In this document: positions 1-64,000 of the stretch, one piece after another
Layout: each line of letters opens with the position of its first letter
Numbering within the stretch: position 1 is the stretch's first letter
Assembly (NCBI RefSeq): GCF_029350975.1
Contig: NZ_JARKMR010000001.1
Coordinates: forward strand, 124,001 to 188,000
Direction of reading: 5' to 3'
DNA: 64,000 nucleotides
DNA from: Maribacter zhoushanensis
GTDB lineage: Bacteria > Bacteroidota > Bacteroidia > Flavobacteriales > Flavobacteriaceae
Position numbers and translations under genes: made by a program
The notes under the pieces: model-generated
Told to the model about the DNA's origin: nothing
The model's database searches: none
What the model saw: only the letters and a program-made list of their open reading frames with translations

Positions 1-652
1 TTTCATATGCGTAGTATTTAAAGGTTAATAGTTCTTGTTTATATCCAGTGGGGGTGGAACAAAACCAAGCTAAAGGTACAATAATCAGGCATTCACAACA
101 AAAAACGAGGGGTTCACAACAATAGTTATCATGGCATTAATAAAAATTGTTAATTAGTATGTTATAAGCAAGATTACTTAATGCATAAATTGTTTAGAAA
201 AAGTTGCTAAAAAATTTGGTTATTAAGGTTAACATCTGCTTACACTTTTAATCCTCTGAAGACGAATTTAAATATTAGAAACTATTAGAGGATTTTCATC
301 AAATTAACATCCCTAGTTAACATTAAAATTACATTTAGTTATTAATAAATTCATGTTAATAGCACTTATAAACCATGTTTAATAACTCTTCAAAATACTG
401 ATTTTCAATTGTAGTTTCATAAAACATATTGTCAACAAGTATTAGTATCTCATAAAGACAAGTAATATAGAAATAAGTTATTCTAGATATTAACAAGCTA
501 TAATAATCATTAATATTTAATTTAATTTAAAAGAAAAAATGTCTAATATGATATATATGTTAATAACAACTCGTTTACTTAACTTTTCAATAAGAAGTTG
601 AATAACAGCTAGTGGATTATAATTCGTAATTTTCCAATAAATTAAAAGTTTA
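1..652. other. Long AT-rich intergenic region upstream of rnr
   Basis: I see no open frame of useful length on either strand in these 652 bases. The region holds a two-half-site direct repeat at 91-121 (described separately). At the extreme left edge, bases 6 to 1 read ATGAAA on the minus strand, which could be the first two codons of a gene leaving the window; two codons prove nothing. No terminator-like hairpin or tRNA is visible. The AT-rich stretch just before the rnr ATG could hold its promoter, but no convincing TTTG / TAnnTTTG pair with correct spacing stands out. Confidence 0.6.
91..121 (+). promoter_or_regulatory. Orphan copy of the 21-bp-spaced direct-repeat element
   Basis: TTCACAACAA occurs at 92-101 and again at 113-122, exactly 21 bp apart. 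The same half-site with the same spacing occurs upstream of three T9SS/gliding units at about 24.77, 32.70 and 60.68 kb. At those sites a -7-like box lies 28 nt after the second ACAACA; here that position (150-157) reads TTAATTAG, a poor match to TAnnTTTG. The next plus-strand gene starts 530 bp away, so this copy may drive a non-coding transcript, a long rnr leader, or a gene off the left edge, or it may be a decayed site. Confidence 0.45.
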
Positions 653-2845
653 ATGTCAAAGAAGAATAAGAAGGCGAAGAATCATAGAAAGAACGAAATT
701 ACAAGAGGAATTTTTACTGTTCTAGAAAAAGAGCCAAATAAAAGTTTCAACTATAAGCAGATAGCTGCTAAATTAAATATAACTGATGCTCAAGATAGAA
801 ATACCCTTATTAAAAGGTTAACCGAGCTCAAAGAGAAAAAAAGAATTCAAGAAATTGATAGAGGTCAATATAAAGTATTAGAAAATACTAAATCTTACCA
901 TGAAGGTACGGTAGATGTTACCGGTAAGGGTAATGCATATATTGTAGTTGATGGTATGGACGATGATATCTTTATTCCTGCCAATAAATTAAATAAGGCT
1001 TTTCATAAAGACAAGGTAGAAGTTTATATCTACCCACGTAAAAAGAGTAAAAAGCTTGAGGGCGAAATAGTTAAAGTACTTGAAAGATACAAAACTACTT
1101 TTGTAGGTATTGTTGATATGCAAAAGACATTTGCTTTTGTAAGACCTTCAGATTTTAGAATGTATACTGATATTTTTGTCTCTAAAGATAAATTGAACGG
1201 TGCCCAAGATGGTGAGAAAGTTTTGGTTGAAATCACTGATTGGCCAGCCGATGTAGATTCCCCTTTTGGTATAGTTACCGAAGTATTGGGTATACCTGGT
1301 GAGCATGATACAGAGATTCATTCCATTTTAGCAGAGTACGGTTTACCTTATTCTTTTCCTGAAGATGTTCAAAATTTTGCTGATGGTTTAGATACCAGTA
1401 TAAAAGAAGAAGAAATTAAAAAACGTAGAGATTTACGTAATGTTCTCACTTTTACTATAGATCCAAAAGATGCCAAAGATTTTGATGATGCCCTTTCTTT
1501 TCAAAAACTTGAAAATGGTAATTATGAAATAGGTATTCATATTGCAGATGTTTCTCATTATCTACAAAAAAATACCATCTTAGATGACGAGGCTTATGAA
1601 AGAGCTACCTCTGTTTATTTAGTAGATCGTGTGGTACCTATGTTACCGGAAGTACTTTCTAACAATGCTTGTTCATTAAGACCAAATGAGGAAAAATATA
1701 CTTTTTCTGCCATTTTTGAATTAGATACGAACGCTATAATAAGAAATCAATGGTTTGGAAGAACTGTAATCGATTCTAACGAACGTTTCGCTTATGAAGA
1801 AGCCCAATATATCATTGAGAACGGTAATGGTAACATACCAGAGGATATATCTATCAGAGAAGCTGCTTACACGGTTTCTAAAGACGTTGTAGAAGCTACA
1901 TTAGAAATGGATAGGCTTGCTAAAATAATGCGCTCTAAGCGTATGGATCAAGGTGCGCTTTCTTTTGATAAAGTTGAAGTACGATTTAATTTAGATGAAA
2001 ATAGCGAACCTATAGGAGTTTATTTCAAGGAATCTAAAGATGCTAATAAACTTATTGAAGAGTTTATGCTTTTAGCCAATAGAAAAGTGGCTGAATTTAT
2101 AGGAAAGCAAAAGCCTAAGAAGACCTTTGTTTATAGAATTCATGATGATCCAGATCCAGATAAGTTAATGGCTTTAAATGGTATCGTTTCTAAATTTGGT
2201 CATAAATTAGATTTTAAGGATAAAAAATCTATTAGTTCTTCTTTGAATCAATTATTACAAGATGTAAAAGGTAAAAGAGAGCAGAATATGGTAGATACCC
2301 TTACTATACGAAGTATGAGCAAGGCTATCTATACTATAGATAATATTGGTCATTATGGGTTGGCTTTTGATTACTATACACATTTTACTTCTCCAATTAG
2401 AAGATACCCAGATGTAATGGTTCATAGGCTATTGCAACATTATCTTGATGGTGGTAGTTCTGCCAATGCAGAAGAATTTGAAAAGAAATGTAAGCATTCG
2501 TCAGATATGGAATATTTAGCTTCAAGTGCTGAAAGAGATTCTATTAAGTACATGCAGATCAAATTTATGCAGGACCATAAAGATGAAGAATTTCGTGGAG
2601 TTATTAGCGGTGTTACGGAATGGGGAATCTATGTTGAAATCATTGCTAACAAATGTGAAGGTATGATTCGTATTAGGGACATCAAGGGAGATTATTATAT
2701 CTTTGATGAGAAGCAATATGCTATTATTGGTGAACGTACCAAGAAAAAATATACCTTAGGTGATGAAATTACCGTTATGGTTAAAAGTACCGATCTTATA
2801 AAAAGGCATTTAGATTTTGCCTTGATTCCGGATGACAATAAATAA
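653..2845 (+). CDS. rnr: Ribonuclease R (RNB-family 3'-5' exoribonuclease)
   Basis: Processive hydrolytic 3'-5' exoribonuclease that degrades structured RNA in the cytoplasm. The 730-residue protein has the family's usual order: a basic, winged-helix-like N terminus (about 1-70), cold-shock OB folds (about 80-230), the RNB catalytic domain (about 265-590) and a C-terminal S1 domain (about 640-725, with the EGMIRIRDI motif). The metal-binding aspartate cluster is visible as IDPKDAKDFDDA, residues 269-280. Length fits bacterial RNase R. The ATG at 653 fits because the lysine-rich N terminus (SKKNKKAKNH) is typical for the family. The next gene follows after 87 bases in the same direction with no clear terminator between them. 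RNase II is less likely because of the length and N-terminal extension. Confidence 0.96.
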   Translation: MSKKNKKAKNHRKNEITRGIFTVLEKEPNKSFNYKQIAAKLNITDAQDRNTLIKRLTELKEKKRIQEIDRGQYKVLENTKSYHEGTVDVTGKGNAYIVVDGMDDDIFIPANKLNKAFHKDKVEVYIYPRKKSKKLEGEIVKVLERYKTTFVGIVDMQKTFAFVRPSDFRMYTDIFVSKDKLNGAQDGEKVLVEITDWPADVDSPFGIVTEVLGIPGEHDTEIHSILAEYGLPYSFPEDVQNFADGLDTSIKEEEIKKRRDLRNVLTFTIDPKDAKDFDDALSFQKLENGNYEIGIHIADVSHYLQKNTILDDEAYERATSVYLVDRVVPMLPEVLSNNACSLRPNEEKYTFSAIFELDTNAIIRNQWFGRTVIDSNERFAYEEAQYIIENGNGNIPEDISIREAAYTVSKDVVEATLEMDRLAKIMRSKRMDQGALSFDKVEVRFNLDENSEPIGVYFKESKDANKLIEEFMLLANRKVAEFIGKQKPKKTFVYRIHDDPDPDKLMALNGIVSKFGHKLDFKDKKSISSSLNQLLQDVKGKREQNMVDTLTIRSMSKAIYTIDNIGHYGLAFDYYTHFTSPIRRYPDVMVHRLLQHYLDGGSSANAEEFEKKCKHSSDMEYLASSAERDSIKYMQIKFMQDHKDEEFRGVISGVTEWGIYVEIIANKCEGMIRIRDIKGDYYIFDEKQYAIIGERTKKKYTLGDEITVMVKSTDLIKRHLDFALIPDDNK

Positions 2846-2932
2846 TTTGGAATAGATTTTGGTATAACATGGCTGAAATAAGTAAACATTTTAATTTTAA
2901 GATGTTTACTTAAATAAATTACACAGAAAAGA

Positions 2933-3613
2933 ATGAAACAAGTTTTAGTTTTAATGTTTCTCTTAGGATGTCTTTCGGTTACTGCCCAAGATAATAAGAT
3001 TACCCAAAATTTAGAATCTTTTAAAGAATTAAAGGGTTTTGATGGTTTGTCAATAAACCTTATAAAATCTTCAGAAAATAAGGTTATTATTACAGGTGAA
3101 AATACGGGCAAAGTAGTCATTGTTAATAACGACGGCGTTTTAAAGATTAGAATGCAAATAGGTAAAATTTTCAGTGGCTATAAAACCTTTATAGATTTAT
3201 ATTATGCTAGTGATATTTTGGTCATTGATGTTAATGAAGATGCCAGAATTGTTACTGAAGATATTATTCAACAAGATGTATTAGAATTGAAAGCCCAAGA
3301 AGGTGGAGAATTGATTGTTAGTGCAGAGGTTGAACAAATGTTAATAAAGTCGGTTTCTGGCGGAGTTATTAGAACTGCAGGTTCTTCAAATCTACAAGAC
3401 GTTCAAATAAACACCGGAGGTATTTATGAAGGTAAAGGTTTTGTTACCAATTTTTCTACAATCAATGTAAATGCGGGTTCTAGGGCAGAAATTAATGCTA
3501 AGGATTATGTAAAGGCAACAGTGAAAGCTGGTGGGGAAGTTTTGGTATTTGGTAACCCTAAAAAACTTGAAGAGAAAACGGTATTTGGTGGTTCCATTAA
3601 AAGAATGCATTAA
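2933..3613 (+). CDS. GIN-domain (DUF2807-type) exported protein
   Basis: Function unknown; GIN-domain proteins are repetitive beta-helix-like envelope proteins common in Bacteroidota. A signal peptide is clear (MKQVLVLMFLLGCLSVTAQ, cut near residue 19). The mature part is rich in short beta repeats with glycine turns (GGVIRTAG, GGIYEGKG, NAGSRAEI), matching the 'head GIN domain' pattern, and total length is 226 residues. Its stop is followed after 3 bases by the LysE-type gene, so the two are probably cotranscribed. The family assignment rests on repeat pattern and size, not on a catalytic motif. Confidence 0.8.
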   Translation: MKQVLVLMFLLGCLSVTAQDNKITQNLESFKELKGFDGLSINLIKSSENKVIITGENTGKVVIVNNDGVLKIRMQIGKIFSGYKTFIDLYYASDILVIDVNEDARIVTEDIIQQDVLELKAQEGGELIVSAEVEQMLIKSVSGGVIRTAGSSNLQDVQINTGGIYEGKGFVTNFSTINVNAGSRAEINAKDYVKATVKAGGEVLVFGNPKKLEEKTVFGGSIKRMH

Positions 3614-3616
3614 TAC

Positions 3617-4297
3617 ATGTTAGAAGATATACAGGCAGCAATTCCTTTAGGATTTTTCCTAAGCTTTATGGTTGGGCCGGTTTTCTTTGTCTTGTTACAA
3701 ACAAGTGCAGTAAAAGGTTTTAGAGCTGCAATTACTTTTGATGTTGGTGTTTTACTGGCAGATGTACTATTTATTCTTGTTGCTTATTTTAGTAGTTTTC
3801 AACTGTTAGAAAATTTAAGTAATCAGCCTGGTCTCTATGTCTTTGGCGGTGTTATACTGTTGGTTTATGGTCTTGTAACTTTTTTTAAAGTTGATAAAAA
3901 AGAGATACCTGTAGATTCTAAGAAGATTAAAAAATCAGATTACTTTGGTCTTTTTGTAAAGGGTTTTTTACTCAACTTTATTAATATTGGTGTTCTTGTT
4001 TTCTGGTTAGGAATTATAATTATTATAGGTCCTACTTTAGACAATCAACCTAATCGTTTCTTTACTTTTTTTGCAACTGTACTTCTCTCCTATTTTGTAA
4101 CTGATGTATTTAAAATTCTTTTGGCCAAACAACTTAAACGTAAGCTAACAGCTAAGAGGATTGTTTATGTAAAGAAGATAATTGGAGTTATATTGGTGAT
4201 ATGCGGAATTGTTCTGATAGTGAAAGGATTTTTACCTAAGGATCAATTCAATATTGAGCAGGAATTAGAAAGGTTTGAAACACATTCTGTAGAATAA
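3617..4297 (+). CDS. LysE/RhtB-family membrane exporter
   Basis: Inner-membrane protein of the LysE translocator superfamily, which exports amino acids or similar small molecules; the substrate here cannot be inferred. The 226-residue sequence has about six hydrophobic segments (near 6-28, 40-62, 70-90, 115-140, 148-170, 186-206). The N terminus carries the typical start IPLGFFLSFMVGPVFFVLLQ, with the family's G-P pair in the first helix. A lysine-rich loop (about 91-108) separates the halves. It starts 3 bases after the GIN gene and ends directly at a strong bidirectional terminator, so it closes that operon. Confidence 0.85.
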   Translation: MLEDIQAAIPLGFFLSFMVGPVFFVLLQTSAVKGFRAAITFDVGVLLADVLFILVAYFSSFQLLENLSNQPGLYVFGGVILLVYGLVTFFKVDKKEIPVDSKKIKKSDYFGLFVKGFLLNFINIGVLVFWLGIIIIIGPTLDNQPNRFFTFFATVLLSYFVTDVFKILLAKQLKRKLTAKRIVYVKKIIGVILVICGIVLIVKGFLPKDQFNIEQELERFETHSVE

Positions 4298-4326
4298 AAA
4301 AAGCCGGTCAATGACCGGCTTTTTTA
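4298..4326. terminator. Bidirectional rho-independent terminator
   Basis: GCCGGTCA / TGACCGGC form a perfect GC-rich stem around a minimal loop, flanked by A-runs on the left and T-runs on the right. It lies between the stop of the LysE-type gene (+) and the stop of the OmpH-like gene (-), and can serve both. Confidence 0.9.
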
Positions 4327-4342
4327 TAAATAGTATATTAAT

Positions 4343-4849
4343 TTATTTCTTATACTTATCGTTAAGTAATTTTACTATCTCATCGGTAAGGTCATTTGCT
4401 TCTGTTCCATAAAGAACGCTACCACCGTCACCACCACCTAAAATGTAAGAGTATCCGTTTGTTTTCCCGTAGGCTTTAATTTCTTCTTTTACTTTAGAAA
4501 CTATGCTATCCATTTCAGTCTGACCTTCCATTTGTAATTGTTGATCTTGTTGTTGTAATTGTTGACCAATCATTTGACCTCTTTGTTGCATTGCTGCATA
4601 TTCTTCTTGAGCTTTTGATTGAGACATTTTTTGAGCTTTAGTTTGAAAAGCTTGAGCTTCAATTTGAAAAGCTTGAGAAATACTATCTCTAGTTCTTGCT
4701 AAGGCATCTGCCTTAACTTTGAATTTAGATTCAACATCAATTTTTTGTTGGTACTCATCCATCAATTTTACGTTATCAACGTATCCAATTTTTTCTTGTT
4801 TGCAAGATGCTAATAATACGATAGCGAAAATTAAAATTAGGTTTTTCAT
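4343..4849 (-). CDS. OmpH/Skp-family periplasmic chaperone-like lipoprotein
   Basis: Skp/OmpH proteins are periplasmic chaperones that hold unfolded outer-membrane proteins for the BAM complex. The 168-residue protein begins with a lipoprotein signal (MKNLILIFAIVLLASCKQ, lipobox Cys at 16), then the IGYVDNVKLMDEYQ element typical of the family start, a long glutamine- and lysine-rich coiled coil (about 35-120; runs such as QQLQQQDQQLQ), and the C-terminal GYSYILGGGDGGSVLYGTEANDLTDEIVKLLN signature common in Bacteroidota members. Classical Skp is soluble; membrane anchoring through the Cys is a variant. A TACTTTTG -7 box lies 19 nt upstream of the ATG. Confidence 0.85.
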   Translation of the reverse strand: MKNLILIFAIVLLASCKQEKIGYVDNVKLMDEYQQKIDVESKFKVKADALARTRDSISQAFQIEAQAFQTKAQKMSQSKAQEEYAAMQQRGQMIGQQLQQQDQQLQMEGQTEMDSIVSKVKEEIKAYGKTNGYSYILGGGDGGSVLYGTEANDLTDEIVKLLNDKYKK

Positions 4850-4861
4850 TTTTCATTTTTA

Positions 4862-5086
4862 TGTGGTGCAAAAGTAATAAAGCTTTTAGAATGAAAATAT
4901 TTTAAGATTGGTATAAATACTCAATATTTCCTATTTATAAGATTTATTGATGGTTTATCTATTTTTTATTGTTTTTATTTATTATAATGATTGATTTTAA
5001 GCTATATTTAAGAGGTTTTTATATTTTTTATATAATTATATATAGTTTTGATTATTTAAACGCTTAAATAAGCTTTAAATAGTTAA
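4862..5086. other. AT-rich spacer with no gene
   Basis: Very AT-rich DNA between the OmpH-like gene and the methyltransferase stop. Apart from the OmpH promoter box at its left end I see no open frame, hairpin or RNA gene. Confidence 0.6.
4869..4897 (-). promoter_or_regulatory. Bacteroidota-type promoter of the OmpH-like gene
   Basis: On the minus strand TACTTTTG (4876 to 4869) matches the TAnnTTTG -7 consensus and is followed by C. A T-rich TTTT/TTTC stretch lies about 17-20 nt upstream, where the TTTG -33 element is expected. The box is 19 nt from the ATG. Confidence 0.45.
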
Positions 5087-5923
5087 TTACTGTTTTTTAA
5101 GCACATATATTAGCGAAGAATACTCTCCTGTGGTCTTAGCTTTTAAATTTGACAATAATCCGTGATAAAATGCTTTCAAATAATTAGATGAACCATTTTT
5201 ATATTTTTCTGATAAAATGGATACATAATAAGAATCAAAGTACATTGGCAGTGTTTCTGTAACTATTAATTTTTCTTTTGAGAATATATTTTTAATTGCT
5301 TGTTGAGAAAAATGCCAAATGTGTCTTGGTGTGTCATAAGCAGCCCAGTACTCTTTATAGTATTGGGCATCATAAGATTTATAGTTAGGTACTGCTATTA
5401 TTAAAGTACCATTTTCTCTAAGTAATGAGTTTATTTTTTTAATTTGATTTTCTAAATCTGGTAAATGTTCTAGTACGTGCCATAGTGTTATAATATCAAA
5501 TTTTTGATTATTTAAATCTTCTAATGATTTATAAATATCTAGTTTTTTATCTACTGCTTTCTTTCTCGCACTATCATTTAACTCTACCCCTACTGTTTTC
5601 CAATTTTTGTTTTTAGCTACATTTAAAAATTCACCAGTACCGGAACCTATATCTAAAAGATATTTTTCATTAGTATTTTGTTTATCTATAAGTTGTATCT
5701 TTTTTTTTAAAGTATATTTTTTAACTGCCTGATATATTTTCTCAAGAAGACTACTTCCATTATCGGAATGGGAAATATAGTTATTTGGGTCGTAATAATT
5801 TTCTAGATTTTTAGGTACAGGTTTTGTGATTAGCATGTCCGTTTTTGAATCATATTCTAATTCAAATTGTTCCTGCGTTACTAGATAATCTTTAGTGATT
5901 ATGTTAGAATTTATATCTGACAT
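5087..5923 (-). CDS. Class I SAM-dependent methyltransferase
   Basis: Probable S-adenosylmethionine-dependent methyltransferase of the Methyltransf_23/UbiE-like type; substrate unknown. The 278-residue protein shows motif I LLDIGSGTGEFL (about 90-101), the acidic end of beta-2 (VGVELN), and the motif III-like stretch LWHVLEHLPDL followed by NGTLIIAVPNY. The phrase DTPRHIWHFS in the C-terminal half is typical of flavobacterial members often found near cell-envelope or glycan genes. It lies 63 bases downstream of mnmG, with a parS-like palindrome in the gap. It is markedly more AT-rich than mnmG, which could hint at different ancestry. The reaction is inferred from fold motifs only. Confidence 0.85.
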   Translation of the reverse strand: MSDINSNIITKDYLVTQEQFELEYDSKTDMLITKPVPKNLENYYDPNNYISHSDNGSSLLEKIYQAVKKYTLKKKIQLIDKQNTNEKYLLDIGSGTGEFLNVAKNKNWKTVGVELNDSARKKAVDKKLDIYKSLEDLNNQKFDIITLWHVLEHLPDLENQIKKINSLLRENGTLIIAVPNYKSYDAQYYKEYWAAYDTPRHIWHFSQQAIKNIFSKEKLIVTETLPMYFDSYYVSILSEKYKNGSSNYLKAFYHGLLSNLKAKTTGEYSSLIYVLKKQ

Positions 5924-5963
5924 TTTTGATTTATTGGGTTTTTATAGATGATGTAAATTTCAT

Positions 5964-5979
5964 TGTTCCACGTGGAACA
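5964..5979. promoter_or_regulatory. parS-like ParB-binding palindrome, copy 1
   Basis: A perfect 16-bp palindrome, TGTTCCACGTGGAACA, in the gap between the mnmG stop and the methyltransferase start. Bacterial parS sites belong to the TGTTnCACGTGnAACA family, and the CC/GG variant is known from Pseudomonas. An identical copy lies at 7865-7880, so mnmG is bracketed by the pair. ParA/ParB are not encoded in this window. Confidence 0.75.
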
Positions 5980-5986
5980 ATTTGCC

Positions 5987-7855
5987 CTACCTTCCAAGAT
6001 AAACTAAAAGTACACTGATGTCGCTCGGAGTAACTCCACTAATTCTTGATGCTTGGGAAATGGTAACAGGTTGAATTTTTGTCATTTTTTCTCTTGCTTC
6101 AAATGATAATGATTTCAGTTTAGAGTAATCAAAATTTTCTGGAATCTTAACTGCTTCCAATCTATGAAGTTTATCGGCGTTTAATTTTTCCTTTGCAATG
6201 TATCCTGAGTATTTAATCTGTACTTCTGCTTGTTCCAATATTTCATTATCAAATTTATTTTCTTTAACGAAATTAGAAACATCTTCTAGCTGTAACATAT
6301 GATCCATTGTTACATTAGGTCTTGAAAATGCTTTGTACATTTTATCAGATTGCTTTACTAGAGATGAATTTACACTTTCAAAAATGGGATTAATGTCTTT
6401 AGGCAATACACTAGTTTCTCTAAAGAAGTTAACTAAAGCTTCAGATTGTTCTAGTTTTTGTTCCATTCTTTTCATTCTTGAATCTGTTGCAAAACCTATG
6501 GAATGACTTAAAGGAGTTAATCTTAAATCAGCGTTATCTTGTCTAAGTAATGTTCTGTACTCTGCACGAGATGTAAACATTCTATAGGGTTCTTCTGTAC
6601 CTTTGGTAATTAGGTCATCTATTAAAACACCAATGTATGCTTGATCTCTTTTTAAAATTAAAGGGTTTTCTTCTTTTAGTTTTAAGTGCGCATTAATACC
6701 TGCCATTAAACCTTGTGATGCTGCTTCTTCATATCCTGTGGTTCCATTTATTTGTCCGGCAAAATATAAGTTATCAACTAGCTTGGTTTCTAAAGTATGT
6801 TTTAATTGTGTTGGTGGAAAGTAATCATACTCTATAGCATAACCTGGTCTAAAGAATTTTACTTTTTCAAAACCTACTACAGAACGCAATGCTTTAAACT
6901 GAACATCTTCTGGTAGAGAAGTTGAAAATCCGTTTACATATACTTCTACTGTTTCCCAACCTTCAGGTTCAATAAACATTTGGTGACTGTCTTTGTCTGC
7001 AAATCTGTTTATTTTATCTTCAATAGACGGACAGTATCGTGGACCTAAACTTTTAATTCTACCGTTGAACATTGGGGATCTGTCAAAACCTTCACGCAAT
7101 AAATCATGAACCAATGCACTTGTATGGGTCATGTAACAATCACGTTGATGCGTTAAAGGTTTTGTGTTTGAATAAGAAAATTTTTCCGGAATAGCATCAC
7201 CAGGTTGTACAATCATTTTGGAATAATCTAAAGATCTACCATCAACTCTTGGTGGTGTCCCGGTTTTCATTCTTCCACTTTCAAAACCTAATTCAACTAA
7301 TTGTTCTGTAATTCCGGTAGCAGCTTTTTCTCCTGCCCTACCTCCACCAAATTGTTTTTCGCCAATATGTATCAATCCATTTAGGAATGTTCCATTGGTT
7401 AAAACAACAGCTTTTGATTTTATATTAATACCAAGAGAGGTTTTCACTCCAACAACTTTATGGTTTTCTACAAGTAAACCAGACACCATTTCTTGATAAA
7501 AATCAACATTAGGTGTGCGTTCTAACATTAAGCGCCATTCTTCCGCAAAGCGCATTCTATCGTTTTGGGTTCTTGGACTCCACATTGCAGGACCCTTAGA
7601 TTTATTCAACATCTTAAATTGAATAGCAGATTTATCAGAAACAATTCCGCTATATCCGCCAAGGGCATCTATCTCTCTTACAATTTGTCCTTTTGCAATT
7701 CCACCCATTGCTGGGTTGCAAGACATTTGTCCAATGTTTTGTAGATTCATTGTTACTAATAGGGTTTTTGAACCCAAGTTTGCAGCTGCTGCTGCCGCTT
7801 CTGCACCGGCGTGTCCTCCGCCAACTACAATTACATCGTATTCTTCTCCAAACAT
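5987..7855 (-). CDS. mnmG: tRNA uridine-5-carboxymethylaminomethyl synthesis enzyme MnmG
   Basis: With MnmE, MnmG installs the carboxymethylaminomethyl group at wobble U34 of certain tRNAs, using FAD, NADH and methylene-THF or glycine. The 622-residue length is normal. The FAD dinucleotide motif GGGHAG is at residues 12-17, followed by the SCNPAMGGIAKG segment. The family signatures GPRYCPSIEDKI (near 270) and AGQINGTTGYEEAA (near 370) are intact, and the C-terminal helical MnmE-binding region ends in SDISVLLVYLGR. The ATG at 7855 lies 5 bases after the ybeY stop, so the two genes are in one transcription unit. A parS-like palindrome sits just beyond each end of the gene. Confidence 0.97.
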   Translation of the reverse strand: MFGEEYDVIVVGGGHAGAEAAAAAANLGSKTLLVTMNLQNIGQMSCNPAMGGIAKGQIVREIDALGGYSGIVSDKSAIQFKMLNKSKGPAMWSPRTQNDRMRFAEEWRLMLERTPNVDFYQEMVSGLLVENHKVVGVKTSLGINIKSKAVVLTNGTFLNGLIHIGEKQFGGGRAGEKAATGITEQLVELGFESGRMKTGTPPRVDGRSLDYSKMIVQPGDAIPEKFSYSNTKPLTHQRDCYMTHTSALVHDLLREGFDRSPMFNGRIKSLGPRYCPSIEDKINRFADKDSHQMFIEPEGWETVEVYVNGFSTSLPEDVQFKALRSVVGFEKVKFFRPGYAIEYDYFPPTQLKHTLETKLVDNLYFAGQINGTTGYEEAASQGLMAGINAHLKLKEENPLILKRDQAYIGVLIDDLITKGTEEPYRMFTSRAEYRTLLRQDNADLRLTPLSHSIGFATDSRMKRMEQKLEQSEALVNFFRETSVLPKDINPIFESVNSSLVKQSDKMYKAFSRPNVTMDHMLQLEDVSNFVKENKFDNEILEQAEVQIKYSGYIAKEKLNADKLHRLEAVKIPENFDYSKLKSLSFEAREKMTKIQPVTISQASRISGVTPSDISVLLVYLGR

Positions 7856-7860
7856 ATTTT

Positions 7861-8280
7861 CTAATGTTCCACGTGGAACAGCTTTATTTTTTCTTCTTCT
7901 TTAGCGCGCATTTCGGCAATAGCTGCATCCGATTTATCCGAATAACCCATTAGATGTAAAACTCCATGAATCATTACGCGTTTTAATTCGTTATCAAACG
8001 TAACATTAAATTCTTGTGCATTTTCTTTTATGCGGTCAATTGAAATATAAAGGTCTCCCGAAATATTTTTGCCTGATACATAATCAAAAGTGATAATGTC
8101 TGTTAGATAATCGTGTTGTAAGTAATCTTGATTTATTTTAAGCAAGTAGTCATCACTACAGAAGATGTAGTTAAGTTCTTGAATGGAAAACCCTTCGGTA
8201 TTACAAGATGCTGTAATCCACGAATCAAAGTTTTTTTCTGCTACAAGTTTAAATTCAGTTAGGTAATTGTAATTAATCAT
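7861..8280 (-). CDS. ybeY: Endoribonuclease YbeY (rRNA maturation)
   Basis: Single-strand-specific metallo-endoribonuclease that acts in 16S rRNA 3'-end processing and ribosome quality control. The 139-residue protein has the family core INQDYLQHDYLTDIITFDY and the zinc motif HGVLHLMGY at 105-113 (His105, His109). The usual third His of HGxLHLxGYxH is replaced by the SDK segment with Asp115; I recall Asp at this position in other Bacteroidota members, so it is probably not a defect. Its first 8 bases overlap the end of the DUF4175 gene and its stop is 5 bases from mnmG, so the three genes form an operon. The C-terminal tail LFHVEH is encoded by a parS-like palindrome. Confidence 0.93.
   Translation of the reverse strand: MINYNYLTEFKLVAEKNFDSWITASCNTEGFSIQELNYIFCSDDYLLKINQDYLQHDYLTDIITFDYVSGKNISGDLYISIDRIKENAQEFNVTFDNELKRVMIHGVLHLMGYSDKSDAAIAEMRAKEEEKIKLFHVEH
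7865..7880. promoter_or_regulatory. parS-like ParB-binding palindrome, copy 2
   Basis: The same perfect 16-bp palindrome TGTTCCACGTGGAACA as at 5964-5979, here lying inside the last codons of ybeY. Read on the minus strand it encodes most of the C-terminal tail FHVEH. Two identical copies 1.9 kb apart on either side of mnmG argue for a functional chromosome-partition site rather than chance. Confidence 0.75.
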
Positions 8281-11200
8281 TTGCTTTGAAATACTCTTTA
8301 ACCTTAGATTGAAAATTTTGCCGCAAAGGTAAGCTTTGCCTATTTAAAATTTCAACCTCATTACGATAATTATCTAATAATGAGGGTTTAGTAGTAATAG
8401 GATTTGTGAAGTCTTTTGTATTTCTATTACTTTCTCGCTCAGATTTCTCTCCTTGCTTGAGTGCCGCGTTTTCTAATTTCAATAATTCGTATTGTATAGT
8501 ATTGGCTTTGTTGATAGTACGTTGAGTTATACCGTTTTCTAAAAGATCGTTTTCAAAATCTTCCATTTGTTTAATTAATTTTTGACCTAATTTTTGGTCG
8601 CCAGAATTAATCATATTTTGAAGTTGCTTTTCTAGTTCTTGTCTTATTTTTTGTTGATTTTGATAAATTTCATAGATTTCTCTAAGTTCAGATTCGCTCA
8701 TTGAACCTTTACCTTGTCCACCCATACCGTTTGTTCCATTTTTTCCTTGTCCATTTTCTCCGCCTTCGCCATTTTCGCCTTCTTTACCACTCTTTCCTTT
8801 CCCATTTTTCCCATTTTCACCTTCATTTCCGCTTTCACTTTGTTTACCGTTAGCTCCCTGTTTACCACGTTCGCCCTGTTTTCCTCCTTCACCACTTTTT
8901 CCCTCTTTTCCTTCTTTTCCAGATTCTCCTTGTTGACCCATTTTTTTACCAATTTGTTGTTGCCCTTCAATGATATCCGGTAACTGAAATCCTCCTTCAC
9001 TTTGCCCAGAACCTTTTCCCATTTGCATACTTTCATTCATATTGTCCATAACCTTGGCTAAAAAATCTGCAAGACTGTTAGCTGCGGTCAACACATATTT
9101 TTGATGGGAAATGCCTTGAAACATTTGACCATCTGCCATAGTTTCTAAAGATTTATCAATGTTATAGTATACTTCGGTAATCTGTTCATTTACAAATTCT
9201 GATAGTTCAGCTTGGCGAAGAGATAATGCAAATAGACTATCATCTACATGTTCAAATAACCCTTTTAATTCATTTTGGTCGCGTACAGTTTCAGAATATT
9301 GAGTAGCATCTTGTTCTTCTCTAGAGCTAAGTCTATCATAAAGTGTTTCTTGTTTAAAGGAGAAAATGATGAGATTGTCTAGAATTTGTCTTAGCATTTC
9401 AGCATCTTCAGCTACTGAAGAACCACCGCTTCCTCCAGAAGAAGACTCACTCAAGACTTCACTCATTTCTTTCATCTTATCTGCTGCCGATTTTTGTTTC
9501 TTTTTAGCATCAGAATTAGTTGGTTTATTTGGCTCTTTTTTATCTTCATTTTGTAGTTCTTCAAGAGCCTTTTGTTGATCTTCTTTTACAGCTTGTTTTT
9601 TGTTTTCTTCAATATTTATATCAATTGGTTTTTTTAGCTTTTCATTATCTTTTTTCAAAGCATCCATTTCCTTTGATAGCTCGTTAAATTTCTTGTTTAA
9701 TTCGGTTTGTTTTTCTGCTGTATTTTCTTCTTTATTTTTTTTAGAAAGTTCTTCTTGTTGTTTAGCTAATTGCTCTAAATCTCGTGCAAGTTGCGAAGCC
9801 TTTTCTGTTACATAATACCGTTTGGTTAGTTCTAATAGTTGTTCTAAACTACGCTCACTATTTTGTTGTTTTTTACCTAATTCTTCTAACTTTTTTGTAA
9901 GCTCTTCTTTCTTAATTTTATCAGCTACTTTGTTAAGTTCTTCAAGGAGTTGCTGGTTTTTCTTTGCTTGTTCTTCTTGACGTTTTAAACGTTCTTGTAA
10001 CAATTGGTTTAATTTGTCATCTTTATTTTCCTTGTTTAGATTTTCCTTAAGTTCTTTACTGAACTTTTGCATGAGTTGTTCTTGCTGTTCTTGTTTTTTT
10101 AAATAATCTTTTATCTGCGATTTATCATTGAAGTTTAAACTGTTTTTTTCTTTCTGATTTTTGTTTATTTCTTCTAATGATTCTTTTTGTTCTTTTGCTC
10201 TCTCTAGAGATTTATCTAAGTCCTTTATTAGTGATTGTTGAGATTGAAGGTCTTTGTTTTTTAACTGATTATCATCTAGCAATACTTGTTGGTATATTTG
10301 ACTTTTAACGGTCTTTCCATTATGTACTGCATCGTTATCTGTTACCTCAAAATAAAAGCTATAATTTTTACCCTCTTCTAATTCTAAACCGGAGGGAAAC
10401 GTGTAATAAAATTGTTCGTAATTAGAAGTCGGTTTAATTAAGGAAATAGTTTTTTTAGAGTTTTCATTACCTACTTCAAAATATACAATGTCAATTTTTC
10501 GAAGTCCATAATCATCAGTAGCGGAACCTGTGTAGTAAGAAACATTCGGATTTAAACTGTCCAGAACTTGTTCTACCTTAATTGTGGGATACGCATCTTT
10601 GATTACTTTAAAACTATATGCTAAACGTTCATAATCTTGAACGTTTTTATTTGTAGTCGTTAACTCGTAATTAAAATCATTGTAGATGTTCTTCTCTAAT
10701 TTAAATTGGTTTTTTTCTTTTATAAATGGCAAAAGTGTGTCTTTGGTAACCACATTAATCTTATCGGTATTTTCACCTTTAATGTGCCAAGTAATTTTTG
10801 TTCCCTCCGGTATAACAGCGTTTCCAGTACTTTTAATAATTTTTTTAGGTTTGTTTAAATACCTAGGATAAGTAAGATTCATGGTAAAATCTATAATAGA
10901 AGGTGTTTGAAGAGACTGTAAGGTATATTCTTTTGATTGCACTTCATTTGCAGAAAATTTAAATGTAGTGGTTTGTATGGGTGGTGAAAATGTATACTCA
11001 TATAAACCGTTCCTTTGTTGTAATAAAATAGGTTTATTATCAATTTTTATATAAACGTTTTCTGGTTTTACTTTTCCCTTTGTTGCAACTTGAACAGTAA
11101 AGGTTTGGTCTTGTAAAGTGGTTAATTTGTTTGATAGTACTTCAAATTTAAAAGGTGCCGGTTTTTCATAGGCCATTTCGTAGTTTACAACACGTTTATA

Positions 11201-11734
11201 AGTACCAAAAAAACTATTCCAATTTCCTGATATAAATAGCAAGGCTATTATGGCAATTGGAATAATGGAATATTTTAAATATTTGAAGGAATCTTTGAAG
11301 TTTATAGCTTTGGTGAACGGTATTGGGTCTAGTTGTTTTGACCTTTGATTAATACTAGCCAGTAACAATTCTGATTTTTCGTTATCATTTGCTAGGTCCA
11401 ATAAATTTGTAAGCTTATCTCCTACTTCAGGAAAATGCTTTCCTATCATATGGGCAGCATCTTTTTGTCCTATACCTTTTTTAAGTTTTAGTAAATAGAA
11501 AATGGGCGTTAATATGTATTTAAAAAGAAGAAAAATCTCAACTAGTATAAAAATGCCGAATAGAACCATTCTTCCTGTACTGTTCATCCAAAGAAAATAT
11601 TCAACTCCTAATATCAGTAGGAAGAACAAAAGTCCAAATGCGAAAAATAGTAATATACCTTTCAGTAGAACTTGAGAATAGTGTTTTTGAATAAATTGGT
11701 TTAATCGCTGTAATATGTGCTGATAGTCTTGCAA
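8273..11734 (-). CDS. DUF4175-family large membrane-anchored coiled-coil protein
   Basis: Large envelope protein of the Bacteroidota-specific DUF4175 type; biochemical role unknown. The 1153 residues start with two hydrophobic segments (about 22-45 and 48-72) and a third near 150-170 (YSIIPIAIIALLFISGNW). An extracytoplasmic beta-rich region follows (about 175-480), then long charged coiled coils (about 490-760, rich in Lys/Glu/Gln), a Ser/Gly linker (near 775), a helical region, and a Gly-X-X repetitive stretch (about 930-1010). The C terminus is helical (QGEKSERESNRNTKDFTNP). It overlaps ybeY by 8 bases and heads the DUF4175-ybeY-mnmG operon. The low-complexity stretches create many spurious overlapping frames on the other strand. 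Confidence 0.85.
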   Translation of the reverse strand: MQDYQHILQRLNQFIQKHYSQVLLKGILLFFAFGLLFFLLILGVEYFLWMNSTGRMVLFGIFILVEIFLLFKYILTPIFYLLKLKKGIGQKDAAHMIGKHFPEVGDKLTNLLDLANDNEKSELLLASINQRSKQLDPIPFTKAINFKDSFKYLKYSIIPIAIIALLFISGNWNSFFGTYKRVVNYEMAYEKPAPFKFEVLSNKLTTLQDQTFTVQVATKGKVKPENVYIKIDNKPILLQQRNGLYEYTFSPPIQTTTFKFSANEVQSKEYTLQSLQTPSIIDFTMNLTYPRYLNKPKKIIKSTGNAVIPEGTKITWHIKGENTDKINVVTKDTLLPFIKEKNQFKLEKNIYNDFNYELTTTNKNVQDYERLAYSFKVIKDAYPTIKVEQVLDSLNPNVSYYTGSATDDYGLRKIDIVYFEVGNENSKKTISLIKPTSNYEQFYYTFPSGLELEEGKNYSFYFEVTDNDAVHNGKTVKSQIYQQVLLDDNQLKNKDLQSQQSLIKDLDKSLERAKEQKESLEEINKNQKEKNSLNFNDKSQIKDYLKKQEQQEQLMQKFSKELKENLNKENKDDKLNQLLQERLKRQEEQAKKNQQLLEELNKVADKIKKEELTKKLEELGKKQQNSERSLEQLLELTKRYYVTEKASQLARDLEQLAKQQEELSKKNKEENTAEKQTELNKKFNELSKEMDALKKDNEKLKKPIDINIEENKKQAVKEDQQKALEELQNEDKKEPNKPTNSDAKKKQKSAADKMKEMSEVLSESSSGGSGGSSVAEDAEMLRQILDNLIIFSFKQETLYDRLSSREEQDATQYSETVRDQNELKGLFEHVDDSLFALSLRQAELSEFVNEQITEVYYNIDKSLETMADGQMFQGISHQKYVLTAANSLADFLAKVMDNMNESMQMGKGSGQSEGGFQLPDIIEGQQQIGKKMGQQGESGKEGKEGKSGEGGKQGERGKQGANGKQSESGNEGENGKNGKGKSGKEGENGEGGENGQGKNGTNGMGGQGKGSMSESELREIYEIYQNQQKIRQELEKQLQNMINSGDQKLGQKLIKQMEDFENDLLENGITQRTINKANTIQYELLKLENAALKQGEKSERESNRNTKDFTNPITTKPSLLDNYRNEVEILNRQSLPLRQNFQSKVKEYFKAND

Positions 11735-11861
11735 TTGTTCTTTTTTATACCAAGATAACGGTTAAAAAGACTGGTTAGTAGGAAATATTTGTTAAAAGGA
11801 TTTGCTAACAGGTAATAAATTAGCTTACTACTATACTTTACAACTCAAATTAATAGAAAAA

Positions 11862-11907
11862 ATAAAGGGTGAAATCTGTAGCTAACTACAAATTTCACCC
11901 CTTTTTA
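11862..11907 (-). terminator. Rho-independent terminator after the FN3 lipoprotein gene
   Basis: AAAGGGTGAAAT and ATTTCACCCCTTTT form a 12-bp stem around a 16-base loop. On the minus strand the stem runs into TTTATTTTTT. It lies 17 bases beyond the stop of the FN3 lipoprotein gene. Confidence 0.8.
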
Positions 11908-11923
11908 TGATAGTAATGTTTTT

Positions 11924-13162
11924 TTAATTTGTCTCTAAAACAACGTCATAGTTTAGTTGATATAGTACTCCGTCAACTTCTATTAAAAAGTATCCGGTTT
12001 TATCTTCTTCTAATGAATTGTAGTTTTCCTCACTTAACACGCTACTAGATACAGATGAAGTGTACGTACTATAATTAGCTATTTCATAGTCTACAGCAAC
12101 CCATTTTTCAATTTCAAAATTGGCAAGTTCTTCTGAGAAAGTAACGTTTAATTGCCCTGGAAAATACTGACTATCCGGTGTAATTAATGTTGCTTCTGTT
12201 ACTGAGATATCTGGGTGTACTGGATAATCGTTTGTAGTCGTAAAAGTTATGGTTGATTCTTTAGTTTTACCGTTTTCAGGTGCTCTTGCGGTTATTATTA
12301 CCTCGTAAGTTGTATTTCTTTCAAGGTTGGTAAACTCATAATCAGTTCTATAGATAAATGTATTTGCTGCAGGATAACCTACGCCATTTGCGGTAACAAG
12401 ATAATATACTGTACTGTCGTCAGACATTGTAGATGCTGTCCAATTTAAAGTTGCGCTAGTTCCTGTAATATTTGAAGCTGTTATTTCAAAATCTGATGGT
12501 ATAGGGCAGGCAACCTGTGTAAAGGTAATTTCTTCTTCAGTTTCGGCACCACTAAAACTTGCGGCAATAACCTTAATAACATGATCTTCACCTTCAGCAA
12601 CAAGGAGATTAAAACCAGTTCTTTCTGTGCTATAAGAACCATAAGTTTCAACATGTTCACCGTTTAAATATATTCTATAAGAATAGTCTGATCCGTCTTC
12701 TACCGTAGGACTGTCCCAACTAATAAAAGCAATACCACAACCATTGTCTTTATAAGTAATTGGAAAGCTAGATGGTGGGGTTCCTAAAGTTTGAAATTCT
12801 GAAGAATTTATACTCTCTACCGCGTTTTCAGCAGATGCACTGATTTTTACTGTGTAGATGGTGTTTATTTCTAACTCATCAACAGTAAATTCTAATTCAG
12901 TAAGGTTTTCTGCAACTAGTTCTTCATTTAAAAAAATACTGTAATCTACAGTACTTTCATTTGAAGCTGTAACCTCGCTCCACAGTATTGTAGCACTTGT
13001 TTGGGTTACGTCTTCAAATTCAATTTCAAAAGTAGAAAGTGTAATTTCATCTGCACTGTCAACTACATCTGGCATAGTGTCGTCAGTAGAATCTGAGGTA
13101 CACCCTGTAATTAATAGCACTAAGAATACATAAAAGTAATTTAAATAATTTTTCATTTTCAA
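11924..13162 (-). CDS. Fibronectin type III-repeat surface lipoprotein
   Basis: Probable cell-surface or outer-membrane lipoprotein of unknown ligand. The 412 residues begin with a lipoprotein signal (YFYVFLVLLITGCTSDS, lipobox Cys about 21; the start may be Met1 or Met3), then an acidic Asp/Thr-rich linker. Three fibronectin type III-like modules follow (about 40-125, 130-215 and 220-310), each with the pattern 'sATILWSEVTA...VDYSIFLN...L..NTIYTVKISA'. The last 100 residues are a different beta-rich domain. There is no type B or type A sorting motif at the C terminus, so it is probably exported by the lipoprotein route. It is a single-gene unit with its own terminator. Confidence 0.8.
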   Translation of the reverse strand: MKMKNYLNYFYVFLVLLITGCTSDSTDDTMPDVVDSADEITLSTFEIEFEDVTQTSATILWSEVTASNESTVDYSIFLNEELVAENLTELEFTVDELEINTIYTVKISASAENAVESINSSEFQTLGTPPSSFPITYKDNGCGIAFISWDSPTVEDGSDYSYRIYLNGEHVETYGSYSTERTGFNLLVAEGEDHVIKVIAASFSGAETEEEITFTQVACPIPSDFEITASNITGTSATLNWTASTMSDDSTVYYLVTANGVGYPAANTFIYRTDYEFTNLERNTTYEVIITARAPENGKTKESTITFTTTNDYPVHPDISVTEATLITPDSQYFPGQLNVTFSEELANFEIEKWVAVDYEIANYSTYTSSVSSSVLSEENYNSLEEDKTGYFLIEVDGVLYQLNYDVVLETN

Positions 13163-13423
13163 TGGTTTAAGGTTTGTAAATAACGTTTTACTAATAGTAT
13201 TCGTATATGTGTTTTCAATTTTAATATTTCATTTGTTTTTTCGCTTCTCAACTACAGTGTTTGCTTGGTTTTTTTGGCATATAAAATTTGATAGCAATGA
13301 TTGCTCTTAAGTAGCATATTGAATACTAGCGTTGTAAGTGAAATTTGAGATTTTTTTCAAATTCAAGTAATTAATAGTTTGCCTTAGATATATGGCTAAA
13401 GGTGTTTTTTATACCTTTGCCAC
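13163..13423. other. Divergent promoter region between the FN3 lipoprotein gene and gltX
   Basis: An AT-rich 261-base gap between divergent genes, expected to carry both promoters. TACCTTTG at 13412-13419 matches the -7 consensus TAnnTTTG but ends only 4 nt before the gltX ATG and lacks a TTTG at the usual distance (the nearest, at 13378, is 30 nt away). No other structure is visible. Confidence 0.4.
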
Positions 13424-14932
13424 ATGACAAAGAAAGTACGTGTTCGTTTTGCTCCTAGTCCTACAGGACCATTGCATATTGGTGGTGTGCGCACTGCCCT
13501 ATTTAATTATTTGTTTGCTAAAAAACATGGCGGCGATTTTATTCTTAGAATAGAAGATACCGACCAAAACAGATATGTTGAAGGTGCCGAACAGTATATT
13601 ATCAATGCTTTGAATTGGTGCGGAATTCCTTTTGACGAAGGTGTAGGTAAAGATGGCGGTTTTGGTCCATATAGACAGAGCGAGCGTAAGTCTTTATATA
13701 AAAAATATGCCGAAGATTTAATTGAAAGCGGTCATGCATATTATGCTTTTGATACAGCAGAAAGTTTAGATGGGCATAGAAAAGAACATGAAAAAAACGG
13801 AAAAACATTTATTTATAATTGGCACAATAGATTAAAGCTCGATAACTCTTTGTCCTTAATGCCAGAAGAGGTTAAAAGTCGTTTAGAAAATGGAGATGAT
13901 TACGTGGTTCGTTTTCTTACTCCACCAGACGAAATATTACAACTAAATGACTTAATTCGTGGATCTATTAAGATCGATACCAATGTTTTAGACGATAAGG
14001 TATTATTTAAAAGCGATGGTATGCCAACCTACCATTTGGCTAATATTGTTGATGACCATTTAATGGAAATTTCTCATGTTATACGTGGAGAAGAATGGTT
14101 GCCTTCTTTGGCTTTACACAAACAGTTGTATGATGCATTTGGATGGGATTCTCCAGAATTTGCGCATTTACCTTTGATTATGAAACCCGTAGGAAAAGGA
14201 AAACTTAGTAAGCGCGATGGTGAGAAAATGGGCTTCCCGGTGTTTCCTCTTTCATGGAATGAATCTGTTGGTTATAAAGAATCTGGATATTTTCCTGAGG
14301 CAGTGATAAATTTCTTGGCCTTATTAGGATGGAATCCTGGTACGGAGCAAGAACTTTTCTCTTTAGATGAATTGATAAAAACCTTTAGCTTAGACCGTGT
14401 CAATAAATCTGGAGCTCGTTTTGATCCAGAAAAGACCAAATGGTACAACCAACATTATCTTCAGGAAACGCCTGATAATGAGTTGGCCGTATTGTTTTTG
14501 CCAATAGTAAAAGAGCATGTTTCTGATGTTGATAAAATAAGTTTGGAATATGTGACAAATGTGGTTACGCTGATAAAAGAACGTGCTGTTTTTGTTTCTG
14601 ATTTTTGGAATTTGAGCGATTACTTTTTTACAGCTCCTACTGAGTATAATGCAAAGGCAGCCAAAAAACAATGGAAAGAAGATACTGGCACTATAATGAA
14701 AGATCTTATTTCTGTATTGAAACCAATAGATGATTTTTCTTCTGAAAATACCGAAACGATTGTAAAAGCATGGATCGGTGAAAAAGAATTATCATTTGGT
14801 AAAGTGATGCCTCCATTACGCCTTTTCTTGGTAGGTGATATGAAAGGTCCTCATATTTTCGATATTATGGCAATGATCGGTAAAGAAGAAAGTATTTCTA
14901 GAATAGAGACAGCGTTGAGTAAGTTAGGATAA
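13424..14932 (+). CDS. gltX: Glutamyl-tRNA synthetase
   Basis: Class I aminoacyl-tRNA synthetase charging tRNA-Glu with glutamate in the cytoplasm. The 502-residue length is normal for the bacterial enzyme. The HIGH signature is present as PTGPLHIGG (residues 13-21) and the KMSKS signature as KLSKRDG near 260. The FRIED-like segment DFILRIEDTDQNR and the helical C-terminal anticodon-binding half are intact. The ATG at 13424 gives the canonical start MTKKVRVRFAPSPTG. It is monocistronic; a weak imperfect hairpin follows at about 14945-14975. Confidence 0.97.
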   Translation: MTKKVRVRFAPSPTGPLHIGGVRTALFNYLFAKKHGGDFILRIEDTDQNRYVEGAEQYIINALNWCGIPFDEGVGKDGGFGPYRQSERKSLYKKYAEDLIESGHAYYAFDTAESLDGHRKEHEKNGKTFIYNWHNRLKLDNSLSLMPEEVKSRLENGDDYVVRFLTPPDEILQLNDLIRGSIKIDTNVLDDKVLFKSDGMPTYHLANIVDDHLMEISHVIRGEEWLPSLALHKQLYDAFGWDSPEFAHLPLIMKPVGKGKLSKRDGEKMGFPVFPLSWNESVGYKESGYFPEAVINFLALLGWNPGTEQELFSLDELIKTFSLDRVNKSGARFDPEKTKWYNQHYLQETPDNELAVLFLPIVKEHVSDVDKISLEYVTNVVTLIKERAVFVSDFWNLSDYFFTAPTEYNAKAAKKQWKEDTGTIMKDLISVLKPIDDFSSENTETIVKAWIGEKELSFGKVMPPLRLFLVGDMKGPHIFDIMAMIGKEESISRIETALSKLG

Positions 14933-15010
14933 ACTAATATATTTGGTATAAGGTTAAACTCTTTATATCAAAAATTCAGATTATACTTGGTAGTTTATAT
15001 CTAATACAGT

Positions 15011-15406
15011 TTATTTTTTAGAAAATTCGCCTAATACTTCCATAGCTTTTTCGGTATCTTTTATAGAAACGAATATGTGGTCGTGATAATATGCGGCCAC
15101 CACATTACAGCTAATTTTATATTTTGTTAAAGCAGTTGAAACCGCTGCTGTTAAACCAACTGCATCTAAAGCGGAATGAACGGTAAGGGTTATCCATGAT
15201 GCAACAAATTCGTATTTGAAATTTAATTCATCGGCTTTATTTTTTTCAAGTATAATTGTGATACCTTCTTTTTCTTTAAACTCGAATAAAATATCTTCTC
15301 TAGAAATATGTTGAATATCTTTCACAGTAATGAAAACATAACTGCCGTCGTTTAAGTTGGGTTTTAAACTCTGTAATAATGTATTAAGATCTGTTTCTCC
15401 TGCCAT
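15011..15406 (-). CDS. ACT-domain protein (tandem ACT, DUF2241-like)
   Basis: Small soluble protein of 131 residues made of two ACT-like halves: residues 1-60 (SYVFITVKDIQHISREDILFEF) and 61-131 (SWITLTVHSALDAVGLTAAV followed by ISCNVVAAYYHDHIFV). ACT domains bind amino acids or similar small ligands and are usually regulatory; no catalytic domain is attached, so this is a stand-alone sensor-type protein of unknown target. The second half matches the C-terminal pattern of conserved bacterial ACT_7/CASTOR-like proteins. It is read in the same direction as rlmF but separated from it by two hairpins, so it probably has its own transcript. Confidence 0.75.
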   Translation of the reverse strand: MAGETDLNTLLQSLKPNLNDGSYVFITVKDIQHISREDILFEFKEKEGITIILEKNKADELNFKYEFVASWITLTVHSALDAVGLTAAVSTALTKYKISCNVVAAYYHDHIFVSIKDTEKAMEVLGEFSKK

Positions 15407-15423
15407 TTTAGTGGTTTTACCGT

Positions 15424-15453
15424 ATTTTCAAAAAAATTTCGACCCTTCGGGTC
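15424..15453 (-). terminator. Short hairpin followed by a T-run between rlmF and the ACT gene
   Basis: On the minus strand GACCC-GAA-GGGTC is followed by GAAATTTTTTTG. The 5-bp GC stem plus T-run resembles a second, back-up terminator behind the hairpin at 15476-15511. It could instead be part of the ACT leader, because the ACT start codon lies only 35 nt downstream of the stem. Confidence 0.4.
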
Positions 15454-15475
15454 TATTTACCATTTAGAACGGCTT

Positions 15476-15511
15476 AAAAGACCTCGTTTTATAACTCAAC
15501 TAAGGTCTTTT
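15476..15511 (-). terminator. Terminator hairpin after rlmF
   Basis: AAAAGACCT (15476-15484) pairs with AGGTCTTTT (15503-15511) around an 18-base loop, immediately after the rlmF stop. The T-run on the minus strand is short (CTTTTAAG), so termination may rely partly on the next hairpin. Confidence 0.6.
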
Positions 15512-15518
15512 CGGATTT

Positions 15519-16490
15519 TTATTTGCTTATCCATCTATCTTTTGCCCAAGTCTCCATTTCTGGGACGGATAAAAATGTCCAAGCGATAATTCTACTCATC
15601 TTATTTCCTTGCGCCATTGGTGTGGTAACATGTTTTACAACGCCTATTTTTTCTAATCGGTCATAAAATACGCCCAAATTAGATTGCTTGGAAACTAACG
15701 TAGAATACCAAGCTGAATTTTTTGAAAATTGAGCGCTTTCATTAATCATGTTGAGTATAAAACGCTTTTCACCTCCATCTGTCCATAGCTCGCCGCCTTG
15801 TCCGCTAAAGTTCAGTTCGGCTTTTTTTACTCTTTTTTTCTTTAGGTTACTCAATTTTCGCAATGTTCCAGCTTCCGCTTCGGCTTTGGTTGCGTGAAAA
15901 GGTGGGTTACAAATTGTAAAATCTACCTTCTCATTGGTATTTAAAATACCAGAGAAAATATGCTCTGGTTTTGGCTGGTGTCTAAACTTCACTTTACCGT
16001 TTAAACCAGAATTCATTTTTACTATTTTTTCTGCGGCTTCAATAGCTATTTTGTCAATATCAGAACCAATAAATGACCACCCATAAGAACTATTGCCAAT
16101 AATTGGGTAAACACAATTTGCTCCTACCCCAATATCTAAACATATAATTTTTTCTCCCTTAACCGGTTTACCACCATTGCTCTCTGCTAAAATATCTGCA
16201 ATATGGTGTATGTAATCAGCCCTTCCCGGAATTGGCGGACACAAAAAACCATCTGGTATATCCCAAAATTCTAAATCGTAGTCTGATAGTAAAATGGCTT
16301 TGTTTAGAGCCTTTACCGCTTTTGGATTAAAAAAATCTATAGTTAAATTGCCATATTTGTTTTTAGCAACAAATGGTTTTAATTCTGGATTTTCTTGCTT
16401 TAAACGCTTTATATCGTAACGACCGGTATGTTTATTTCTTGGGTGTATGCTAGGTTTTTCAGCAGTATCTTTTCTTCTTTGATCAGCCAT
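15519..16490 (-). CDS. rlmF: 23S rRNA (adenine(1618)-N6)-methyltransferase RlmF
   Basis: Methylates N6 of A1618 in 23S rRNA using S-adenosylmethionine. The 323-residue protein has the SAM-binding motif ICLDIGVGANCVYPIIG (about 117-133) and the N6-adenine methyltransferase catalytic signature NPPFHATKAEAEAG (about 193-206; NPPF in place of DPPY). The N terminus IHPRNKHTGRYDIKRL and the mid-segment DYDLEFWDIPDGFLCPPIPGRADY are diagnostic for this family. The start at 16490 fits the E. coli YbiN/RlmF start. The upstream PepSY gene ends 41 bases away in the same direction. Confidence 0.95.
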   Translation of the reverse strand: MADQRRKDTAEKPSIHPRNKHTGRYDIKRLKQENPELKPFVAKNKYGNLTIDFFNPKAVKALNKAILLSDYDLEFWDIPDGFLCPPIPGRADYIHHIADILAESNGGKPVKGEKIICLDIGVGANCVYPIIGNSSYGWSFIGSDIDKIAIEAAEKIVKMNSGLNGKVKFRHQPKPEHIFSGILNTNEKVDFTICNPPFHATKAEAEAGTLRKLSNLKKKRVKKAELNFSGQGGELWTDGGEKRFILNMINESAQFSKNSAWYSTLVSKQSNLGVFYDRLEKIGVVKHVTTPMAQGNKMSRIIAWTFLSVPEMETWAKDRWISK

Positions 16491-16531
16491 AATTGTGTAA
16501 ATTATTCAGAGGTCAAAGCTAAACCTATTTT

Positions 16532-17110
16532 TTAAGCAGATGCTTTATTTCTTTTCATACGCTTTGGACCATACCATAACCAAAATCCTGTAATGGTAAA
16601 AACAAGTAGAGCAATGCCCATAATTGTAGTGTAAACTACCTTTATTTGATTGTTTGAGGTTCCCAAATATTCATCTAAGATAGAGCCATCGTGTATTTTT
16701 TCTATTACATCAGAATATCTACGTTCTACGTGCAATACTTTTCCGGTTGTACCATCTATCTGTAGGCTCCAAATATGATTGGCATAGACAAATTTTACCA
16801 TTCCCTTGTTCTTTCTAATATCAATACGGTCTATTTCTGTAGAAAGCTCGGAAGAAATAGAATCTAACAAGTACATATTTGCAATAGTGTGCAAATTCTC
16901 TAAAGGCAACCAGTCTTTTAAATCTGTAGATACCCCTTCATAAGATTTGGATAAGATTAAATCTGCACTATGTTTTTTCCATCCTAATAGTAAGCCGGTA
17001 ATAGAGATGAAAAAAAAGAATATAAATAGAGCGGCACCTGTAATTCTATGAATTTTTCTAAAAGTACGAAGCAGTTTTGCTTGTTTTTTTCTTGCAGTGC
17101 CTTTTGCCAT
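16532..17110 (-). CDS. PepSY-associated transmembrane protein
   Basis: Inner-membrane protein of 192 residues with a basic N terminus (KGTARKKQAKLLRTFRKIHR), a first membrane helix (about 27-46, ITGAALFIFFFFISITGLLL), a periplasmic PepSY-like domain (about 50-155, including FVYANHIWSLQIDGTTGKVL) and a second helix (about 160-180) followed by WYGPKRMKR. This PepSY_TM arrangement is found in iron- or redox-related membrane reductases and in stand-alone proteins such as this one; the cargo is unknown. It is divergent from katG, across a 351-base gap. Confidence 0.8.
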   Translation of the reverse strand: MAKGTARKKQAKLLRTFRKIHRITGAALFIFFFFISITGLLLGWKKHSADLILSKSYEGVSTDLKDWLPLENLHTIANMYLLDSISSELSTEIDRIDIRKNKGMVKFVYANHIWSLQIDGTTGKVLHVERRYSDVIEKIHDGSILDEYLGTSNNQIKVVYTTIMGIALLVFTITGFWLWYGPKRMKRNKASA

Positions 17111-19705
<2,595 letters not shown>

Positions 19706-19726
19706 TTTATACTTAGAAGGTAATAT

Positions 19727-19760
19727 AAAAGACCGCTTAAAAGAGCGGTCTTTTTGTTTT
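19727..19760. terminator. Bidirectional terminator between katG and the VOC gene
   Basis: AAAGACCGCT pairs with AGCGGTCTTT around a short loop, with T-rich tails on both strands. It lies 22 bases after the katG stop and 8 bases beyond the stop of the convergent VOC gene. Confidence 0.9.
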
Positions 19761-19767
19761 ATATAGT

Positions 19768-20133
19768 TTAAATTTCGTGTAAAGATTGCCCAAATGTTAG
19801 TAGATTATTATCGGGGTCTAAAAGAGAGAACTCCTTTTGTTTCCAAGGCTTAACCGCTAATTTTCCGTTGGGGTGTATTGCTATTTTGTTTTTTAAAAAC
19901 GATTGGTATAAATTATCTATATCTTGGGTACGTATATAAACCTGCCCATAGTTCTCTTTCGGATTAATAGTTTCAAACAGAAAAAAATGGATTTCAATAT
20001 GGTCTTTTTCCACCATTAGATATTCGCTGTAATCCTTATCTCCCACTTCTTTAAAACCCAAAATATCTATATAGTAATTTTTAGTAACGGTTTTATTCCG
20101 CATGGGTAGTTTAGGTTGTATAGATAGTAACAT
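19768..20133 (-). CDS. VOC/glyoxalase-bleomycin resistance fold protein
   Basis: A 121-residue single-module vicinal-oxygen-chelate protein. Visible elements are the NYYIDILGFKEVG start (about 20-32), EIHFFLFE (the metal-ligand strand in many members), the central DIDNLYQSFLKN helix, and the C-terminal KEFSLLDPDNNLLTFGQSL with the typical DPDGN-like turn. Family members include small-molecule-sequestering bleomycin-resistance proteins and metal-dependent enzymes; this one is closest in pattern to the bleomycin-resistance type, but substrate binding cannot be judged. Met1 at 20133 and Met11 are both possible starts. Confidence 0.8.
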   Translation of the reverse strand: MLLSIQPKLPMRNKTVTKNYYIDILGFKEVGDKDYSEYLMVEKDHIEIHFFLFETINPKENYGQVYIRTQDIDNLYQSFLKNKIAIHPNGKLAVKPWKQKEFSLLDPDNNLLTFGQSLHEI

Positions 20134-20197
20134 ATAGCTAGTTTTTAAGTGTCATTAATTTTCGACCATAAGATCTTAAAAGCGGTATTTAATCTGT

Positions 20198-20212
20198 TTC
20201 CCAAATTGGGAA
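20198..20212. promoter_or_regulatory. Small inverted repeat upstream of the SPFH gene
   Basis: TTCCCAA-A-TTGGGAA, a 7-1-7 inverted repeat in the divergent gap between the VOC and SPFH genes. It is short and could be an operator half-site pair or chance; no consensus is recognised. Confidence 0.25.
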
Positions 20213-20346
20213 TGTTTTAATTTTCTCAAAGTAATATTACAATTTATGTTTTTAATACCATGATTCTGTAACAAATGTGCAGCTTATGCTACTTATAGTT
20301 TGAAGGCTTTTAGTATCTTCCATTATTAACTATAAAATAAAAAAAT

Positions 20347-21306
20347 ATGGGCTCATTTATTTGGATTCCGATTGCGTTTTTAGTGATTTTCACTATTCTA
20401 TCGGGTGTATTTATCGTAAAACAACAAACCGCTGTTTTAATAGAAACCTTTGGGAAATTTACTAGTGTTAGGCAATCTGGTATTCAGTTTAAAATTCCCT
20501 TTGTACAGCGAATTGCGGCTAGAATAGGTTTAAAAATTCAACAGTTAGATGTTATTATTGAAACCAAGACCTTAGATGATGTATTTGTAAAGTTGAAAGT
20601 ATCTGTACAATATGTGGTTATCAAGGAGAAAGTATATGATGCTTATTACAAGTTAGAGTATCCACATGAGCAGATTACTTCTTATGTATTTGATGTGGTA
20701 AGAGCAGAGGTGCCAAAAATGAAATTAGATGATGTCTTTGTAAAGAAAGATGATATTGCTATTGCGGTAAAATCTGAACTACAAGAGGCAATGCTTGATT
20801 ATGGTTTTGATATTATTAAAACCTTGGTTACAGATATTGATCCAGATGCCCAAGTAAAAGAGGCTATGAACCGTATTAATGCTTCTGAACGTCAAAAAAC
20901 TGCTGCGCAGTTTGAAGGTGATGCTGCACGTATTTTAATTGTGGAGAAAGCTAAGGCAGAGGCAGAAAGTAAGCGATTACAAGGTCAAGGTATTGCCGAT
21001 CAACGTAGAGAGATTGCTCGTGGTTTAGAAGAATCTGTAGACGTTCTAAACAATGTTGGTATTAACTCTCAAGAAGCTTCAGCCCTTATTGTAGTTACAC
21101 AACACTATGATACATTACAGTCTATAGGTGAAGAAACTAATTCTAACCTTATTTTATTACCTAATTCTCCACAGGCAGGTAGTGATATGTTGAATAATAT
21201 GATTGCATCTTTTACGGCATCTAACCAAATTGGTGAGGCTATGAAAGAACAAAATGCAAAAAAAGGGATTGTGAATAAGAAAAGAGGTAATTCAGACAAT
21301 TCTTAA
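20347..21306 (+). CDS. SPFH/Band 7 (stomatin-prohibitin) membrane protein
   Basis: Membrane-microdomain scaffold protein of the SPFH superfamily (319 residues). It has one N-terminal membrane anchor (about 3-23), then the Band 7 domain (about 25-190) with the typical IVKQQTAVLIETFGKF start and the central PKMKLDDVFVKKDDIA. An Ala/Glu-rich coiled coil follows (about 190-250, ASERQKTAAQFEGDAARILI then EKAKAEAESKRLQGQGIAD). The C-terminal tail is polar. The QGIADQRREIARGL segment is characteristic of slipin/HIR-type plant and bacterial members. The partner protease or channel is unknown; it stands alone between two intergenic gaps, ending at a strong terminator. Confidence 0.9.
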   Translation: MGSFIWIPIAFLVIFTILSGVFIVKQQTAVLIETFGKFTSVRQSGIQFKIPFVQRIAARIGLKIQQLDVIIETKTLDDVFVKLKVSVQYVVIKEKVYDAYYKLEYPHEQITSYVFDVVRAEVPKMKLDDVFVKKDDIAIAVKSELQEAMLDYGFDIIKTLVTDIDPDAQVKEAMNRINASERQKTAAQFEGDAARILIVEKAKAEAESKRLQGQGIADQRREIARGLEESVDVLNNVGINSQEASALIVVTQHYDTLQSIGEETNSNLILLPNSPQAGSDMLNNMIASFTASNQIGEAMKEQNAKKGIVNKKRGNSDNS

Positions 21307-21324
21307 AACGTAATTTCTTATACA

Positions 21325-21363
21325 TAAAAGCCGCTACAGTAGATACTGTAGCGGCTTTTTTTA
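21325..21363. terminator. Bidirectional terminator between the SPFH and BamA-like genes
   Basis: AAAAGCCGCTACAGT pairs with ACTGTAGCGGCTTTT around a 4-base loop, followed by a T-run on the plus strand and preceded by A-rich DNA. It is shared by the two convergent genes. Confidence 0.92.
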
Positions 21364-21377
21364 TTGAACTATTTTCT

Positions 21378-22655
21378 TTAAAAGTATTGCCCAATACCAA
21401 AGACTATTCCGTTTGTAGTATCGTTTCCAATTCCTACTCCGTAATCCAATCTAAATACCGCATTGAATATTTTTTTGTGGATAAACCTAAAACCAACACC
21501 TGGATATAGCTTGGTAGAAGAACCATCAAATAATTGCGAGAACTCTTCACCGGGATTTCTCCATGAACCAGCATCAACAAAAGCATTTCCTTGAACAACA
21601 AACCAGCCTTTTTCATATAAAGTATGCCTATATTCCGTATTCAATACAATTGACGCTGTACCGCGATCTACGGTGGTACCTACGCCCCTAATGTTTAATT
21701 GATTGTCTAAAGTAAAGGGAGCAAATGGAGAATCATCGTTACCAAATGCTGCCGCTAAACGAAGTCTACTTGCCCAGTTGCCCTTATCTTGGATCTTTTT
21801 GTAGTACGTTAAATCATTTCTAAAGGATGAGAACGAATTTAGAAAGGTTTCTGCAGGTGCATCGCCATTTAAAAATTGAATATGTTGAGCTGTAAATTCA
21901 CTAATAATACCATCAAAATATTGATAATCTATATCTAAGTCTACAAAACGGTAAACACCTTTATAGATTAATTTATTTGCTTCTAATGATAGCGGAGTAT
22001 TTGGTAACGCATTATCACCTTCAAATAAATACGATTCTTGCACAAAAGCGGCACCTAGTTCTGCTTCATTTTTAAAATCGAAAGAGAACAATAGTTTTGC
22101 CTCTGCATTTTTAGAATTAAAACGATAGTCTTTTTCTCCCTGCTCATAAAAAACGGGTTCTTGTGTTGTAAGATCTTGGTAATTGATACCGATACCTAGT
22201 TTATCACTAAATAAAAATGGATGTTCCCAAAATGCGCCATAGGAGTTGAAAATATTCTTCTCATAAAACCCACCTAATAATTGATTATTTCCAAACAGAT
22301 TAAATTCAAAGGCAGATACTCTATAGGAAAAACTACCGTCGTTTGCGGTAGCTATCCTTAAACCTGGTATAATAGTATAGTTCTCTACAATAGTATATAT
22401 AAGAACATTTTTATTATCTCTATTTTCAATGTCGTAGGTAGCACTGGCAATACCGGGTAATCTTTTTAGTCTTTCAATATCTGCATTTACTAATGAGACA
22501 TCATATATTGTTTGTTCTTTTGTTTTTACCAATCTTCTTAAGAAAGACTCTTTTGTTCTTTTTAAACCTGAGAATTCTAAAACTTCTATTTTAACTTCTT
22601 GTGCAAAAAGTGTAGCACCTATAAAAAGTAGTAATAAGGTTGCAATTTTTTTCAT
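21378..22655 (-). CDS. BamA/TamA-type outer-membrane barrel (Omp85 family), single POTRA
   Basis: Outer-membrane beta-barrel of the bacterial surface antigen family. With the start set at the ATG at 22655 the protein has 425 residues. It has a signal peptide (MKKIATLLLLFIGATLFAQ), one POTRA-like domain (about 20-95, VKIEVLEFSGLKRTKESFLR and RLKRLPGIASATYDIE), then a barrel of alternating strands ending in the aromatic GIVFGIGQYF. The barrel motif VRGVGTT-like element (NIRGVGTTVDRG) corresponds to the family's VRGY/F loop-6 signature. BamA has five POTRAs, so this is a shorter relative, perhaps for lipid or a specific cargo. An upstream Met at 22697 exists but would bury the signal peptide. 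Confidence 0.85.
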   Translation of the reverse strand: MKKIATLLLLFIGATLFAQEVKIEVLEFSGLKRTKESFLRRLVKTKEQTIYDVSLVNADIERLKRLPGIASATYDIENRDNKNVLIYTIVENYTIIPGLRIATANDGSFSYRVSAFEFNLFGNNQLLGGFYEKNIFNSYGAFWEHPFLFSDKLGIGINYQDLTTQEPVFYEQGEKDYRFNSKNAEAKLLFSFDFKNEAELGAAFVQESYLFEGDNALPNTPLSLEANKLIYKGVYRFVDLDIDYQYFDGIISEFTAQHIQFLNGDAPAETFLNSFSSFRNDLTYYKKIQDKGNWASRLRLAAAFGNDDSPFAPFTLDNQLNIRGVGTTVDRGTASIVLNTEYRHTLYEKGWFVVQGNAFVDAGSWRNPGEEFSQLFDGSSTKLYPGVGFRFIHKKIFNAVFRLDYGVGIGNDTTNGIVFGIGQYF

Positions 22656-23007
22656 AGTATATATTGTTACTTCAACTAAGACGGGTTGAAATAACATTCC
22701 ATACGAAAAAAAGGCATTTTGCTTAATGGATCGATGAAATGTAATTCTCTAAACTTAATGAGATTATGAAAAGAAGGGAATTAAAAGGGAATACTTATAC
22801 TATAATAAAATGATAAGTGCACTTTGGATAATTAAGGTTTTAAGCAATAGTAAAACGCAATATAAGTTGTTTTGAAAGCATTTTTCAACATCAACCAACA
22901 ACTTGTATAGCTGACTATTTAAAACCATTGAGGTGGTCTTAAAACAATAAAAATGGCATAAAAAATACCAATTGATATTTTTTATGCCATTGAAAATAAT
23001 TATACTT
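22656..23007. other. Spacer between glnS and the BamA-like gene
   Basis: AT-rich 350-base gap. It carries the glnS terminator hairpin at 22953-22990 and presumably the promoter of the BamA-like gene. A 73-codon frame here overlaps the hairpin and the glnS end and does not look like a gene. Confidence 0.55.
22953..22990 (-). terminator. AT-rich 15-bp terminator hairpin of glnS
   Basis: ATGGCATAAAAAATA and TATTTTTTATGCCAT are perfect complements (15 bp) around an 8-base loop, 17 bases beyond the glnS stop. The built-in A6/T6 run supplies the U-tract. Confidence 0.7.
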
Positions 23008-24690
23008 TTATTTTTCGGCAATTTTAGCCCAAGAATCTCTTAAACCAACAGTTCTATTGAAAACTAATTTATCTGCAGTTGTATCTGGATCAACACAGAA
23101 ATACCCGATTCTTTGAAATTGAACCCGGTCTCCAATTTGTGCCTCTTTTAAATGAGGTTCTACATAACCGGTAATTACCTGTAAAGAATCTGGATTTACA
23201 AATTCCATAAAATCTTTATCCTTATGTGTATCTGGACTTTCATCTGTAAACAAACGATCGTATAAACGTACTTCTGCTTCAACAGCATGTTTTATAGATA
23301 CCCAATGCAATGTTCCTTTTACTTTACGTAAGCTTTCTTCAGAACCGCTACCACTTTTACTTTTTGGGTCGTAAGTACATTGTACCTCTATAATATTCCC
23401 ATCAGTATCTTTTGTGCAAGATTCAGCTTTAATAATGTATGCATTCTTTAAACGAACCTCTTTTCCAAGTTTTAGTCTAAAGAATTTCTTGTTAGCCTCT
23501 TCTCTAAAATCTTCTCTTTCAATATAGAATTCTCTTGAAAAAGGAACTTTTCTAGAACCGGCACTTTCATCTTCGGGATTATTTTCTGCATCTAACCACT
23601 CTTCTTCCCCTTCTGGATAATTCGTTATTACCACTTTTAATGGATCTAAAACACCCATTACCCTTGGAGCTACTTTATTTAAATGGTCACGTACCTGAAA
23701 CTCTAATAAAGAAACGTCAATTAAGTTATCTCTTTTTGCTATACCTATAGTATCTGTAAAATTGCGTATAGATTCTGGGGTATACCCTCTTCTTCTTAAA
23801 CCGGAAATTGTTGGCATTCTAGGATCATCCCAAGAATCGACTACACCCTTTTCTACCAATTGTGCCAGTTTTCTTTTACTCACTACGGTATGACTCAAGT
23901 TTCTTCTAGCAAATTCTCGCTGTTTAGGTCTTACTTTAGTTTTATCGTACACTTGATCTAAAAACCAATTATATAATTCGCGGTGCATGGCAAATTCTAA
24001 CGTACAGAAAGAATGTGAAACTTGTTCTATGTAATCACTTTCTCCATGTGTCCAATCATACATAGGATAAATACACCAATCGGTATTTGTTCTGTGGTGT
24101 GCTTTATGCAGTACACGGTACATAATTGGATCTCGCATCAACATATTAGAGGAAGCCATATCGATCTTGGCTCTTAATACGTGAGTTCCTTCTTCAAAAT
24201 CACCGTTTTTCATCTTTTCGAAGAGTTCTAAATTCTCTTCTATAGATCTATTTCTGTTCGGACTATTTGTACCAGGTTCTGTAGGTGTACCTTTTTGAGC
24301 GGCCATTTCTTCAGAAGATTGATTATCGACATATGCCTTGCCTTGTTTTACCAATTCTACTGCCCAATCATACAATTGCTGAAAATAATCAGACGCATAC
24401 CGTTCGGTATCCCACTTAAAACCTAGCCATTCTACATCTTTTTTAATGGCATCTACAAATTCTTGTTCCTCTTTTGCAGGGTTGGTATCATCAAACCTCA
24501 GATTTACAGGGGCATTATATCTAAGACCTAAACCAAAGTTTAAGCAAATAGAACTTGCGTGCCCAATATGTAGGTAACCATTAGGCTCTGGAGGAAAACG
24601 AAAACGTAATTCGTCTTTGGTATAACCATTTACCAAGTCCTCTTCAACAATTTGTTCAATAAAATTCAAAGACTTCGTTGTCTCGCTCAT
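23008..24690 (-). CDS. glnS: Glutaminyl-tRNA synthetase
   Basis: Class I synthetase charging tRNA-Gln directly with glutamine. From the ATG at 24690 the protein has 560 residues, close to the E. coli enzyme. HIGH motif PEPNGYLHIGHASS (HIGH at 41-44), the KMSKS counterpart VVSKRKL near 275, and the GlnRS-specific region RFDDTNPAKEEQEFVDAI and YDWTHGESDYIEQVSHSFC are all intact; the C-terminal anticodon-binding beta-barrels are complete. An ATG 15 bases upstream (24705) is possible, but the MSETTKSLNFIE start matches the usual family start. It has its own hairpin terminator. Confidence 0.96.
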   Translation of the reverse strand: MSETTKSLNFIEQIVEEDLVNGYTKDELRFRFPPEPNGYLHIGHASSICLNFGLGLRYNAPVNLRFDDTNPAKEEQEFVDAIKKDVEWLGFKWDTERYASDYFQQLYDWAVELVKQGKAYVDNQSSEEMAAQKGTPTEPGTNSPNRNRSIEENLELFEKMKNGDFEEGTHVLRAKIDMASSNMLMRDPIMYRVLHKAHHRTNTDWCIYPMYDWTHGESDYIEQVSHSFCTLEFAMHRELYNWFLDQVYDKTKVRPKQREFARRNLSHTVVSKRKLAQLVEKGVVDSWDDPRMPTISGLRRRGYTPESIRNFTDTIGIAKRDNLIDVSLLEFQVRDHLNKVAPRVMGVLDPLKVVITNYPEGEEEWLDAENNPEDESAGSRKVPFSREFYIEREDFREEANKKFFRLKLGKEVRLKNAYIIKAESCTKDTDGNIIEVQCTYDPKSKSGSGSEESLRKVKGTLHWVSIKHAVEAEVRLYDRLFTDESPDTHKDKDFMEFVNPDSLQVITGYVEPHLKEAQIGDRVQFQRIGYFCVDPDTTADKLVFNRTVGLRDSWAKIAEK

Positions 24691-24771
24691 GTCATAATTT
24701 TTCAAGCTACAAAAGTAGCAAAATTGCCTTAAATGGTTGGTTTAAATAAAACACACCTTACATAAAATGAG

Positions 24772-24838
24772 TTTCACAACAGAAATCTTCCTTCTAACAA
24801 CATAAAATTCCAGTTCGTCGTATTTAATAACATATTTG
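24772..24838 (+). promoter_or_regulatory. Direct-repeat element plus -7 box upstream of the Ig-like cargo/PorP operon
   Basis: TTTCACAACAGAAA starts at 24772 and a second half-site, TAACAACATAAA, has its ACAACA at 24797-24802, exactly 21 bp after the first. CATATTTG, one mismatch from TAnnTTTG, lies at 24831-24838, exactly 28 nt after the second half-site. The start codon is at 24916. Geometry and sequence match the elements at 32697 and 60676. Confidence 0.7.
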
Positions 24839-24915
24839 TCTAAGAAATGTTGGGATTATAAAAAACTTATTAACCAACTTTTCAACCGTAGTGGCCCCCA
24901 TAACTACAAATGCAT

Positions 24916-27162
24916 ATGAAAACCTTGAACAAACTTACCGTATTTACAGCACTATCCATGCTATTTTGCGCATTTCAATTATCTGCGCAAGCAATAGTCA
25001 TCAATGCTCCTGAACCTGCAGACAATCCAAACCTGTCTGGTAGTACCCCGTGGTCTGCCGTTTGTGCAGGAAATGGCGGATTTAATGAGTACTTCGTCAA
25101 CATTACTTGGATCGGTACTGCCAACCCAGACAACGAATTTATCTTAGAGTTATCTGATGCCAGTGGTAGTTTTGCTAATGCACAGACATTACAGACGATA
25201 ACCGACAAAAATGATGTCAAAGATTTTGATACCAGTTTTGCTATACCAACGGATACCCGAGGTCAAGGTTATAAAATGAGAGTTCGTAGTACAGACCCAG
25301 TAAAGGTAGGTAGCGAATCTGAAGCTTATAATATGTATTATATGGATGTTACCTCTAATTTAAATATTAGTGAATTGGGTGACGGTGTACCTCCAGGTAC
25401 AGTATGTAGCACAGGTGCTATTACCTTACAAGTAGATAATATAGCCAACCCAGAAACCTATCAGTATATTTGGTTTCGCAGTGGTACGGAATTAACTGGT
25501 GAAACTGGGCATACTTTAAACGTTGCACAATCTGGTATGTACAATGTATATATTGATTATGGTCCAAGATGTACCGGTTCTGGTAATACAGATTCTAATA
25601 TTGTTGATGTAACTATTGGCGGTTCTGGAACCGGCATTGCAGTTACTGCTCCAACCAAAACTTCTTTATGTAGTACAGATACTGAAACATTGACTATAGA
25701 CCAAACAGATGCTTCATGGAACTATCAGTGGTTCAAAGATGATGTTGAGATTGTTGGTGCAACTTCAACTTCATATAACGTGAATGCTTCTAATGCAGGT
25801 TTTGAAGGTAACTATGCAGTAGAGATTTCAGGTACAGGTATCTGTAATGAAAGATCGGCTGTGGTAACCATAACCAATGCGGAATTATATACCGTTACTG
25901 TAGAGAATGAAATTAATATGGTTTTATTACCTACACAAAACGAAGTATTATCTGTAAGTACAACGGCAGTTACACCAAGTTATAAATGGTTTAGAAATGC
26001 TGTTGAGATTGTAGGTGAAACAAGTAGTTCTCTTACTATTACCGAAGATGGCGAATATTACGCAGAAGTAACTCAAACAGGCGGTGCTTGTTCTGTATCT
26101 TCTAAAAACTCTGATATAACTACAGTTGTATCTCCTGCATCATTTGAAATTACTATAAATTATACCGAAGCGTATACCCCTTGTGAAACTACAAGTACTA
26201 CGTTGGGTGTTGAGTTGATTAATGCAGTTGCAGCAGACGGAACTATAACAGATGTAACAAGTGCCTTATTGGACGGATTTACATATGAATGGAGTAAAGA
26301 TGGCGCTGCAATAGCAGGTGCATCTAGCAACAGTATTAGTTTGGCTTCAAACTCTGAAAATGGGGATTACGATTTAAATGCAATTGTTGGTAGTTTTGAT
26401 GTGGATTCCAATGTTTTACCGGTTCAATTATTAACTAATGAAACGGTGGCTATTACAAGCTCAGGAACTGTTTTCTGTAGTGGTGGCGAAACTATTACTT
26501 TAAGCACAACTACTGACTTGAGTTCCGCTACCTTTGAGTGGCAATTAGACGGGGCATCCATTAATACTACAGATGCTGTATTAACGGTTTCTACCGCTGG
26601 TACATATAGCTTGGCAATTGACAGAGATGGTTGTTCGTTAATCTCTAATGAAATTGTAGTTACACCATTAGATGAAAACTTAATTACGCTTGATCCCGGT
26701 ACAGAAATAGTAATGCCAGAAGGTACAACTAGAACCGTTACTGCAAATGGCGGTACAGCTTACAGATGGTTAGATGCCAATGCTGCTGAATTGAGCAACT
26801 CTGATAGTGTTACAATTACCGAAGCCGGTAGTTATACCTTAATTGCATCTATTGATAATTGCGAGATTGTTAGACAGTTAGAAGTATCTTATTTAGACAC
26901 CTTTAAAGTGCCTAATGTCATCACCGTGAACGGAGATGGTATCAATGATCAATGGATCATACCTAACTCTTATTCCAATAAGGCCGATGTCAATGTAATT
27001 ATTTACAATGAGCAAGGTCAAGAAATTGTAAACGAATTCGATTATAAAAATAACTGGCCGCAGTCAACTACTGCGTTCACCAAACAAAACATGGTATTCT
27101 ACTATAAGATCAGGAATGCCAGTGAAGTACTTAAACAAGGTACGATCACAGTAATACGTTAA
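24916..27162 (+). CDS. T9SS type B-sorted surface protein with Ig-like domains
   Basis: Predicted cell-surface protein exported by the type IX system. From the ATG at 24916 (better than 24910, which adds only Met-His) it has 748 residues. It has a signal peptide (MKTLNKLTVFTALSMLFCAFQLSAQA), an N-terminal beta domain, a series of Ig-like/PKD-like modules with the recurring pattern 'YQWFKDDVEIVGATSTSYNV' (about 155-640), and a C-terminal type B sorting domain (about 666-748). The last begins PNVITVNGDGINDQW and ends KQGTITVIR; the usual FTPNGDG motif is altered to TVNGDG. The PorP-type gene follows after 7 bases, a typical cargo-partner pair. The ligand or adhesive target is unknown. Confidence 0.88.
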   Translation: MKTLNKLTVFTALSMLFCAFQLSAQAIVINAPEPADNPNLSGSTPWSAVCAGNGGFNEYFVNITWIGTANPDNEFILELSDASGSFANAQTLQTITDKNDVKDFDTSFAIPTDTRGQGYKMRVRSTDPVKVGSESEAYNMYYMDVTSNLNISELGDGVPPGTVCSTGAITLQVDNIANPETYQYIWFRSGTELTGETGHTLNVAQSGMYNVYIDYGPRCTGSGNTDSNIVDVTIGGSGTGIAVTAPTKTSLCSTDTETLTIDQTDASWNYQWFKDDVEIVGATSTSYNVNASNAGFEGNYAVEISGTGICNERSAVVTITNAELYTVTVENEINMVLLPTQNEVLSVSTTAVTPSYKWFRNAVEIVGETSSSLTITEDGEYYAEVTQTGGACSVSSKNSDITTVVSPASFEITINYTEAYTPCETTSTTLGVELINAVAADGTITDVTSALLDGFTYEWSKDGAAIAGASSNSISLASNSENGDYDLNAIVGSFDVDSNVLPVQLLTNETVAITSSGTVFCSGGETITLSTTTDLSSATFEWQLDGASINTTDAVLTVSTAGTYSLAIDRDGCSLISNEIVVTPLDENLITLDPGTEIVMPEGTTRTVTANGGTAYRWLDANAAELSNSDSVTITEAGSYTLIASIDNCEIVRQLEVSYLDTFKVPNVITVNGDGINDQWIIPNSYSNKADVNVIIYNEQGQEIVNEFDYKNNWPQSTTAFTKQNMVFYYKIRNASEVLKQGTITVIR

Positions 27163-27169
27163 GCTCACC

Positions 27170-29380
27170 ATGCTAAAGAAAAGTGTTTTATATCTATTGT
27201 TATTTGTGTTGGCTATCATGAAGGTTAGCGGGCAAGAGGATAATCCGTTTGTATCATATGACGTTCCTTCCCAGAACCTTTTGAAGTACAACAGATTCTT
27301 AATCAACCCAACGTTTTCAACGGTTAGGGAAGACAAATCATACATCAACTTGTTACACCGAAACCAATCGGTACAATTTGATGATAACAATCAAAACTAT
27401 TTCTTAAGCTATAGTGGTCGTATAAACGATAAAACAGGTTTAGGCCTTAGTCTATATTCTCAAAGAGAAGGTATCTTAAGCAACTTTGGTGTGTTGGCAA
27501 ATTATGCCTACGGTATAAAACTGAACGACAAGAGTAACTTTACTTTTGGCGCAAATGTTTCTTACTACCAAAGTGGGTTTGATAACGGTAGAGCTTCTAC
27601 TGTAGAAGATGATCCTTTTTTAGCAGGACTGCAAGACCAGAATCTATTATCATTTCAGCCTGGTTTTAACCTTTCTTATGGTAAATTCGATGTTGGTGTG
27701 TTTGCTGAAAACCTTTTTGATTATAACTTAAAGACAAGCGAATCTGTAACCGAGTTTAAGGACAAAACATATTCTGGGCACTTACAATATACCCATCAGT
27801 TTGAAAAGCAAGACGGTATATTTGAACAAGGGCGGTTAATGCCTTTGGCAAGAGTTAGAAAAGTAGGTGAAGAAGATGTTACCCTTGGCGGTAGTTTAAT
27901 TCTTGACCTTCCAAAATTAGGATGGATCCAAGGTGGTTACGATAGTTTTTATGGTGCAGCTGCGGGTGTTGGTTTTAATCTTAACCAAAGAATCTCTTTA
28001 GGCTATACTATGGAAAAAGGGTTATCTAACAATTTTGATAATTTTGGAGTTACCCATGAAATCTCATTTGCGTATTCATTTACACCTAACCTTACAGAAG
28101 ATAGGGTAATGTTAGAGGATGATTACGAGGATGATCTAGTGCAAAATGATGATGAGCCAGAGAACATTGCAACGAATGAGGAAATTGAAGAGTTGAAAAT
28201 GAAGTTGGCAGAGAACGATGCCATTATTGAAGAGCTGATGTTTCGTCAAGATTCATTAGAAGCTATTCGCCAATCTGATTTAGAAAGACGTTTTGCAATG
28301 GTTATGCGTATGGTTCGTAATGAAACCAATGGAGAAAGACCTGACTTAGAAAATAAGGCCAAAGAGCTTTTCCTAGATGAGAACAGTAATACTGCTGTAG
28401 CTTCTAATTATAACCCAAGTAATTCTGGAGGCTCAAATACCAATAGTTATAATCCAAGCAACTCTGGTGAATTGGCAAGTGGTAAAGAAACAACTGGCGT
28501 AACCCAACAAGATAGGGTTGCGGTCATATCTAATGAAAGAGAAAACCCGGTTACCGAGAGACAAGAAGTTGCGGAGACCAACACAAATTATACTGATAAG
28601 AATAATTTTACTGAGCAGGTTCAGCCTAAAGACGCTGTGGTTGCAAACAGACCTAGAAATACTTCTGTACCTACTACGAATGCAGTTAGGGAAGTAGCCC
28701 AAGACGGAGTTAAAAGTCAAAGGTTTAAAGACCTACCAGATGTAACTGATGGTTACTATATAGTGGCTAATGTTTATAAAGGTGGTCAGTATATGAATAA
28801 TTTTATTGACGACTTAAACGCTAAGGGTATTAACGCTGATTATATCGATAACCCAAATACAGGCTTCAAGTATGTTTACCTTCAACGTTATGATACATTT
28901 GAAGATGCTGTTGCTGCACACGATTCTAATTTGAACGGTGCATATGATGGTGCTATGTGGATCATGAACGTGGATAATAGATATTCTAACGAAGCTTACG
29001 CTAGTAATGTCAATAAGATCAAAGAAAAGTCTTCTAAGTACGACTCCAATGTTCTAACGTCTAATGAGGTGGTAAGAGATAACGTTGAGTCTAGAGAAGC
29101 CGATTCTAAATCTTATGTTATTGAGGGTGCCGGATCTGGTTATTATTTAATAGCTAATGTATTTGCCAACCCTAGCAATGCTAAGAAGTTTGTTTCGCTT
29201 TTAAATTCATTCGGGTTAAATGCAAGCTACTTTATCAACCCAAAGAACAATTATAGATATGTGTATCTTAAGAAGCATGATTCTTGGACCAATGCCTTGA
29301 TTTCATATTACTCTAAGCTGAACGACGCTTATGATGATAAGATGTGGATTATGAGGGTCAATCAAGAACTACTCGTGTAG
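27170..29380 (+). CDS. PorP/SprF-family outer-membrane protein with two C-terminal SPOR-like domains
   Basis: Partner outer-membrane protein for the preceding type B cargo. The 736-residue protein is about twice the normal PorP/SprF length. Residues 1-21 are a signal peptide; about 22-310 form the PorP/SprF-like barrel (NRFLINPTFSTVRED replaces the usual NPAYAG motif). A coiled-coil segment follows (about 330-400), then a Ser/Asn-rich linker. Two SPOR-like modules come last, at about 525-600 (GYYIVANVYKGG to MWIMNVDN) and about 655-735 (GYYLIANVFANP to MWIMRVNQ). SPOR domains bind denuded peptidoglycan, so this protein may tie the barrel to the cell wall. The same module occurs in the OmpA-type protein at 58011-60524. 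Confidence 0.85.
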   Translation: MLKKSVLYLLLFVLAIMKVSGQEDNPFVSYDVPSQNLLKYNRFLINPTFSTVREDKSYINLLHRNQSVQFDDNNQNYFLSYSGRINDKTGLGLSLYSQREGILSNFGVLANYAYGIKLNDKSNFTFGANVSYYQSGFDNGRASTVEDDPFLAGLQDQNLLSFQPGFNLSYGKFDVGVFAENLFDYNLKTSESVTEFKDKTYSGHLQYTHQFEKQDGIFEQGRLMPLARVRKVGEEDVTLGGSLILDLPKLGWIQGGYDSFYGAAAGVGFNLNQRISLGYTMEKGLSNNFDNFGVTHEISFAYSFTPNLTEDRVMLEDDYEDDLVQNDDEPENIATNEEIEELKMKLAENDAIIEELMFRQDSLEAIRQSDLERRFAMVMRMVRNETNGERPDLENKAKELFLDENSNTAVASNYNPSNSGGSNTNSYNPSNSGELASGKETTGVTQQDRVAVISNERENPVTERQEVAETNTNYTDKNNFTEQVQPKDAVVANRPRNTSVPTTNAVREVAQDGVKSQRFKDLPDVTDGYYIVANVYKGGQYMNNFIDDLNAKGINADYIDNPNTGFKYVYLQRYDTFEDAVAAHDSNLNGAYDGAMWIMNVDNRYSNEAYASNVNKIKEKSSKYDSNVLTSNEVVRDNVESREADSKSYVIEGAGSGYYLIANVFANPSNAKKFVSLLNSFGLNASYFINPKNNYRYVYLKKHDSWTNALISYYSKLNDAYDDKMWIMRVNQELLV

Positions 29381-29408
29381 CTTTACTATATGTGAATAAT
29401 AGAATTAT

Positions 29409-29445
29409 ACAAAGCCCTTATCATCTTAGATGATAAGGGCTTTGT
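29409..29445 (+). terminator. Terminator hairpin after the PorP-SPOR gene
   Basis: ACAAAGCCCTTATCATCT pairs over 18 bp with AGATGATAAGGGCTTTGT with almost no loop, 28 bases after the stop. The T-run that follows is weak (TTTGTGGTTT), but stem length and position fit the end of the operon. Confidence 0.75.
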
Positions 29446-29683
29446 GGTTTGAATAGCTGAGGTTTATCAATAGAACGATAAATTATAAACCAATCGTTAT
29501 TTTTGTTTCAATTTAGTTATCAATTTTTATATGATAGGCACAGGGGAAAATTTTTCATTCATCTCCAAATAAAAATACAAATTGGTATTTTAATTAGTAG
29601 AAATTTTCTTTAAGTGATATATGCTATTTTCCAATTACACTTTTTTCAATTCTTGTTTCCTGAAAAAAACTTGAATATTAATT
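29446..29683. other. Spacer after the first T9SS operon
   Basis: AT-rich DNA with no frame, hairpin or direct-repeat element that I can recognise. It separates the first T9SS operon from the accessory pocket. Confidence 0.5.
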
Positions 29684-30088
29684 TTAGCTTGATGTCAATT
29701 TCTGCAAATTCTTTTTCAAAACAATCGTAATTAAATTAGAAATTAATAAAGTCAATTTATCTTTTTTAAATATGATTTTTAATGAATAGATTTCTTTAGT
29801 TGCTTTTGATTTTATAACAAGATAATCGTTTTCTAAAACCCAGTATAACTGATTATTTGTATCTAACGAGAACCAGTTATTATTTGAAGTTGCATAGCGT
29901 AAATGATTATTGGTAAATGTAAAAATGCTTCCAATTATTTGGTTAATGTCATCTGTAATGCAAACCCCGGGTCGGGTGATATGAACTTTTTCAATTTGCC
30001 AAGTGCCAATCAATTCATTTTCTAACACTACCTGAGATGTAACTTGAACTTGGGTCAGTATGAAAAGTAAAAGCATTATTTTTTTCAT
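29684..30088 (-). CDS. Small exported lipocalin-like protein
   Basis: I do not recognise a named family. The 134-residue protein has a signal peptide (MKKIMLLLFILTQVQVTSQ) followed by ELIGTWQIEKVHITRPG, a GxW-type opening strand seen in lipocalin-like proteins of Bacteroidota, then alternating beta strands (SIFTFTNNHLRY, NQLYWVLENDYLVIKS, YSLKIIFKKDKLTLLI). It is probably a small periplasmic or surface beta-barrel. It lies divergently from another small exported GRW-type protein at 30226. Base composition is very AT-rich. Confidence 0.6.
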   Translation of the reverse strand: MKKIMLLLFILTQVQVTSQVVLENELIGTWQIEKVHITRPGVCITDDINQIIGSIFTFTNNHLRYATSNNNWFSLDTNNQLYWVLENDYLVIKSKATKEIYSLKIIFKKDKLTLLISNLITIVLKKNLQKLTSS

Positions 30089-30225
30089 ATGTTCAATACG
30101 ATTTAAATGTTCTTTCGTTACTTGATTTCACAATTGATTATCTATGGTTTTAATCAAATACTATCTGTAAATTCTTTAAGATGTGGAAGAATATAAGTTG
30201 GAACGATTCTTGTTTTTACCCATTT

Positions 30226-30663
30226 ATGAGAAAATCAATAATCCTGTTTGTATTCTTTTTTGCTCAGTTTTGTCTTGGTCAAGAGAAAGAAATATCACAA
30301 TCTTATCTAATCGGTCGTTGGACAGTTGATCAAACAATAAAAGAAGGCAATTCTGAAATTATAGTTTATAAGCGAAAAAGAACTTTGAAGATTGGAACGG
30401 AGCTTCGTTTTTTAACTACTGGTGAATATCGGATAAGTTTTAATTCTGGAAGGAAAATAGGGAGGCGGTGTGGAAATGAAATTTACCAAGGAGAAATCAT
30501 TCGTCAAGGAGGAATCACTGGATATTATCGTTTTAATACTCAAAATCAATCAGTAACGCTTGAAAGCTATGATACCGACCCAATAATTCATTGGGAAATT
30601 ATGTGGATAGACGAAAACTCATTTGCAGTAAAAAAAGTACAAGACAATAGTAGTTATAATTAG
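30226..30663 (+). CDS. Small exported lipocalin-like protein
   Basis: Unnamed small secreted protein. From the ATG at 30226 it has 145 residues with a signal peptide (MRKSIILFVFFFAQFCLGQ), then SYLIGRWTVDQTIKEGN (lipocalin-like GxW strand), a basic segment KRKRTLKIG, and beta strands ending IMWIDENSFAVKKVQ. The upstream start at 30181 would place 15 polar and aromatic residues before the signal peptide, so the internal Met is preferred. It resembles its divergent neighbour at 29684-30088 in plan (signal plus 'IGxW' plus beta strands), but I see no strong sequence match between them. Confidence 0.6.
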   Translation: MRKSIILFVFFFAQFCLGQEKEISQSYLIGRWTVDQTIKEGNSEIIVYKRKRTLKIGTELRFLTTGEYRISFNSGRKIGRRCGNEIYQGEIIRQGGITGYYRFNTQNQSVTLESYDTDPIIHWEIMWIDENSFAVKKVQDNSSYN

Positions 30664-30719
30664 GCAAGTACATTTGTAGCTACTTGGCAGTTATATACCA
30701 AAAGTTATACATTAAGAGA

Positions 30720-30743
30720 CCGGAAACCAATATAGATTTCCGG
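30720..30743 (+). terminator. Weak hairpin after the 30226 gene
   Basis: CCGGAAA pairs with TTTCCGG around a 10-base loop, 56 bases after the stop, followed by ATTTCATTTG. The T-run is poor, so this is only a possible terminator. Confidence 0.35.
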
Positions 30744-30843
30744 ATTTCATTTGTAATATTGAAATTTGAATAATGCTATTTGTTTTCCCAAATACATTAA
30801 GGAGCGTTTTTTAAGAATAATCCGTTAATATTAATGTTCAATA

Positions 30844-31041
30844 TCACCTACTTCTTTTATTTACAATTAGATATTTGCATACCCTGTTATTATCATATTT
30901 AATTTTATGTTCAGATAATAATTGTGCTATTATTTCTCTAGTTTCATTTTCATCAAGTTGAATTTTTTCTCCTAAGTCGATCTCATTTAATTGTCCTTGG
31001 TTTTTACCTAGTGCTTTAAAATATCGGTCTTTATTTTTCAT
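30844..31041 (-). CDS. Small conserved-looking protein downstream of a methyltransferase
   Basis: A 65-residue soluble, charged protein: KDRYFKALGKNQGQLNEIDL, then GEKIQLDENETREIIAQLLS, then HKIKYDNNRVCKYLIVNK. The second part has the helix-turn-helix-like rhythm of a winged-helix fold (LDENETREIIAQLLSEHKI), so DNA binding is possible, but I cannot assign a family. The start codon lies 4 bases after the methyltransferase stop, which supports a shared transcript. Codon use and lack of a signal peptide agree with a real cytoplasmic protein. Confidence 0.65.
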   Translation of the reverse strand: MKNKDRYFKALGKNQGQLNEIDLGEKIQLDENETREIIAQLLSEHKIKYDNNRVCKYLIVNKRSR

Positions 31042-31045
31042 GGTT

Positions 31046-31867
31046 TTATTTTTTTACGGCTATCATCATATGTGGACTAAATGCTAAAATGCAGCTGTCG
31101 TTTTCAGTTATTTGTAATAGTTCTAACAAGGTTTTTCTTTTATTGTCATTTAACATGTTTGTAAAAAAGTCTTTGTCAAGCCAAGATATTCCTTCAATGG
31201 CATATGTATTTAAATAGGTTAAACCTTGGTTTACAAACTCTGATTTTAACTGTTCAGGTTTGTGATAATATGCCTCGGTCAAGAGCCAAGGAAATTCATC
31301 TGGCGGATTATGAATTCCTGTTGTTAATTCATTCTTGCACATTTCAAAGAATGACTTTTTGTGTATGAGTCCGTTTAAAAGTCCAACCAAAGTTGATGCC
31401 GTATAATTGATAGCAAAACCCAAAATGATTCCATCATTTTTTATAACACGTCTCGCTTCTAAAATGCTTAATTCCCTATCTTCTTTTTTTTGAAGATGAT
31501 AAAGAGGTCCATGAAGAATGATAAGGTCTGCATAGTTGTTAGGAAAGTCTAGGTTTCTAGATTCACCAAGGTGAACTTTAAAATTGTTTTTTAATTTCTT
31601 GGCTCGGTTTTCGGCTATATGTAGGTGTTTAGCAACAGGCTCAACCAAATGGACTAAATGGCCTTTTTTTGCAAGCCATTCAGCATACTTACCAGTACCG
31701 CCACCAACATCAATAATTTTTGACGATGTATTAGAAAGGTATTTTTCAATTAAAGATTTAATTCTTTCAAATTCAAATACGCCCATACCTTTTTCTAGTC
31801 GGGTTTCTTCAGAGGCTCTTGTGTAAAAGGCTTCTATATTTCTATTAATTAATTGTTTGTTTTTCAT
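31046..31867 (-). CDS. Class I SAM-dependent methyltransferase
   Basis: Probable small-molecule methyltransferase of the Methyltransf_11/25 type. From the ATG at 31867 it has 273 residues (an ATG 12 bases upstream, 31879, is also possible). Motif I is IIDVGGGTGKYAEWLAKKG (about 48-66), the acidic residue after beta-2 is in VHLVEPVAKH, and LIILHGPLYHLQKKED corresponds to the post-II/III region. The C-terminal half has the PWLLTEAYYHKPEQL segment common in a conserved subgroup of unknown substrate. It is translationally close to the 65-residue gene downstream. It lies in an AT-rich accessory pocket between two T9SS operons. Confidence 0.85.
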   Translation of the reverse strand: MKNKQLINRNIEAFYTRASEETRLEKGMGVFEFERIKSLIEKYLSNTSSKIIDVGGGTGKYAEWLAKKGHLVHLVEPVAKHLHIAENRAKKLKNNFKVHLGESRNLDFPNNYADLIILHGPLYHLQKKEDRELSILEARRVIKNDGIILGFAINYTASTLVGLLNGLIHKKSFFEMCKNELTTGIHNPPDEFPWLLTEAYYHKPEQLKSEFVNQGLTYLNTYAIEGISWLDKDFFTNMLNDNKRKTLLELLQITENDSCILAFSPHMMIAVKK

Positions 31868-32835
31868 TTTAATTACCATAAAAGCATCACATTTTTAATT
31901 GTGAAATACAATTAAAACATGAATAGTTAATTGATTTTTCAATCAACTGTTGTTGTTTAAAATTTAATTAAAGGATAAGGTGTATTTACCTGTGCACTAG
32001 AAATCTTCTATGCATTAAAACCATGTTGGTTTAGTAAGTCTTTTCAGAAAGACTCAGATAATATGTAGAATTAATATAACAGATTTTAAATATAGATAAT
32101 TTTCTATTGATTCTAGTTTTATAGTAAACCAGGTTCTGTCTGTATTCTTCTTTTAATGGCTTTTGCAGGTGTTTTAAATGCAAAACAAAACAGAGAAAAC
32201 AATAGTGTTGTCTGTTCTTAAGAGAGCTTCATTTCACTTTAAAGAAACTAAATGTTTCTAGAAATAAGTTGTACCAGTTAAAATCAATCGCCTAAAGATT
32301 TCCAAATACTTTTCAGTAAGGCCTGTTTTAATGAAAGATGAAATTTATTTTGAAAATCAATTTAACTATTGCGAATTAAATTTGCACAAATCTAGTACCA
32401 GAGTTAAGTTTTACATGGTTGTTTTTTTACTTAAAATGACTTTAAAATCATCTTTTTATAACAGATTATTTGTAAAATTTCTTGATTAAAAAAGCAGGAA
32501 TTAGATCAAAAATAATAGGCAGATTTTAAGCAAACTCACTAAATGAGAGTGAATATTTACAGCATTATTCAAGAAATTTTTACAATTAAATATTTTCAAC
32601 TTACTACAAACTAAAAAAGAGTAAAGTAACGCTACTACGTCTCTTATCGTTGAAATACATACATTTTTCAAAATCACAAACCCATTCTATTAGCCGTTTC
32701 ACAACAGAAAACCTCGTTGCTACAACAATAAATTCATTAGCCAATCAGTATGGATAATATTTGTTATTGGAGAATTCCGCGTGGAACGATGCGAGATTGA
32801 TATCGAATGATAGGAAGGCTTCAAAAATTTACAAA
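31868..32835. other. Long upstream region of the giant adhesin gene
   Basis: Nearly 1 kb without a convincing gene. The right-hand 140 bases hold the direct-repeat element and a -7-like box (32697-32763). The rest is AT-rich, with no RNA gene, IS remnant or strong hairpin that I can recognise. A degenerate parS-like string AATTCCGCGTGGAACG is at 32773-32788 but differs at four positions from the two perfect sites near mnmG. Confidence 0.5.
32697..32763 (+). promoter_or_regulatory. Direct-repeat element plus -7 box upstream of the SprB-like gene
   Basis: TTTCACAACAGAAAACC starts at 32697; the second half-site CTACAACAATAAA has ACAACA at 32722-32727, exactly 21 bp after the first. AATATTTG at 32756-32763 is one mismatch from TAnnTTTG and lies exactly 28 nt after the second half-site. 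The start codon chosen at 32836 is 108 bp beyond the second half-site, similar to the other two operons. Confidence 0.7.
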
Positions 32836-35800
32836 ATGACCAAACTGACTCAATTTTTAGATTTTACCAAACACACTTCTCTTATGGGAAAACAGTACTC
32901 AAAATATTTATTTTTCATTTTATTCTTGGCACTAGGTTTACAAACAGCGGTTGCTCAGGTTAAAAATGACTTCGACGTTCGTTACGAAGCGGATATTAGA
33001 GGAGAACTTACGTTCATTGCAAATAATATTGTAAACAGGTATGAGCCCTCTACAACCCGTAGGCAATGGGTTTGGAGAAATGGTAGATGGAGATTAGAGT
33101 GGGTTACTACACCAGAGGTATCTGCAAATGTACCTCTTAATGCCACAGGTAATGCTTCAAATTATAATGATAATTATGACATGCGATACATTGATATCGA
33201 TAATGATGATACTACATTTAGTTCTAGTAGTGCGAATTTAGAGATACCAGATGTTGATTGTTCATTGGTACGTTATGCAGGTTTATATTGGTCTGCAGTA
33301 TATGTAAATCCTGATAGAAGTAATATTGATGATATTAAGTTTAGAACGCCAGGTGGCGCATATCAAGATATTACGGCAGATGAGATAATTTTTGATGGTG
33401 ACGGCGATGTTGATTTTGGTTACTACAGCCCTTATGCAGCGTATAAAGATGTAACTTCTATAGTAGCTGGTTTAGGAAACCCAAATGGAGATTACTTTGT
33501 AGCCAATGTAAGAGCTAGTACAGGAAATAACATTTCAGGTGGTATTTCCGGTGGATGGAAAATGGTTATTGTATATGAAAACCCCAATTTACCCGGAGAT
33601 AAATTTATTACCACTTTTGATGGTTATGCGGGTGTTAAATCAGGAGAAAGTATTGATATTCCGGTAAACGGATTTACAACTTTACCAGCACCTTTTCCTG
33701 TGTATGCAAATATGGGAGTTGGCGCTTTAGAAGGTGATAATAGAATTGGTGGTGACGCTTTACAAATAAATGCAAACGGTTCTTTTACTACATTATCTAA
33801 TGGTCAAAATCCAGCAAACAATTTTTTTAATTCAAGTATAACGCAGTTTGATACTCAGTATACAAATAGAAACCCAAATAGTATAAACACACTGGGTTGG
33901 GATGTTGATCTTTTTGAAATACCCAATGGTGGTGCCAGTAATACGATTATACCAAATGGAGCTACCAGTGCTATTTTAAGAGCCAGTTCTTCTCAAGATA
34001 AATATGATATTTTCTTTACTTCTTTTGATGTTGATATTATTGCTCCAAATATTGTTTTAGAAAAAAGGGTACAGACTCCTGGTGGTGTTGACATAACGGG
34101 GCAAGGTGTAAATTTAGGACAAACTCTAGATTATGTATTGACTTTTGAAAATATTGGTAATGACGATGGTGTAAACTATACCATAAGAGATGTGTTGCCT
34201 GTAAACGTTTCTCCACCAGATGGCAGAAGCTTTTTCAATGATACAGATTTTTCTTTTCCTGCACCGATTTGTACAGGAACCCCAAGAACTTGTTATGAGA
34301 TAACATACACTTATGATCCTTCAAGTAGAGAAATAATATTTAATGTTCCAGATGTATTTGTTGAAGATGAAGATGGAGAATATTCCATTATTTTTAGAGT
34401 ACAGGTAGCCGAAAACTGTTTCGATTTTATTGACGCTTGTTCTGATTTAATTGAAAATCTTGCATATAGTTCATATAGAGGTGAGAATAATTCTGCGCAA
34501 GTGACCGATGACCCTAGTGTAACTGACTTTAATTCATGTGGATTTGTTATACCTGGAGCAACCAACTTTCTTTTAGATGATTTGTCTGATTGTAATTTTG
34601 AGAGAACCATAGAGCTTTGTGGTACAAGTGCTATTTTAAATGCAGGTGACGGATTTGATTCCTACATATGGTATCGAGATACTAATAGTAATGGCGAAAT
34701 AGATGCTTCTGATATTGAAATTAATGATGGTGATCCAGATAATGATCCTAGTACACAAGTTGTAACTCTTGTTGGTCAGTATATAGTTGATAAAATTGTT
34801 GCAGATCCATGTAAAGGGTTCAAAGAAATTATTACTGTAGAACCATTTGGTTCTGGGAATTTACCAAATCCCGTTATAGAGTATTTTAATGAAGTAAACG
34901 GTGATACCGACCCAAACAATGATATACCAGGTGAAATAGTTTTCTGTTCTGACGGCACCGAGCTTCCTAAGATTTTCCTATGTGGTGTTAATGATTCTCA
35001 ACCATTAGCGGTTAATATTGTTGATGCCCAAAGTGTTACTTGGGAACTTTTAGATGAAGGTAGTTGTGGAGTTAATGCCGAGGCGGGAGAGGATTGTGCC
35101 AATAGAGCACTTACGTGTACATGGACAGAAGTAGGTACTGGGAGTAATTATTTGTTGAATGCGCCAGGTGAATACAGGCTCTCTGTCATTTACCAAAATG
35201 GGTGTACTAGCCGTTTTTATTTTAAAGGCTTTCAGAATAATTTAGATATTGAGTTTAATAATAGGGATATTGTTTGTGATACTGATGGTAATATTACTAT
35301 AACAAACCTTGGAGCAGGTTATGGTTATCAATTGGTAGACAATGATAGTAATAATGTTATAGTACCATTTAGTGCAAACAATGGTCCAAGTTTTGATTTT
35401 GGTTCTGGTGAAAATGGTTCTTATAGAGTAGAGGTTACTCAACTTGATTTAAATGGCGACCCTATACAAGATGCATGTATATTTACTACACCGGTAATAG
35501 GTATTAGAGAAAGAGATATAACTTATAGTGTAAGTGCAACTCCAGAAACGTGTTTCAATTTAGGTACTATTTCGCTTCAGATTACAAACGCTGATTCTAC
35601 TTATGATTTTGAAATCAGAAGAAATGACGGTGCAGATAGTGGGTTGGGTACTTTAATAGATAGTGAAGATGGTAAAGGTGATAATAACCACATTTTTAGA
35701 GATGTAAGTGCTGGAGATTATATTGCCTATATTTCTACCGCTGATGGTTGTGAATATAGTCGAGAAATAACTGTTTTAGATGAAAATGATTTAGAACTTA

Positions 35801-38800
35801 CCGCAAGTGTAACACAACATATTACTTGTGAAGACGGTACCATATTTATGGATGCCGATGGTGGTAACCCAGATTACTCTTACGTGATTTGGAGCTATGT
35901 TGATGAAGGCGGAACAACTGTTACTTCTTATTCAGATTTTGCTGATATTCCTGCAACCAACTTTCAAACAGAAACTACTTTTAATGTTTCTGGTGCTGGT
36001 GATTATGTCTTTTTAGTTTTAGATAGAACGGGTTGTTATGTAGAATCTAATACCGTTACAATTGAATACCATTCTACTGCAGATTTTGACCCAACAACGG
36101 TTACAGATGTACTTTGTTTCGGAGAAACAACAGGTAGAATTCAATTTAACGTTACTAACACTAATGGGTACACATTAGATTTCGCATTATTTGATGACAC
36201 AGATCAACCATTAGCAAATAACAGTACGGGTAGTTTTCCAAACTTGGCAGCAGGTGAATATAGCGTTGAAATTACCCAAACAAGGGGTACGGCAACTTGT
36301 ATTTCTGAAGAAACATTTACCATTAATGCACCAACAGCTGCAATTAGTGGCGATGCTGTTTTAATTCAAGATTATACCTGTTTACAAGAAGGTATTATCG
36401 AGGCTCAAAATGTAGCAGGTGGTACTGCACCTTATTCATACAGTATTGACGGAATCAATTTTGTTCCAGATACAACGGCAAACGCAAACCGTTTTGAAAA
36501 CCTTACAGATGGTACTTATACCATTACAATAAGAGATGCGAACGATTGTACTTTTGTTACAAATCAAATAGTAATTGACAGACCAAACCCTCCAACAGAT
36601 TTAACTATTGTAGAGTCTCAAATTACATGTCCTACAGGAACATCAAACTTAACGGTAAACGCAATTAATGGTGCTGCACCATATGTATATACCATTATTG
36701 CACCTTCTGCACTTAACCCTACGAGCACTTCAGGAAATGATGCTGTTTTTGAAGGTTTGGCGCCTGATACATATACGGTAAGAGTTACCGATGCCGATGG
36801 TTGTTTCTATGAAGAAAATTATACGATAAATGCTATTAATCCTATATCTGTAAACGGACAAACTACACAACCTATAAGTTGTTTTGGCGCTGCAGACGGG
36901 ATTATTCGTTTTAATGTAAATTTCCAAGCAGGTCAAAACTTTACGTATATAATTACTGGTCCTGCAGGGGTTGAAAGAACTGGAGGTACCGAAGCTTTAA
37001 TTGACAATATCAATAATTTAGCTGCTGGTATTTATACAATAGAAATTGTAGATACGGATACCAATTGTGTATATACAGGTTCTCATGAATTAGAAGGTCC
37101 GGCTTCGGCATTGACTATTTCTAGTTTAACTGAAATACAACCTAGTTGTACTTCTGCTGGTAGTGTTAGTGTTCTTGCAACAGGCGGGTGGGGAAGTTAT
37201 GTATATGAACTGAGCAACCCAGATGCTTCTGTATTCGGAACTAATAGTACAGGTTCTTTTTCAGGTCTTAGTCAATCTGGAACATATAACGGTACTATCA
37301 CAGATGCAAACAACTGTAGTATACCATTTACTTTTGATCTTAATCCTGCAACTGCACCAGTTTTAGTAATTACGCCAAATCAAGATTGTTTTGATGATGC
37401 TGTATTATTGACTCTTACGGCCAGCATTTCTTCTGGTGGTGACGGTTCTTTTGAATATAGCTTAAACGGTGGTGCTTTTAGTAGTACCAATATATTCTCT
37501 GGACTTGCAGCTGGTACATATACTATTGATGTTAGAGACGGAAATAATTGTACAGATACAGAAACTATAATAATTGACCCGGCATTGACCGTAAACGCAA
37601 CAGCAAATGATATTACTTCTTGTGGTACAGATGCTGATATTACTATTGTTGGTGCTGGTGGAGATGGTAATTATGTGTACGCTGTAGTAGCTGATGGTAT
37701 TACACCAACCGCTGGTGATTTTGACTCAAGTAATACAGTAACGGTGACCGGTACAGGTGACTATGACGTGTATGTAAGAGATAATAACGGTAATGCTGAT
37801 TTCTGTGAAACGGTATTTGATATTAATATAGACCAAGATGCTCCTGTAGCTGCAACAGAAACTGTTGTAGATGTTACTTGTTTTGGCGGAAATAACGGTA
37901 GTATTTCTTTAGCACCAAGTGGTGGTGAGGCACCTTATACATTTAGTTTCAATGGCGGTACTTTCGGTACGGAAAGTTCTTTTAATAACCTTACCGCTGG
38001 CACGTATGATGTTAGGGTAAGAGATGCGAATAGTTGTGAAGCGATATTATCACTATCTATAAACGAATTACCTGAAATTATAGCTGAAAGCGCACAGACA
38101 GAAGATTATACCTGTAATCAATTGGCAGAAATTACAGTTGGCGGGGTAACACCTACAACTGGTGGTTCCGGTTCTTATCAATATAGCTTAAATGGTGGTT
38201 CTTGGACTGCAGCTACTGCTGGCGGAACTGTGTATACAGATTTAACAGATGGTACATTTACGGTTCAAGTTAGAGATGCCAATAATATTGCATGTGTAAT
38301 AAGTCTTCCTAATATCGTAATAGCGCCATTACCAACAGCCCCTACTTTGACTAGTAGTGTTGCCTATAGTTGTGATGGAACAGGGATTATTACCATACTT
38401 CCAAACGATGCATCATATACCTACAGTATTGATGGTAATACTCCTCAGATAGGTGACAATGTATTTAACAACGTAGCAGTAGGTCAACATACAATTACCG
38501 TAGATTATGGTAGTGATTGTACAACAGATATTGTTGTTGATGTTCAAGATGGTAACGCTATTGAAGCGTCTTTACTTTCTTCTAAAGATTTAGATTGTAA
38601 TGCAGATAATTCTGGTTCAATAACTTTTGAAGTTGATAATTATGGCGCAAGCGGATTTGAGTATAGCTTAGATAATTTTGCCAGTATTTTAGGAAGTACT
38701 ACGGTATCTCCACAAACCATATCTGGACTTGCAGCTGGTAGTTATAGAGTGTATGTTAGAGAGGCGGGAAGTACTTTGCCGGGTTGTGTAACATTTTTTG

Positions 38801-41800
38801 ATGAAACTATTGACGAACCAACATTGGTTATTACTAATGCAGATCTTACGCAAGATTTTACATGTAATAATGGCGGTGCAGAAATTACCGCTAGTGCTAC
38901 AGGTGGTACTCCAGGATATGAATATCAATTAGAAGAAGATATACTTGGCATTGTAACCGCATACCAAACAGATGCTGTTTTTAACGGTTTGCCTGCCGGT
39001 ACATATTATGTTCGTGCTAGAGATACAAATGGTTGTTCAGATGTAAGTGATACACCAATTGTAGTTACAGCACCAGAAATACCAGTTTTTACTTTACAGG
39101 AAACTACTTGTTATAGTGGCAGTAATGATGCAACTATTACGGTAAATGTTACTGCGGGTAATGGTGATTACCAATTTAGAATCAATGGTGGTTCTTTTGT
39201 AACTCCAACACCAGTAGATGCAACTTCTTATACGTTTACGGGACTTTCAAATGGTACATATACTGTTGAAGTTACCGATGCTTTTGGTTGTGATGCTCCA
39301 GCGCAAACCGTTACCATAGAACAACAAGTTACAGTTAGTGCAAGCGCCAGTACAATAACAGCTTGTGATACTGATAGTGAAATTAATATTACCGCTGCAG
39401 GTGGTGATGGTAATTATGTTTATGCGGTTGTTGCCGATGGGGTTACTCCAACAGCAGGAGACTATTCAGCTACCAACCCGGTTACCATATCTGGTGCCGG
39501 AGATTATGATGTTTATGTTCTTGATAATAATGGAGGCGCAGATGCGTGTCCTGCAATGTATGATATTAATATAGACCAAGATGCTCCCGTAGCCGCAACA
39601 CCAACTGTTGTTGATGTTACTTGTTTTGGTGGTAACAACGGTAGTGTTTCTATAGCTGCCAGTGGAGGTGAAGCACCATATACGTATAGTATAGATGGTG
39701 GTGCTTTTGGTACAGAAAGTTCTTTTAATAATCTTACCGCGGGTACTTATGATGTTCGCGTAAGAGATACAAACGATTGTGAGCTTATCGTATCTGTTCC
39801 TGTTTCTGAATTACCGGAAATAGTAGCTGAAAGTGCACAAACAGAGGATTATACCTGTAATCAATTGGCAGAAATTACAGTTGGCGGGGTAACACCTACA
39901 ACTGGTGGTTCCGGTTCTTATCAATATAGCTTAAATGGTGGTTCTTGGACTGCAGCTACTGCTGGCGGAACTGTGTATACAGATTTAACAGATGGTACAT
40001 TTACGGTTCAGGTTAGAGATGCCAATAATATTGCATGTGTAATAAGTCTTCCCAATATCGTAATAGCGCCATTACCAACAGCACCTACTTTGACTAGTAG
40101 TGTTGCTTACAGTTGTGATGGTACAGGGATTGTTACCATACTTCCAAATGATGCTTCATATACCTACAGTATTGATGGTAATACTCCTCAAATAGGTGAT
40201 AATGTATTTAACAACGTAGCAGTAGGTCAACATACAATTACCGTAAATTATGGTAGTGATTGTACAACAGATATTGTTGTTGATGTTCAAGATGGAAATG
40301 CCTTTGAAGCTGCAATTATATCTTACGAAGATTTAGATTGTAATGCAGATGGTTCTGGTACCATAACTTTTGAAGTTGAGAATTTTGGACCAGGTGGTTA
40401 TGAGTATAGCTATGATAGTGCTTTTGCAACTATTGAAGGTAGCGATACTGCTGCAACACATCAAATAACTGGTTTATCTCAAGGTACGTATACAATCTAT
40501 GTTAGAGATGTTGGTAACCCTATTGCCGGTTGTACTGAAATATTGACACAAATAATAAATGAGCCTGCGGTTTTAACCGTTTCTAATACGGCAACACAAC
40601 CTACATGTATTGATGATGGTGCCGTGAATGTTACGGTAACTGGTGGTACTGCTGCATATTCTTATGTAATTCAATTACCAGATGCTTCATTAACGCCAGC
40701 ACAAAACACAGGAGTATTTACTGGTCTTGATCAATTAGGTTTACATACCATTACGGTTACCGATGCAAACGGATGTACGGATACGGATACTTTTACATTA
40801 ACAGCACCTGTTGCTCCTGTTGCAAGTATTTTACCGAGTTCAGATGTGTGTTTTGATTCTTCTGTGACTGGAGCAGCAACTATTGAAGTTGGCGCAACTG
40901 GCGGTTTGGCTCCATACACCTATAGAATGGGTGCGGGTACTTTTACTACTTCTAATATTTTCTCAAGTCTTACTCCTGGTAATTACACTTTTGAAATTAG
41001 AGATGTAAATGGATGTACAGACACGGTATCATTTGATATTGAAACTCAATTAACGGCTAATCTTGCATTAACGAAAGACTTAGATTGTTCTATATCACCA
41101 GATGCTACTATGAATTTAGTGACCAATGGTGGGTATGCTCCTTACACGTATGAATTAGAAGTAAACGGCGGTGGCTTTGCTGCTTTTGCCGGAACATTCC
41201 CATATACAACTTCAACTGTTGGTACGTATAGATTTAGAGTGACAGATGATCAAGGTTGTACTGCTGTTTCTAATGTAGTTACGGTTACGGCAACGGTAAA
41301 TCCTGTTGCTAGCGAAACTGTTACCAATCCTACTTGTTTTGGTGATACCAATGGTATTGTTGAAATCAACGTTGATCCTAATTTTGGGTCTTCACCATAT
41401 CAAATTAGTTTTGATGGTAGTGCTTTTACAAGCCAACGTGTTTATACAGGTTTAGCCGCTGGTACTTATAACTATATTGTTAGGGATTCTAAAGAGTGTA
41501 CGTATAACGGTAGTGTTACTGTTGTTGACCCTGTATTATTTGATGCCAATGTTGTAGCTACAGACGTTAGTTGTGGTCCTTCTGGAGATGTACCAGGTAA
41601 TATCGAAATAACTATTACAAGTGGTGGCGAGCCAAACTTTACATATACGCTTTACGACAACTTAAATAATTTAGCAGTAACCACAAGTCCAAACCCAGTG
41701 GTGAATACAACGGCAACAGTAGTTAATTTTGGCGGTTTGGCTTTTGGAGATTACTATGTTCGTGTATTGGATGCCAATGGCTGTGAGTATTACGAGAATC

Positions 41801-44800
41801 CGGTTAGAGTATTATCTAGTCCGTATTTATCGGTTGATCCTGTTTTATTACCTGTAAGTTGTATTACGGGTGGAACAGCTGAGCTTACTGCAAGCGGTGG
41901 TTCCGGTAATTATGATTTTACAATTTATGGTGCAGGTACAACACCGGACGCTGAGGCGCCTGGAGCTACTGCTGATGAAGAGGTAGCAACTTACAACGGA
42001 CTAAACCCTGGAGCGAGTTATGTTTTTCAAGTTATTGATACTGACACCGGATGTTCTAGTTTCGTTGAGGTAGATGTCCCTAATTTATCAACTATTGATG
42101 TTGTGCCAACACCGACGGTAACAGATGTTGCTTGTTTTGGTGATACCAATGGATCTATTGCTTTTCAATTTGAAGGTTATGATAGTTCAGTGACTACCAT
42201 TAACTATGAATTAAGAGAAAGTATAAGCAACACACCTTTAGGTGGTTCATATTCAGGTAGTGTAACAGGTCCAAACGGTCCTGGTCCAACGGCTACGGAA
42301 ACAATATCTAACATTCCTCCAGGAGATTATGTTTTATTCTTCCAAGAGGCAGCTACACCTGAGTGTACAAATACTTTTGAGTTTAGAATATTAGAACCGA
42401 ACCCTGTTACCTTGACTCTGGCAGACCAAAATAATGGGTACTGTTCAGAAGATGCTAATGTAACGGTTATTGCAGGTGGTGGTAACGGTTCTTATACTTA
42501 TGCATATGTTGAAAATGGAGTTACTCCGATTGCAACAGATTATGAAACTAACAATTACAAAGAATTAGATCCTTCTGTAAATACAGAATGGGATATTTAT
42601 GTAATGGACGGAAATGGTTGTTCAACAACACTACCGTTAGATGTTACAATTGCAGATGACCCAACCCCAGTAATTTCTGGATTGGTAATCAACCAATGTA
42701 CTGCAGATGAAGGTGACTTTATTATAGAAATTACGTTAGACGGAGAAGGTTCTCAACCATATACACTTAGTATAAATAGTGGTTCATACCAGTCTTCTAC
42801 GTTAACTACTGCTGGTTCAACGCATCAGTTTACTGATCTTAGTTCTGGTAATTACACAGTTCAGGTTCGTGATTTTAACGGATGTGGAAATGTTGAAAAT
42901 ATTGAAATTTTTGCTCCTATTTCTATTTCTACCGAGATTGTTGCACAACCATCATGTGCTGAAGGAGATGGTGAAATTTCAATAACTGGTTTTGGCGGAT
43001 CTACAAACTACGAGTATGAATTATTTGAAGGTGGCGTAAGTGTAAACGGAGCTCCGCAGACATTAGCCAGCTTTACAGGTTTAGATTCTGGTACGTATAC
43101 TGCATTTGTTTATGATACTACACTAAGTGGATGTAGTGCTCAAACAATTATAACACTTGAAGCAGCTACACCGGTATTATTTACTACGGTGATGACAGAT
43201 GTTACTTGTTTTGGTGATTCTGATGGTACCATCGTTGCAACGTTAGATGCATCAATGGATAATCCTGTTTATGAATATCAATTATATATTAGAACAGCCC
43301 CATCAACATTAACTCCGGTTGGTACGCCACAAACAACAGGTACATTTACAGGTTTACCTGCAGAAGATTATGTAGTGGGTGTTACTTCAGGTCGTGGTTG
43401 TGAATTGGAAGTTGATAGTCCGGTAGGTACTCCGTTACAAATTACAAACGTGAATGCAGATGTAGTAGAGTTCGGTTGTACTGTTGGCAATAATCCTAAC
43501 AACGCTACAATTACTGTAGACGAGGCTGCCATTACCGGCGGTAGCGGTACCTATGTTACCTATGAGTTTATAGATAGTAGTTCAGCTATAGTTCAGTCTG
43601 GTACATTAAATGTATTAACGGTTACAGATAGAACAGGGGAGACCTATACTATCAATGTATATGACGATAAAGGATGTTCTGGTAGCACAACGGCTACGGT
43701 ATTGCCTTATGATGAACTTACAAGTGCAACTGCCGCAGTGACTACAACGGTTACTTGTGCGCCAGGTAGTGATGGTGTAATTACGGTTACGGCAACTTCT
43801 ACCGCTAGTGATGATACAAAATATGAATACAGTATCGATAACGGTTCAACTTATGTTCCTACCAATGTGTTTGGAGGATTATCCGCTGGAAACTACAATT
43901 TCTTAGTAAGACATACGGATACGGGTTGTATACTAACGGCTTCAGCTATTATTGAAGAGCCAAATACGTTTACCATCGATGTCGTTAAGACAAGTGACGT
44001 AATCTGTTTTGGAACGGATACCGGTGAAGTTACCTTTGAATTGGTCGATGCTACGTATAACACAGGATTCAGTTGGGAAATTTTCCGTACCGACAATACT
44101 TCTGTCCTTAGTGGAACAGAATTGGCAAACGGTCCAACACCGATTATCAACTTGGGTGTTGGTGAATACTATGTTTCCATTTCACAAACAAATAACCCGT
44201 TCTGTACCAATGTTGAATTTTTTAATATAGCAGGACCAGATGCGGATATTACGGGAGATACTGTAGTAACAGCTATTACATGTGTACCTGGAAATGATGG
44301 TTCAATTACAATAACTGACGTAGTCGGTGGTTGGGGCGGTTATACTTATTTTGTTGACACTGTCGCTCCAACATTACCAACCGATTTCGTAGCAGATGCT
44401 TCTTTCACAGGATTAGGAGCTGGTACATACCAAGCTTGGGCTCGTGATGCAGAAGGTTGTGAAAGATTAATTCAAGATAACATTGTTCTTGATGTTCCAG
44501 ATCTTATTGATGCCGATTTGCTTGTTACTCAAGAGAACTGCACAAACTTACAGGGCGAAGTAACCGTAAGCAACGTAATTGGCGGACAAGGAAGTAACTA
44601 TACCTATCAATTAGTAATGGACGGTTCTAATTTCCGAGCACCACAAAACACGCTAGTTTTTACAGGTCTAGGTGCTGGTGAATATGAAGTAATTGTTTCA
44701 GATCAATGGGGTTGTACATTTACAACTGATCCAGTAGAATTATATGAGCAATTAAGCGCTACTACTTCGGTAGATAAAGCTATTGATTGTACAAGTATAC

Positions 44801-47800
44801 CAGGTGGTACAATTACTATCAACGTAACTGGTGGTTCTACAAACCTTGAGTTTGTAATGACACCTCCAACTGGTGCTGCAGTAACTCAGCTGAATGATCC
44901 AACATTTACAGGATTAACCGTTGACGGTACTTATAGTTTCTTAGTTAGAGATTTAGACACTTCAAATCCTGTTTGTGAACTAACGGTAACGCAAGAGTTA
45001 GCTCCTGCAATTCAGCCGGTATTTACAGATTCTCATATAGATATTACATGTTTTGGATCTAATGATGGTTCAATTACATTGACGCAAGTTGAAAACGGAG
45101 TTAATCCGTTAACATTTACCATATCTCCTGTAGCAGGAACATTTAATGCTAGTAACAATACTTTTGAAGGTCTACCTCCAAATACATACGTAGTAACAGC
45201 AACAGGAACCAATGGTTGTAGTTCAGTATCAGGTAACATTGTAATTGATGAACCTGCATTAATTTCTAACATCAATACTTCGGTACTAGAATTCGGTTGT
45301 ACTGTGGGCAATAATCCTAACAACGCTACAATTACTGTAGACCAGGCTGCCATTACCGGTGGTAGCGGTACCTATGTTACCTATGAGTTTATAGATAGTA
45401 GTTCAGCTATAGTTCAGTCTGGTACATCAAATGTATTAACGGTTACAGATAGAACAGGGGAGACCTATACTATCAATGTATATGACGATAAAGGATGTTC
45501 TGGTAGCACAACGGCTACGGTATTGCCTTATGATGAACTTACAAGTGCAACTGCCGCAGTGACTACAACGGTTACTTGTGCGCCAGGTAGTGATGGTGTA
45601 ATTACGGTTACGGCAACTTCTACCGCTAGTGATGATACAAAATATGAATACAGTATCGATAACGGTTCAACTTATGTTCCTACCAATGTGTTTGGAGGAT
45701 TATCCGCTGGAAACTACAATTTCTTAGTAAGACATACGGATACGGGTTGTATACTAACGGCTTCAGCTATTATTGAAGAGCCAAATACGTTTACCATCGA
45801 TGTCGTTAAGACAAGTGACGTAATCTGTTTTGGAACGGATACCGGTGAAGTTACCTTTGAATTGGTCGATGCTACGTATAACACAGGATTCAGTTGGGAA
45901 ATTTTCCGTACCGACAATACTTCTGTCCTTAGTGGAACAGAATTGGCAAACGGTCCAACACCGATTATCAACTTGGGTGTTGGTGAATACTATGTTTCCA
46001 TTTCACAAACAAATAACCCGTTCTGTACCAATGTTGAATTTTTTAATATAGCAGGACCAGATGCGGATATTACGGGAGATACTGTAGTAACAGCTATTAC
46101 ATGTGTACCTGGAAATGATGGTTCAATTACAATAACTGACGTAGTCGGTGGTTGGGGCGGTTATACTTATTTTGTTGACACTGTCGCTCCAACATTACCA
46201 ACCGATTTCGTAGCAGATGCTTCTTTCACAGGATTAGGAGCTGGTACATACCAAGCTTGGGCTCGTGATGCAGAAGGTTGTGAAAGATTAATTCAAGATA
46301 ATATTGTACTTGATGTTCCAGACCCGATAGCGGCAATACTAGAAGTAAATATAGAGAACTGCACAAACTTACAAGGAGAAATCGAAGTAAGTATGCCTAC
46401 TGGCGGACAAGGAAGTAACTATACATACCAATTAAGATTAAACGGTACTGATTTCCGTGCACCACAGAATACTAGAGTATTTGCAGGCTTAGGTGCTGGT
46501 AGTTATGACGTAGAGATTATTGACCAATGGGATTGTCCTTTTACAACTAATGTGGTGGTGCTTTATGAGCAAATGGATGTTTCTACGACAGTAGATAAGT
46601 CTATTGATTGTTCATCAATACCAGGAGGTGAAATCACAGTTAACGTTACTGGTGGTTCAACAAACCTTGAGTTTATAATGACACCTCCAACAGGTCCAGC
46701 TGTAACACAGGCGAATAATCCAATCTTTACAGGTTTAGTTGCTGAGGGTACATATAGTTTCTTAGTAAGAGATTTAGATACCTCAAACCCTGTTTGTGAA
46801 AGAACGGTAACTCAGACATTAGATGCACCGGTAGACCCAGTACTATTAGATGCGACTATAGTAAACGTAAGTTGTTTTGGTGGTACAGATGGTAGTATTA
46901 GAGCAAACATTGACCCAGCTACAAATTCAAATCCTGAGTATCAATATGAAATATATGATATTGCAGATTTGGTTACTCCGATTGCAATACAGACAAATCC
47001 GTTATTCAATGGTTTACCAGAAGGTGAATATCAAGTAAGAGTTATTTCAAGTAGAGGTTGTGAAGACATCAAAAATGAAACTATCACAGAACCACTAGAA
47101 TTAACAGTTAGTGCAGTGGCGACAGAATTTAACTGTTCAGCAGATAATAGTGTTAACACCGCAACGATAACGGCAACTGCTGGCGCAGGTACAGGTACCG
47201 CACCATACTTATACAGTATAGATAATATCATCTTCCAATCACAAAATACATTCAATGTATCAGATACAGGAAGTGCACAAACTATTGATGTATATGTAAA
47301 AGATGCTAAAGGATGTATCACGTTCGATACGGTTACAATTCAACCTATAAACACGTTCACAGCTTCTATTGCTCAAGATGTAGCTATTAACTGTAGTGTT
47401 GATGAAACAATAACAATCACTGTTGCCGATAATGGTTTGGCACATAACTACGGTTATGAGTTGTTACCAATTGGTAATGCAACAGGTACATTGGTAAGCT
47501 CTACGGCTACTTCTGCAACATATGATTTAAATACTGTTGGTAGCTATGTATTTAGAGTTACAGACTTAGATACGGGTTGTTATGTAAACACAGAAAGTTA
47601 TACGGTTGCTCCTTTCGATTTTATTACCGCAACCGCAACACCGGTATCAGAAGTTACTTGTTTTGGTGATGCAAACGGTAGCTTAGAAATTGATATTGAT
47701 GGCTATACAGGTAATTATACATATGAGGTATTCAATGCCGCAGGTACATCTATTATTCCGGCAACAGCTTCAGATACGAGTGTTAATCCAAGAACGATAA

Positions 47801-50160
47801 CAGGTTTATCTGGTGGTAGCTATTATGTTACCATTACAGAAACAGATATTCCATTATGTTCAGAAGATACTAACATCGTAACTATAATTTCACCGGATAC
47901 TCCATTAAGTGGAACTGTTACAACTTTAGCAGAGGCCACATGTACAGATGACCAAGGTGTAATTAGAGTTGAGGTTGAAGGTGGTTATAGACTGTATAAT
48001 ATTGTGTTGACAAATACCACAACGGGTGATGTCTATACAATGAATGATGTTAATGAAGGGATTTTTACAGATTTAGCAGCAGGTGACTTCACAGTAAGTA
48101 TTACTGATGATGCCGGGTGTGTGGTTAATTATACTGAAACACTGGTAGCTGCGACACCTATAGTTGCAAATGCTACTCCGCTTGTAACAGATTTAGCTTG
48201 TTACGGTGACACGGGTGCTGTTGTTACGGCAAATGTAACCGGTGGCGGTAGCGGTATGTATAGCTATCAGTTGAATTATTATGATGAAACGGGTACTACG
48301 ATCACAAATACGACTGGAATACAAACCAATCCTAATTTTACTGATTTAGGAGCAGGTCTCTATAGTATTACAGTAGTTGATGGTTGGAACTGTGATACTA
48401 CAACAAATACTGTTGAGGTTAGAGAGCCAACTGAAGTACAGGCGAGCTTAATTAGAATTGACGCATTAACGTGTGAGTCTGGTGTAGCGTTCGAGCTTTT
48501 TGCAACAGGTGGTAGTGGTACATATGAGTATAGTGTAGATAACATCAACTTCTTACCAATGACAACTAACCCTATTGGATTACCTGAAACAGGTGAGTAT
48601 GGTGCAGGTAGATATCAATTCTATGTACGTGATGCAGTCAACGGTTGTGAATCTGCAATATCTAATGCAATCACAGAAAGCGAAATACCGCCATTATTGT
48701 TATTTGTGGATGATACTGCTGCCGTACTAAATTGTACAGGAGAAAGCACTGCAATTATTTATGCAACTGCTGATGGTGGTTTAGGAAACTATCAATATGA
48801 ATTGTTCACGGATAGTTCTTTAAGCGTAGCGTCTAGAATAGCAGGTCCTCAGTCTCAAGGTGTATTTAGAGATTTAGGTGCAGGCACGTATTATGTGACT
48901 GTAGTTAGTGATGATTGTGAAACAGCACCGGCACAAGTTATTATTGATGAGCCTACGCCACTTTCTTACACAGATAATGTTATTGACATTACCTGTGAAG
49001 GTGAGAACAATGGTGAAATTACTGTTACACTTTCTGGTGGAGCAGGCGGTTATCAATATGCAATTTCACCGAATCTTAATCAATTCTTTGATGAAAATAC
49101 GTTTACAGAATTAACACCTGGTGAGTATACGATAATTGCGCAAGACCAAAACGGTTGTTTTGAATACTTGACATATACGATTTCTGAACCAGCAAGTTTA
49201 GAAGTAACAGTAGAGACAACACCAGAAATCTGTGTTGATAGTCAAGATGGCTCTATAATTCTTGAAATAACAGGGGGTACTGCACCATATAGTACTGCAC
49301 TGAATTCTAATGACGATGCAGATTTTGTATTAAATAGAACAGAATTCTATGACATGGCAGCAGGTAATTACCTAATTGTCATAAAAGATGCTAATGGTTG
49401 TGATACCAATGTGGTTGTTGACATAGAAACCGGAGTAAACCTTAATGCTACCGTAGTACCAGTTTATGAATGTTCTAGTGATACGCCAGACAATTTTGTG
49501 AATATTACTTTAGAAGATGATAGTGTAATTGGCGATGTGCTTTATGCAATAGATTCTGTTGACCCAGCTGCTTTTCAGTTGAATCCTGATTTCAGAAATT
49601 CAGCACCGGGTAGCCATTATATTACCATTGCACATTCTAATGGTTGTTTACAGATAATTGATTTTGAAATAGAGGCATTTGAACCATTGACGCTTGTATT
49701 GGAGCAAAACAATATGAATGAAATAACCGCTATTGTAGAAGGTGGTCGTGAAGGCTATACATACTTCTTTGATGGTTATGACAATGGAGACAATAACATT
49801 TTCTACGTTACAAGAACGGATACCTATGAGGTGCGTGTTGTAGATGAGAATGGATGTTCTACAATTGCTAGCATATTTATGGAATTCATAGACATTGAAG
49901 TGCCTAATTTCTTTACACCTGACGGTGATGGGCAGAACGATTTATGGATCCCTAGAAACATTGAACAATACCCTGAAATACTAATAAAAATATTTGATCG
50001 TTATGGTAGAGTGGTTTCTGAACAATCTGTCGATTCTGAAGGTTGGGATGGAACATATTTAAACAATGAATTGCCAACTGGAGACTACTGGTATGTAGTA
50101 CAACTGAATGGCGAAAGAGACGAAAGAGAATTTGTTGGACACTTTACTTTATACCGTTAA
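32836..50160 (+). CDS. Giant SprB-like gliding/adhesion protein with SprB repeats and type B sorting domain
   Basis: Predicted mobile cell-surface adhesin of the SprB type, exported by the type IX system. From the ATG at 32836 it has 5774 residues; 32884 is an alternative start just before the signal peptide (KYLFFILFLALGLQTAVAQ). Order: a T9SS-giant N-terminal domain (about 42-395, RYAGLYWSAVYVNPDRSNID), a DUF11-like domain (about 400-540), Ig-like parts, then dozens of SprB repeats from about 900 to 5600. Each repeat follows 'VTCFGGNNGSI..GGEAPYTYSIDGG.F..L.AGTYDVRVRD...C', with two conserved cysteines. The C-terminal type B sorting domain (about 5690-5774) begins VPNFFTPDGDGQNDLW and ends GHFTLYR. 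The length is close to that known for F. johnsoniae SprB. A SprF-type gene follows after 14 bases. Internal DNA duplications are listed separately. Confidence 0.92.
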   Translation: MTKLTQFLDFTKHTSLMGKQYSKYLFFILFLALGLQTAVAQVKNDFDVRYEADIRGELTFIANNIVNRYEPSTTRRQWVWRNGRWRLEWVTTPEVSANVPLNATGNASNYNDNYDMRYIDIDNDDTTFSSSSANLEIPDVDCSLVRYAGLYWSAVYVNPDRSNIDDIKFRTPGGAYQDITADEIIFDGDGDVDFGYYSPYAAYKDVTSIVAGLGNPNGDYFVANVRASTGNNISGGISGGWKMVIVYENPNLPGDKFITTFDGYAGVKSGESIDIPVNGFTTLPAPFPVYANMGVGALEGDNRIGGDALQINANGSFTTLSNGQNPANNFFNSSITQFDTQYTNRNPNSINTLGWDVDLFEIPNGGASNTIIPNGATSAILRASSSQDKYDIFFTSFDVDIIAPNIVLEKRVQTPGGVDITGQGVNLGQTLDYVLTFENIGNDDGVNYTIRDVLPVNVSPPDGRSFFNDTDFSFPAPICTGTPRTCYEITYTYDPSSREIIFNVPDVFVEDEDGEYSIIFRVQVAENCFDFIDACSDLIENLAYSSYRGENNSAQVTDDPSVTDFNSCGFVIPGATNFLLDDLSDCNFERTIELCGTSAILNAGDGFDSYIWYRDTNSNGEIDASDIEINDGDPDNDPSTQVVTLVGQYIVDKIVADPCKGFKEIITVEPFGSGNLPNPVIEYFNEVNGDTDPNNDIPGEIVFCSDGTELPKIFLCGVNDSQPLAVNIVDAQSVTWELLDEGSCGVNAEAGEDCANRALTCTWTEVGTGSNYLLNAPGEYRLSVIYQNGCTSRFYFKGFQNNLDIEFNNRDIVCDTDGNITITNLGAGYGYQLVDNDSNNVIVPFSANNGPSFDFGSGENGSYRVEVTQLDLNGDPIQDACIFTTPVIGIRERDITYSVSATPETCFNLGTISLQITNADSTYDFEIRRNDGADSGLGTLIDSEDGKGDNNHIFRDVSAGDYIAYISTADGCEYSREITVLDENDLELTASVTQHITCEDGTIFMDADGGNPDYSYVIWSYVDEGGTTVTSYSDFADIPATNFQTETTFNVSGAGDYVFLVLDRTGCYVESNTVTIEYHSTADFDPTTVTDVLCFGETTGRIQFNVTNTNGYTLDFALFDDTDQPLANNSTGSFPNLAAGEYSVEITQTRGTATCISEETFTINAPTAAISGDAVLIQDYTCLQEGIIEAQNVAGGTAPYSYSIDGINFVPDTTANANRFENLTDGTYTITIRDANDCTFVTNQIVIDRPNPPTDLTIVESQITCPTGTSNLTVNAINGAAPYVYTIIAPSALNPTSTSGNDAVFEGLAPDTYTVRVTDADGCFYEENYTINAINPISVNGQTTQPISCFGAADGIIRFNVNFQAGQNFTYIITGPAGVERTGGTEALIDNINNLAAGIYTIEIVDTDTNCVYTGSHELEGPASALTISSLTEIQPSCTSAGSVSVLATGGWGSYVYELSNPDASVFGTNSTGSFSGLSQSGTYNGTITDANNCSIPFTFDLNPATAPVLVITPNQDCFDDAVLLTLTASISSGGDGSFEYSLNGGAFSSTNIFSGLAAGTYTIDVRDGNNCTDTETIIIDPALTVNATANDITSCGTDADITIVGAGGDGNYVYAVVADGITPTAGDFDSSNTVTVTGTGDYDVYVRDNNGNADFCETVFDINIDQDAPVAATETVVDVTCFGGNNGSISLAPSGGEAPYTFSFNGGTFGTESSFNNLTAGTYDVRVRDANSCEAILSLSINELPEIIAESAQTEDYTCNQLAEITVGGVTPTTGGSGSYQYSLNGGSWTAATAGGTVYTDLTDGTFTVQVRDANNIACVISLPNIVIAPLPTAPTLTSSVAYSCDGTGIITILPNDASYTYSIDGNTPQIGDNVFNNVAVGQHTITVDYGSDCTTDIVVDVQDGNAIEASLLSSKDLDCNADNSGSITFEVDNYGASGFEYSLDNFASILGSTTVSPQTISGLAAGSYRVYVREAGSTLPGCVTFFDETIDEPTLVITNADLTQDFTCNNGGAEITASATGGTPGYEYQLEEDILGIVTAYQTDAVFNGLPAGTYYVRARDTNGCSDVSDTPIVVTAPEIPVFTLQETTCYSGSNDATITVNVTAGNGDYQFRINGGSFVTPTPVDATSYTFTGLSNGTYTVEVTDAFGCDAPAQTVTIEQQVTVSASASTITACDTDSEINITAAGGDGNYVYAVVADGVTPTAGDYSATNPVTISGAGDYDVYVLDNNGGADACPAMYDINIDQDAPVAATPTVVDVTCFGGNNGSVSIAASGGEAPYTYSIDGGAFGTESSFNNLTAGTYDVRVRDTNDCELIVSVPVSELPEIVAESAQTEDYTCNQLAEITVGGVTPTTGGSGSYQYSLNGGSWTAATAGGTVYTDLTDGTFTVQVRDANNIACVISLPNIVIAPLPTAPTLTSSVAYSCDGTGIVTILPNDASYTYSIDGNTPQIGDNVFNNVAVGQHTITVNYGSDCTTDIVVDVQDGNAFEAAIISYEDLDCNADGSGTITFEVENFGPGGYEYSYDSAFATIEGSDTAATHQITGLSQGTYTIYVRDVGNPIAGCTEILTQIINEPAVLTVSNTATQPTCIDDGAVNVTVTGGTAAYSYVIQLPDASLTPAQNTGVFTGLDQLGLHTITVTDANGCTDTDTFTLTAPVAPVASILPSSDVCFDSSVTGAATIEVGATGGLAPYTYRMGAGTFTTSNIFSSLTPGNYTFEIRDVNGCTDTVSFDIETQLTANLALTKDLDCSISPDATMNLVTNGGYAPYTYELEVNGGGFAAFAGTFPYTTSTVGTYRFRVTDDQGCTAVSNVVTVTATVNPVASETVTNPTCFGDTNGIVEINVDPNFGSSPYQISFDGSAFTSQRVYTGLAAGTYNYIVRDSKECTYNGSVTVVDPVLFDANVVATDVSCGPSGDVPGNIEITITSGGEPNFTYTLYDNLNNLAVTTSPNPVVNTTATVVNFGGLAFGDYYVRVLDANGCEYYENPVRVLSSPYLSVDPVLLPVSCITGGTAELTASGGSGNYDFTIYGAGTTPDAEAPGATADEEVATYNGLNPGASYVFQVIDTDTGCSSFVEVDVPNLSTIDVVPTPTVTDVACFGDTNGSIAFQFEGYDSSVTTINYELRESISNTPLGGSYSGSVTGPNGPGPTATETISNIPPGDYVLFFQEAATPECTNTFEFRILEPNPVTLTLADQNNGYCSEDANVTVIAGGGNGSYTYAYVENGVTPIATDYETNNYKELDPSVNTEWDIYVMDGNGCSTTLPLDVTIADDPTPVISGLVINQCTADEGDFIIEITLDGEGSQPYTLSINSGSYQSSTLTTAGSTHQFTDLSSGNYTVQVRDFNGCGNVENIEIFAPISISTEIVAQPSCAEGDGEISITGFGGSTNYEYELFEGGVSVNGAPQTLASFTGLDSGTYTAFVYDTTLSGCSAQTIITLEAATPVLFTTVMTDVTCFGDSDGTIVATLDASMDNPVYEYQLYIRTAPSTLTPVGTPQTTGTFTGLPAEDYVVGVTSGRGCELEVDSPVGTPLQITNVNADVVEFGCTVGNNPNNATITVDEAAITGGSGTYVTYEFIDSSSAIVQSGTLNVLTVTDRTGETYTINVYDDKGCSGSTTATVLPYDELTSATAAVTTTVTCAPGSDGVITVTATSTASDDTKYEYSIDNGSTYVPTNVFGGLSAGNYNFLVRHTDTGCILTASAIIEEPNTFTIDVVKTSDVICFGTDTGEVTFELVDATYNTGFSWEIFRTDNTSVLSGTELANGPTPIINLGVGEYYVSISQTNNPFCTNVEFFNIAGPDADITGDTVVTAITCVPGNDGSITITDVVGGWGGYTYFVDTVAPTLPTDFVADASFTGLGAGTYQAWARDAEGCERLIQDNIVLDVPDLIDADLLVTQENCTNLQGEVTVSNVIGGQGSNYTYQLVMDGSNFRAPQNTLVFTGLGAGEYEVIVSDQWGCTFTTDPVELYEQLSATTSVDKAIDCTSIPGGTITINVTGGSTNLEFVMTPPTGAAVTQLNDPTFTGLTVDGTYSFLVRDLDTSNPVCELTVTQELAPAIQPVFTDSHIDITCFGSNDGSITLTQVENGVNPLTFTISPVAGTFNASNNTFEGLPPNTYVVTATGTNGCSSVSGNIVIDEPALISNINTSVLEFGCTVGNNPNNATITVDQAAITGGSGTYVTYEFIDSSSAIVQSGTSNVLTVTDRTGETYTINVYDDKGCSGSTTATVLPYDELTSATAAVTTTVTCAPGSDGVITVTATSTASDDTKYEYSIDNGSTYVPTNVFGGLSAGNYNFLVRHTDTGCILTASAIIEEPNTFTIDVVKTSDVICFGTDTGEVTFELVDATYNTGFSWEIFRTDNTSVLSGTELANGPTPIINLGVGEYYVSISQTNNPFCTNVEFFNIAGPDADITGDTVVTAITCVPGNDGSITITDVVGGWGGYTYFVDTVAPTLPTDFVADASFTGLGAGTYQAWARDAEGCERLIQDNIVLDVPDPIAAILEVNIENCTNLQGEIEVSMPTGGQGSNYTYQLRLNGTDFRAPQNTRVFAGLGAGSYDVEIIDQWDCPFTTNVVVLYEQMDVSTTVDKSIDCSSIPGGEITVNVTGGSTNLEFIMTPPTGPAVTQANNPIFTGLVAEGTYSFLVRDLDTSNPVCERTVTQTLDAPVDPVLLDATIVNVSCFGGTDGSIRANIDPATNSNPEYQYEIYDIADLVTPIAIQTNPLFNGLPEGEYQVRVISSRGCEDIKNETITEPLELTVSAVATEFNCSADNSVNTATITATAGAGTGTAPYLYSIDNIIFQSQNTFNVSDTGSAQTIDVYVKDAKGCITFDTVTIQPINTFTASIAQDVAINCSVDETITITVADNGLAHNYGYELLPIGNATGTLVSSTATSATYDLNTVGSYVFRVTDLDTGCYVNTESYTVAPFDFITATATPVSEVTCFGDANGSLEIDIDGYTGNYTYEVFNAAGTSIIPATASDTSVNPRTITGLSGGSYYVTITETDIPLCSEDTNIVTIISPDTPLSGTVTTLAEATCTDDQGVIRVEVEGGYRLYNIVLTNTTTGDVYTMNDVNEGIFTDLAAGDFTVSITDDAGCVVNYTETLVAATPIVANATPLVTDLACYGDTGAVVTANVTGGGSGMYSYQLNYYDETGTTITNTTGIQTNPNFTDLGAGLYSITVVDGWNCDTTTNTVEVREPTEVQASLIRIDALTCESGVAFELFATGGSGTYEYSVDNINFLPMTTNPIGLPETGEYGAGRYQFYVRDAVNGCESAISNAITESEIPPLLLFVDDTAAVLNCTGESTAIIYATADGGLGNYQYELFTDSSLSVASRIAGPQSQGVFRDLGAGTYYVTVVSDDCETAPAQVIIDEPTPLSYTDNVIDITCEGENNGEITVTLSGGAGGYQYAISPNLNQFFDENTFTELTPGEYTIIAQDQNGCFEYLTYTISEPASLEVTVETTPEICVDSQDGSIILEITGGTAPYSTALNSNDDADFVLNRTEFYDMAAGNYLIVIKDANGCDTNVVVDIETGVNLNATVVPVYECSSDTPDNFVNITLEDDSVIGDVLYAIDSVDPAAFQLNPDFRNSAPGSHYITIAHSNGCLQIIDFEIEAFEPLTLVLEQNNMNEITAIVEGGREGYTYFFDGYDNGDNNIFYVTRTDTYEVRVVDENGCSTIASIFMEFIDIEVPNFFTPDGDGQNDLWIPRNIEQYPEILIKIFDRYGRVVSEQSVDSEGWDGTYLNNELPTGDYWYVVQLNGERDEREFVGHFTLYR
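38104..38552 (+). repeat. Near-identical intragenic repeat R1, copy 1
   Basis: About 450 bp of the SprB-like gene that recurs almost unchanged at 39847-40295 (offset 1743 bp, 581 codons, in frame). Both encode TCNQLAEITVGGVTPTTGG and the following repeat up to VVDVQDG. Flanking homology continues on the left with clear divergence. Confidence 0.9.
39847..40295 (+). repeat. Near-identical intragenic repeat R1, copy 2
   Basis: Partner of 38104-38552. Only scattered third-position changes are visible by eye (for example GCCCCT/GCACCT and GGGATTATT/GGGATTGTT), while sequence just outside both ends has diverged at the protein level. Confidence 0.9.
43471..44501 (+). repeat. Recent intragenic duplication R2, copy 1 (1.03 kb)
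   Basis: 1031 bp that recur at 45292-46322 (offset 1821 bp, 607 codons, in frame). By eye I find six substitutions, four in the first about 140 bases and two in the last about 25; the central about 870 bp look identical, including third codon positions. Confidence 0.92.
45292..46322 (+). repeat. Recent intragenic duplication R2, copy 2 (1.03 kb)
   Basis: Partner of 43471-44501. The protein sequence downstream of each copy (ENCTNLQGEV.. against ENCTNLQGEI..) is still homologous but clearly diverged. The identical core therefore sits inside an older 607-codon tandem repeat and looks recently homogenised. Confidence 0.92.
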
Positions 50161-50174
50161 AAACTTAACCTAAA

Positions 50175-51125
50175 ATGATGATGCGGAACAGTCTATTGAC
50201 ACTGGTATTATTTATAAGCGTATTCTCCCTAAGAGGGCAGGAGCTTACTATACCTCAATTATCTCAATATCTAGCCGATAACCCCTTTGTAATGTCCCCA
50301 ACTTACGCAGGTATCGGTGACCATGTAAAAATAAGGCTTAACGGTCTTACACAGTGGGTAGGTATTAAAGATGCACCAGATACACAATCTCTTGCTGCAG
50401 ATATGCGTATAGGAGAAAAATCTGGTATTGGTACATTACTGTATAATGATAGCAATGGACAAACAAAGCAACAAGGAGCTAGGTTTTCTTTTGCTCATCA
50501 TCTTACGTTAGATCGTTATGACGATGAGTTTTTATCGTTCGGTATCTCATATAACTTTAACCAGTTTAGAATTGATATTCAGAAATTTGATTCTGCAGAT
50601 CAGGCTGTTACTGACGATAGAGCAACTACTAATCATAACTTTGATATTGGGGCACTTTATAGATATGATAAATTTTATTTTAGTGTAAACGCTTCTAACA
50701 TTCTAGATAAGGATTTAAGCAATTTTAATGCTTTATACGAGCCTAATAGGTTAAGAAACTATTATGTGTATACCGGTTATAGATATATGAAGAAAAGAAC
50801 TAGTAAGATGGAAATCGAACCATCTGTGTTGTTTCAATTATTTGAGAGTGATGGGCGTTCTGTTACAGATTTAAACTTGAAATTCAGATTTTATGATTTT
50901 GAAGATTATTTCTATGCAGGTGTCAACTACCGTTTCTTGAACGATCAAATTGGTAACCCGCTTTATATAGCTCCTATTGCCGGTTTAAAGAAAAGTAATT
51001 TTTACTTCGGATATTCTTATCAAGTAATTCTAAACGAGCTTATTGGGTATAGTTCTGGTACACACGTAATCACCCTTGGGGTAGATTTATTTCAGGGTAT
51101 CAGTAATTGTCGTTGTACGTATTAA
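50175..51125 (+). CDS. PorP/SprF-family T9SS outer-membrane protein (SprF-type partner)
   Basis: Outer-membrane barrel-like protein of 316 residues that, by analogy with SprF of Flavobacterium johnsoniae, is needed for surface delivery of the adjacent SprB-type adhesin. It has a signal peptide (LTLVLFISVFSLRGQ), the family opening LTIPQLSQYLADNPFVMSPT followed by YAGIGDHVKIRLNGLTQWVG (the NPxxxSPTYAG and R..QW.G motifs), GIGTLLYNDSNGQTKQQGAR and a C-terminal strand DLFQGISNCRCTY. Length is standard. It begins 14 bases after the giant gene, so translation is probably coupled in one operon. Any of the first three Met codons could be the start. Confidence 0.93.
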   Translation: MMMRNSLLTLVLFISVFSLRGQELTIPQLSQYLADNPFVMSPTYAGIGDHVKIRLNGLTQWVGIKDAPDTQSLAADMRIGEKSGIGTLLYNDSNGQTKQQGARFSFAHHLTLDRYDDEFLSFGISYNFNQFRIDIQKFDSADQAVTDDRATTNHNFDIGALYRYDKFYFSVNASNILDKDLSNFNALYEPNRLRNYYVYTGYRYMKKRTSKMEIEPSVLFQLFESDGRSVTDLNLKFRFYDFEDYFYAGVNYRFLNDQIGNPLYIAPIAGLKKSNFYFGYSYQVILNELIGYSSGTHVITLGVDLFQGISNCRCTY

Positions 51126-51170
51126 TCCTTCAAGTGAGATTGATTAAATTTGATCTCCAGAACATATATA

Positions 51171-51542
51171 ATGGGTAAAGTACAATTAGAGAATATAAAA
51201 GCATACGCCCACCACGGGTGTTTGCCTCAAGAAACAAATATTGGCAGTGATTATTTGGTCAATGTATCCGTTGATACAAATCTATTGATCGCATCAGTTT
51301 CAGATGAATTGAAAGATACTGTGGACTATGTTCATATCAACAGAATTGTAAAGCAAGAGATGGCTACGCCTTCTAAATTGTTAGAACATGTTGCCAAAAG
51401 AATTATCGATAGAATTTTTATTGAACTTCCTACCGTAGATACAGCTATGGTTTCTGTTTCTAAAATCAATCCGCCTATAAACGGTGATGTTGAAAAGGTA
51501 ACGGTATCATTAAATTTACAAAGGGGACAATCTGTTCAATAA
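51171..51542 (+). CDS. folB: Dihydroneopterin aldolase
   Basis: Folate pathway enzyme converting 7,8-dihydroneopterin to 6-hydroxymethyl-dihydropterin and glycolaldehyde. From the ATG at 51171 the protein has 123 residues, normal for FolB. The conserved start VQLENIKAYAHHGCLPQE (Y/F.HHG..PQE), the DTVDYVHINRIVKQEM strand-helix pair (substrate Tyr/Glu region) and the LLEHVAKRIIDRI helix are present; the C-terminal KINPPINGDVEKVTV contains the usual K.PP element. A TTG-initiated extension from 51150 is not supported. It lies 45 bases after the SprF-type gene and upstream of tRNA-Cys; cotranscription with the gliding genes is possible but unproven. Confidence 0.93.
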   Translation: MGKVQLENIKAYAHHGCLPQETNIGSDYLVNVSVDTNLLIASVSDELKDTVDYVHINRIVKQEMATPSKLLEHVAKRIIDRIFIELPTVDTAMVSVSKINPPINGDVEKVTVSLNLQRGQSVQ

Positions 51543-51630
51543 TTCACCCAACCTTAAATAAATATAATTTCTTAGTTGTTAATGCAGCTTAAATTAGGAA
51601 TATTGTTTATTTTTGCTCTCGCTAAAAAAT

Positions 51631-51704
51631 GGCATCGTGGCCGAGTGGCTAGGCACAGCTCTGCAAAAGCTTGTACAGCGGTTCGAATCCGCTCGATGCC
51701 TCCA
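51631..51704 (+). tRNA. tRNA-Cys (anticodon GCA)
   Basis: A full cloverleaf can be drawn. The acceptor GGCATCG pairs with CGATGCC, the D-arm contains GCCGAGTGGCTAGGC, the anticodon loop is CTGCAAA (GCA), the T-arm is AGCGG-TTCGAAT-CCGCT, the discriminator base is T (a Cys identity element), and CCA is encoded (51702-51704). Length is 74 nt with CCA. The first anticodon-stem pair is a C-U mismatch. A strong terminator follows immediately. Confidence 0.95.
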
Positions 51705-51737
51705 AAATCCCTCCTTTTAAAGGAGGGATTTTTATTT
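51705..51737. terminator. Terminator after tRNA-Cys
   Basis: AATCCCTCCTTT and AAAGGAGGGATT form a 12-bp stem with minimal loop followed by TTTATTTTAT. It lies between the tRNA (+) and the stop of the DoxX gene (-). Confidence 0.9.
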
Positions 51738-51750
51738 TATGTAATAGTGG

Positions 51751-52155
51751 TTATTTGTGTACTTGCAACAAGAACAGTAAAATTACGGTTGGTATAAAAT
51801 AAACAGCTATTGTTTTTGCGCCTTCATAATCTTTAGCAATTCGCTGACCAAACAATAGCATTAGTAATGTTATGGCTGATAAAATTGCACCATTAAAGGC
51901 AATATTTCTTCCGCCTGATGTTAACATTTCATAGATACCAACACTGCAAAGAACACCTGAAACTACTTCTGTTACAAGTATAATACCTACAAGTAAAGGA
52001 ACAATATTTTTGAACGGGGTAGCAGAGAAATGTTCTTTCAACCAAGAAATATTACCGTTCCAATCTGTAATTTTATCAAAGCCGCTTTGTAAAAAAGTGA
52101 TGATTAAAAATAAGAGTATTATTATTTCTGTGGCATTGTAATAGAAAGTGTTCAT
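51751..52155 (-). CDS. DoxX-family membrane protein
   Basis: Small inner-membrane protein of 134 residues with four hydrophobic segments (about 9-27, 48-70, 85-105, 113-131) and the DoxX-like pattern FLQSGFDKITDW (helix 1 end) and GGRNIAFNGAILSAITLLML. DoxX proteins are quinone- or redox-associated in some systems, but this short version has no defined reaction. The gene starts 8 bases after the holB stop, so it is cotranscribed with holB. Confidence is higher for membrane topology than for family. Confidence 0.75.
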   Translation of the reverse strand: MNTFYYNATEIIILLFLIITFLQSGFDKITDWNGNISWLKEHFSATPFKNIVPLLVGIILVTEVVSGVLCSVGIYEMLTSGGRNIAFNGAILSAITLLMLLFGQRIAKDYEGAKTIAVYFIPTVILLFLLQVHK

Positions 52156-52163
52156 AGCGAAGG

Positions 52164-53324
52164 TTATTTAAGTTCGGTTTTTTTTCGATGAAGTAATCGT
52201 GTTAGTTTAATGGAAAGGTCGGTGAAAATTATTTTTGAGTTTCCATTTCTTTCCACATGGTAAATAGCATCCTCAAGCTCTTTGGTAATGTCCAAAATAT
52301 TGTTTTCATGAACAAAGGGTGCAAACTTCTTCAATTGAAATCCTTCGGCATGTATTTTTAGATAAGCAAGTTCTTCTGCACCATAATTGATCATTAGTGC
52401 TTGTCTCATAACCGTAATGCAATAGCTTAGAAAATTTTTCTGTGTCTCTCTACCGGTTTTTGCAACCTCTTCACTCCACAATAACAATTCATGAATGGCT
52501 GCTTTGTTGCCTTTTGCCTTAAAAGCGGTACGTACCCATTGAACAAACCAATTTTCAAACACTAGATCTTCAGAATCTTTGTTTAAAAGGTCTAATGCCT
52601 TGTTGTAATTGCCATTTGCTTCATGAGCCAAAAGCATTGCTTCTGGTTTACTAGCTCCTTTTTCACTTAATGCGGTTGCAATGGCGTCTTCTGCCAAGGG
52701 TGGAAAATGAACGATTTGACATCTAGACTTTATAGTCTGTATAATTTGCTCTTCGTCTTCACAAAGCAGTAAAAAAATAGTTTTGTCGGGCGGTTCTTCA
52801 ATTAGCTTTAATAATTTGTTAGAAGCGGCAATGTTCATCTTTTCCGCCATCCAAATAAGCATCACTTTATATCCGCCTTCATAAGATTTTAAGGATAATT
52901 TTTTTACAATATCTTGCGCTTCATCAACACCAATTTGACCTTGTTTCTTTTCAATTTCAATGTGGCGATACCAGTCGAACAAATTTCCGTAGGGCTGTTC
53001 TGTAATAAACTCTCGCCACTCTTTCATGTAATGGTTACTAACGGCGTGAGATTTTACCTTGTCAGAATTAGAAACAGGAAATGCAAAATGAACATCTGGG
53101 TGAGCAAACGACTTAAATTTTAAATTACAAGCTTCATTACCGCCATTGTTGTCCCCATTGGTATTCTGACAGATAATATACTGGGCATAAGCCAATGCCA
53201 TAGGCAATAGCCCACAGCCTTCTGGACCTACAAATAGTTGGGCATGTGGTATTCTACCTGCATCTGCACTAGAAGACAAATGCTTTTTAATATGTGAAAG
53301 TCCTAAAATTTCATTGAATAACAT
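52164..53324 (-). CDS. holB: DNA polymerase III subunit delta'
   Basis: Clamp-loader delta' subunit of the replicative polymerase. The 386 residues show a degenerate P-loop region (FVGPEGCGLLPMALAYAQYI, about 32-51), lacking the normal GKT, as expected for non-ATP-hydrolysing delta'. The zinc-module region has only two of the usual cysteines (ICQNTNG and EACNLKF). Sensor and 'SRC' motifs are present: LLKLIEEPPDKTIFLLLCED and IKSRCQIVHFPPL. The C-terminal collar domain is complete. It is divergent from pgk across 125 bases, with TATATTTG only 5 nt before its ATG. Confidence 0.9.
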   Translation of the reverse strand: MLFNEILGLSHIKKHLSSSADAGRIPHAQLFVGPEGCGLLPMALAYAQYIICQNTNGDNNGGNEACNLKFKSFAHPDVHFAFPVSNSDKVKSHAVSNHYMKEWREFITEQPYGNLFDWYRHIEIEKKQGQIGVDEAQDIVKKLSLKSYEGGYKVMLIWMAEKMNIAASNKLLKLIEEPPDKTIFLLLCEDEEQIIQTIKSRCQIVHFPPLAEDAIATALSEKGASKPEAMLLAHEANGNYNKALDLLNKDSEDLVFENWFVQWVRTAFKAKGNKAAIHELLLWSEEVAKTGRETQKNFLSYCITVMRQALMINYGAEELAYLKIHAEGFQLKKFAPFVHENNILDITKELEDAIYHVERNGNSKIIFTDLSIKLTRLLHRKKTELK

Positions 53325-53329
53325 AGATT

Positions 53330-53357
53330 CAAATATAGTTGTTTAAAGCACAACAAA
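53330..53357 (-). promoter_or_regulatory. Candidate promoter of holB
   Basis: On the minus strand TATATTTG (53337 to 53330) is a perfect TAnnTTTG match 5 nt before the holB ATG, with TTTG at 53357-53354, 16 nt upstream (somewhat short of the usual 19-21). It would give a nearly leaderless transcript. Confidence 0.4.
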
Positions 53358-53394
53358 TTTAATGGTATTGGGTGTAAATTATCCTATTTAGCAC

Positions 53395-53425
53395 TTTATC
53401 ACAAGCCATTTAATCTTTACATTTG
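53395..53425 (+). promoter_or_regulatory. Candidate promoter of pgk
   Basis: TACATTTG at 53418-53425 matches the Bacteroidota -7 consensus and TTTA at 53395-53398 sits 19 nt upstream in the -33 position. The pgk ATG is 24 nt downstream of the box. Confidence 0.5.
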
Positions 53426-53449
53426 TTACCTAACAAAAGGTAATATCAC

Positions 53450-54640
53450 ATGAAAGTATTGAATGACTTTAATTTTGAAGATAAAAAGGCGTTAATTAGA
53501 GTGGACTTCAATGTTCCATTAAATGACCAATTTGAAGTAACGGATAACACTAGAATACAGGCAGCTAAGCCAACAATTATAAAAGTGTTGGAAGATGGCG
53601 GTAGCGCTGTGTTAATGAGTCATTTGGGAAGACCAAAAGGTGAGCGTAACGCAGATTTATCTTTAAGTCATATCGTTGATGCTGTTTCTGATGTTATTGG
53701 AGTAGCGGTAAAATTTGTTGCGGATTGTGTTGGTGCTGAAGCTGAAAAAGCAGTTGCAGAATTGAAAAGTGGAGAGGTACTTTTATTGGAGAACCTGAGG
53801 TTTCATAGTGAAGAAGAAAAAGGAGACGAAGCTTTCGCAGAGCAACTTTCTAAATTAGGAGATATATATGTTAACGATGCCTTTGGAACGGCTCACCGTG
53901 CACATGCATCAACAACTGTAATAGCTAAGTTTTTTCCAGACGCAAAATGTTTTGGTTATTTATTGGCGAAAGAAATAGAAGCGATAGATAAAGTAATGGC
54001 CACTGGTGAAAAACCTGTTTTGGCAATTCTTGGTGGAGCAAAGGTTTCTTCTAAGATTACTATTATTGAAAACATACTTGATAAAATTGATGATTTAATC
54101 ATTGGTGGTGGTATGACATATACATTTATTAAAGCTCAGGGCGGTAAAATAGGAGATTCTATTTGTGAGGACGATAAGATGGAACTTGCTATGGAAATTC
54201 TTGAACAGGCTAAACAGAAAAATGTAAATGTACATATACCTGTAGACGTTGTTGCAGCAGATGCTTTTGATGCAAACGCAAATACACAAGTGGTAGATGT
54301 AGACAAAATACCAGACGGTTGGCAAGGACTAGATGCCGGACCTGATACCTTACAAAACTTCAAAAAAGTAATATTGGCTTCTAAAACTATTCTTTGGAAC
54401 GGACCAATTGGTGTTTTTGAAATGGAGAAATTTGCTGCCGGTACTATAGCTGTTGGTGATTATATTGCAGAAGCTACAAAAGAAGGTGCATTTTCATTAG
54501 TAGGTGGTGGAGATTCTGTTGCCGCAGTGAAACAATTCGGTTTTGAAAACAAAGTTAGTTATGTATCAACAGGCGGAGGTGCAATGTTAGAAAGTTTAGA
54601 AGGTAAAACATTACCAGGGATCGCCGCTATATTAGACTAG
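53450..54640 (+). CDS. pgk: Phosphoglycerate kinase
   Basis: Glycolytic enzyme transferring phosphate between 1,3-bisphosphoglycerate and ADP in the cytoplasm. The 396-residue length is typical. Substrate and nucleotide signatures are all present: [10 protein letters not shown] (about 16-25), [11 protein letters not shown] (about 59-69), [24 protein letters not shown] (about 194-203), [16 protein letters not shown] and the terminal [14 protein letters not shown] and [13 protein letters not shown]. It starts after a recognisable -7 box and is followed by a long imperfect hairpin. Confidence 0.97.
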
Positions 54641-54668
54641 TAAAGGGGTTATCGATAAACGGCATACA

Positions 54669-54731
54669 ACGAAAATTTGTGCATTTTAAGAGAAATTATT
54701 TTATTCTCATTAAAAAATGTACGATTTTCGT
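54669..54731. repeat. Long imperfect inverted repeat between pgk and the lytic transglycosylase gene
   Basis: ACGAAAAT (54669) pairs with ATTTTCGT (ending 54731); further in, the GTGCATTTT/AAAATGTAC and AGAGAA/TTCTC segments pair, giving an imperfect hairpin of about 25 bp with a loop of about 10. There is no strong T-run after it. It may be a pgk mRNA 3' structure, a leader attenuator for the next gene, or a remnant of a small palindromic repeat. Confidence 0.5.
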
Positions 54732-54760
54732 TTGTTCCGTTAACATATTTTCACCCCATT

Positions 54761-56392
54761 ATGAAGAAAGTAGCCTATAACTGTTATTATTTACTAGGAT
54801 TAACCTTAGTACCTTTTTTAGGGTCTGCACAACAAGAAGATGTTGTCACAACTGTAACAGACTCTTTGACAAGTAATCCTATAGTTGTAAATGATTCATT
54901 GAATAACAACACTCCGTTAAGTCAATTGAATATTGTACAAAATTCAAAAACAGAAAACTTAACGCTATTTAAACCTACAGAATCTTCTTCTTATAATCTT
55001 CAGGACAATGCATTAGCAGCTAAGTTTGATAGTCTTTGGATGAAAGAACTTGTAGATGCGGCTCCTCTTTACAATGAAATGTATGAGGAAATTATGGTAG
55101 AGCCAGATACGGCTTCTGCCTTCGTTCTGGACTTGCCTACCGATACTTTAAAAATGCGTTTGGCAAGATTGAACGCTAAAACACCTTTTAACGTTGAATA
55201 CAATAAGTCTTTAGAAAGTGTTATTAAATCATTTTTGACTAGAAAAAGGGGTTTAATGGAGCGCATGCTTACCATAAGCCAGTTTTACTTTCCTTTGTTT
55301 GAACAAGAATTTGACAATAAGAATATTCCATTAGAAATGAAATATTTATCTATTGTTGAATCTGCACTTAATCCTAAAGCACGTTCAAGAGTAGGGGCAA
55401 CTGGTCTTTGGCAGTTTATGTACGGTACCGGAAAAGAAATGAAATTGAATATTAATAGTTACGTAGATGAACGCAGTGATCCTATAAAATCTACTGCAGC
55501 AGCTGCCAACTATTTAAATAGATTACACAGAATATATGACGATTGGGATTTGGCTTTGGCAGCCTATAATTCTGGACCTGGTAACGTAAACAAAGCCATT
55601 CGTAGAAGTGGTGGGCAACGTAATTATTGGAATATAAGAAGAAATCTACCTAGGGAAACCGCTGGTTATGTTCCGGCTTTTCAAGCGACAATGTATATTT
55701 TTGAATATGCAGAAGAACATGGTTTAAAATCAAAAAGAACGGATCGCGCATATTTTGAAACCGATACCATTCATGTAAAAAGCCTAATTACTTTCGACCA
55801 AATTTCTGAATTGGCGGCTATTGATAAGGATGAACTTAAAGTGCTTAATCCTCATTATAAACTAGACGTTATTCCTTTTGTAGAAGGAAAACCTCATGCA
55901 TTAAGATTACCGGTTCATAAAATGGGAAAATTTGTGGCCAATGAAAAAGCTATATACGCACACGTAGAAAAAGAATTAAAAGATAAAGAAGGTTTAATTG
56001 CTAAAATTGAAAAACAAGCAGAGGCCAATAGCATTAGATATAAAGTTAGAGATGGTGACTTTCTTGGTAAAATTGCAGAGAGATATGGAGTACGTGTTAG
56101 CCAATTAAAGCAATGGAACGGTTTACGAAGTAATAATTTACGTATTGGACAACGTTTAACTATATACCCAAGAAAAAACGCCAGTTCTTCTGTTAAACCT
56201 AAGCAAACCCCTTCTAGAACGGCAGTTGCCGGTAATTCAAAAACGCACGAAGTTAGAAGTGGAGACTCTTTATGGACGATTTCAAGAAAATATCCTGGTG
56301 TAACCATTGAAAATTTACGAAAGTGGAACGGTATTAGTGGTAATAATTTAAAGCTAGGCACAAAACTTAAATTGTGCGACTGTTCATCGTAA
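54761..56392 (+). CDS. MltD-like membrane-bound lytic transglycosylase with two LysM domains
   Basis: Cell-wall enzyme that cleaves peptidoglycan glycan strands to 1,6-anhydro products. From the ATG at 54761 the protein has 543 residues with a signal peptide (KKVAYNCYYLLGLTLVPFLGSAQ), a low-complexity Ser/Thr/Asn region, the SLT catalytic domain (about 165-330) with the catalytic Glu200 in IVESALNPKARS and the family motif GATGLWQFM, then LAAYNSGPGNVNKAI. Two C-terminal LysM modules (about 424-468, IRYKVRDGDFLGKIAERYG; and about 495-540, HEVRSGDSLWTISRKY) bind the wall. The longer TTG-started frame from 54677 lies in the upstream hairpin and is not used. DUF4837 follows after 12 bases. Confidence 0.93.
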   Translation: MKKVAYNCYYLLGLTLVPFLGSAQQEDVVTTVTDSLTSNPIVVNDSLNNNTPLSQLNIVQNSKTENLTLFKPTESSSYNLQDNALAAKFDSLWMKELVDAAPLYNEMYEEIMVEPDTASAFVLDLPTDTLKMRLARLNAKTPFNVEYNKSLESVIKSFLTRKRGLMERMLTISQFYFPLFEQEFDNKNIPLEMKYLSIVESALNPKARSRVGATGLWQFMYGTGKEMKLNINSYVDERSDPIKSTAAAANYLNRLHRIYDDWDLALAAYNSGPGNVNKAIRRSGGQRNYWNIRRNLPRETAGYVPAFQATMYIFEYAEEHGLKSKRTDRAYFETDTIHVKSLITFDQISELAAIDKDELKVLNPHYKLDVIPFVEGKPHALRLPVHKMGKFVANEKAIYAHVEKELKDKEGLIAKIEKQAEANSIRYKVRDGDFLGKIAERYGVRVSQLKQWNGLRSNNLRIGQRLTIYPRKNASSSVKPKQTPSRTAVAGNSKTHEVRSGDSLWTISRKYPGVTIENLRKWNGISGNNLKLGTKLKLCDCSS

Positions 56393-56404
56393 ATTAAAAC
56401 ACCA

Positions 56405-57409
56405 ATGAAAAAAAGAATTTTACTTTGTTTTATGGCAATTTTAGGATTGTCTATTGCCTGTAAAGAAGAAGGCAAGGCAGATTATTTACCAGAATCTGTA
56501 GGAGCCATGAATACCCTAACGGTGGTTATTGATAATGACCTATGGAAAAGTAGTGTAGGTGATGCCGTTCGTGAAAATTATACAGCTGCTGCCCAAGGCC
56601 TAACTTGGGATGAAGCTCTTTTTAGTGTAACTCAAATACCGCAACAGATTTTTAGCGGAGCCATACGTAACACTAGTTCTGTCCTGTATGTTATGGAAGA
56701 CACTTTGAATATAGCACACATGAAGTCTAACATGTATGCCAAACCACAAAAGGTTGGTGTCATTAAAGGACATAATAAAGAAGAGCTAATAGAGAACATC
56801 AATAAAACTGCAAAAGAGTTTATCGCCGACTTCAAAGCTTTGGAAATAGGTAAAGCACAAAAGCGTTTTGAGAAGTCGTTGAACAAAGAGAAAGCCTTAG
56901 AAGACAAGTTTGATATCTCAATGAAAATACCTTCTATTTATAGAGTAGGTAGAGAAGAAGATAACTTTGTGTGGATCGATCGTCAAATTCAGAAAGGAAA
57001 CATGAATATTATCGCATACACCATGCCTTGGGATAGTTTTCAGAACGATTCTACTTTTGTACAAGATATTATACAAATGCGCGATTCTATTGGCGGACTA
57101 TATATTGGCGGAGAAGATATACCTGGTAAGCAAAATCATATGATTACGGAAAAAGCTTTTTCTCCATACGTCTTCCCTGCTGAGGTTTCAGGTAAAAAGG
57201 CTGCAGAAGTAAGGGGAATTTGGGAAATGTCGGCTTATCCAATGGCAGGTCCGTTTTTGACGTATATAATAAATGATAAAGAGAACAATCGTAAATTAAT
57301 TGTTGAAGGCTTTGTTTTTGCCCCTGCAACCAAGAAAAGAGATTACATGTTTGAACTAGAGGCGATTATGAAATCGGTAAGGTTTAATGTTAATGAGGAA
57401 AGTAAATAA
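56405..57409 (+). CDS. DUF4837-family lipoprotein
   Basis: Conserved Bacteroidota lipoprotein of unknown function. The 334 residues start with a lipoprotein signal (MKKRILLCFMAILGLSIACKEEG, lipobox Cys about 19). The family pattern follows: SVGAMNTLTVVIDNDLWKSS, VRENYTAAAQGLTWDEALFS, then IPSIYRVGREEDNFVWIDRQ, the central MNIIAYTMPWDS and the C-terminal KRDYMFELEAIMKSVRF. It starts 12 bases after the LysM transglycosylase, so the two are an operon, perhaps pairing a wall enzyme with an envelope lipoprotein. It ends at a strong terminator. Confidence 0.88.
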   Translation: MKKRILLCFMAILGLSIACKEEGKADYLPESVGAMNTLTVVIDNDLWKSSVGDAVRENYTAAAQGLTWDEALFSVTQIPQQIFSGAIRNTSSVLYVMEDTLNIAHMKSNMYAKPQKVGVIKGHNKEELIENINKTAKEFIADFKALEIGKAQKRFEKSLNKEKALEDKFDISMKIPSIYRVGREEDNFVWIDRQIQKGNMNIIAYTMPWDSFQNDSTFVQDIIQMRDSIGGLYIGGEDIPGKQNHMITEKAFSPYVFPAEVSGKKAAEVRGIWEMSAYPMAGPFLTYIINDKENNRKLIVEGFVFAPATKKRDYMFELEAIMKSVRFNVNEESK

Positions 57410-57437
57410 CTACTTCTTATTCAATTATATAAAAAGT

Positions 57438-57468
57438 AAAAGGCTCAGGAAATTCCTGAGCCTTTTTT
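57438..57468 (+). terminator. Terminator after the DUF4837 gene
   Basis: AAAGGCTCAGGAA and TTCCTGAGCCTTT form a 13-bp stem with T6 following (CCTTTTTTAT), 29 bases after the stop. Confidence 0.92.
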
Positions 57469-57515
57469 ATGTAAATACCGCTTGTTTTTTAATGCAAGCC
57501 AAGTATTAATGTCAA

Positions 57516-57698
57516 TTATAAATTACTGAAAGAAAAGCCAGTAGATACTCTAAAAATTAGTGCATAAGAAGCGTAGGCAATTAATACAAAACACAACCAA
57601 GAAAATATTTTAAAGTAATGCTCTAAAATGAAACTTCTCCAGTTTCTAAAGGCTTCAATATAAATTTCTTTTACTAAGGTAATTTTTTCCATGTTCAA
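57516..57698 (-). CDS. Small single-span membrane protein (DUF6747-like)
   Basis: A 60-residue protein with an N-terminal soluble helix (EKITLVKEIYIEAFRNWRSF) followed by one hydrophobic segment (about 32-50, FSWLCFVLIAYASYALIF) and a short RVSTGFSF tail. I believe this matches a conserved small flavobacterial family (DUF6747), recognised by the VKEIYIEAFRNW and FRVSTGF elements; function is unknown. Met1 or Met3 may start translation. It stands alone, with a structured upstream region (paired hairpins at 57805-57849). Confidence 0.7.
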   Translation of the reverse strand: MNMEKITLVKEIYIEAFRNWRSFILEHYFKIFSWLCFVLIAYASYALIFRVSTGFSFSNL

Positions 57699-58010
57699 TG
57701 ATTTAGGAGTTCTTGCTCGTAAAGATGTTCAATCTTAATGCCTTTATTGGAAAGTTTCGGTAAAAGGACCAATTATTCTACAAAATGTAATGGAATGAAA
57801 TCACTATCTATCAAGGGTAAAAATGATAGATAAACAGCATGTTTGCTGTCTCTTATAAAATCCGATGAAGCGTATAAAATCATAGATTAAAAAGTAGATG
57901 TATTGATAATTGGGCAGGCAGGTAAATTCTCCAATTATATAAACCTTAAATGTTTATAAAACAAAAGACCCGCTAATTAGCGGGTCTTTTATTATGGTTG
58001 TTGTTTATTA
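57699..58010. other. Spacer with paired hairpins and the OmpA-gene terminator
   Basis: This gap holds two adjacent hairpins: TATCTATCA/TGATAGATA (57805-57832) and ACAGCA/TGCTGT (57834-57849). The OmpA-type gene's terminator is at 57963-57990. No open frame is seen. The hairpin pair could be the 5' leader of the small membrane protein or a small RNA. Confidence 0.45.
57963..57990 (-). terminator. Terminator of the OmpA-type gene
   Basis: AAAAGACCCGCTAA followed directly by TTAGCGGGTCTTTT is a perfect 28-nt dyad. On the minus strand the stem ends in TTTTGTTTT. It lies 20 bases after the stop. Confidence 0.92.
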
Positions 58011-60524
58011 TTACATGTCTACGATAATGAACTCTGATCTACGGTTAAGGTAGTGTTGTTCTTCTGTACAGCGAATAGTTCCGTCACAATCGTTGATTAA
58101 TCGTTCTTCCCCATAACCTATAGCACTTTGAATTCTGCTTGGATCTATACCTTGAGATATGATATAGTCTCTAGTAGATTTAGCACGTTTATCAGATAGG
58201 TATTTGTTGTAAACGGCCGCACCCCTTGAATCTGTATGCGATTCTATTTTTATGACCATATTAGGCGAATCGGTCATTACTTCAACTAGTTTATTAAGTT
58301 CTACAGCAGCATCGTCACGTATGTATGATTTATCAAAGTCAAAGTGAATCATCTCTGTCTTAAGTTTCTTGATACCATTTTCAACAGCGATCATATCATT
58401 TAGTTTTCTCATTGAGATATCTACATTGACCGTATCATTGTCTTTAGTTGCGGCTTCTCTGGTATCATCAAAGTATGAACCTTTGGTGGTTTTTAATACA
58501 TATCTGGTATCGGCATCTAAATCTTCAAAAATGAAATTACCATTTTCATCGGTTTCCATTTCTTTAAGTTTAATGTTGTTTTCATCAAGCAACTCCACTA
58601 ATGCATTAGGCATTAAATCACCAGTTATCAATTCTGTTACAACACCTGCAATAGCATTTATACTAGTTGGTATTTCTTCAACTTCCAATGTTTTAAATGA
58701 ATAGATATCATCATCGCCCTTACCGCCGTCACGGTTAGATGCAAAGTATCCTTTCTGAGTTTCTTCATTAACAATAAATGAAAAGTCATCTTTGCTACTA
58801 TTAACCGGCTTACCTACATTACGAACTTCTAAAAAGCCAGCTTCATCATCAAAGGCAACCTCAAATACATCTAAACCACCTAAGCCTACATGACCGTCAG
58901 ATGAGAAGTATAGTTTTTTGTCATTTATAAAAGGAAACATTTCTTTATGCTCCGTGTTAATTTCTGGACCAAGATTTCTTGGAGAAGAAAAAGAACCATC
59001 TTCAAGAACATCTACTACGAAAATATCTGTATCACCAATACTACCTGGCATATCAGAAACAAAATATAATTGTTTTCCATCAGGGCTTAATGCCGGGTGA
59101 CCTGTAGAGTAGTTGTCACTGTTGAAAGAGACCTCTTCTGCCTCTAACCATTCATCGTTAACTTTTTTTGAACGATAAATTTTAAGGTGGTTAATTCCGT
59201 TCTTATCTCTCTTTAGTTTCTTACCATAATTGTTTCTGGTAAAATACATAGTCTCATTATCTGGAGAGAATGCTACAGAAGCTTCATGATATTTAGTATT
59301 GATTTTTTTAGAGAACTTGATAGCATCTTTAAAATCTTGAGACTCTTCATTTACCTTGGCAACGAATAAATCTAAATAAGGCTGATTGTTCCATTTATAC
59401 TTTCTGGTATTAAATATCGATGAATCTTTCGCAGATGCATAAACCATTTCTTCACCACCATAATACATAGGTGAAAACTCAGAGTACTTAGAATTGATAT
59501 TTAGGTTATTGATATCAAACCTTTCTTCCATTCTTAATAGACCGTCTAGAACTATTTCGTTTTGTTCAATGTCTTGCTCAATTTCTTCACCCGCTAATTT
59601 CTTATTGTACAGCTTTAAAAGACGCTTAGATCTTTTATAGTTACCAATACCTTTTAGTGAGTGTGCATATTTAAATAAGTAGTCAGAACTCATGTCAGAC
59701 TCATATTTGGTATATAATATGTTATACCACTTATAAGCGTTTTCCATATCTGTATTAAAGTAATGGGCATCACCAGCTTTCTTTAAAACATCATATGTAT
59801 AAGCTTTTTCTCCTTTAGATAAGGCTTGCTCATAAATTTTTGCAGCTTCTGCATACCACATTTTATCAAAATACTCATCTGCTCTTTTAATGAGTTTAGA
59901 TTTAAACGCAGGATCGTTATCTTTTGATGAAGTAAGCATTTCATAAGAAACCTCTTCTACAGGTATAGTTTCTGTTTCTAATTCAGTTACTGGTGTTGTC
60001 TGTAATGTTGAGGTAGCTTCTATTTCTGCTACTGTTGGTAATTCTGAAACAGCTTCGGTTTCATTATACACATTATTGTTGATCATTTTAAGAACCCATA
60101 CCTCATCATCGTAACGATTGTCAAATTCTGTAGAACAATCATTTAAAGCTTCTTCCCAAGAAGTGTAGTGGTTTAAATACAAATAGTATAATAGGTTTTG
60201 AGGATTCTGAAAGTACCCAGCTTCAAACCCTTTTCTATTTAATTTTTTAATTTGAGAATTTAGATTTTTATCTTTTGAAAATGTACCTGCTATAACGTAG
60301 TATCCATTTTCGGTATTTTCTATATCATGAAAAGCTCTGTATGGAATAGACAGTGCTTCAGCAGCTCTTTGAAAATCTTTTTTGTCGTTTTCTTCAGCTA
60401 CGGATACTATTGAGTCCTCGATGTTATTTGATACATCAGACTCTAGTTCATCTTGAAAACCTTGAGCTTGGGCAAAAACGATAAAGACCAGAAAAAATAA
60501 ATTTAATACACTTCTCATAGACAT
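58011..60524 (-). CDS. PorE-like OmpA-family protein with SPOR-like, TPR and beta-propeller domains
   Basis: Predicted outer-membrane/periplasmic protein of the gliding/T9SS machinery (837 residues). Order: signal peptide (SVLNLFFLVFIVFAQAQG), SPOR-like module (about 68-148, NGYYVIAGTFSKDKNLNSQI to DDEVWVLKMIN), TPR-like helices (about 205-310), PD40/WD40-like beta-propeller repeats (about 340-600: ALSPDGKQLYFVSD, FINDKKLYFSSDG), a carboxypeptidase-regulatory-like beta domain (about 625-700) and an OmpA peptidoglycan-binding domain (about 720-837) with IESHTDSRGAAVYNKYLSDK and RAKSTRDYI. TPR, propeller, CarboxypepD_reg and OmpA are the PorE arrangement; the SPOR-like module is extra. It is preceded by the same direct-repeat promoter element as two other T9SS units. 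Confidence 0.88.
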   Translation of the reverse strand: MSMRSVLNLFFLVFIVFAQAQGFQDELESDVSNNIEDSIVSVAEENDKKDFQRAAEALSIPYRAFHDIENTENGYYVIAGTFSKDKNLNSQIKKLNRKGFEAGYFQNPQNLLYYLYLNHYTSWEEALNDCSTEFDNRYDDEVWVLKMINNNVYNETEAVSELPTVAEIEATSTLQTTPVTELETETIPVEEVSYEMLTSSKDNDPAFKSKLIKRADEYFDKMWYAEAAKIYEQALSKGEKAYTYDVLKKAGDAHYFNTDMENAYKWYNILYTKYESDMSSDYLFKYAHSLKGIGNYKRSKRLLKLYNKKLAGEEIEQDIEQNEIVLDGLLRMEERFDINNLNINSKYSEFSPMYYGGEEMVYASAKDSSIFNTRKYKWNNQPYLDLFVAKVNEESQDFKDAIKFSKKINTKYHEASVAFSPDNETMYFTRNNYGKKLKRDKNGINHLKIYRSKKVNDEWLEAEEVSFNSDNYSTGHPALSPDGKQLYFVSDMPGSIGDTDIFVVDVLEDGSFSSPRNLGPEINTEHKEMFPFINDKKLYFSSDGHVGLGGLDVFEVAFDDEAGFLEVRNVGKPVNSSKDDFSFIVNEETQKGYFASNRDGGKGDDDIYSFKTLEVEEIPTSINAIAGVVTELITGDLMPNALVELLDENNIKLKEMETDENGNFIFEDLDADTRYVLKTTKGSYFDDTREAATKDNDTVNVDISMRKLNDMIAVENGIKKLKTEMIHFDFDKSYIRDDAAVELNKLVEVMTDSPNMVIKIESHTDSRGAAVYNKYLSDKRAKSTRDYIISQGIDPSRIQSAIGYGEERLINDCDGTIRCTEEQHYLNRRSEFIIVDM

Positions 60525-60609
60525 AATTCTTAGTTGAACATTACGATCAACTGGGGTTTTAAGTATAGTACCAACGGTTAGTTATGGATTTTTAGTACTA
60601 TAAGTCTAA

Positions 60610-60676
60610 CGAAATTAGTAGTAAAGCGATATTCTGAATATTAATTGTTGTGAAAGAGGGTTTTTATGTCGTGAAA
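60610..60676 (-). promoter_or_regulatory. Direct-repeat element plus -7 box upstream of the OmpA-type gene
   Basis: Read on the minus strand, TTTCACGACATAAAA starts at 60676 and a second half-site TTTCACAACAATTAA has ACAACA at 60651-60646, exactly 21 bp after the first. TAATTTCG (60617-60610) is one mismatch from TAnnTTTG and lies exactly 28 nt after the second half-site. The start codon at 60524 is 121 bp beyond the second half-site. Confidence 0.7.
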
Positions 60677-60794
60677 GAATACTATTTAGTAGCCTCGCAG
60701 CCAATGTGATCCCGATAAACGGACAATTTATACGATAAGTTGCGTGTTTGTTACTTCCACAGGAGATTTACATTTAGGGAAATAATATATAAAA

Positions 60795-60822
60795 CCAAAA
60801 AAGCTCTGAATATCAGAGCTTT
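60795..60822 (-). terminator. Terminator of tatA
   Basis: AAAGCTCTGA pairs with TCAGAGCTTT around a 3-base loop; on the minus strand the stem is followed by a T-run (CTTTTTTTGG). It lies 28 bases after the tatA stop. Confidence 0.85.
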
Positions 60823-60850
60823 ATAAATTATATGAAAGGGTAAAATGTAC

Positions 60851-61036
60851 TTATTCCTTTTTCTTTTCTTCTAATTGTTCATCTTCTTTCGAAGCATCTT
60901 TAAACTCTTTAATTCCACTACCTAAACCTCTCATTAGTTCTGGAATCTTTTTTCCTCCGAATAGAAGTAGAATTACGACTACCACTAATATAATTTGTGG
61001 AGCGCCTATGGCCAAAAAAGTAGATAATATTGTCAT
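60851..61036 (-). CDS. tatA: Twin-arginine translocase TatA/E-family subunit
   Basis: Pore-forming component of the Tat pathway that exports folded proteins across the inner membrane. From the ATG at 61036 it has 61 residues: a short periplasmic N terminus, one membrane helix (about 11-27, [20 protein letters not shown]), the hinge [20 protein letters not shown] and a charged amphipathic tail ([16 protein letters not shown]). The FGxxKxPEL...G motif is diagnostic. The longer frame from 61063 would start almost inside the promoter box TATCTTTG (61068-61061), so the internal Met is preferred. tatC is not in the window. Confidence 0.95.
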
Positions 61037-61060
61037 AAGACTATGATTTAAAATGGATTT

Positions 61061-61068
61061 CAAAGATA
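61061..61068 (-). promoter_or_regulatory. -7 promoter box of tatA
   Basis: TATCTTTG on the minus strand is a perfect TAnnTTTG match, 24 nt upstream of the tatA ATG at 61036. No clear TTTG is seen 19-21 nt further upstream. The position argues against the longer tatA frame. Confidence 0.45.
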
Positions 61069-61202
61069 CTAAAAAGTTCTTAGTTTGCTGTTAATATTAA
61101 TAGCAAGTGATTTTTTATTTATAAGATACTATTTGTCAGCTGAATTCCATATAAAATACTAATTGGTATTATCTGCTTGTTGCGCTAAGTTTATTGCTTG
61201 GA

Positions 61203-62135
61203 TTAAAAGAAACGTGGCGATTTAATTCTCGTGATTTTAGATATTAATTGGTAGCGTAGAAATATTTCATGCGTACCAGAATTATAGGTTCCCAGATTAT
61301 TAGTTGTTAGATCATAAGCATACCCTAAGTTGAATTGAGGATTAATCTGAAAGCCTAAAAGGGCTCCAATAGAATCATCCCATCTATAATTTACACCCAA
61401 AGTCAATGCTTCGTTAAATAGAAAGTTTAAAGATAAGTCAGCTATTAAAGGCGCACCCTCAACATACTTTACAAAGGTTGATGGTTTAAACTTTACCATA
61501 GAATTTAGGTCAAAAACATAACCTGCTATCAAATATAAATGCATTCTTTCTGTACCTACAGACTCCTCTATAGCATTATACCGTTTGTTATATAATACGT
61601 TCGGAGTTGATAGACCTATATATGCCTTGTCTGTATAATAAAACAAACCTGCACCTACAGAGGGCAAAAGTTCGCTATTAATGTTTTCATTAAAAAGTAC
61701 ATCTGGATCACGATATGTACCTTTTGACCAATCTACACTAAGAAAGCGTGCACCAGCTTTTAAACCTAATGCCAATTTATGTCCTCTTCTGTTTAAAATT
61801 ATATTATGCGCATAATTGAGGTCTAGGAATGTTTCGGAAGAAGGACCTATTTGATCTTGAACTATAGAAAATCCTATACCATCAGAACTATTATATGGAG
61901 AGTCAATACCTAGTGATATGGTAGTAGGTGATCCATCTATGCCCACCCATTGACTTCTAAATAAAGAAGTTATCGTTAAATGTCCTTTAGACCCTGTATA
62001 AGCAGGGTTTACGGTCATGGTGTTATAATTATATTGAGTATACTGAGGTTCTTGTTGCGCACTCGCACTTTTTATACCCAGTAGCGCCATAATGAGCGTT
62101 GTGCTTACATATATGTGGTTTATTTTCAACTTCAT
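61203..62135 (-). CDS. PorP/SprF-family T9SS outer-membrane protein
   Basis: Third PorP/SprF-type protein of the window, 310 residues, standard length. It has a signal peptide (about 1-26, ending GIKSASAQ), the family motif QEPQYTQYNYNTMTVNPAYT and GSKGHLTITSLFRSQWVGID (NPAYTGS..R.QWVG), GIGFSIVQDQIGP, the GLKAGARFLSVDWSKG strand and a C-terminal FLRYQL strand. It begins 8 bases after the stop of the upstream DUF11/type B cargo gene, the same cargo-then-PorP order as at 24.9-29.4 kb and 32.8-51.1 kb. No strong terminator is visible behind it. Confidence 0.93.
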   Translation of the reverse strand: MKLKINHIYVSTTLIMALLGIKSASAQQEPQYTQYNYNTMTVNPAYTGSKGHLTITSLFRSQWVGIDGSPTTISLGIDSPYNSSDGIGFSIVQDQIGPSSETFLDLNYAHNIILNRRGHKLALGLKAGARFLSVDWSKGTYRDPDVLFNENINSELLPSVGAGLFYYTDKAYIGLSTPNVLYNKRYNAIEESVGTERMHLYLIAGYVFDLNSMVKFKPSTFVKYVEGAPLIADLSLNFLFNEALTLGVNYRWDDSIGALLGFQINPQFNLGYAYDLTTNNLGTYNSGTHEIFLRYQLISKITRIKSPRFF

Positions 62136-62143
62136 TCTAACAT

Positions 62144-64000
62144 TTATCTAGTTATATATAACCAACCTGTTTTTGCATCATTGATATCTTCATTCGGTAT
62201 CAATATGTAATAGTAGGTGCCTACGGGTAATTTTTCATTACCGTTAACGGTTGCTCTACCCTGTGATGTACCGTCCCAATCATTGTTATATCCTTTAGTT
62301 TCATAAACTAAAGTTCCCCATCGGTTAAATACCTGTAAGTTGTTATTAGGATAATCTTCAATACATTCAATAAAGAAATATTCATTACTGCCATCTCCAT
62401 TAGGGGAGAACTCATTAAAAATTACCAAACATTCTTCATCTAATGGTTCATTAAGGGTTACTGATACCTGATCTTGATTGTTAGCAGTATTCGGGTCAAT
62501 TTGATCCATATAATCTACTCGAGCAATATTGGTGTAATCATCACCTTCTTGCACGGTTACGGTTAAAAGAAGTTCTGCGGTTTCACCAGGTAGTAACAAT
62601 GGTATATCCCAGAACCCGGTTTCAGGATCATATGTACCTGTACTATTGCTTTGCTGTACCAATACAAAACCATTAGGTATATTTTCTTCTATACTTACAT
62701 TTGTTGCCGCTAAACCACCTATGTTACTGGCAGTAATAGTAAAAATGATTTCATCTCCTATTTCAGCGGTTTCGCTAGAAACTATTTTATCAATGGTTAT
62801 GTCAGTTGATGGTGAATTGATTTCATGTTCACTTTCATCATCTTCATTTGGCGAATTTGGATCATAGTTATCTACAGTAGAATCTGAGTCGGTTTCGTTC
62901 ACCTGAGTTACTTGAACGACATTTTTATATTCACCTTGTGTACCTTTTGGTATATTTACTCTTGCGCTATATGATAGTGTTAGGCTTTCTACACCTAATG
63001 AGGCTATATTCCATGAAATGGTATCATTTGAAAAAGTACCACCGTTTGATATTGATGTCCCAATGACAACTAGTCCAGATGGTACATAATCTTCAATGAC
63101 GATACCCGTAGCTAAATCAGGACCAGCATTTGTTACAGTTATTTCATATGTAATTTGATCATCAATATTTGGATTAATACTGGAATCTGAGGATAAAGAT
63201 TTGATCAATGACAAATCAACGTTGTTAATTGATATAGTATCCACCGAATCCTCATCATCTTCGGATTGATCTCCGTCATCATTGTTCGGGGTAGAATTTG
63301 GATCTGTTTGATCACTCGCAGTTACTTGTGCTATGTTCTTATATTCATCGGCAGCGCCAGTCGGTGCGTTTACCGAAACATCATATGTCAATGAAGTAGT
63401 GCCGGAAGCAACAGTAGCCAAATTCCAGGTAATAGTAGAACCGGATAATGTTCCGCCATTAGAAATAGTAGCAATATCTACAGTATATCCAACAGGAACC
63501 ACATCTTCTATACTAACATTGGTTGCGTCATTTGGACCGGCATTCGCCAAATCAATAGTAAAAGTTATAATATCTGAAATATCAGGACTGGTATTGGAAA
63601 CCGATTTATCCAAGGATAGATTTGCTTGTTCGTTAACATTTACTGTATCCACCGAATCCTCATCATCTTCCGATTGATCTCCGTCATCATTGTTCGGGGT
63701 AGAATTTGGATCGGTTTGGTCACTTGCTGTTACTTGTGCTATATTTTTATATTCGTCGGCAGCGCCAGTAGGTGCGTTTATAGAAACATCATATGTCAAT
63801 GAAGTTGTACCGGAAGCAATAGTTGCCAAATTCCAGGTAATAGTAGAACCGGATAATGTTCCGCCATTAGAAATAGTAGCGATATCTACAGTATATCCAA
63901 CAGGAACCACATCTTCTATACTAACATTGGTTGCGTCATTTGGACCAGCATTTGCTAAATCAATAGTAAAAGTTATAATATCTGAAATATCAGGACTGGT
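62144..64000 (-). CDS. DUF11-repeat T9SS type B-sorted surface protein, 5' end beyond the window
   Basis: Partial gene: the reading frame stays open to base 64000, so the N terminus and signal peptide lie outside. The visible 618 codons encode a stack of DUF11 ('conserved repeat') modules with the pattern 'DLSLIKSLSSDSSINPNIDDQITYEITVTNAGPDLATGIVIEDYVP'. The first visible modules are near-identical at the DNA level with a period of 408 bp (136 residues); the last two are diverged. Asp/Glu-rich linkers (DDGDQSEDDEDSVDT) join them. The C-terminal type B sorting domain (last about 85 residues) starts FNEFSPNGDGSNEYF and ends KTGWLYITR. A PorP/SprF gene follows after 8 bases. Met at 63910 is internal to a repeat and is not the start. 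Confidence 0.92.
   Translation of the reverse strand, partial: TSPDISDIITFTIDLANAGPNDATNVSIEDVVPVGYTVDIATISNGGTLSGSTITWNLATIASGTTSLTYDVSINAPTGAADEYKNIAQVTASDQTDPNSTPNNDDGDQSEDDEDSVDTVNVNEQANLSLDKSVSNTSPDISDIITFTIDLANAGPNDATNVSIEDVVPVGYTVDIATISNGGTLSGSTITWNLATVASGTTSLTYDVSVNAPTGAADEYKNIAQVTASDQTDPNSTPNNDDGDQSEDDEDSVDTISINNVDLSLIKSLSSDSSINPNIDDQITYEITVTNAGPDLATGIVIEDYVPSGLVVIGTSISNGGTFSNDTISWNIASLGVESLTLSYSARVNIPKGTQGEYKNVVQVTQVNETDSDSTVDNYDPNSPNEDDESEHEINSPSTDITIDKIVSSETAEIGDEIIFTITASNIGGLAATNVSIEENIPNGFVLVQQSNSTGTYDPETGFWDIPLLLPGETAELLLTVTVQEGDDYTNIARVDYMDQIDPNTANNQDQVSVTLNEPLDEECLVIFNEFSPNGDGSNEYFFIECIEDYPNNNLQVFNRWGTLVYETKGYNNDWDGTSQGRATVNGNEKLPVGTYYYILIPNEDINDAKTGWLYITR
63232..64000 (-). 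repeat. Near-identical 408-bp tandem DUF11 repeats
   Basis: The string CAGGAACCACATCTTCTATA occurs at 63493 and again at 63901, and the surrounding sequence matches over the whole period with only scattered changes. The period is 408 bp (136 codons). At least two units are visible and the array runs off the right edge. Confidence 0.9.

Follow-up and report, generated by a model that had tools for sequence, protein, structure and literature searches.

A repeated element precedes gliding and T9SS loci

The stretch of DNA analysed here, called the window, is 64,000 nt long (G000:C10:124001-188000) and belongs to a genome of 4.26 Mb. It holds genes for predicted gliding and type IX secretion system (T9SS) proteins, and putative operators composed of two half-sites. 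These features are as follows (window positions; R1 is the sequence model described below).

91-121, + strand: operator 4, half-sites ATTCACAACA and GTTCACAACA; R1 match (locus L053, E 1.7e-8), half-sites kept in five aligned relatives
150-157, + strand: TTAATTAG, 28 nt beyond the second half-site of operator 4
653-2845, + strand: RNase R (Pfam RNB, OB_RNB, S1), first long ORF past operator 4, ~530 nt away
24772-24802, + strand: operator 1, half-sites TTTCACAACA (24772-24781) and TCTAACAACA (24793-24802); R1 match (locus L063, E 1e-5)
24831-24838, + strand: -7-like box CATATTTG of operator 1; identical box in relatives L281 and L282
24910-27162, + strand (ATG 24910): Ig-like/CHU_C T9SS cargo protein (Pfam CHU_C, Ig_7), probable target of operator 1
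27170-29380, + strand: PorP_SprF and SPOR protein (Pfam), probably in one transcription unit with the Ig-like/CHU_C cargo gene
32697-32727, + strand: operator 2, half-sites TTTCACAACA (32697-32706) and TGCTACAACA (32718-32727); R1 match (locus L059, E 1.3e-6)
32756-32763, + strand: -7-like box AATATTTG of operator 2; identical box in seven relatives
32836-50160, + strand: SprB-like giant protein (Pfam: SprB repeats, CHU_C, both within the last 999 aa), probable target of operator 2
50175-51125, + strand: PorP_SprF family protein (Pfam; SprF-like), probably in one unit with the SprB-like giant
58011-60524, - strand (ATG 60524): OmpA/PD40/SPOR protein (Pfam), PorE- or CHU_0125-like, probable target of operator 3
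60610-60617, - strand: -7-like box TAATTTCG of operator 3 (60617-60610); similar box in relatives
60646-60676, - strand: operator 3, half-sites TTTCACGACA (60676-60667) and TTTCACAACA (60655-60646); R1 match (locus L060, E 2e-6)

A preliminary description of this DNA had reported two-half-site elements ahead of three T9SS/gliding units, and direct reading of the sequence places operators 1, 2 and 3 exactly there. As it had also stated, their 10-nt half-sites recur with a period of 21 bp, and 28 nt separate the last half-site from a box with one mismatch to TAnnTTTG (at 24831, 32756 and 60617). Start codons lie 108, 109 and 122 nt past the second half-site; the earlier estimate was about 108-121 bp. 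The gene names given to the three units agree with the Pfam domains (CHU_C; PorP_SprF and SPOR; SprB repeats and CHU_C; PorP_SprF; OmpA/PD40/SPOR). The NCBIfam models for PorE and CHU_0125 both match the OmpA/PD40/SPOR protein below cut-off. For the SprB-like giant there is an in-frame ATG at 32836; the mechanical ORF start, TTG 32761, falls inside the box at 32756-32763 and is unlikely to be used.

The same description had seen no equivalent before housekeeping genes. This claim fails, because operator 4 lies at 91-121, ~530 nt upstream of RNase R. The intervening DNA (122-652) is conserved in five relatives and has no obvious long ORF; it may represent an extended regulatory leader or one more small RNA.

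The element exceeds chance in the genome, the genus and the family

Spacing alone gives a first indication of signal. Within the window, a 21-bp period yields four pairs matching at 16 or more of 20 positions, compared to two at most for other spacings. Over the whole genome, the pattern TTTCACAACA-N11-TTTCACAACA with up to three mismatches finds 19 matches, versus 4 for the reversed pattern. We built model R1 from an alignment (A1) of 18 sites, namely the 19 pattern matches minus L022 and L030 (poor boxes) plus L007; L012 was excluded, as its box is not at 28. R1 finds 77 matches in the genome at E values up to 10 and 24 at E<0.01, the latter being the 18 training sites and six from outside the training set. 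The genome-wide scan called for in the preliminary description included a check of coding sequence, and none of the 24 R1 sites overlaps an ORF of at least 90 aa on either strand. A shorter pattern, ACRACA-N15-ACRACA, was rejected, with 16 matches versus 16 for its reversed control; 12 of the 16 are intergenic, and position alone is informative. Unlike this short pattern, the longer half-sites separate signal from control.

Every one of 36 genomes of the genus contains 3-10 matches at up to two mismatches, compared to 0-1 for the reversed pattern, and 68 of 249 Flavobacteriaceae genomes have a match at that threshold. In 15 sites of relatives, covering the three gliding/T9SS loci of the window, the half-sites and boxes are largely kept and the spacers change. 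The genes downstream, matched by eye, are the same gliding/T9SS genes.

The position of the box was compared with background as well. At offset 28, 8 of 19 sites of the genome (background mean per offset, 0.24) and 41 of 70 from other genera (1.05) have a TAnnTTTG-like sequence matching at 5/6 or more; the other 11 of the 19 have no 5/6 box at exactly 28. For the top sites of the genus (n = 29, mostly from the LRR gene), the commonest offset is 48 (18/29), with 28 seen in 4/29. The LRR-protein promoter (L017/L061 and relatives) has the best half-sites and a box at offset 48; the DNA between them includes a weak stretch resembling a half-site. L029/L075 carries a third half-site a further 21-bp step away, with the box 28 nt past it, and L031/L065 likewise has a third one. 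Collectively, these sequence comparisons argue that the shared element is real, a predicted operator–promoter unit, and that it marks a clade-wide gene set in marine flavobacteria.

A LytTR two-component regulator accompanies the element

The preliminary description had guessed at a LytTR-type regulator encoded outside the window. We find a LytTR response regulator of 254 aa (PF00072 and PF04397 above cut-off) at G000:C13:111606-112367, hence not in the window, and the guess is borne out both by its co-occurrence with the element and by a site next to its own gene. That site (L052) lies between the regulator gene and the gene for a TPR/HisKA_2 histidine kinase. Among the matches listed, the closest orthologues are those of Maribacter. 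With orthologues defined by at least 59% identity, a line chosen after the gap to the next matches (45%) was visible, the regulator is present in 51 of the 249 Flavobacteriaceae genomes. All 51 have the element, compared to 17 of the 198 genomes without the regulator; two or more elements are found in 49 of the 51 and in one of the 198. The 249 genomes are not independent, and Fisher values for the co-occurrence overstate the case; regulator and element could share their distribution merely as markers of one clade. Diverged regulators (59-79% identity) are still accompanied by the element.

Linkage was assessed at the best 80 of 283 relatives' loci. Within the 1.5 kb on the 3' side of the regulator gene, 71/80 have a site at up to five mismatches and 64/80 at up to three; for 76 distant control stretches, the corresponding numbers are 3 and 0. 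Anywhere in the locus stretch, a pair at up to three mismatches is present in 70/80. Nine of these 80 loci lack an adjacent site: L167, two truncated contigs (one from Arenibacter) and six Arenibacter loci of full length. Seven Arenibacter loci (L174, L176, L179, L181, L186, L189 and L192, of which L174 is the truncated contig) keep the regulator and have no operator just 3', and in six of these seven a weak pair lies ~1.6 kb upstream of the regulator gene. Within our genome, one of 17 LytTR genes has a site (up to four mismatches) in its 3-kb locus, and no such pair was found in the 3-kb loci of the other 16.

A search of solved structures with the regulator gave 56 matches, covering the receiver domain. 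LytTR sites consist of repeats of 9-11 nt with spacers of 11-13 nt, according to the available text of PMC4847170. The element conforms to this rule, with 10-nt repeats and an 11-nt spacer, and the candidate cognate regulator has the receiver and LytTR domains that an operator of this type requires. If transcription starts ~12 nt after the box begins, the element would be centred at about -56; the AgrA repeats are centred near -60, as given in the accessible part of PMC4227749. Judging from these comparisons, the gene set marked by the element is probably switched on by one two-component regulator.

Putative targets of the element are mixed

Besides the four window loci, sites in the genome precede genes for an IgGFc-binding-domain protein (L064), an ECF sigma factor (L058), an LRR protein (L061), a subtilase (L068), the TPR/HisKA_2 kinase (L052), and lipoproteins and small proteins (L055, L056, L062, L066, L067, L072), including proteins of 30-120 aa. 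At least six further sites precede small-RNA-like genes (L054, L057, L065, L070, L071, L075), which show element, box and terminator and no long ORF. Weaker sites (E 0.05-0.06) lie ahead of a TPR protein (L077) and a DUF285/PKD protein (L078). We then surveyed 40 stretches from five genomes of other genera, a subset of the sites in those genomes. The ECF sigma factor, the LRR protein, the kinase, small RNAs and secreted proteins recur there, as do a 35-aa protein, a ~123-aa protein and a 56-aa membrane protein, and further cargo proteins follow the element in other genera. The 35-aa family ends in KLFML and stands after the operator in several genera (L062 1609-1713; L226, L233, L247). The ECF sigma factor site (TTTCACATCA...TTTGACAACA; L058 and relatives) is found nearly unchanged in many genomes of the genus, suggesting a cascade of sigma factors.

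The preliminary interpretation holds in part. The same gliding/T9SS genes follow the element at the 15 sites of relatives, but a gliding regulon as such is not supported: about 19 of the 24 sites in the genome, by our reading of the site list, precede other things. Enrichment before CHU_C, PorP, SprF or OmpA genes had been proposed as a check; among the 24 sites and the 40 stretches from five other genomes the targets are mixed, with no dominance of gliding/T9SS genes.

Predicted small RNA A

One family of small-RNA-like genes, small RNA A (sRNA A), is ~90 nt long and consists of a variable 5' end, the core TTTTCATTTTCATATAGTGTTCTCGT and a terminator. The 29-nt core, at up to three mismatches, is found in 45 of the 249 genomes (42 genera); the reversed control finds none. 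All 45 are among the 51 regulator genomes, compared to 0 of the 198 others, and the six regulator genomes that lack sRNA A are those with the most diverged regulators. Genomes carry one to five copies. Among 59 distinct copies in the loci retrieved, the core hardly varies, and each copy has a half-site pair (1-6 mismatches) upstream. At up to six mismatches, such a pair occurs in 14 of 400 random 130-nt stretches of the window. In 24 of the best 80 of 283 regulator loci, a copy of sRNA A lies 171-199 nt 3' of the regulator gene.

Searching our genome for the complement of the core at up to three mismatches returned only the four sRNA A genes themselves, and hence no target with long complementarity was found. 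An Rfam search of 18 loci up to E 1 gave 20 matches, none at the gathering score, and no resemblance of sRNA A to RNAIII. The simplest reading, as for FopS (discussed below), is that sRNA A probably base-pairs with mRNAs.

Predicted small RNA B and the CCCAAA leader module

The second family, sRNA B, comprises 27 copies of 127-200 nt. Copies mostly carry two to three modules, each a stem with a CCCAAA loop followed by RACC (CCCAA occurs on average 2.3 times per copy), and most end in CCTACTT shortly ahead of the terminator. Genes for sRNA B occur in tandem groups of two or three (L225, L234, L241; G000:C12:5007-5509 in our genome), each gene with its own operator-like pair.

Of 26 copies, 24 gave a segment and 20 were used in alignment A2. 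For these 20 second hairpins, the stem covariation score exceeds all 500 shuffles and all slid controls. It likewise exceeds the shuffles on 27 distinct model-aligned rows, an alignment that leans to its model. Of five pair measures, two (pairs and pair types) rise only modestly above the shuffles, being reached by 52 and 13 of 500 shuffles for the 20 rows and by 30 and 8 for the 27. RNAalifold returned no structure for the whole sRNA B alignment, in which stem lengths differ, and did return one for the single-hairpin alignment. A strict sRNA B pattern matches 14 of the 249 genomes, all with the regulator; its absence elsewhere says little, since it misses diverged copies in our own genome.

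The motif CCCAAATC lies within 150 nt downstream of 7 of the 24 sites in the genome (0.06 expected) and upstream of none; two of the seven are sRNA B genes. In other genera, it is downstream of 14 of 45 sites (sRNA B genes included) and upstream of one. Genome-wide there are 148 occurrences versus 85 of the reversed motif, so it is not rare by itself, and the signal is its position. A model of the module (R2) finds 11 matches in the genome; only the top one has a low E value, 0.0017, and the others follow at 0.055, 0.94, and 1.2 and above. The best four, all regulon members, comprise a pair of sRNA B genes, one additional copy next to a member of that pair, and the leader of L067. Match nine (L339), also a leader, has a weak element upstream, and the other six have none. 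Applied to the regulon loci alone, the model matches leader sequence directly ahead of the start codons of L067 (E 0.024) and L056 (E 0.21); in L066 and L068 a hairpin of this type can be traced by eye. At L335, L336 and L338 the motif precedes a start codon without any element, suggesting that an RNA-level function would extend beyond the regulon.

sRNA B thus combines multiple stem-loops, one short loop motif common to them, and occurrence of that motif near mRNA start codons, as expected of a decoy-type RNA. The loop is CCCAAA, not the GGA of CsrB/RsmZ, and those families are absent from the Rfam matches up to E 1 at the 18 loci. Because repeated hairpins displaying the motif are common to sRNA B and mRNA leaders, we read sRNA B as a decoy, which probably competes with the leader module for an RNA-binding protein. 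sRNA A and sRNA B are probably two undescribed families, and from their upstream sequences the regulon of the element probably includes both.

A proposed circuit and its alternatives

We consider it very likely that, as a whole, these data reflect a LytTR two-component operator with a mixed regulon and with sRNA A and sRNA B among its outputs. In this model, where binding, transcription and RNA function are what we infer from sequence, the phosphorylated regulator would bind the two half-sites as a dimer along the same side of the helix, with the centre ~56 bp ahead of the transcription start. It would activate promoters that carry a -7 box and lack an evident -33 box, and would co-regulate gliding/T9SS surface proteins, its own kinase (thereby feeding back on it), the ECF sigma factor, small proteins and both small-RNA families. 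sRNA A would act by base-pairing with mRNAs, the sRNA B hairpins would compete with leader modules for an RNA-binding protein, and the cascade would work like AgrA-RNAIII, CiaR-csRNA or GacA-Rsm.

A different, unlinked activator of the same phylogenetic spread could read the element instead, the LytTR pair being a mere target. AraC-type proteins, for example, can also bind half-sites with a 21-bp period. Since the LytTR genomes constitute a single clade, other genes share their spread, and a site adjoining the regulator gene is also expected of a mere target. We regard this as unlikely, since half-site length and spacer match the LytTR rule in the available text of PMC4847170, the single LytTR gene of 17 that has a site is the one with the matching spread, and regulators diverged to 59-79% identity still come with the element. 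It is extremely improbable that the element serves gliding/T9SS genes proper, with its other sites being chance or secondary: the three window units and their orthologues, and more cargo proteins in other genera, fit such a regulon, but the majority of sites stand ahead of other genes, and among the targets conservation is highest for small RNAs, the kinase, the ECF sigma factor and the LRR protein.

The RNA layer invites other readings too. Both small RNAs are predicted from sequence, and small ORFs are possible in some copies (e.g. ATGAAAACTAAAAAGTAA in L057), so they might not be regulators but leaders left by attenuation or degradation, or transcripts of short ORFs, sharing the promoter by chance. 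This seems quite improbable given that over 42 genera the sRNA A core differs at no more than 3 of its 29 letters and travels as one piece with terminator and operator, and that the sRNA B stems covary. Rather doubtful, and a more serious contender, is the view that the leader copies of CCCAAATC are a feature of the downstream region, at the level of DNA or of the start of translation, and not a protein-binding RNA module. The motif does lie shortly before the start codon in several leaders, of which just those of L056 and L067 match the hairpin model, weakly (E 0.21 and 0.024); on the other side, there are two to three copies within sRNA B, with covarying stems, and the distance from the box varies.

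A more specific version of the LytTR model can be put forward tentatively, as a possibility we do not quite favour. In this clade of Flavobacteriaceae, unrelated parts may form a global circuit of the Gac/Rsm kind: the LytTR regulator would activate the multi-copy sRNA B decoys, whose CCCAAA hairpins would titrate an RNA-binding protein off start-codon-proximal modules in the same regulon and in other genes, and sRNA A, born beside the regulator gene, would base-pair. We know of no CsrA in this phylum, and our literature search found no Gac/Rsm- or CsrA-like decoy system of this kind in it.

Control of the T9SS by PorX/PorY-SigP is marked by a PorX-type regulator or the SigP sigma factor; in the regulon described here, an ECF sigma factor (L058) is a putative target. 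Little is known of what turns on gliding and T9SS surface proteins in marine flavobacteria, and our literature search showed no published regulon like this one. There is now one named regulator, with one kinase and one operator, to test. Regulatory RNAs have received little study in the Flavobacteriaceae, and the two small-RNA families and the CCCAAA hairpin module make a post-transcriptional layer directly testable.

Comparison with known systems

In the literature searched on LytTR, gliding/T9SS, flavobacterial regulons and small RNAs, with most subscription papers outside the search, the element, sRNA A and sRNA B are unnamed; this agrees with the preliminary description, which knew of no published element of this form for gliding genes. 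As far as its available text goes, PMC9723704 has the TAnnTTTG box and small RNAs of its own and no LytTR, and the accessible parts of PMC5395568 and PMC7440613 only count or list LytTR proteins.

The closest parallel to sRNA A within the phylum is FopS/GibS, with RbpB, of Bacteroides thetaiotaomicron, likewise a multi-copy Bacteroidota family with a single-stranded 5' stretch and a terminator (PMC11697453, PMC7366714, available text). There, FopS promoters are described as canonical and their regulator as unknown, and FopS acts by base-pairing (PMC11697453, same portion). FopS is not among the Rfam matches up to E 1 at the 18 loci, and the Rfam copy used may not contain it. Nothing like sRNA B is described with FopS, GibS or RbpB in the available text of PMC11697453 and PMC7366714.

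For sRNA B, the nearest likeness is to GacS/GacA-RsmY/Z and CsrB/CsrA, as these systems are generally understood. In both cases a two-component system drives (here, would drive) multi-copy RNAs with repeated hairpins, whose loop motif is shared with mRNA leaders. The loops here are CCCAAA instead of GGA, and the regulator is of LytTR type.

CiaR is an OmpR-type regulator. In Streptococcus pneumoniae, this single response regulator drives protein genes and several small RNAs, the csRNAs, as we propose for the LytTR regulator; five of its 15 promoters drive small RNAs, according to the title of a paper cited in PMC11697453. The RNAs themselves are unrelated, the sole csRNA match (Rfam, L057) being below gathering and on the opposite strand from sRNA B.

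In Staphylococcus aureus, AgrA activates RNAIII, a regulatory RNA beside its own genes, and a LytTR regulator would do the same here with sRNA A. sRNA A differs in being ~90 nt long, in its one to five copies per genome, and in showing no likeness to RNAIII in Rfam. The operators of AgrA, YpdB and VirR, in the available text of PMC4227749 and PMC4847170, share with the element the LytTR domain of the regulator, two direct repeats of ~10 nt, an 11-nt spacer, a centre near -56 to -60, and adjacency to the regulators' own genes or promoters. Compared to these, the element has the half-site TTTCACAACA, a Bacteroidota -7 box and a TPR/HisKA_2 kinase, and it occurs at ~24 sites in one genome, some with three half-sites.
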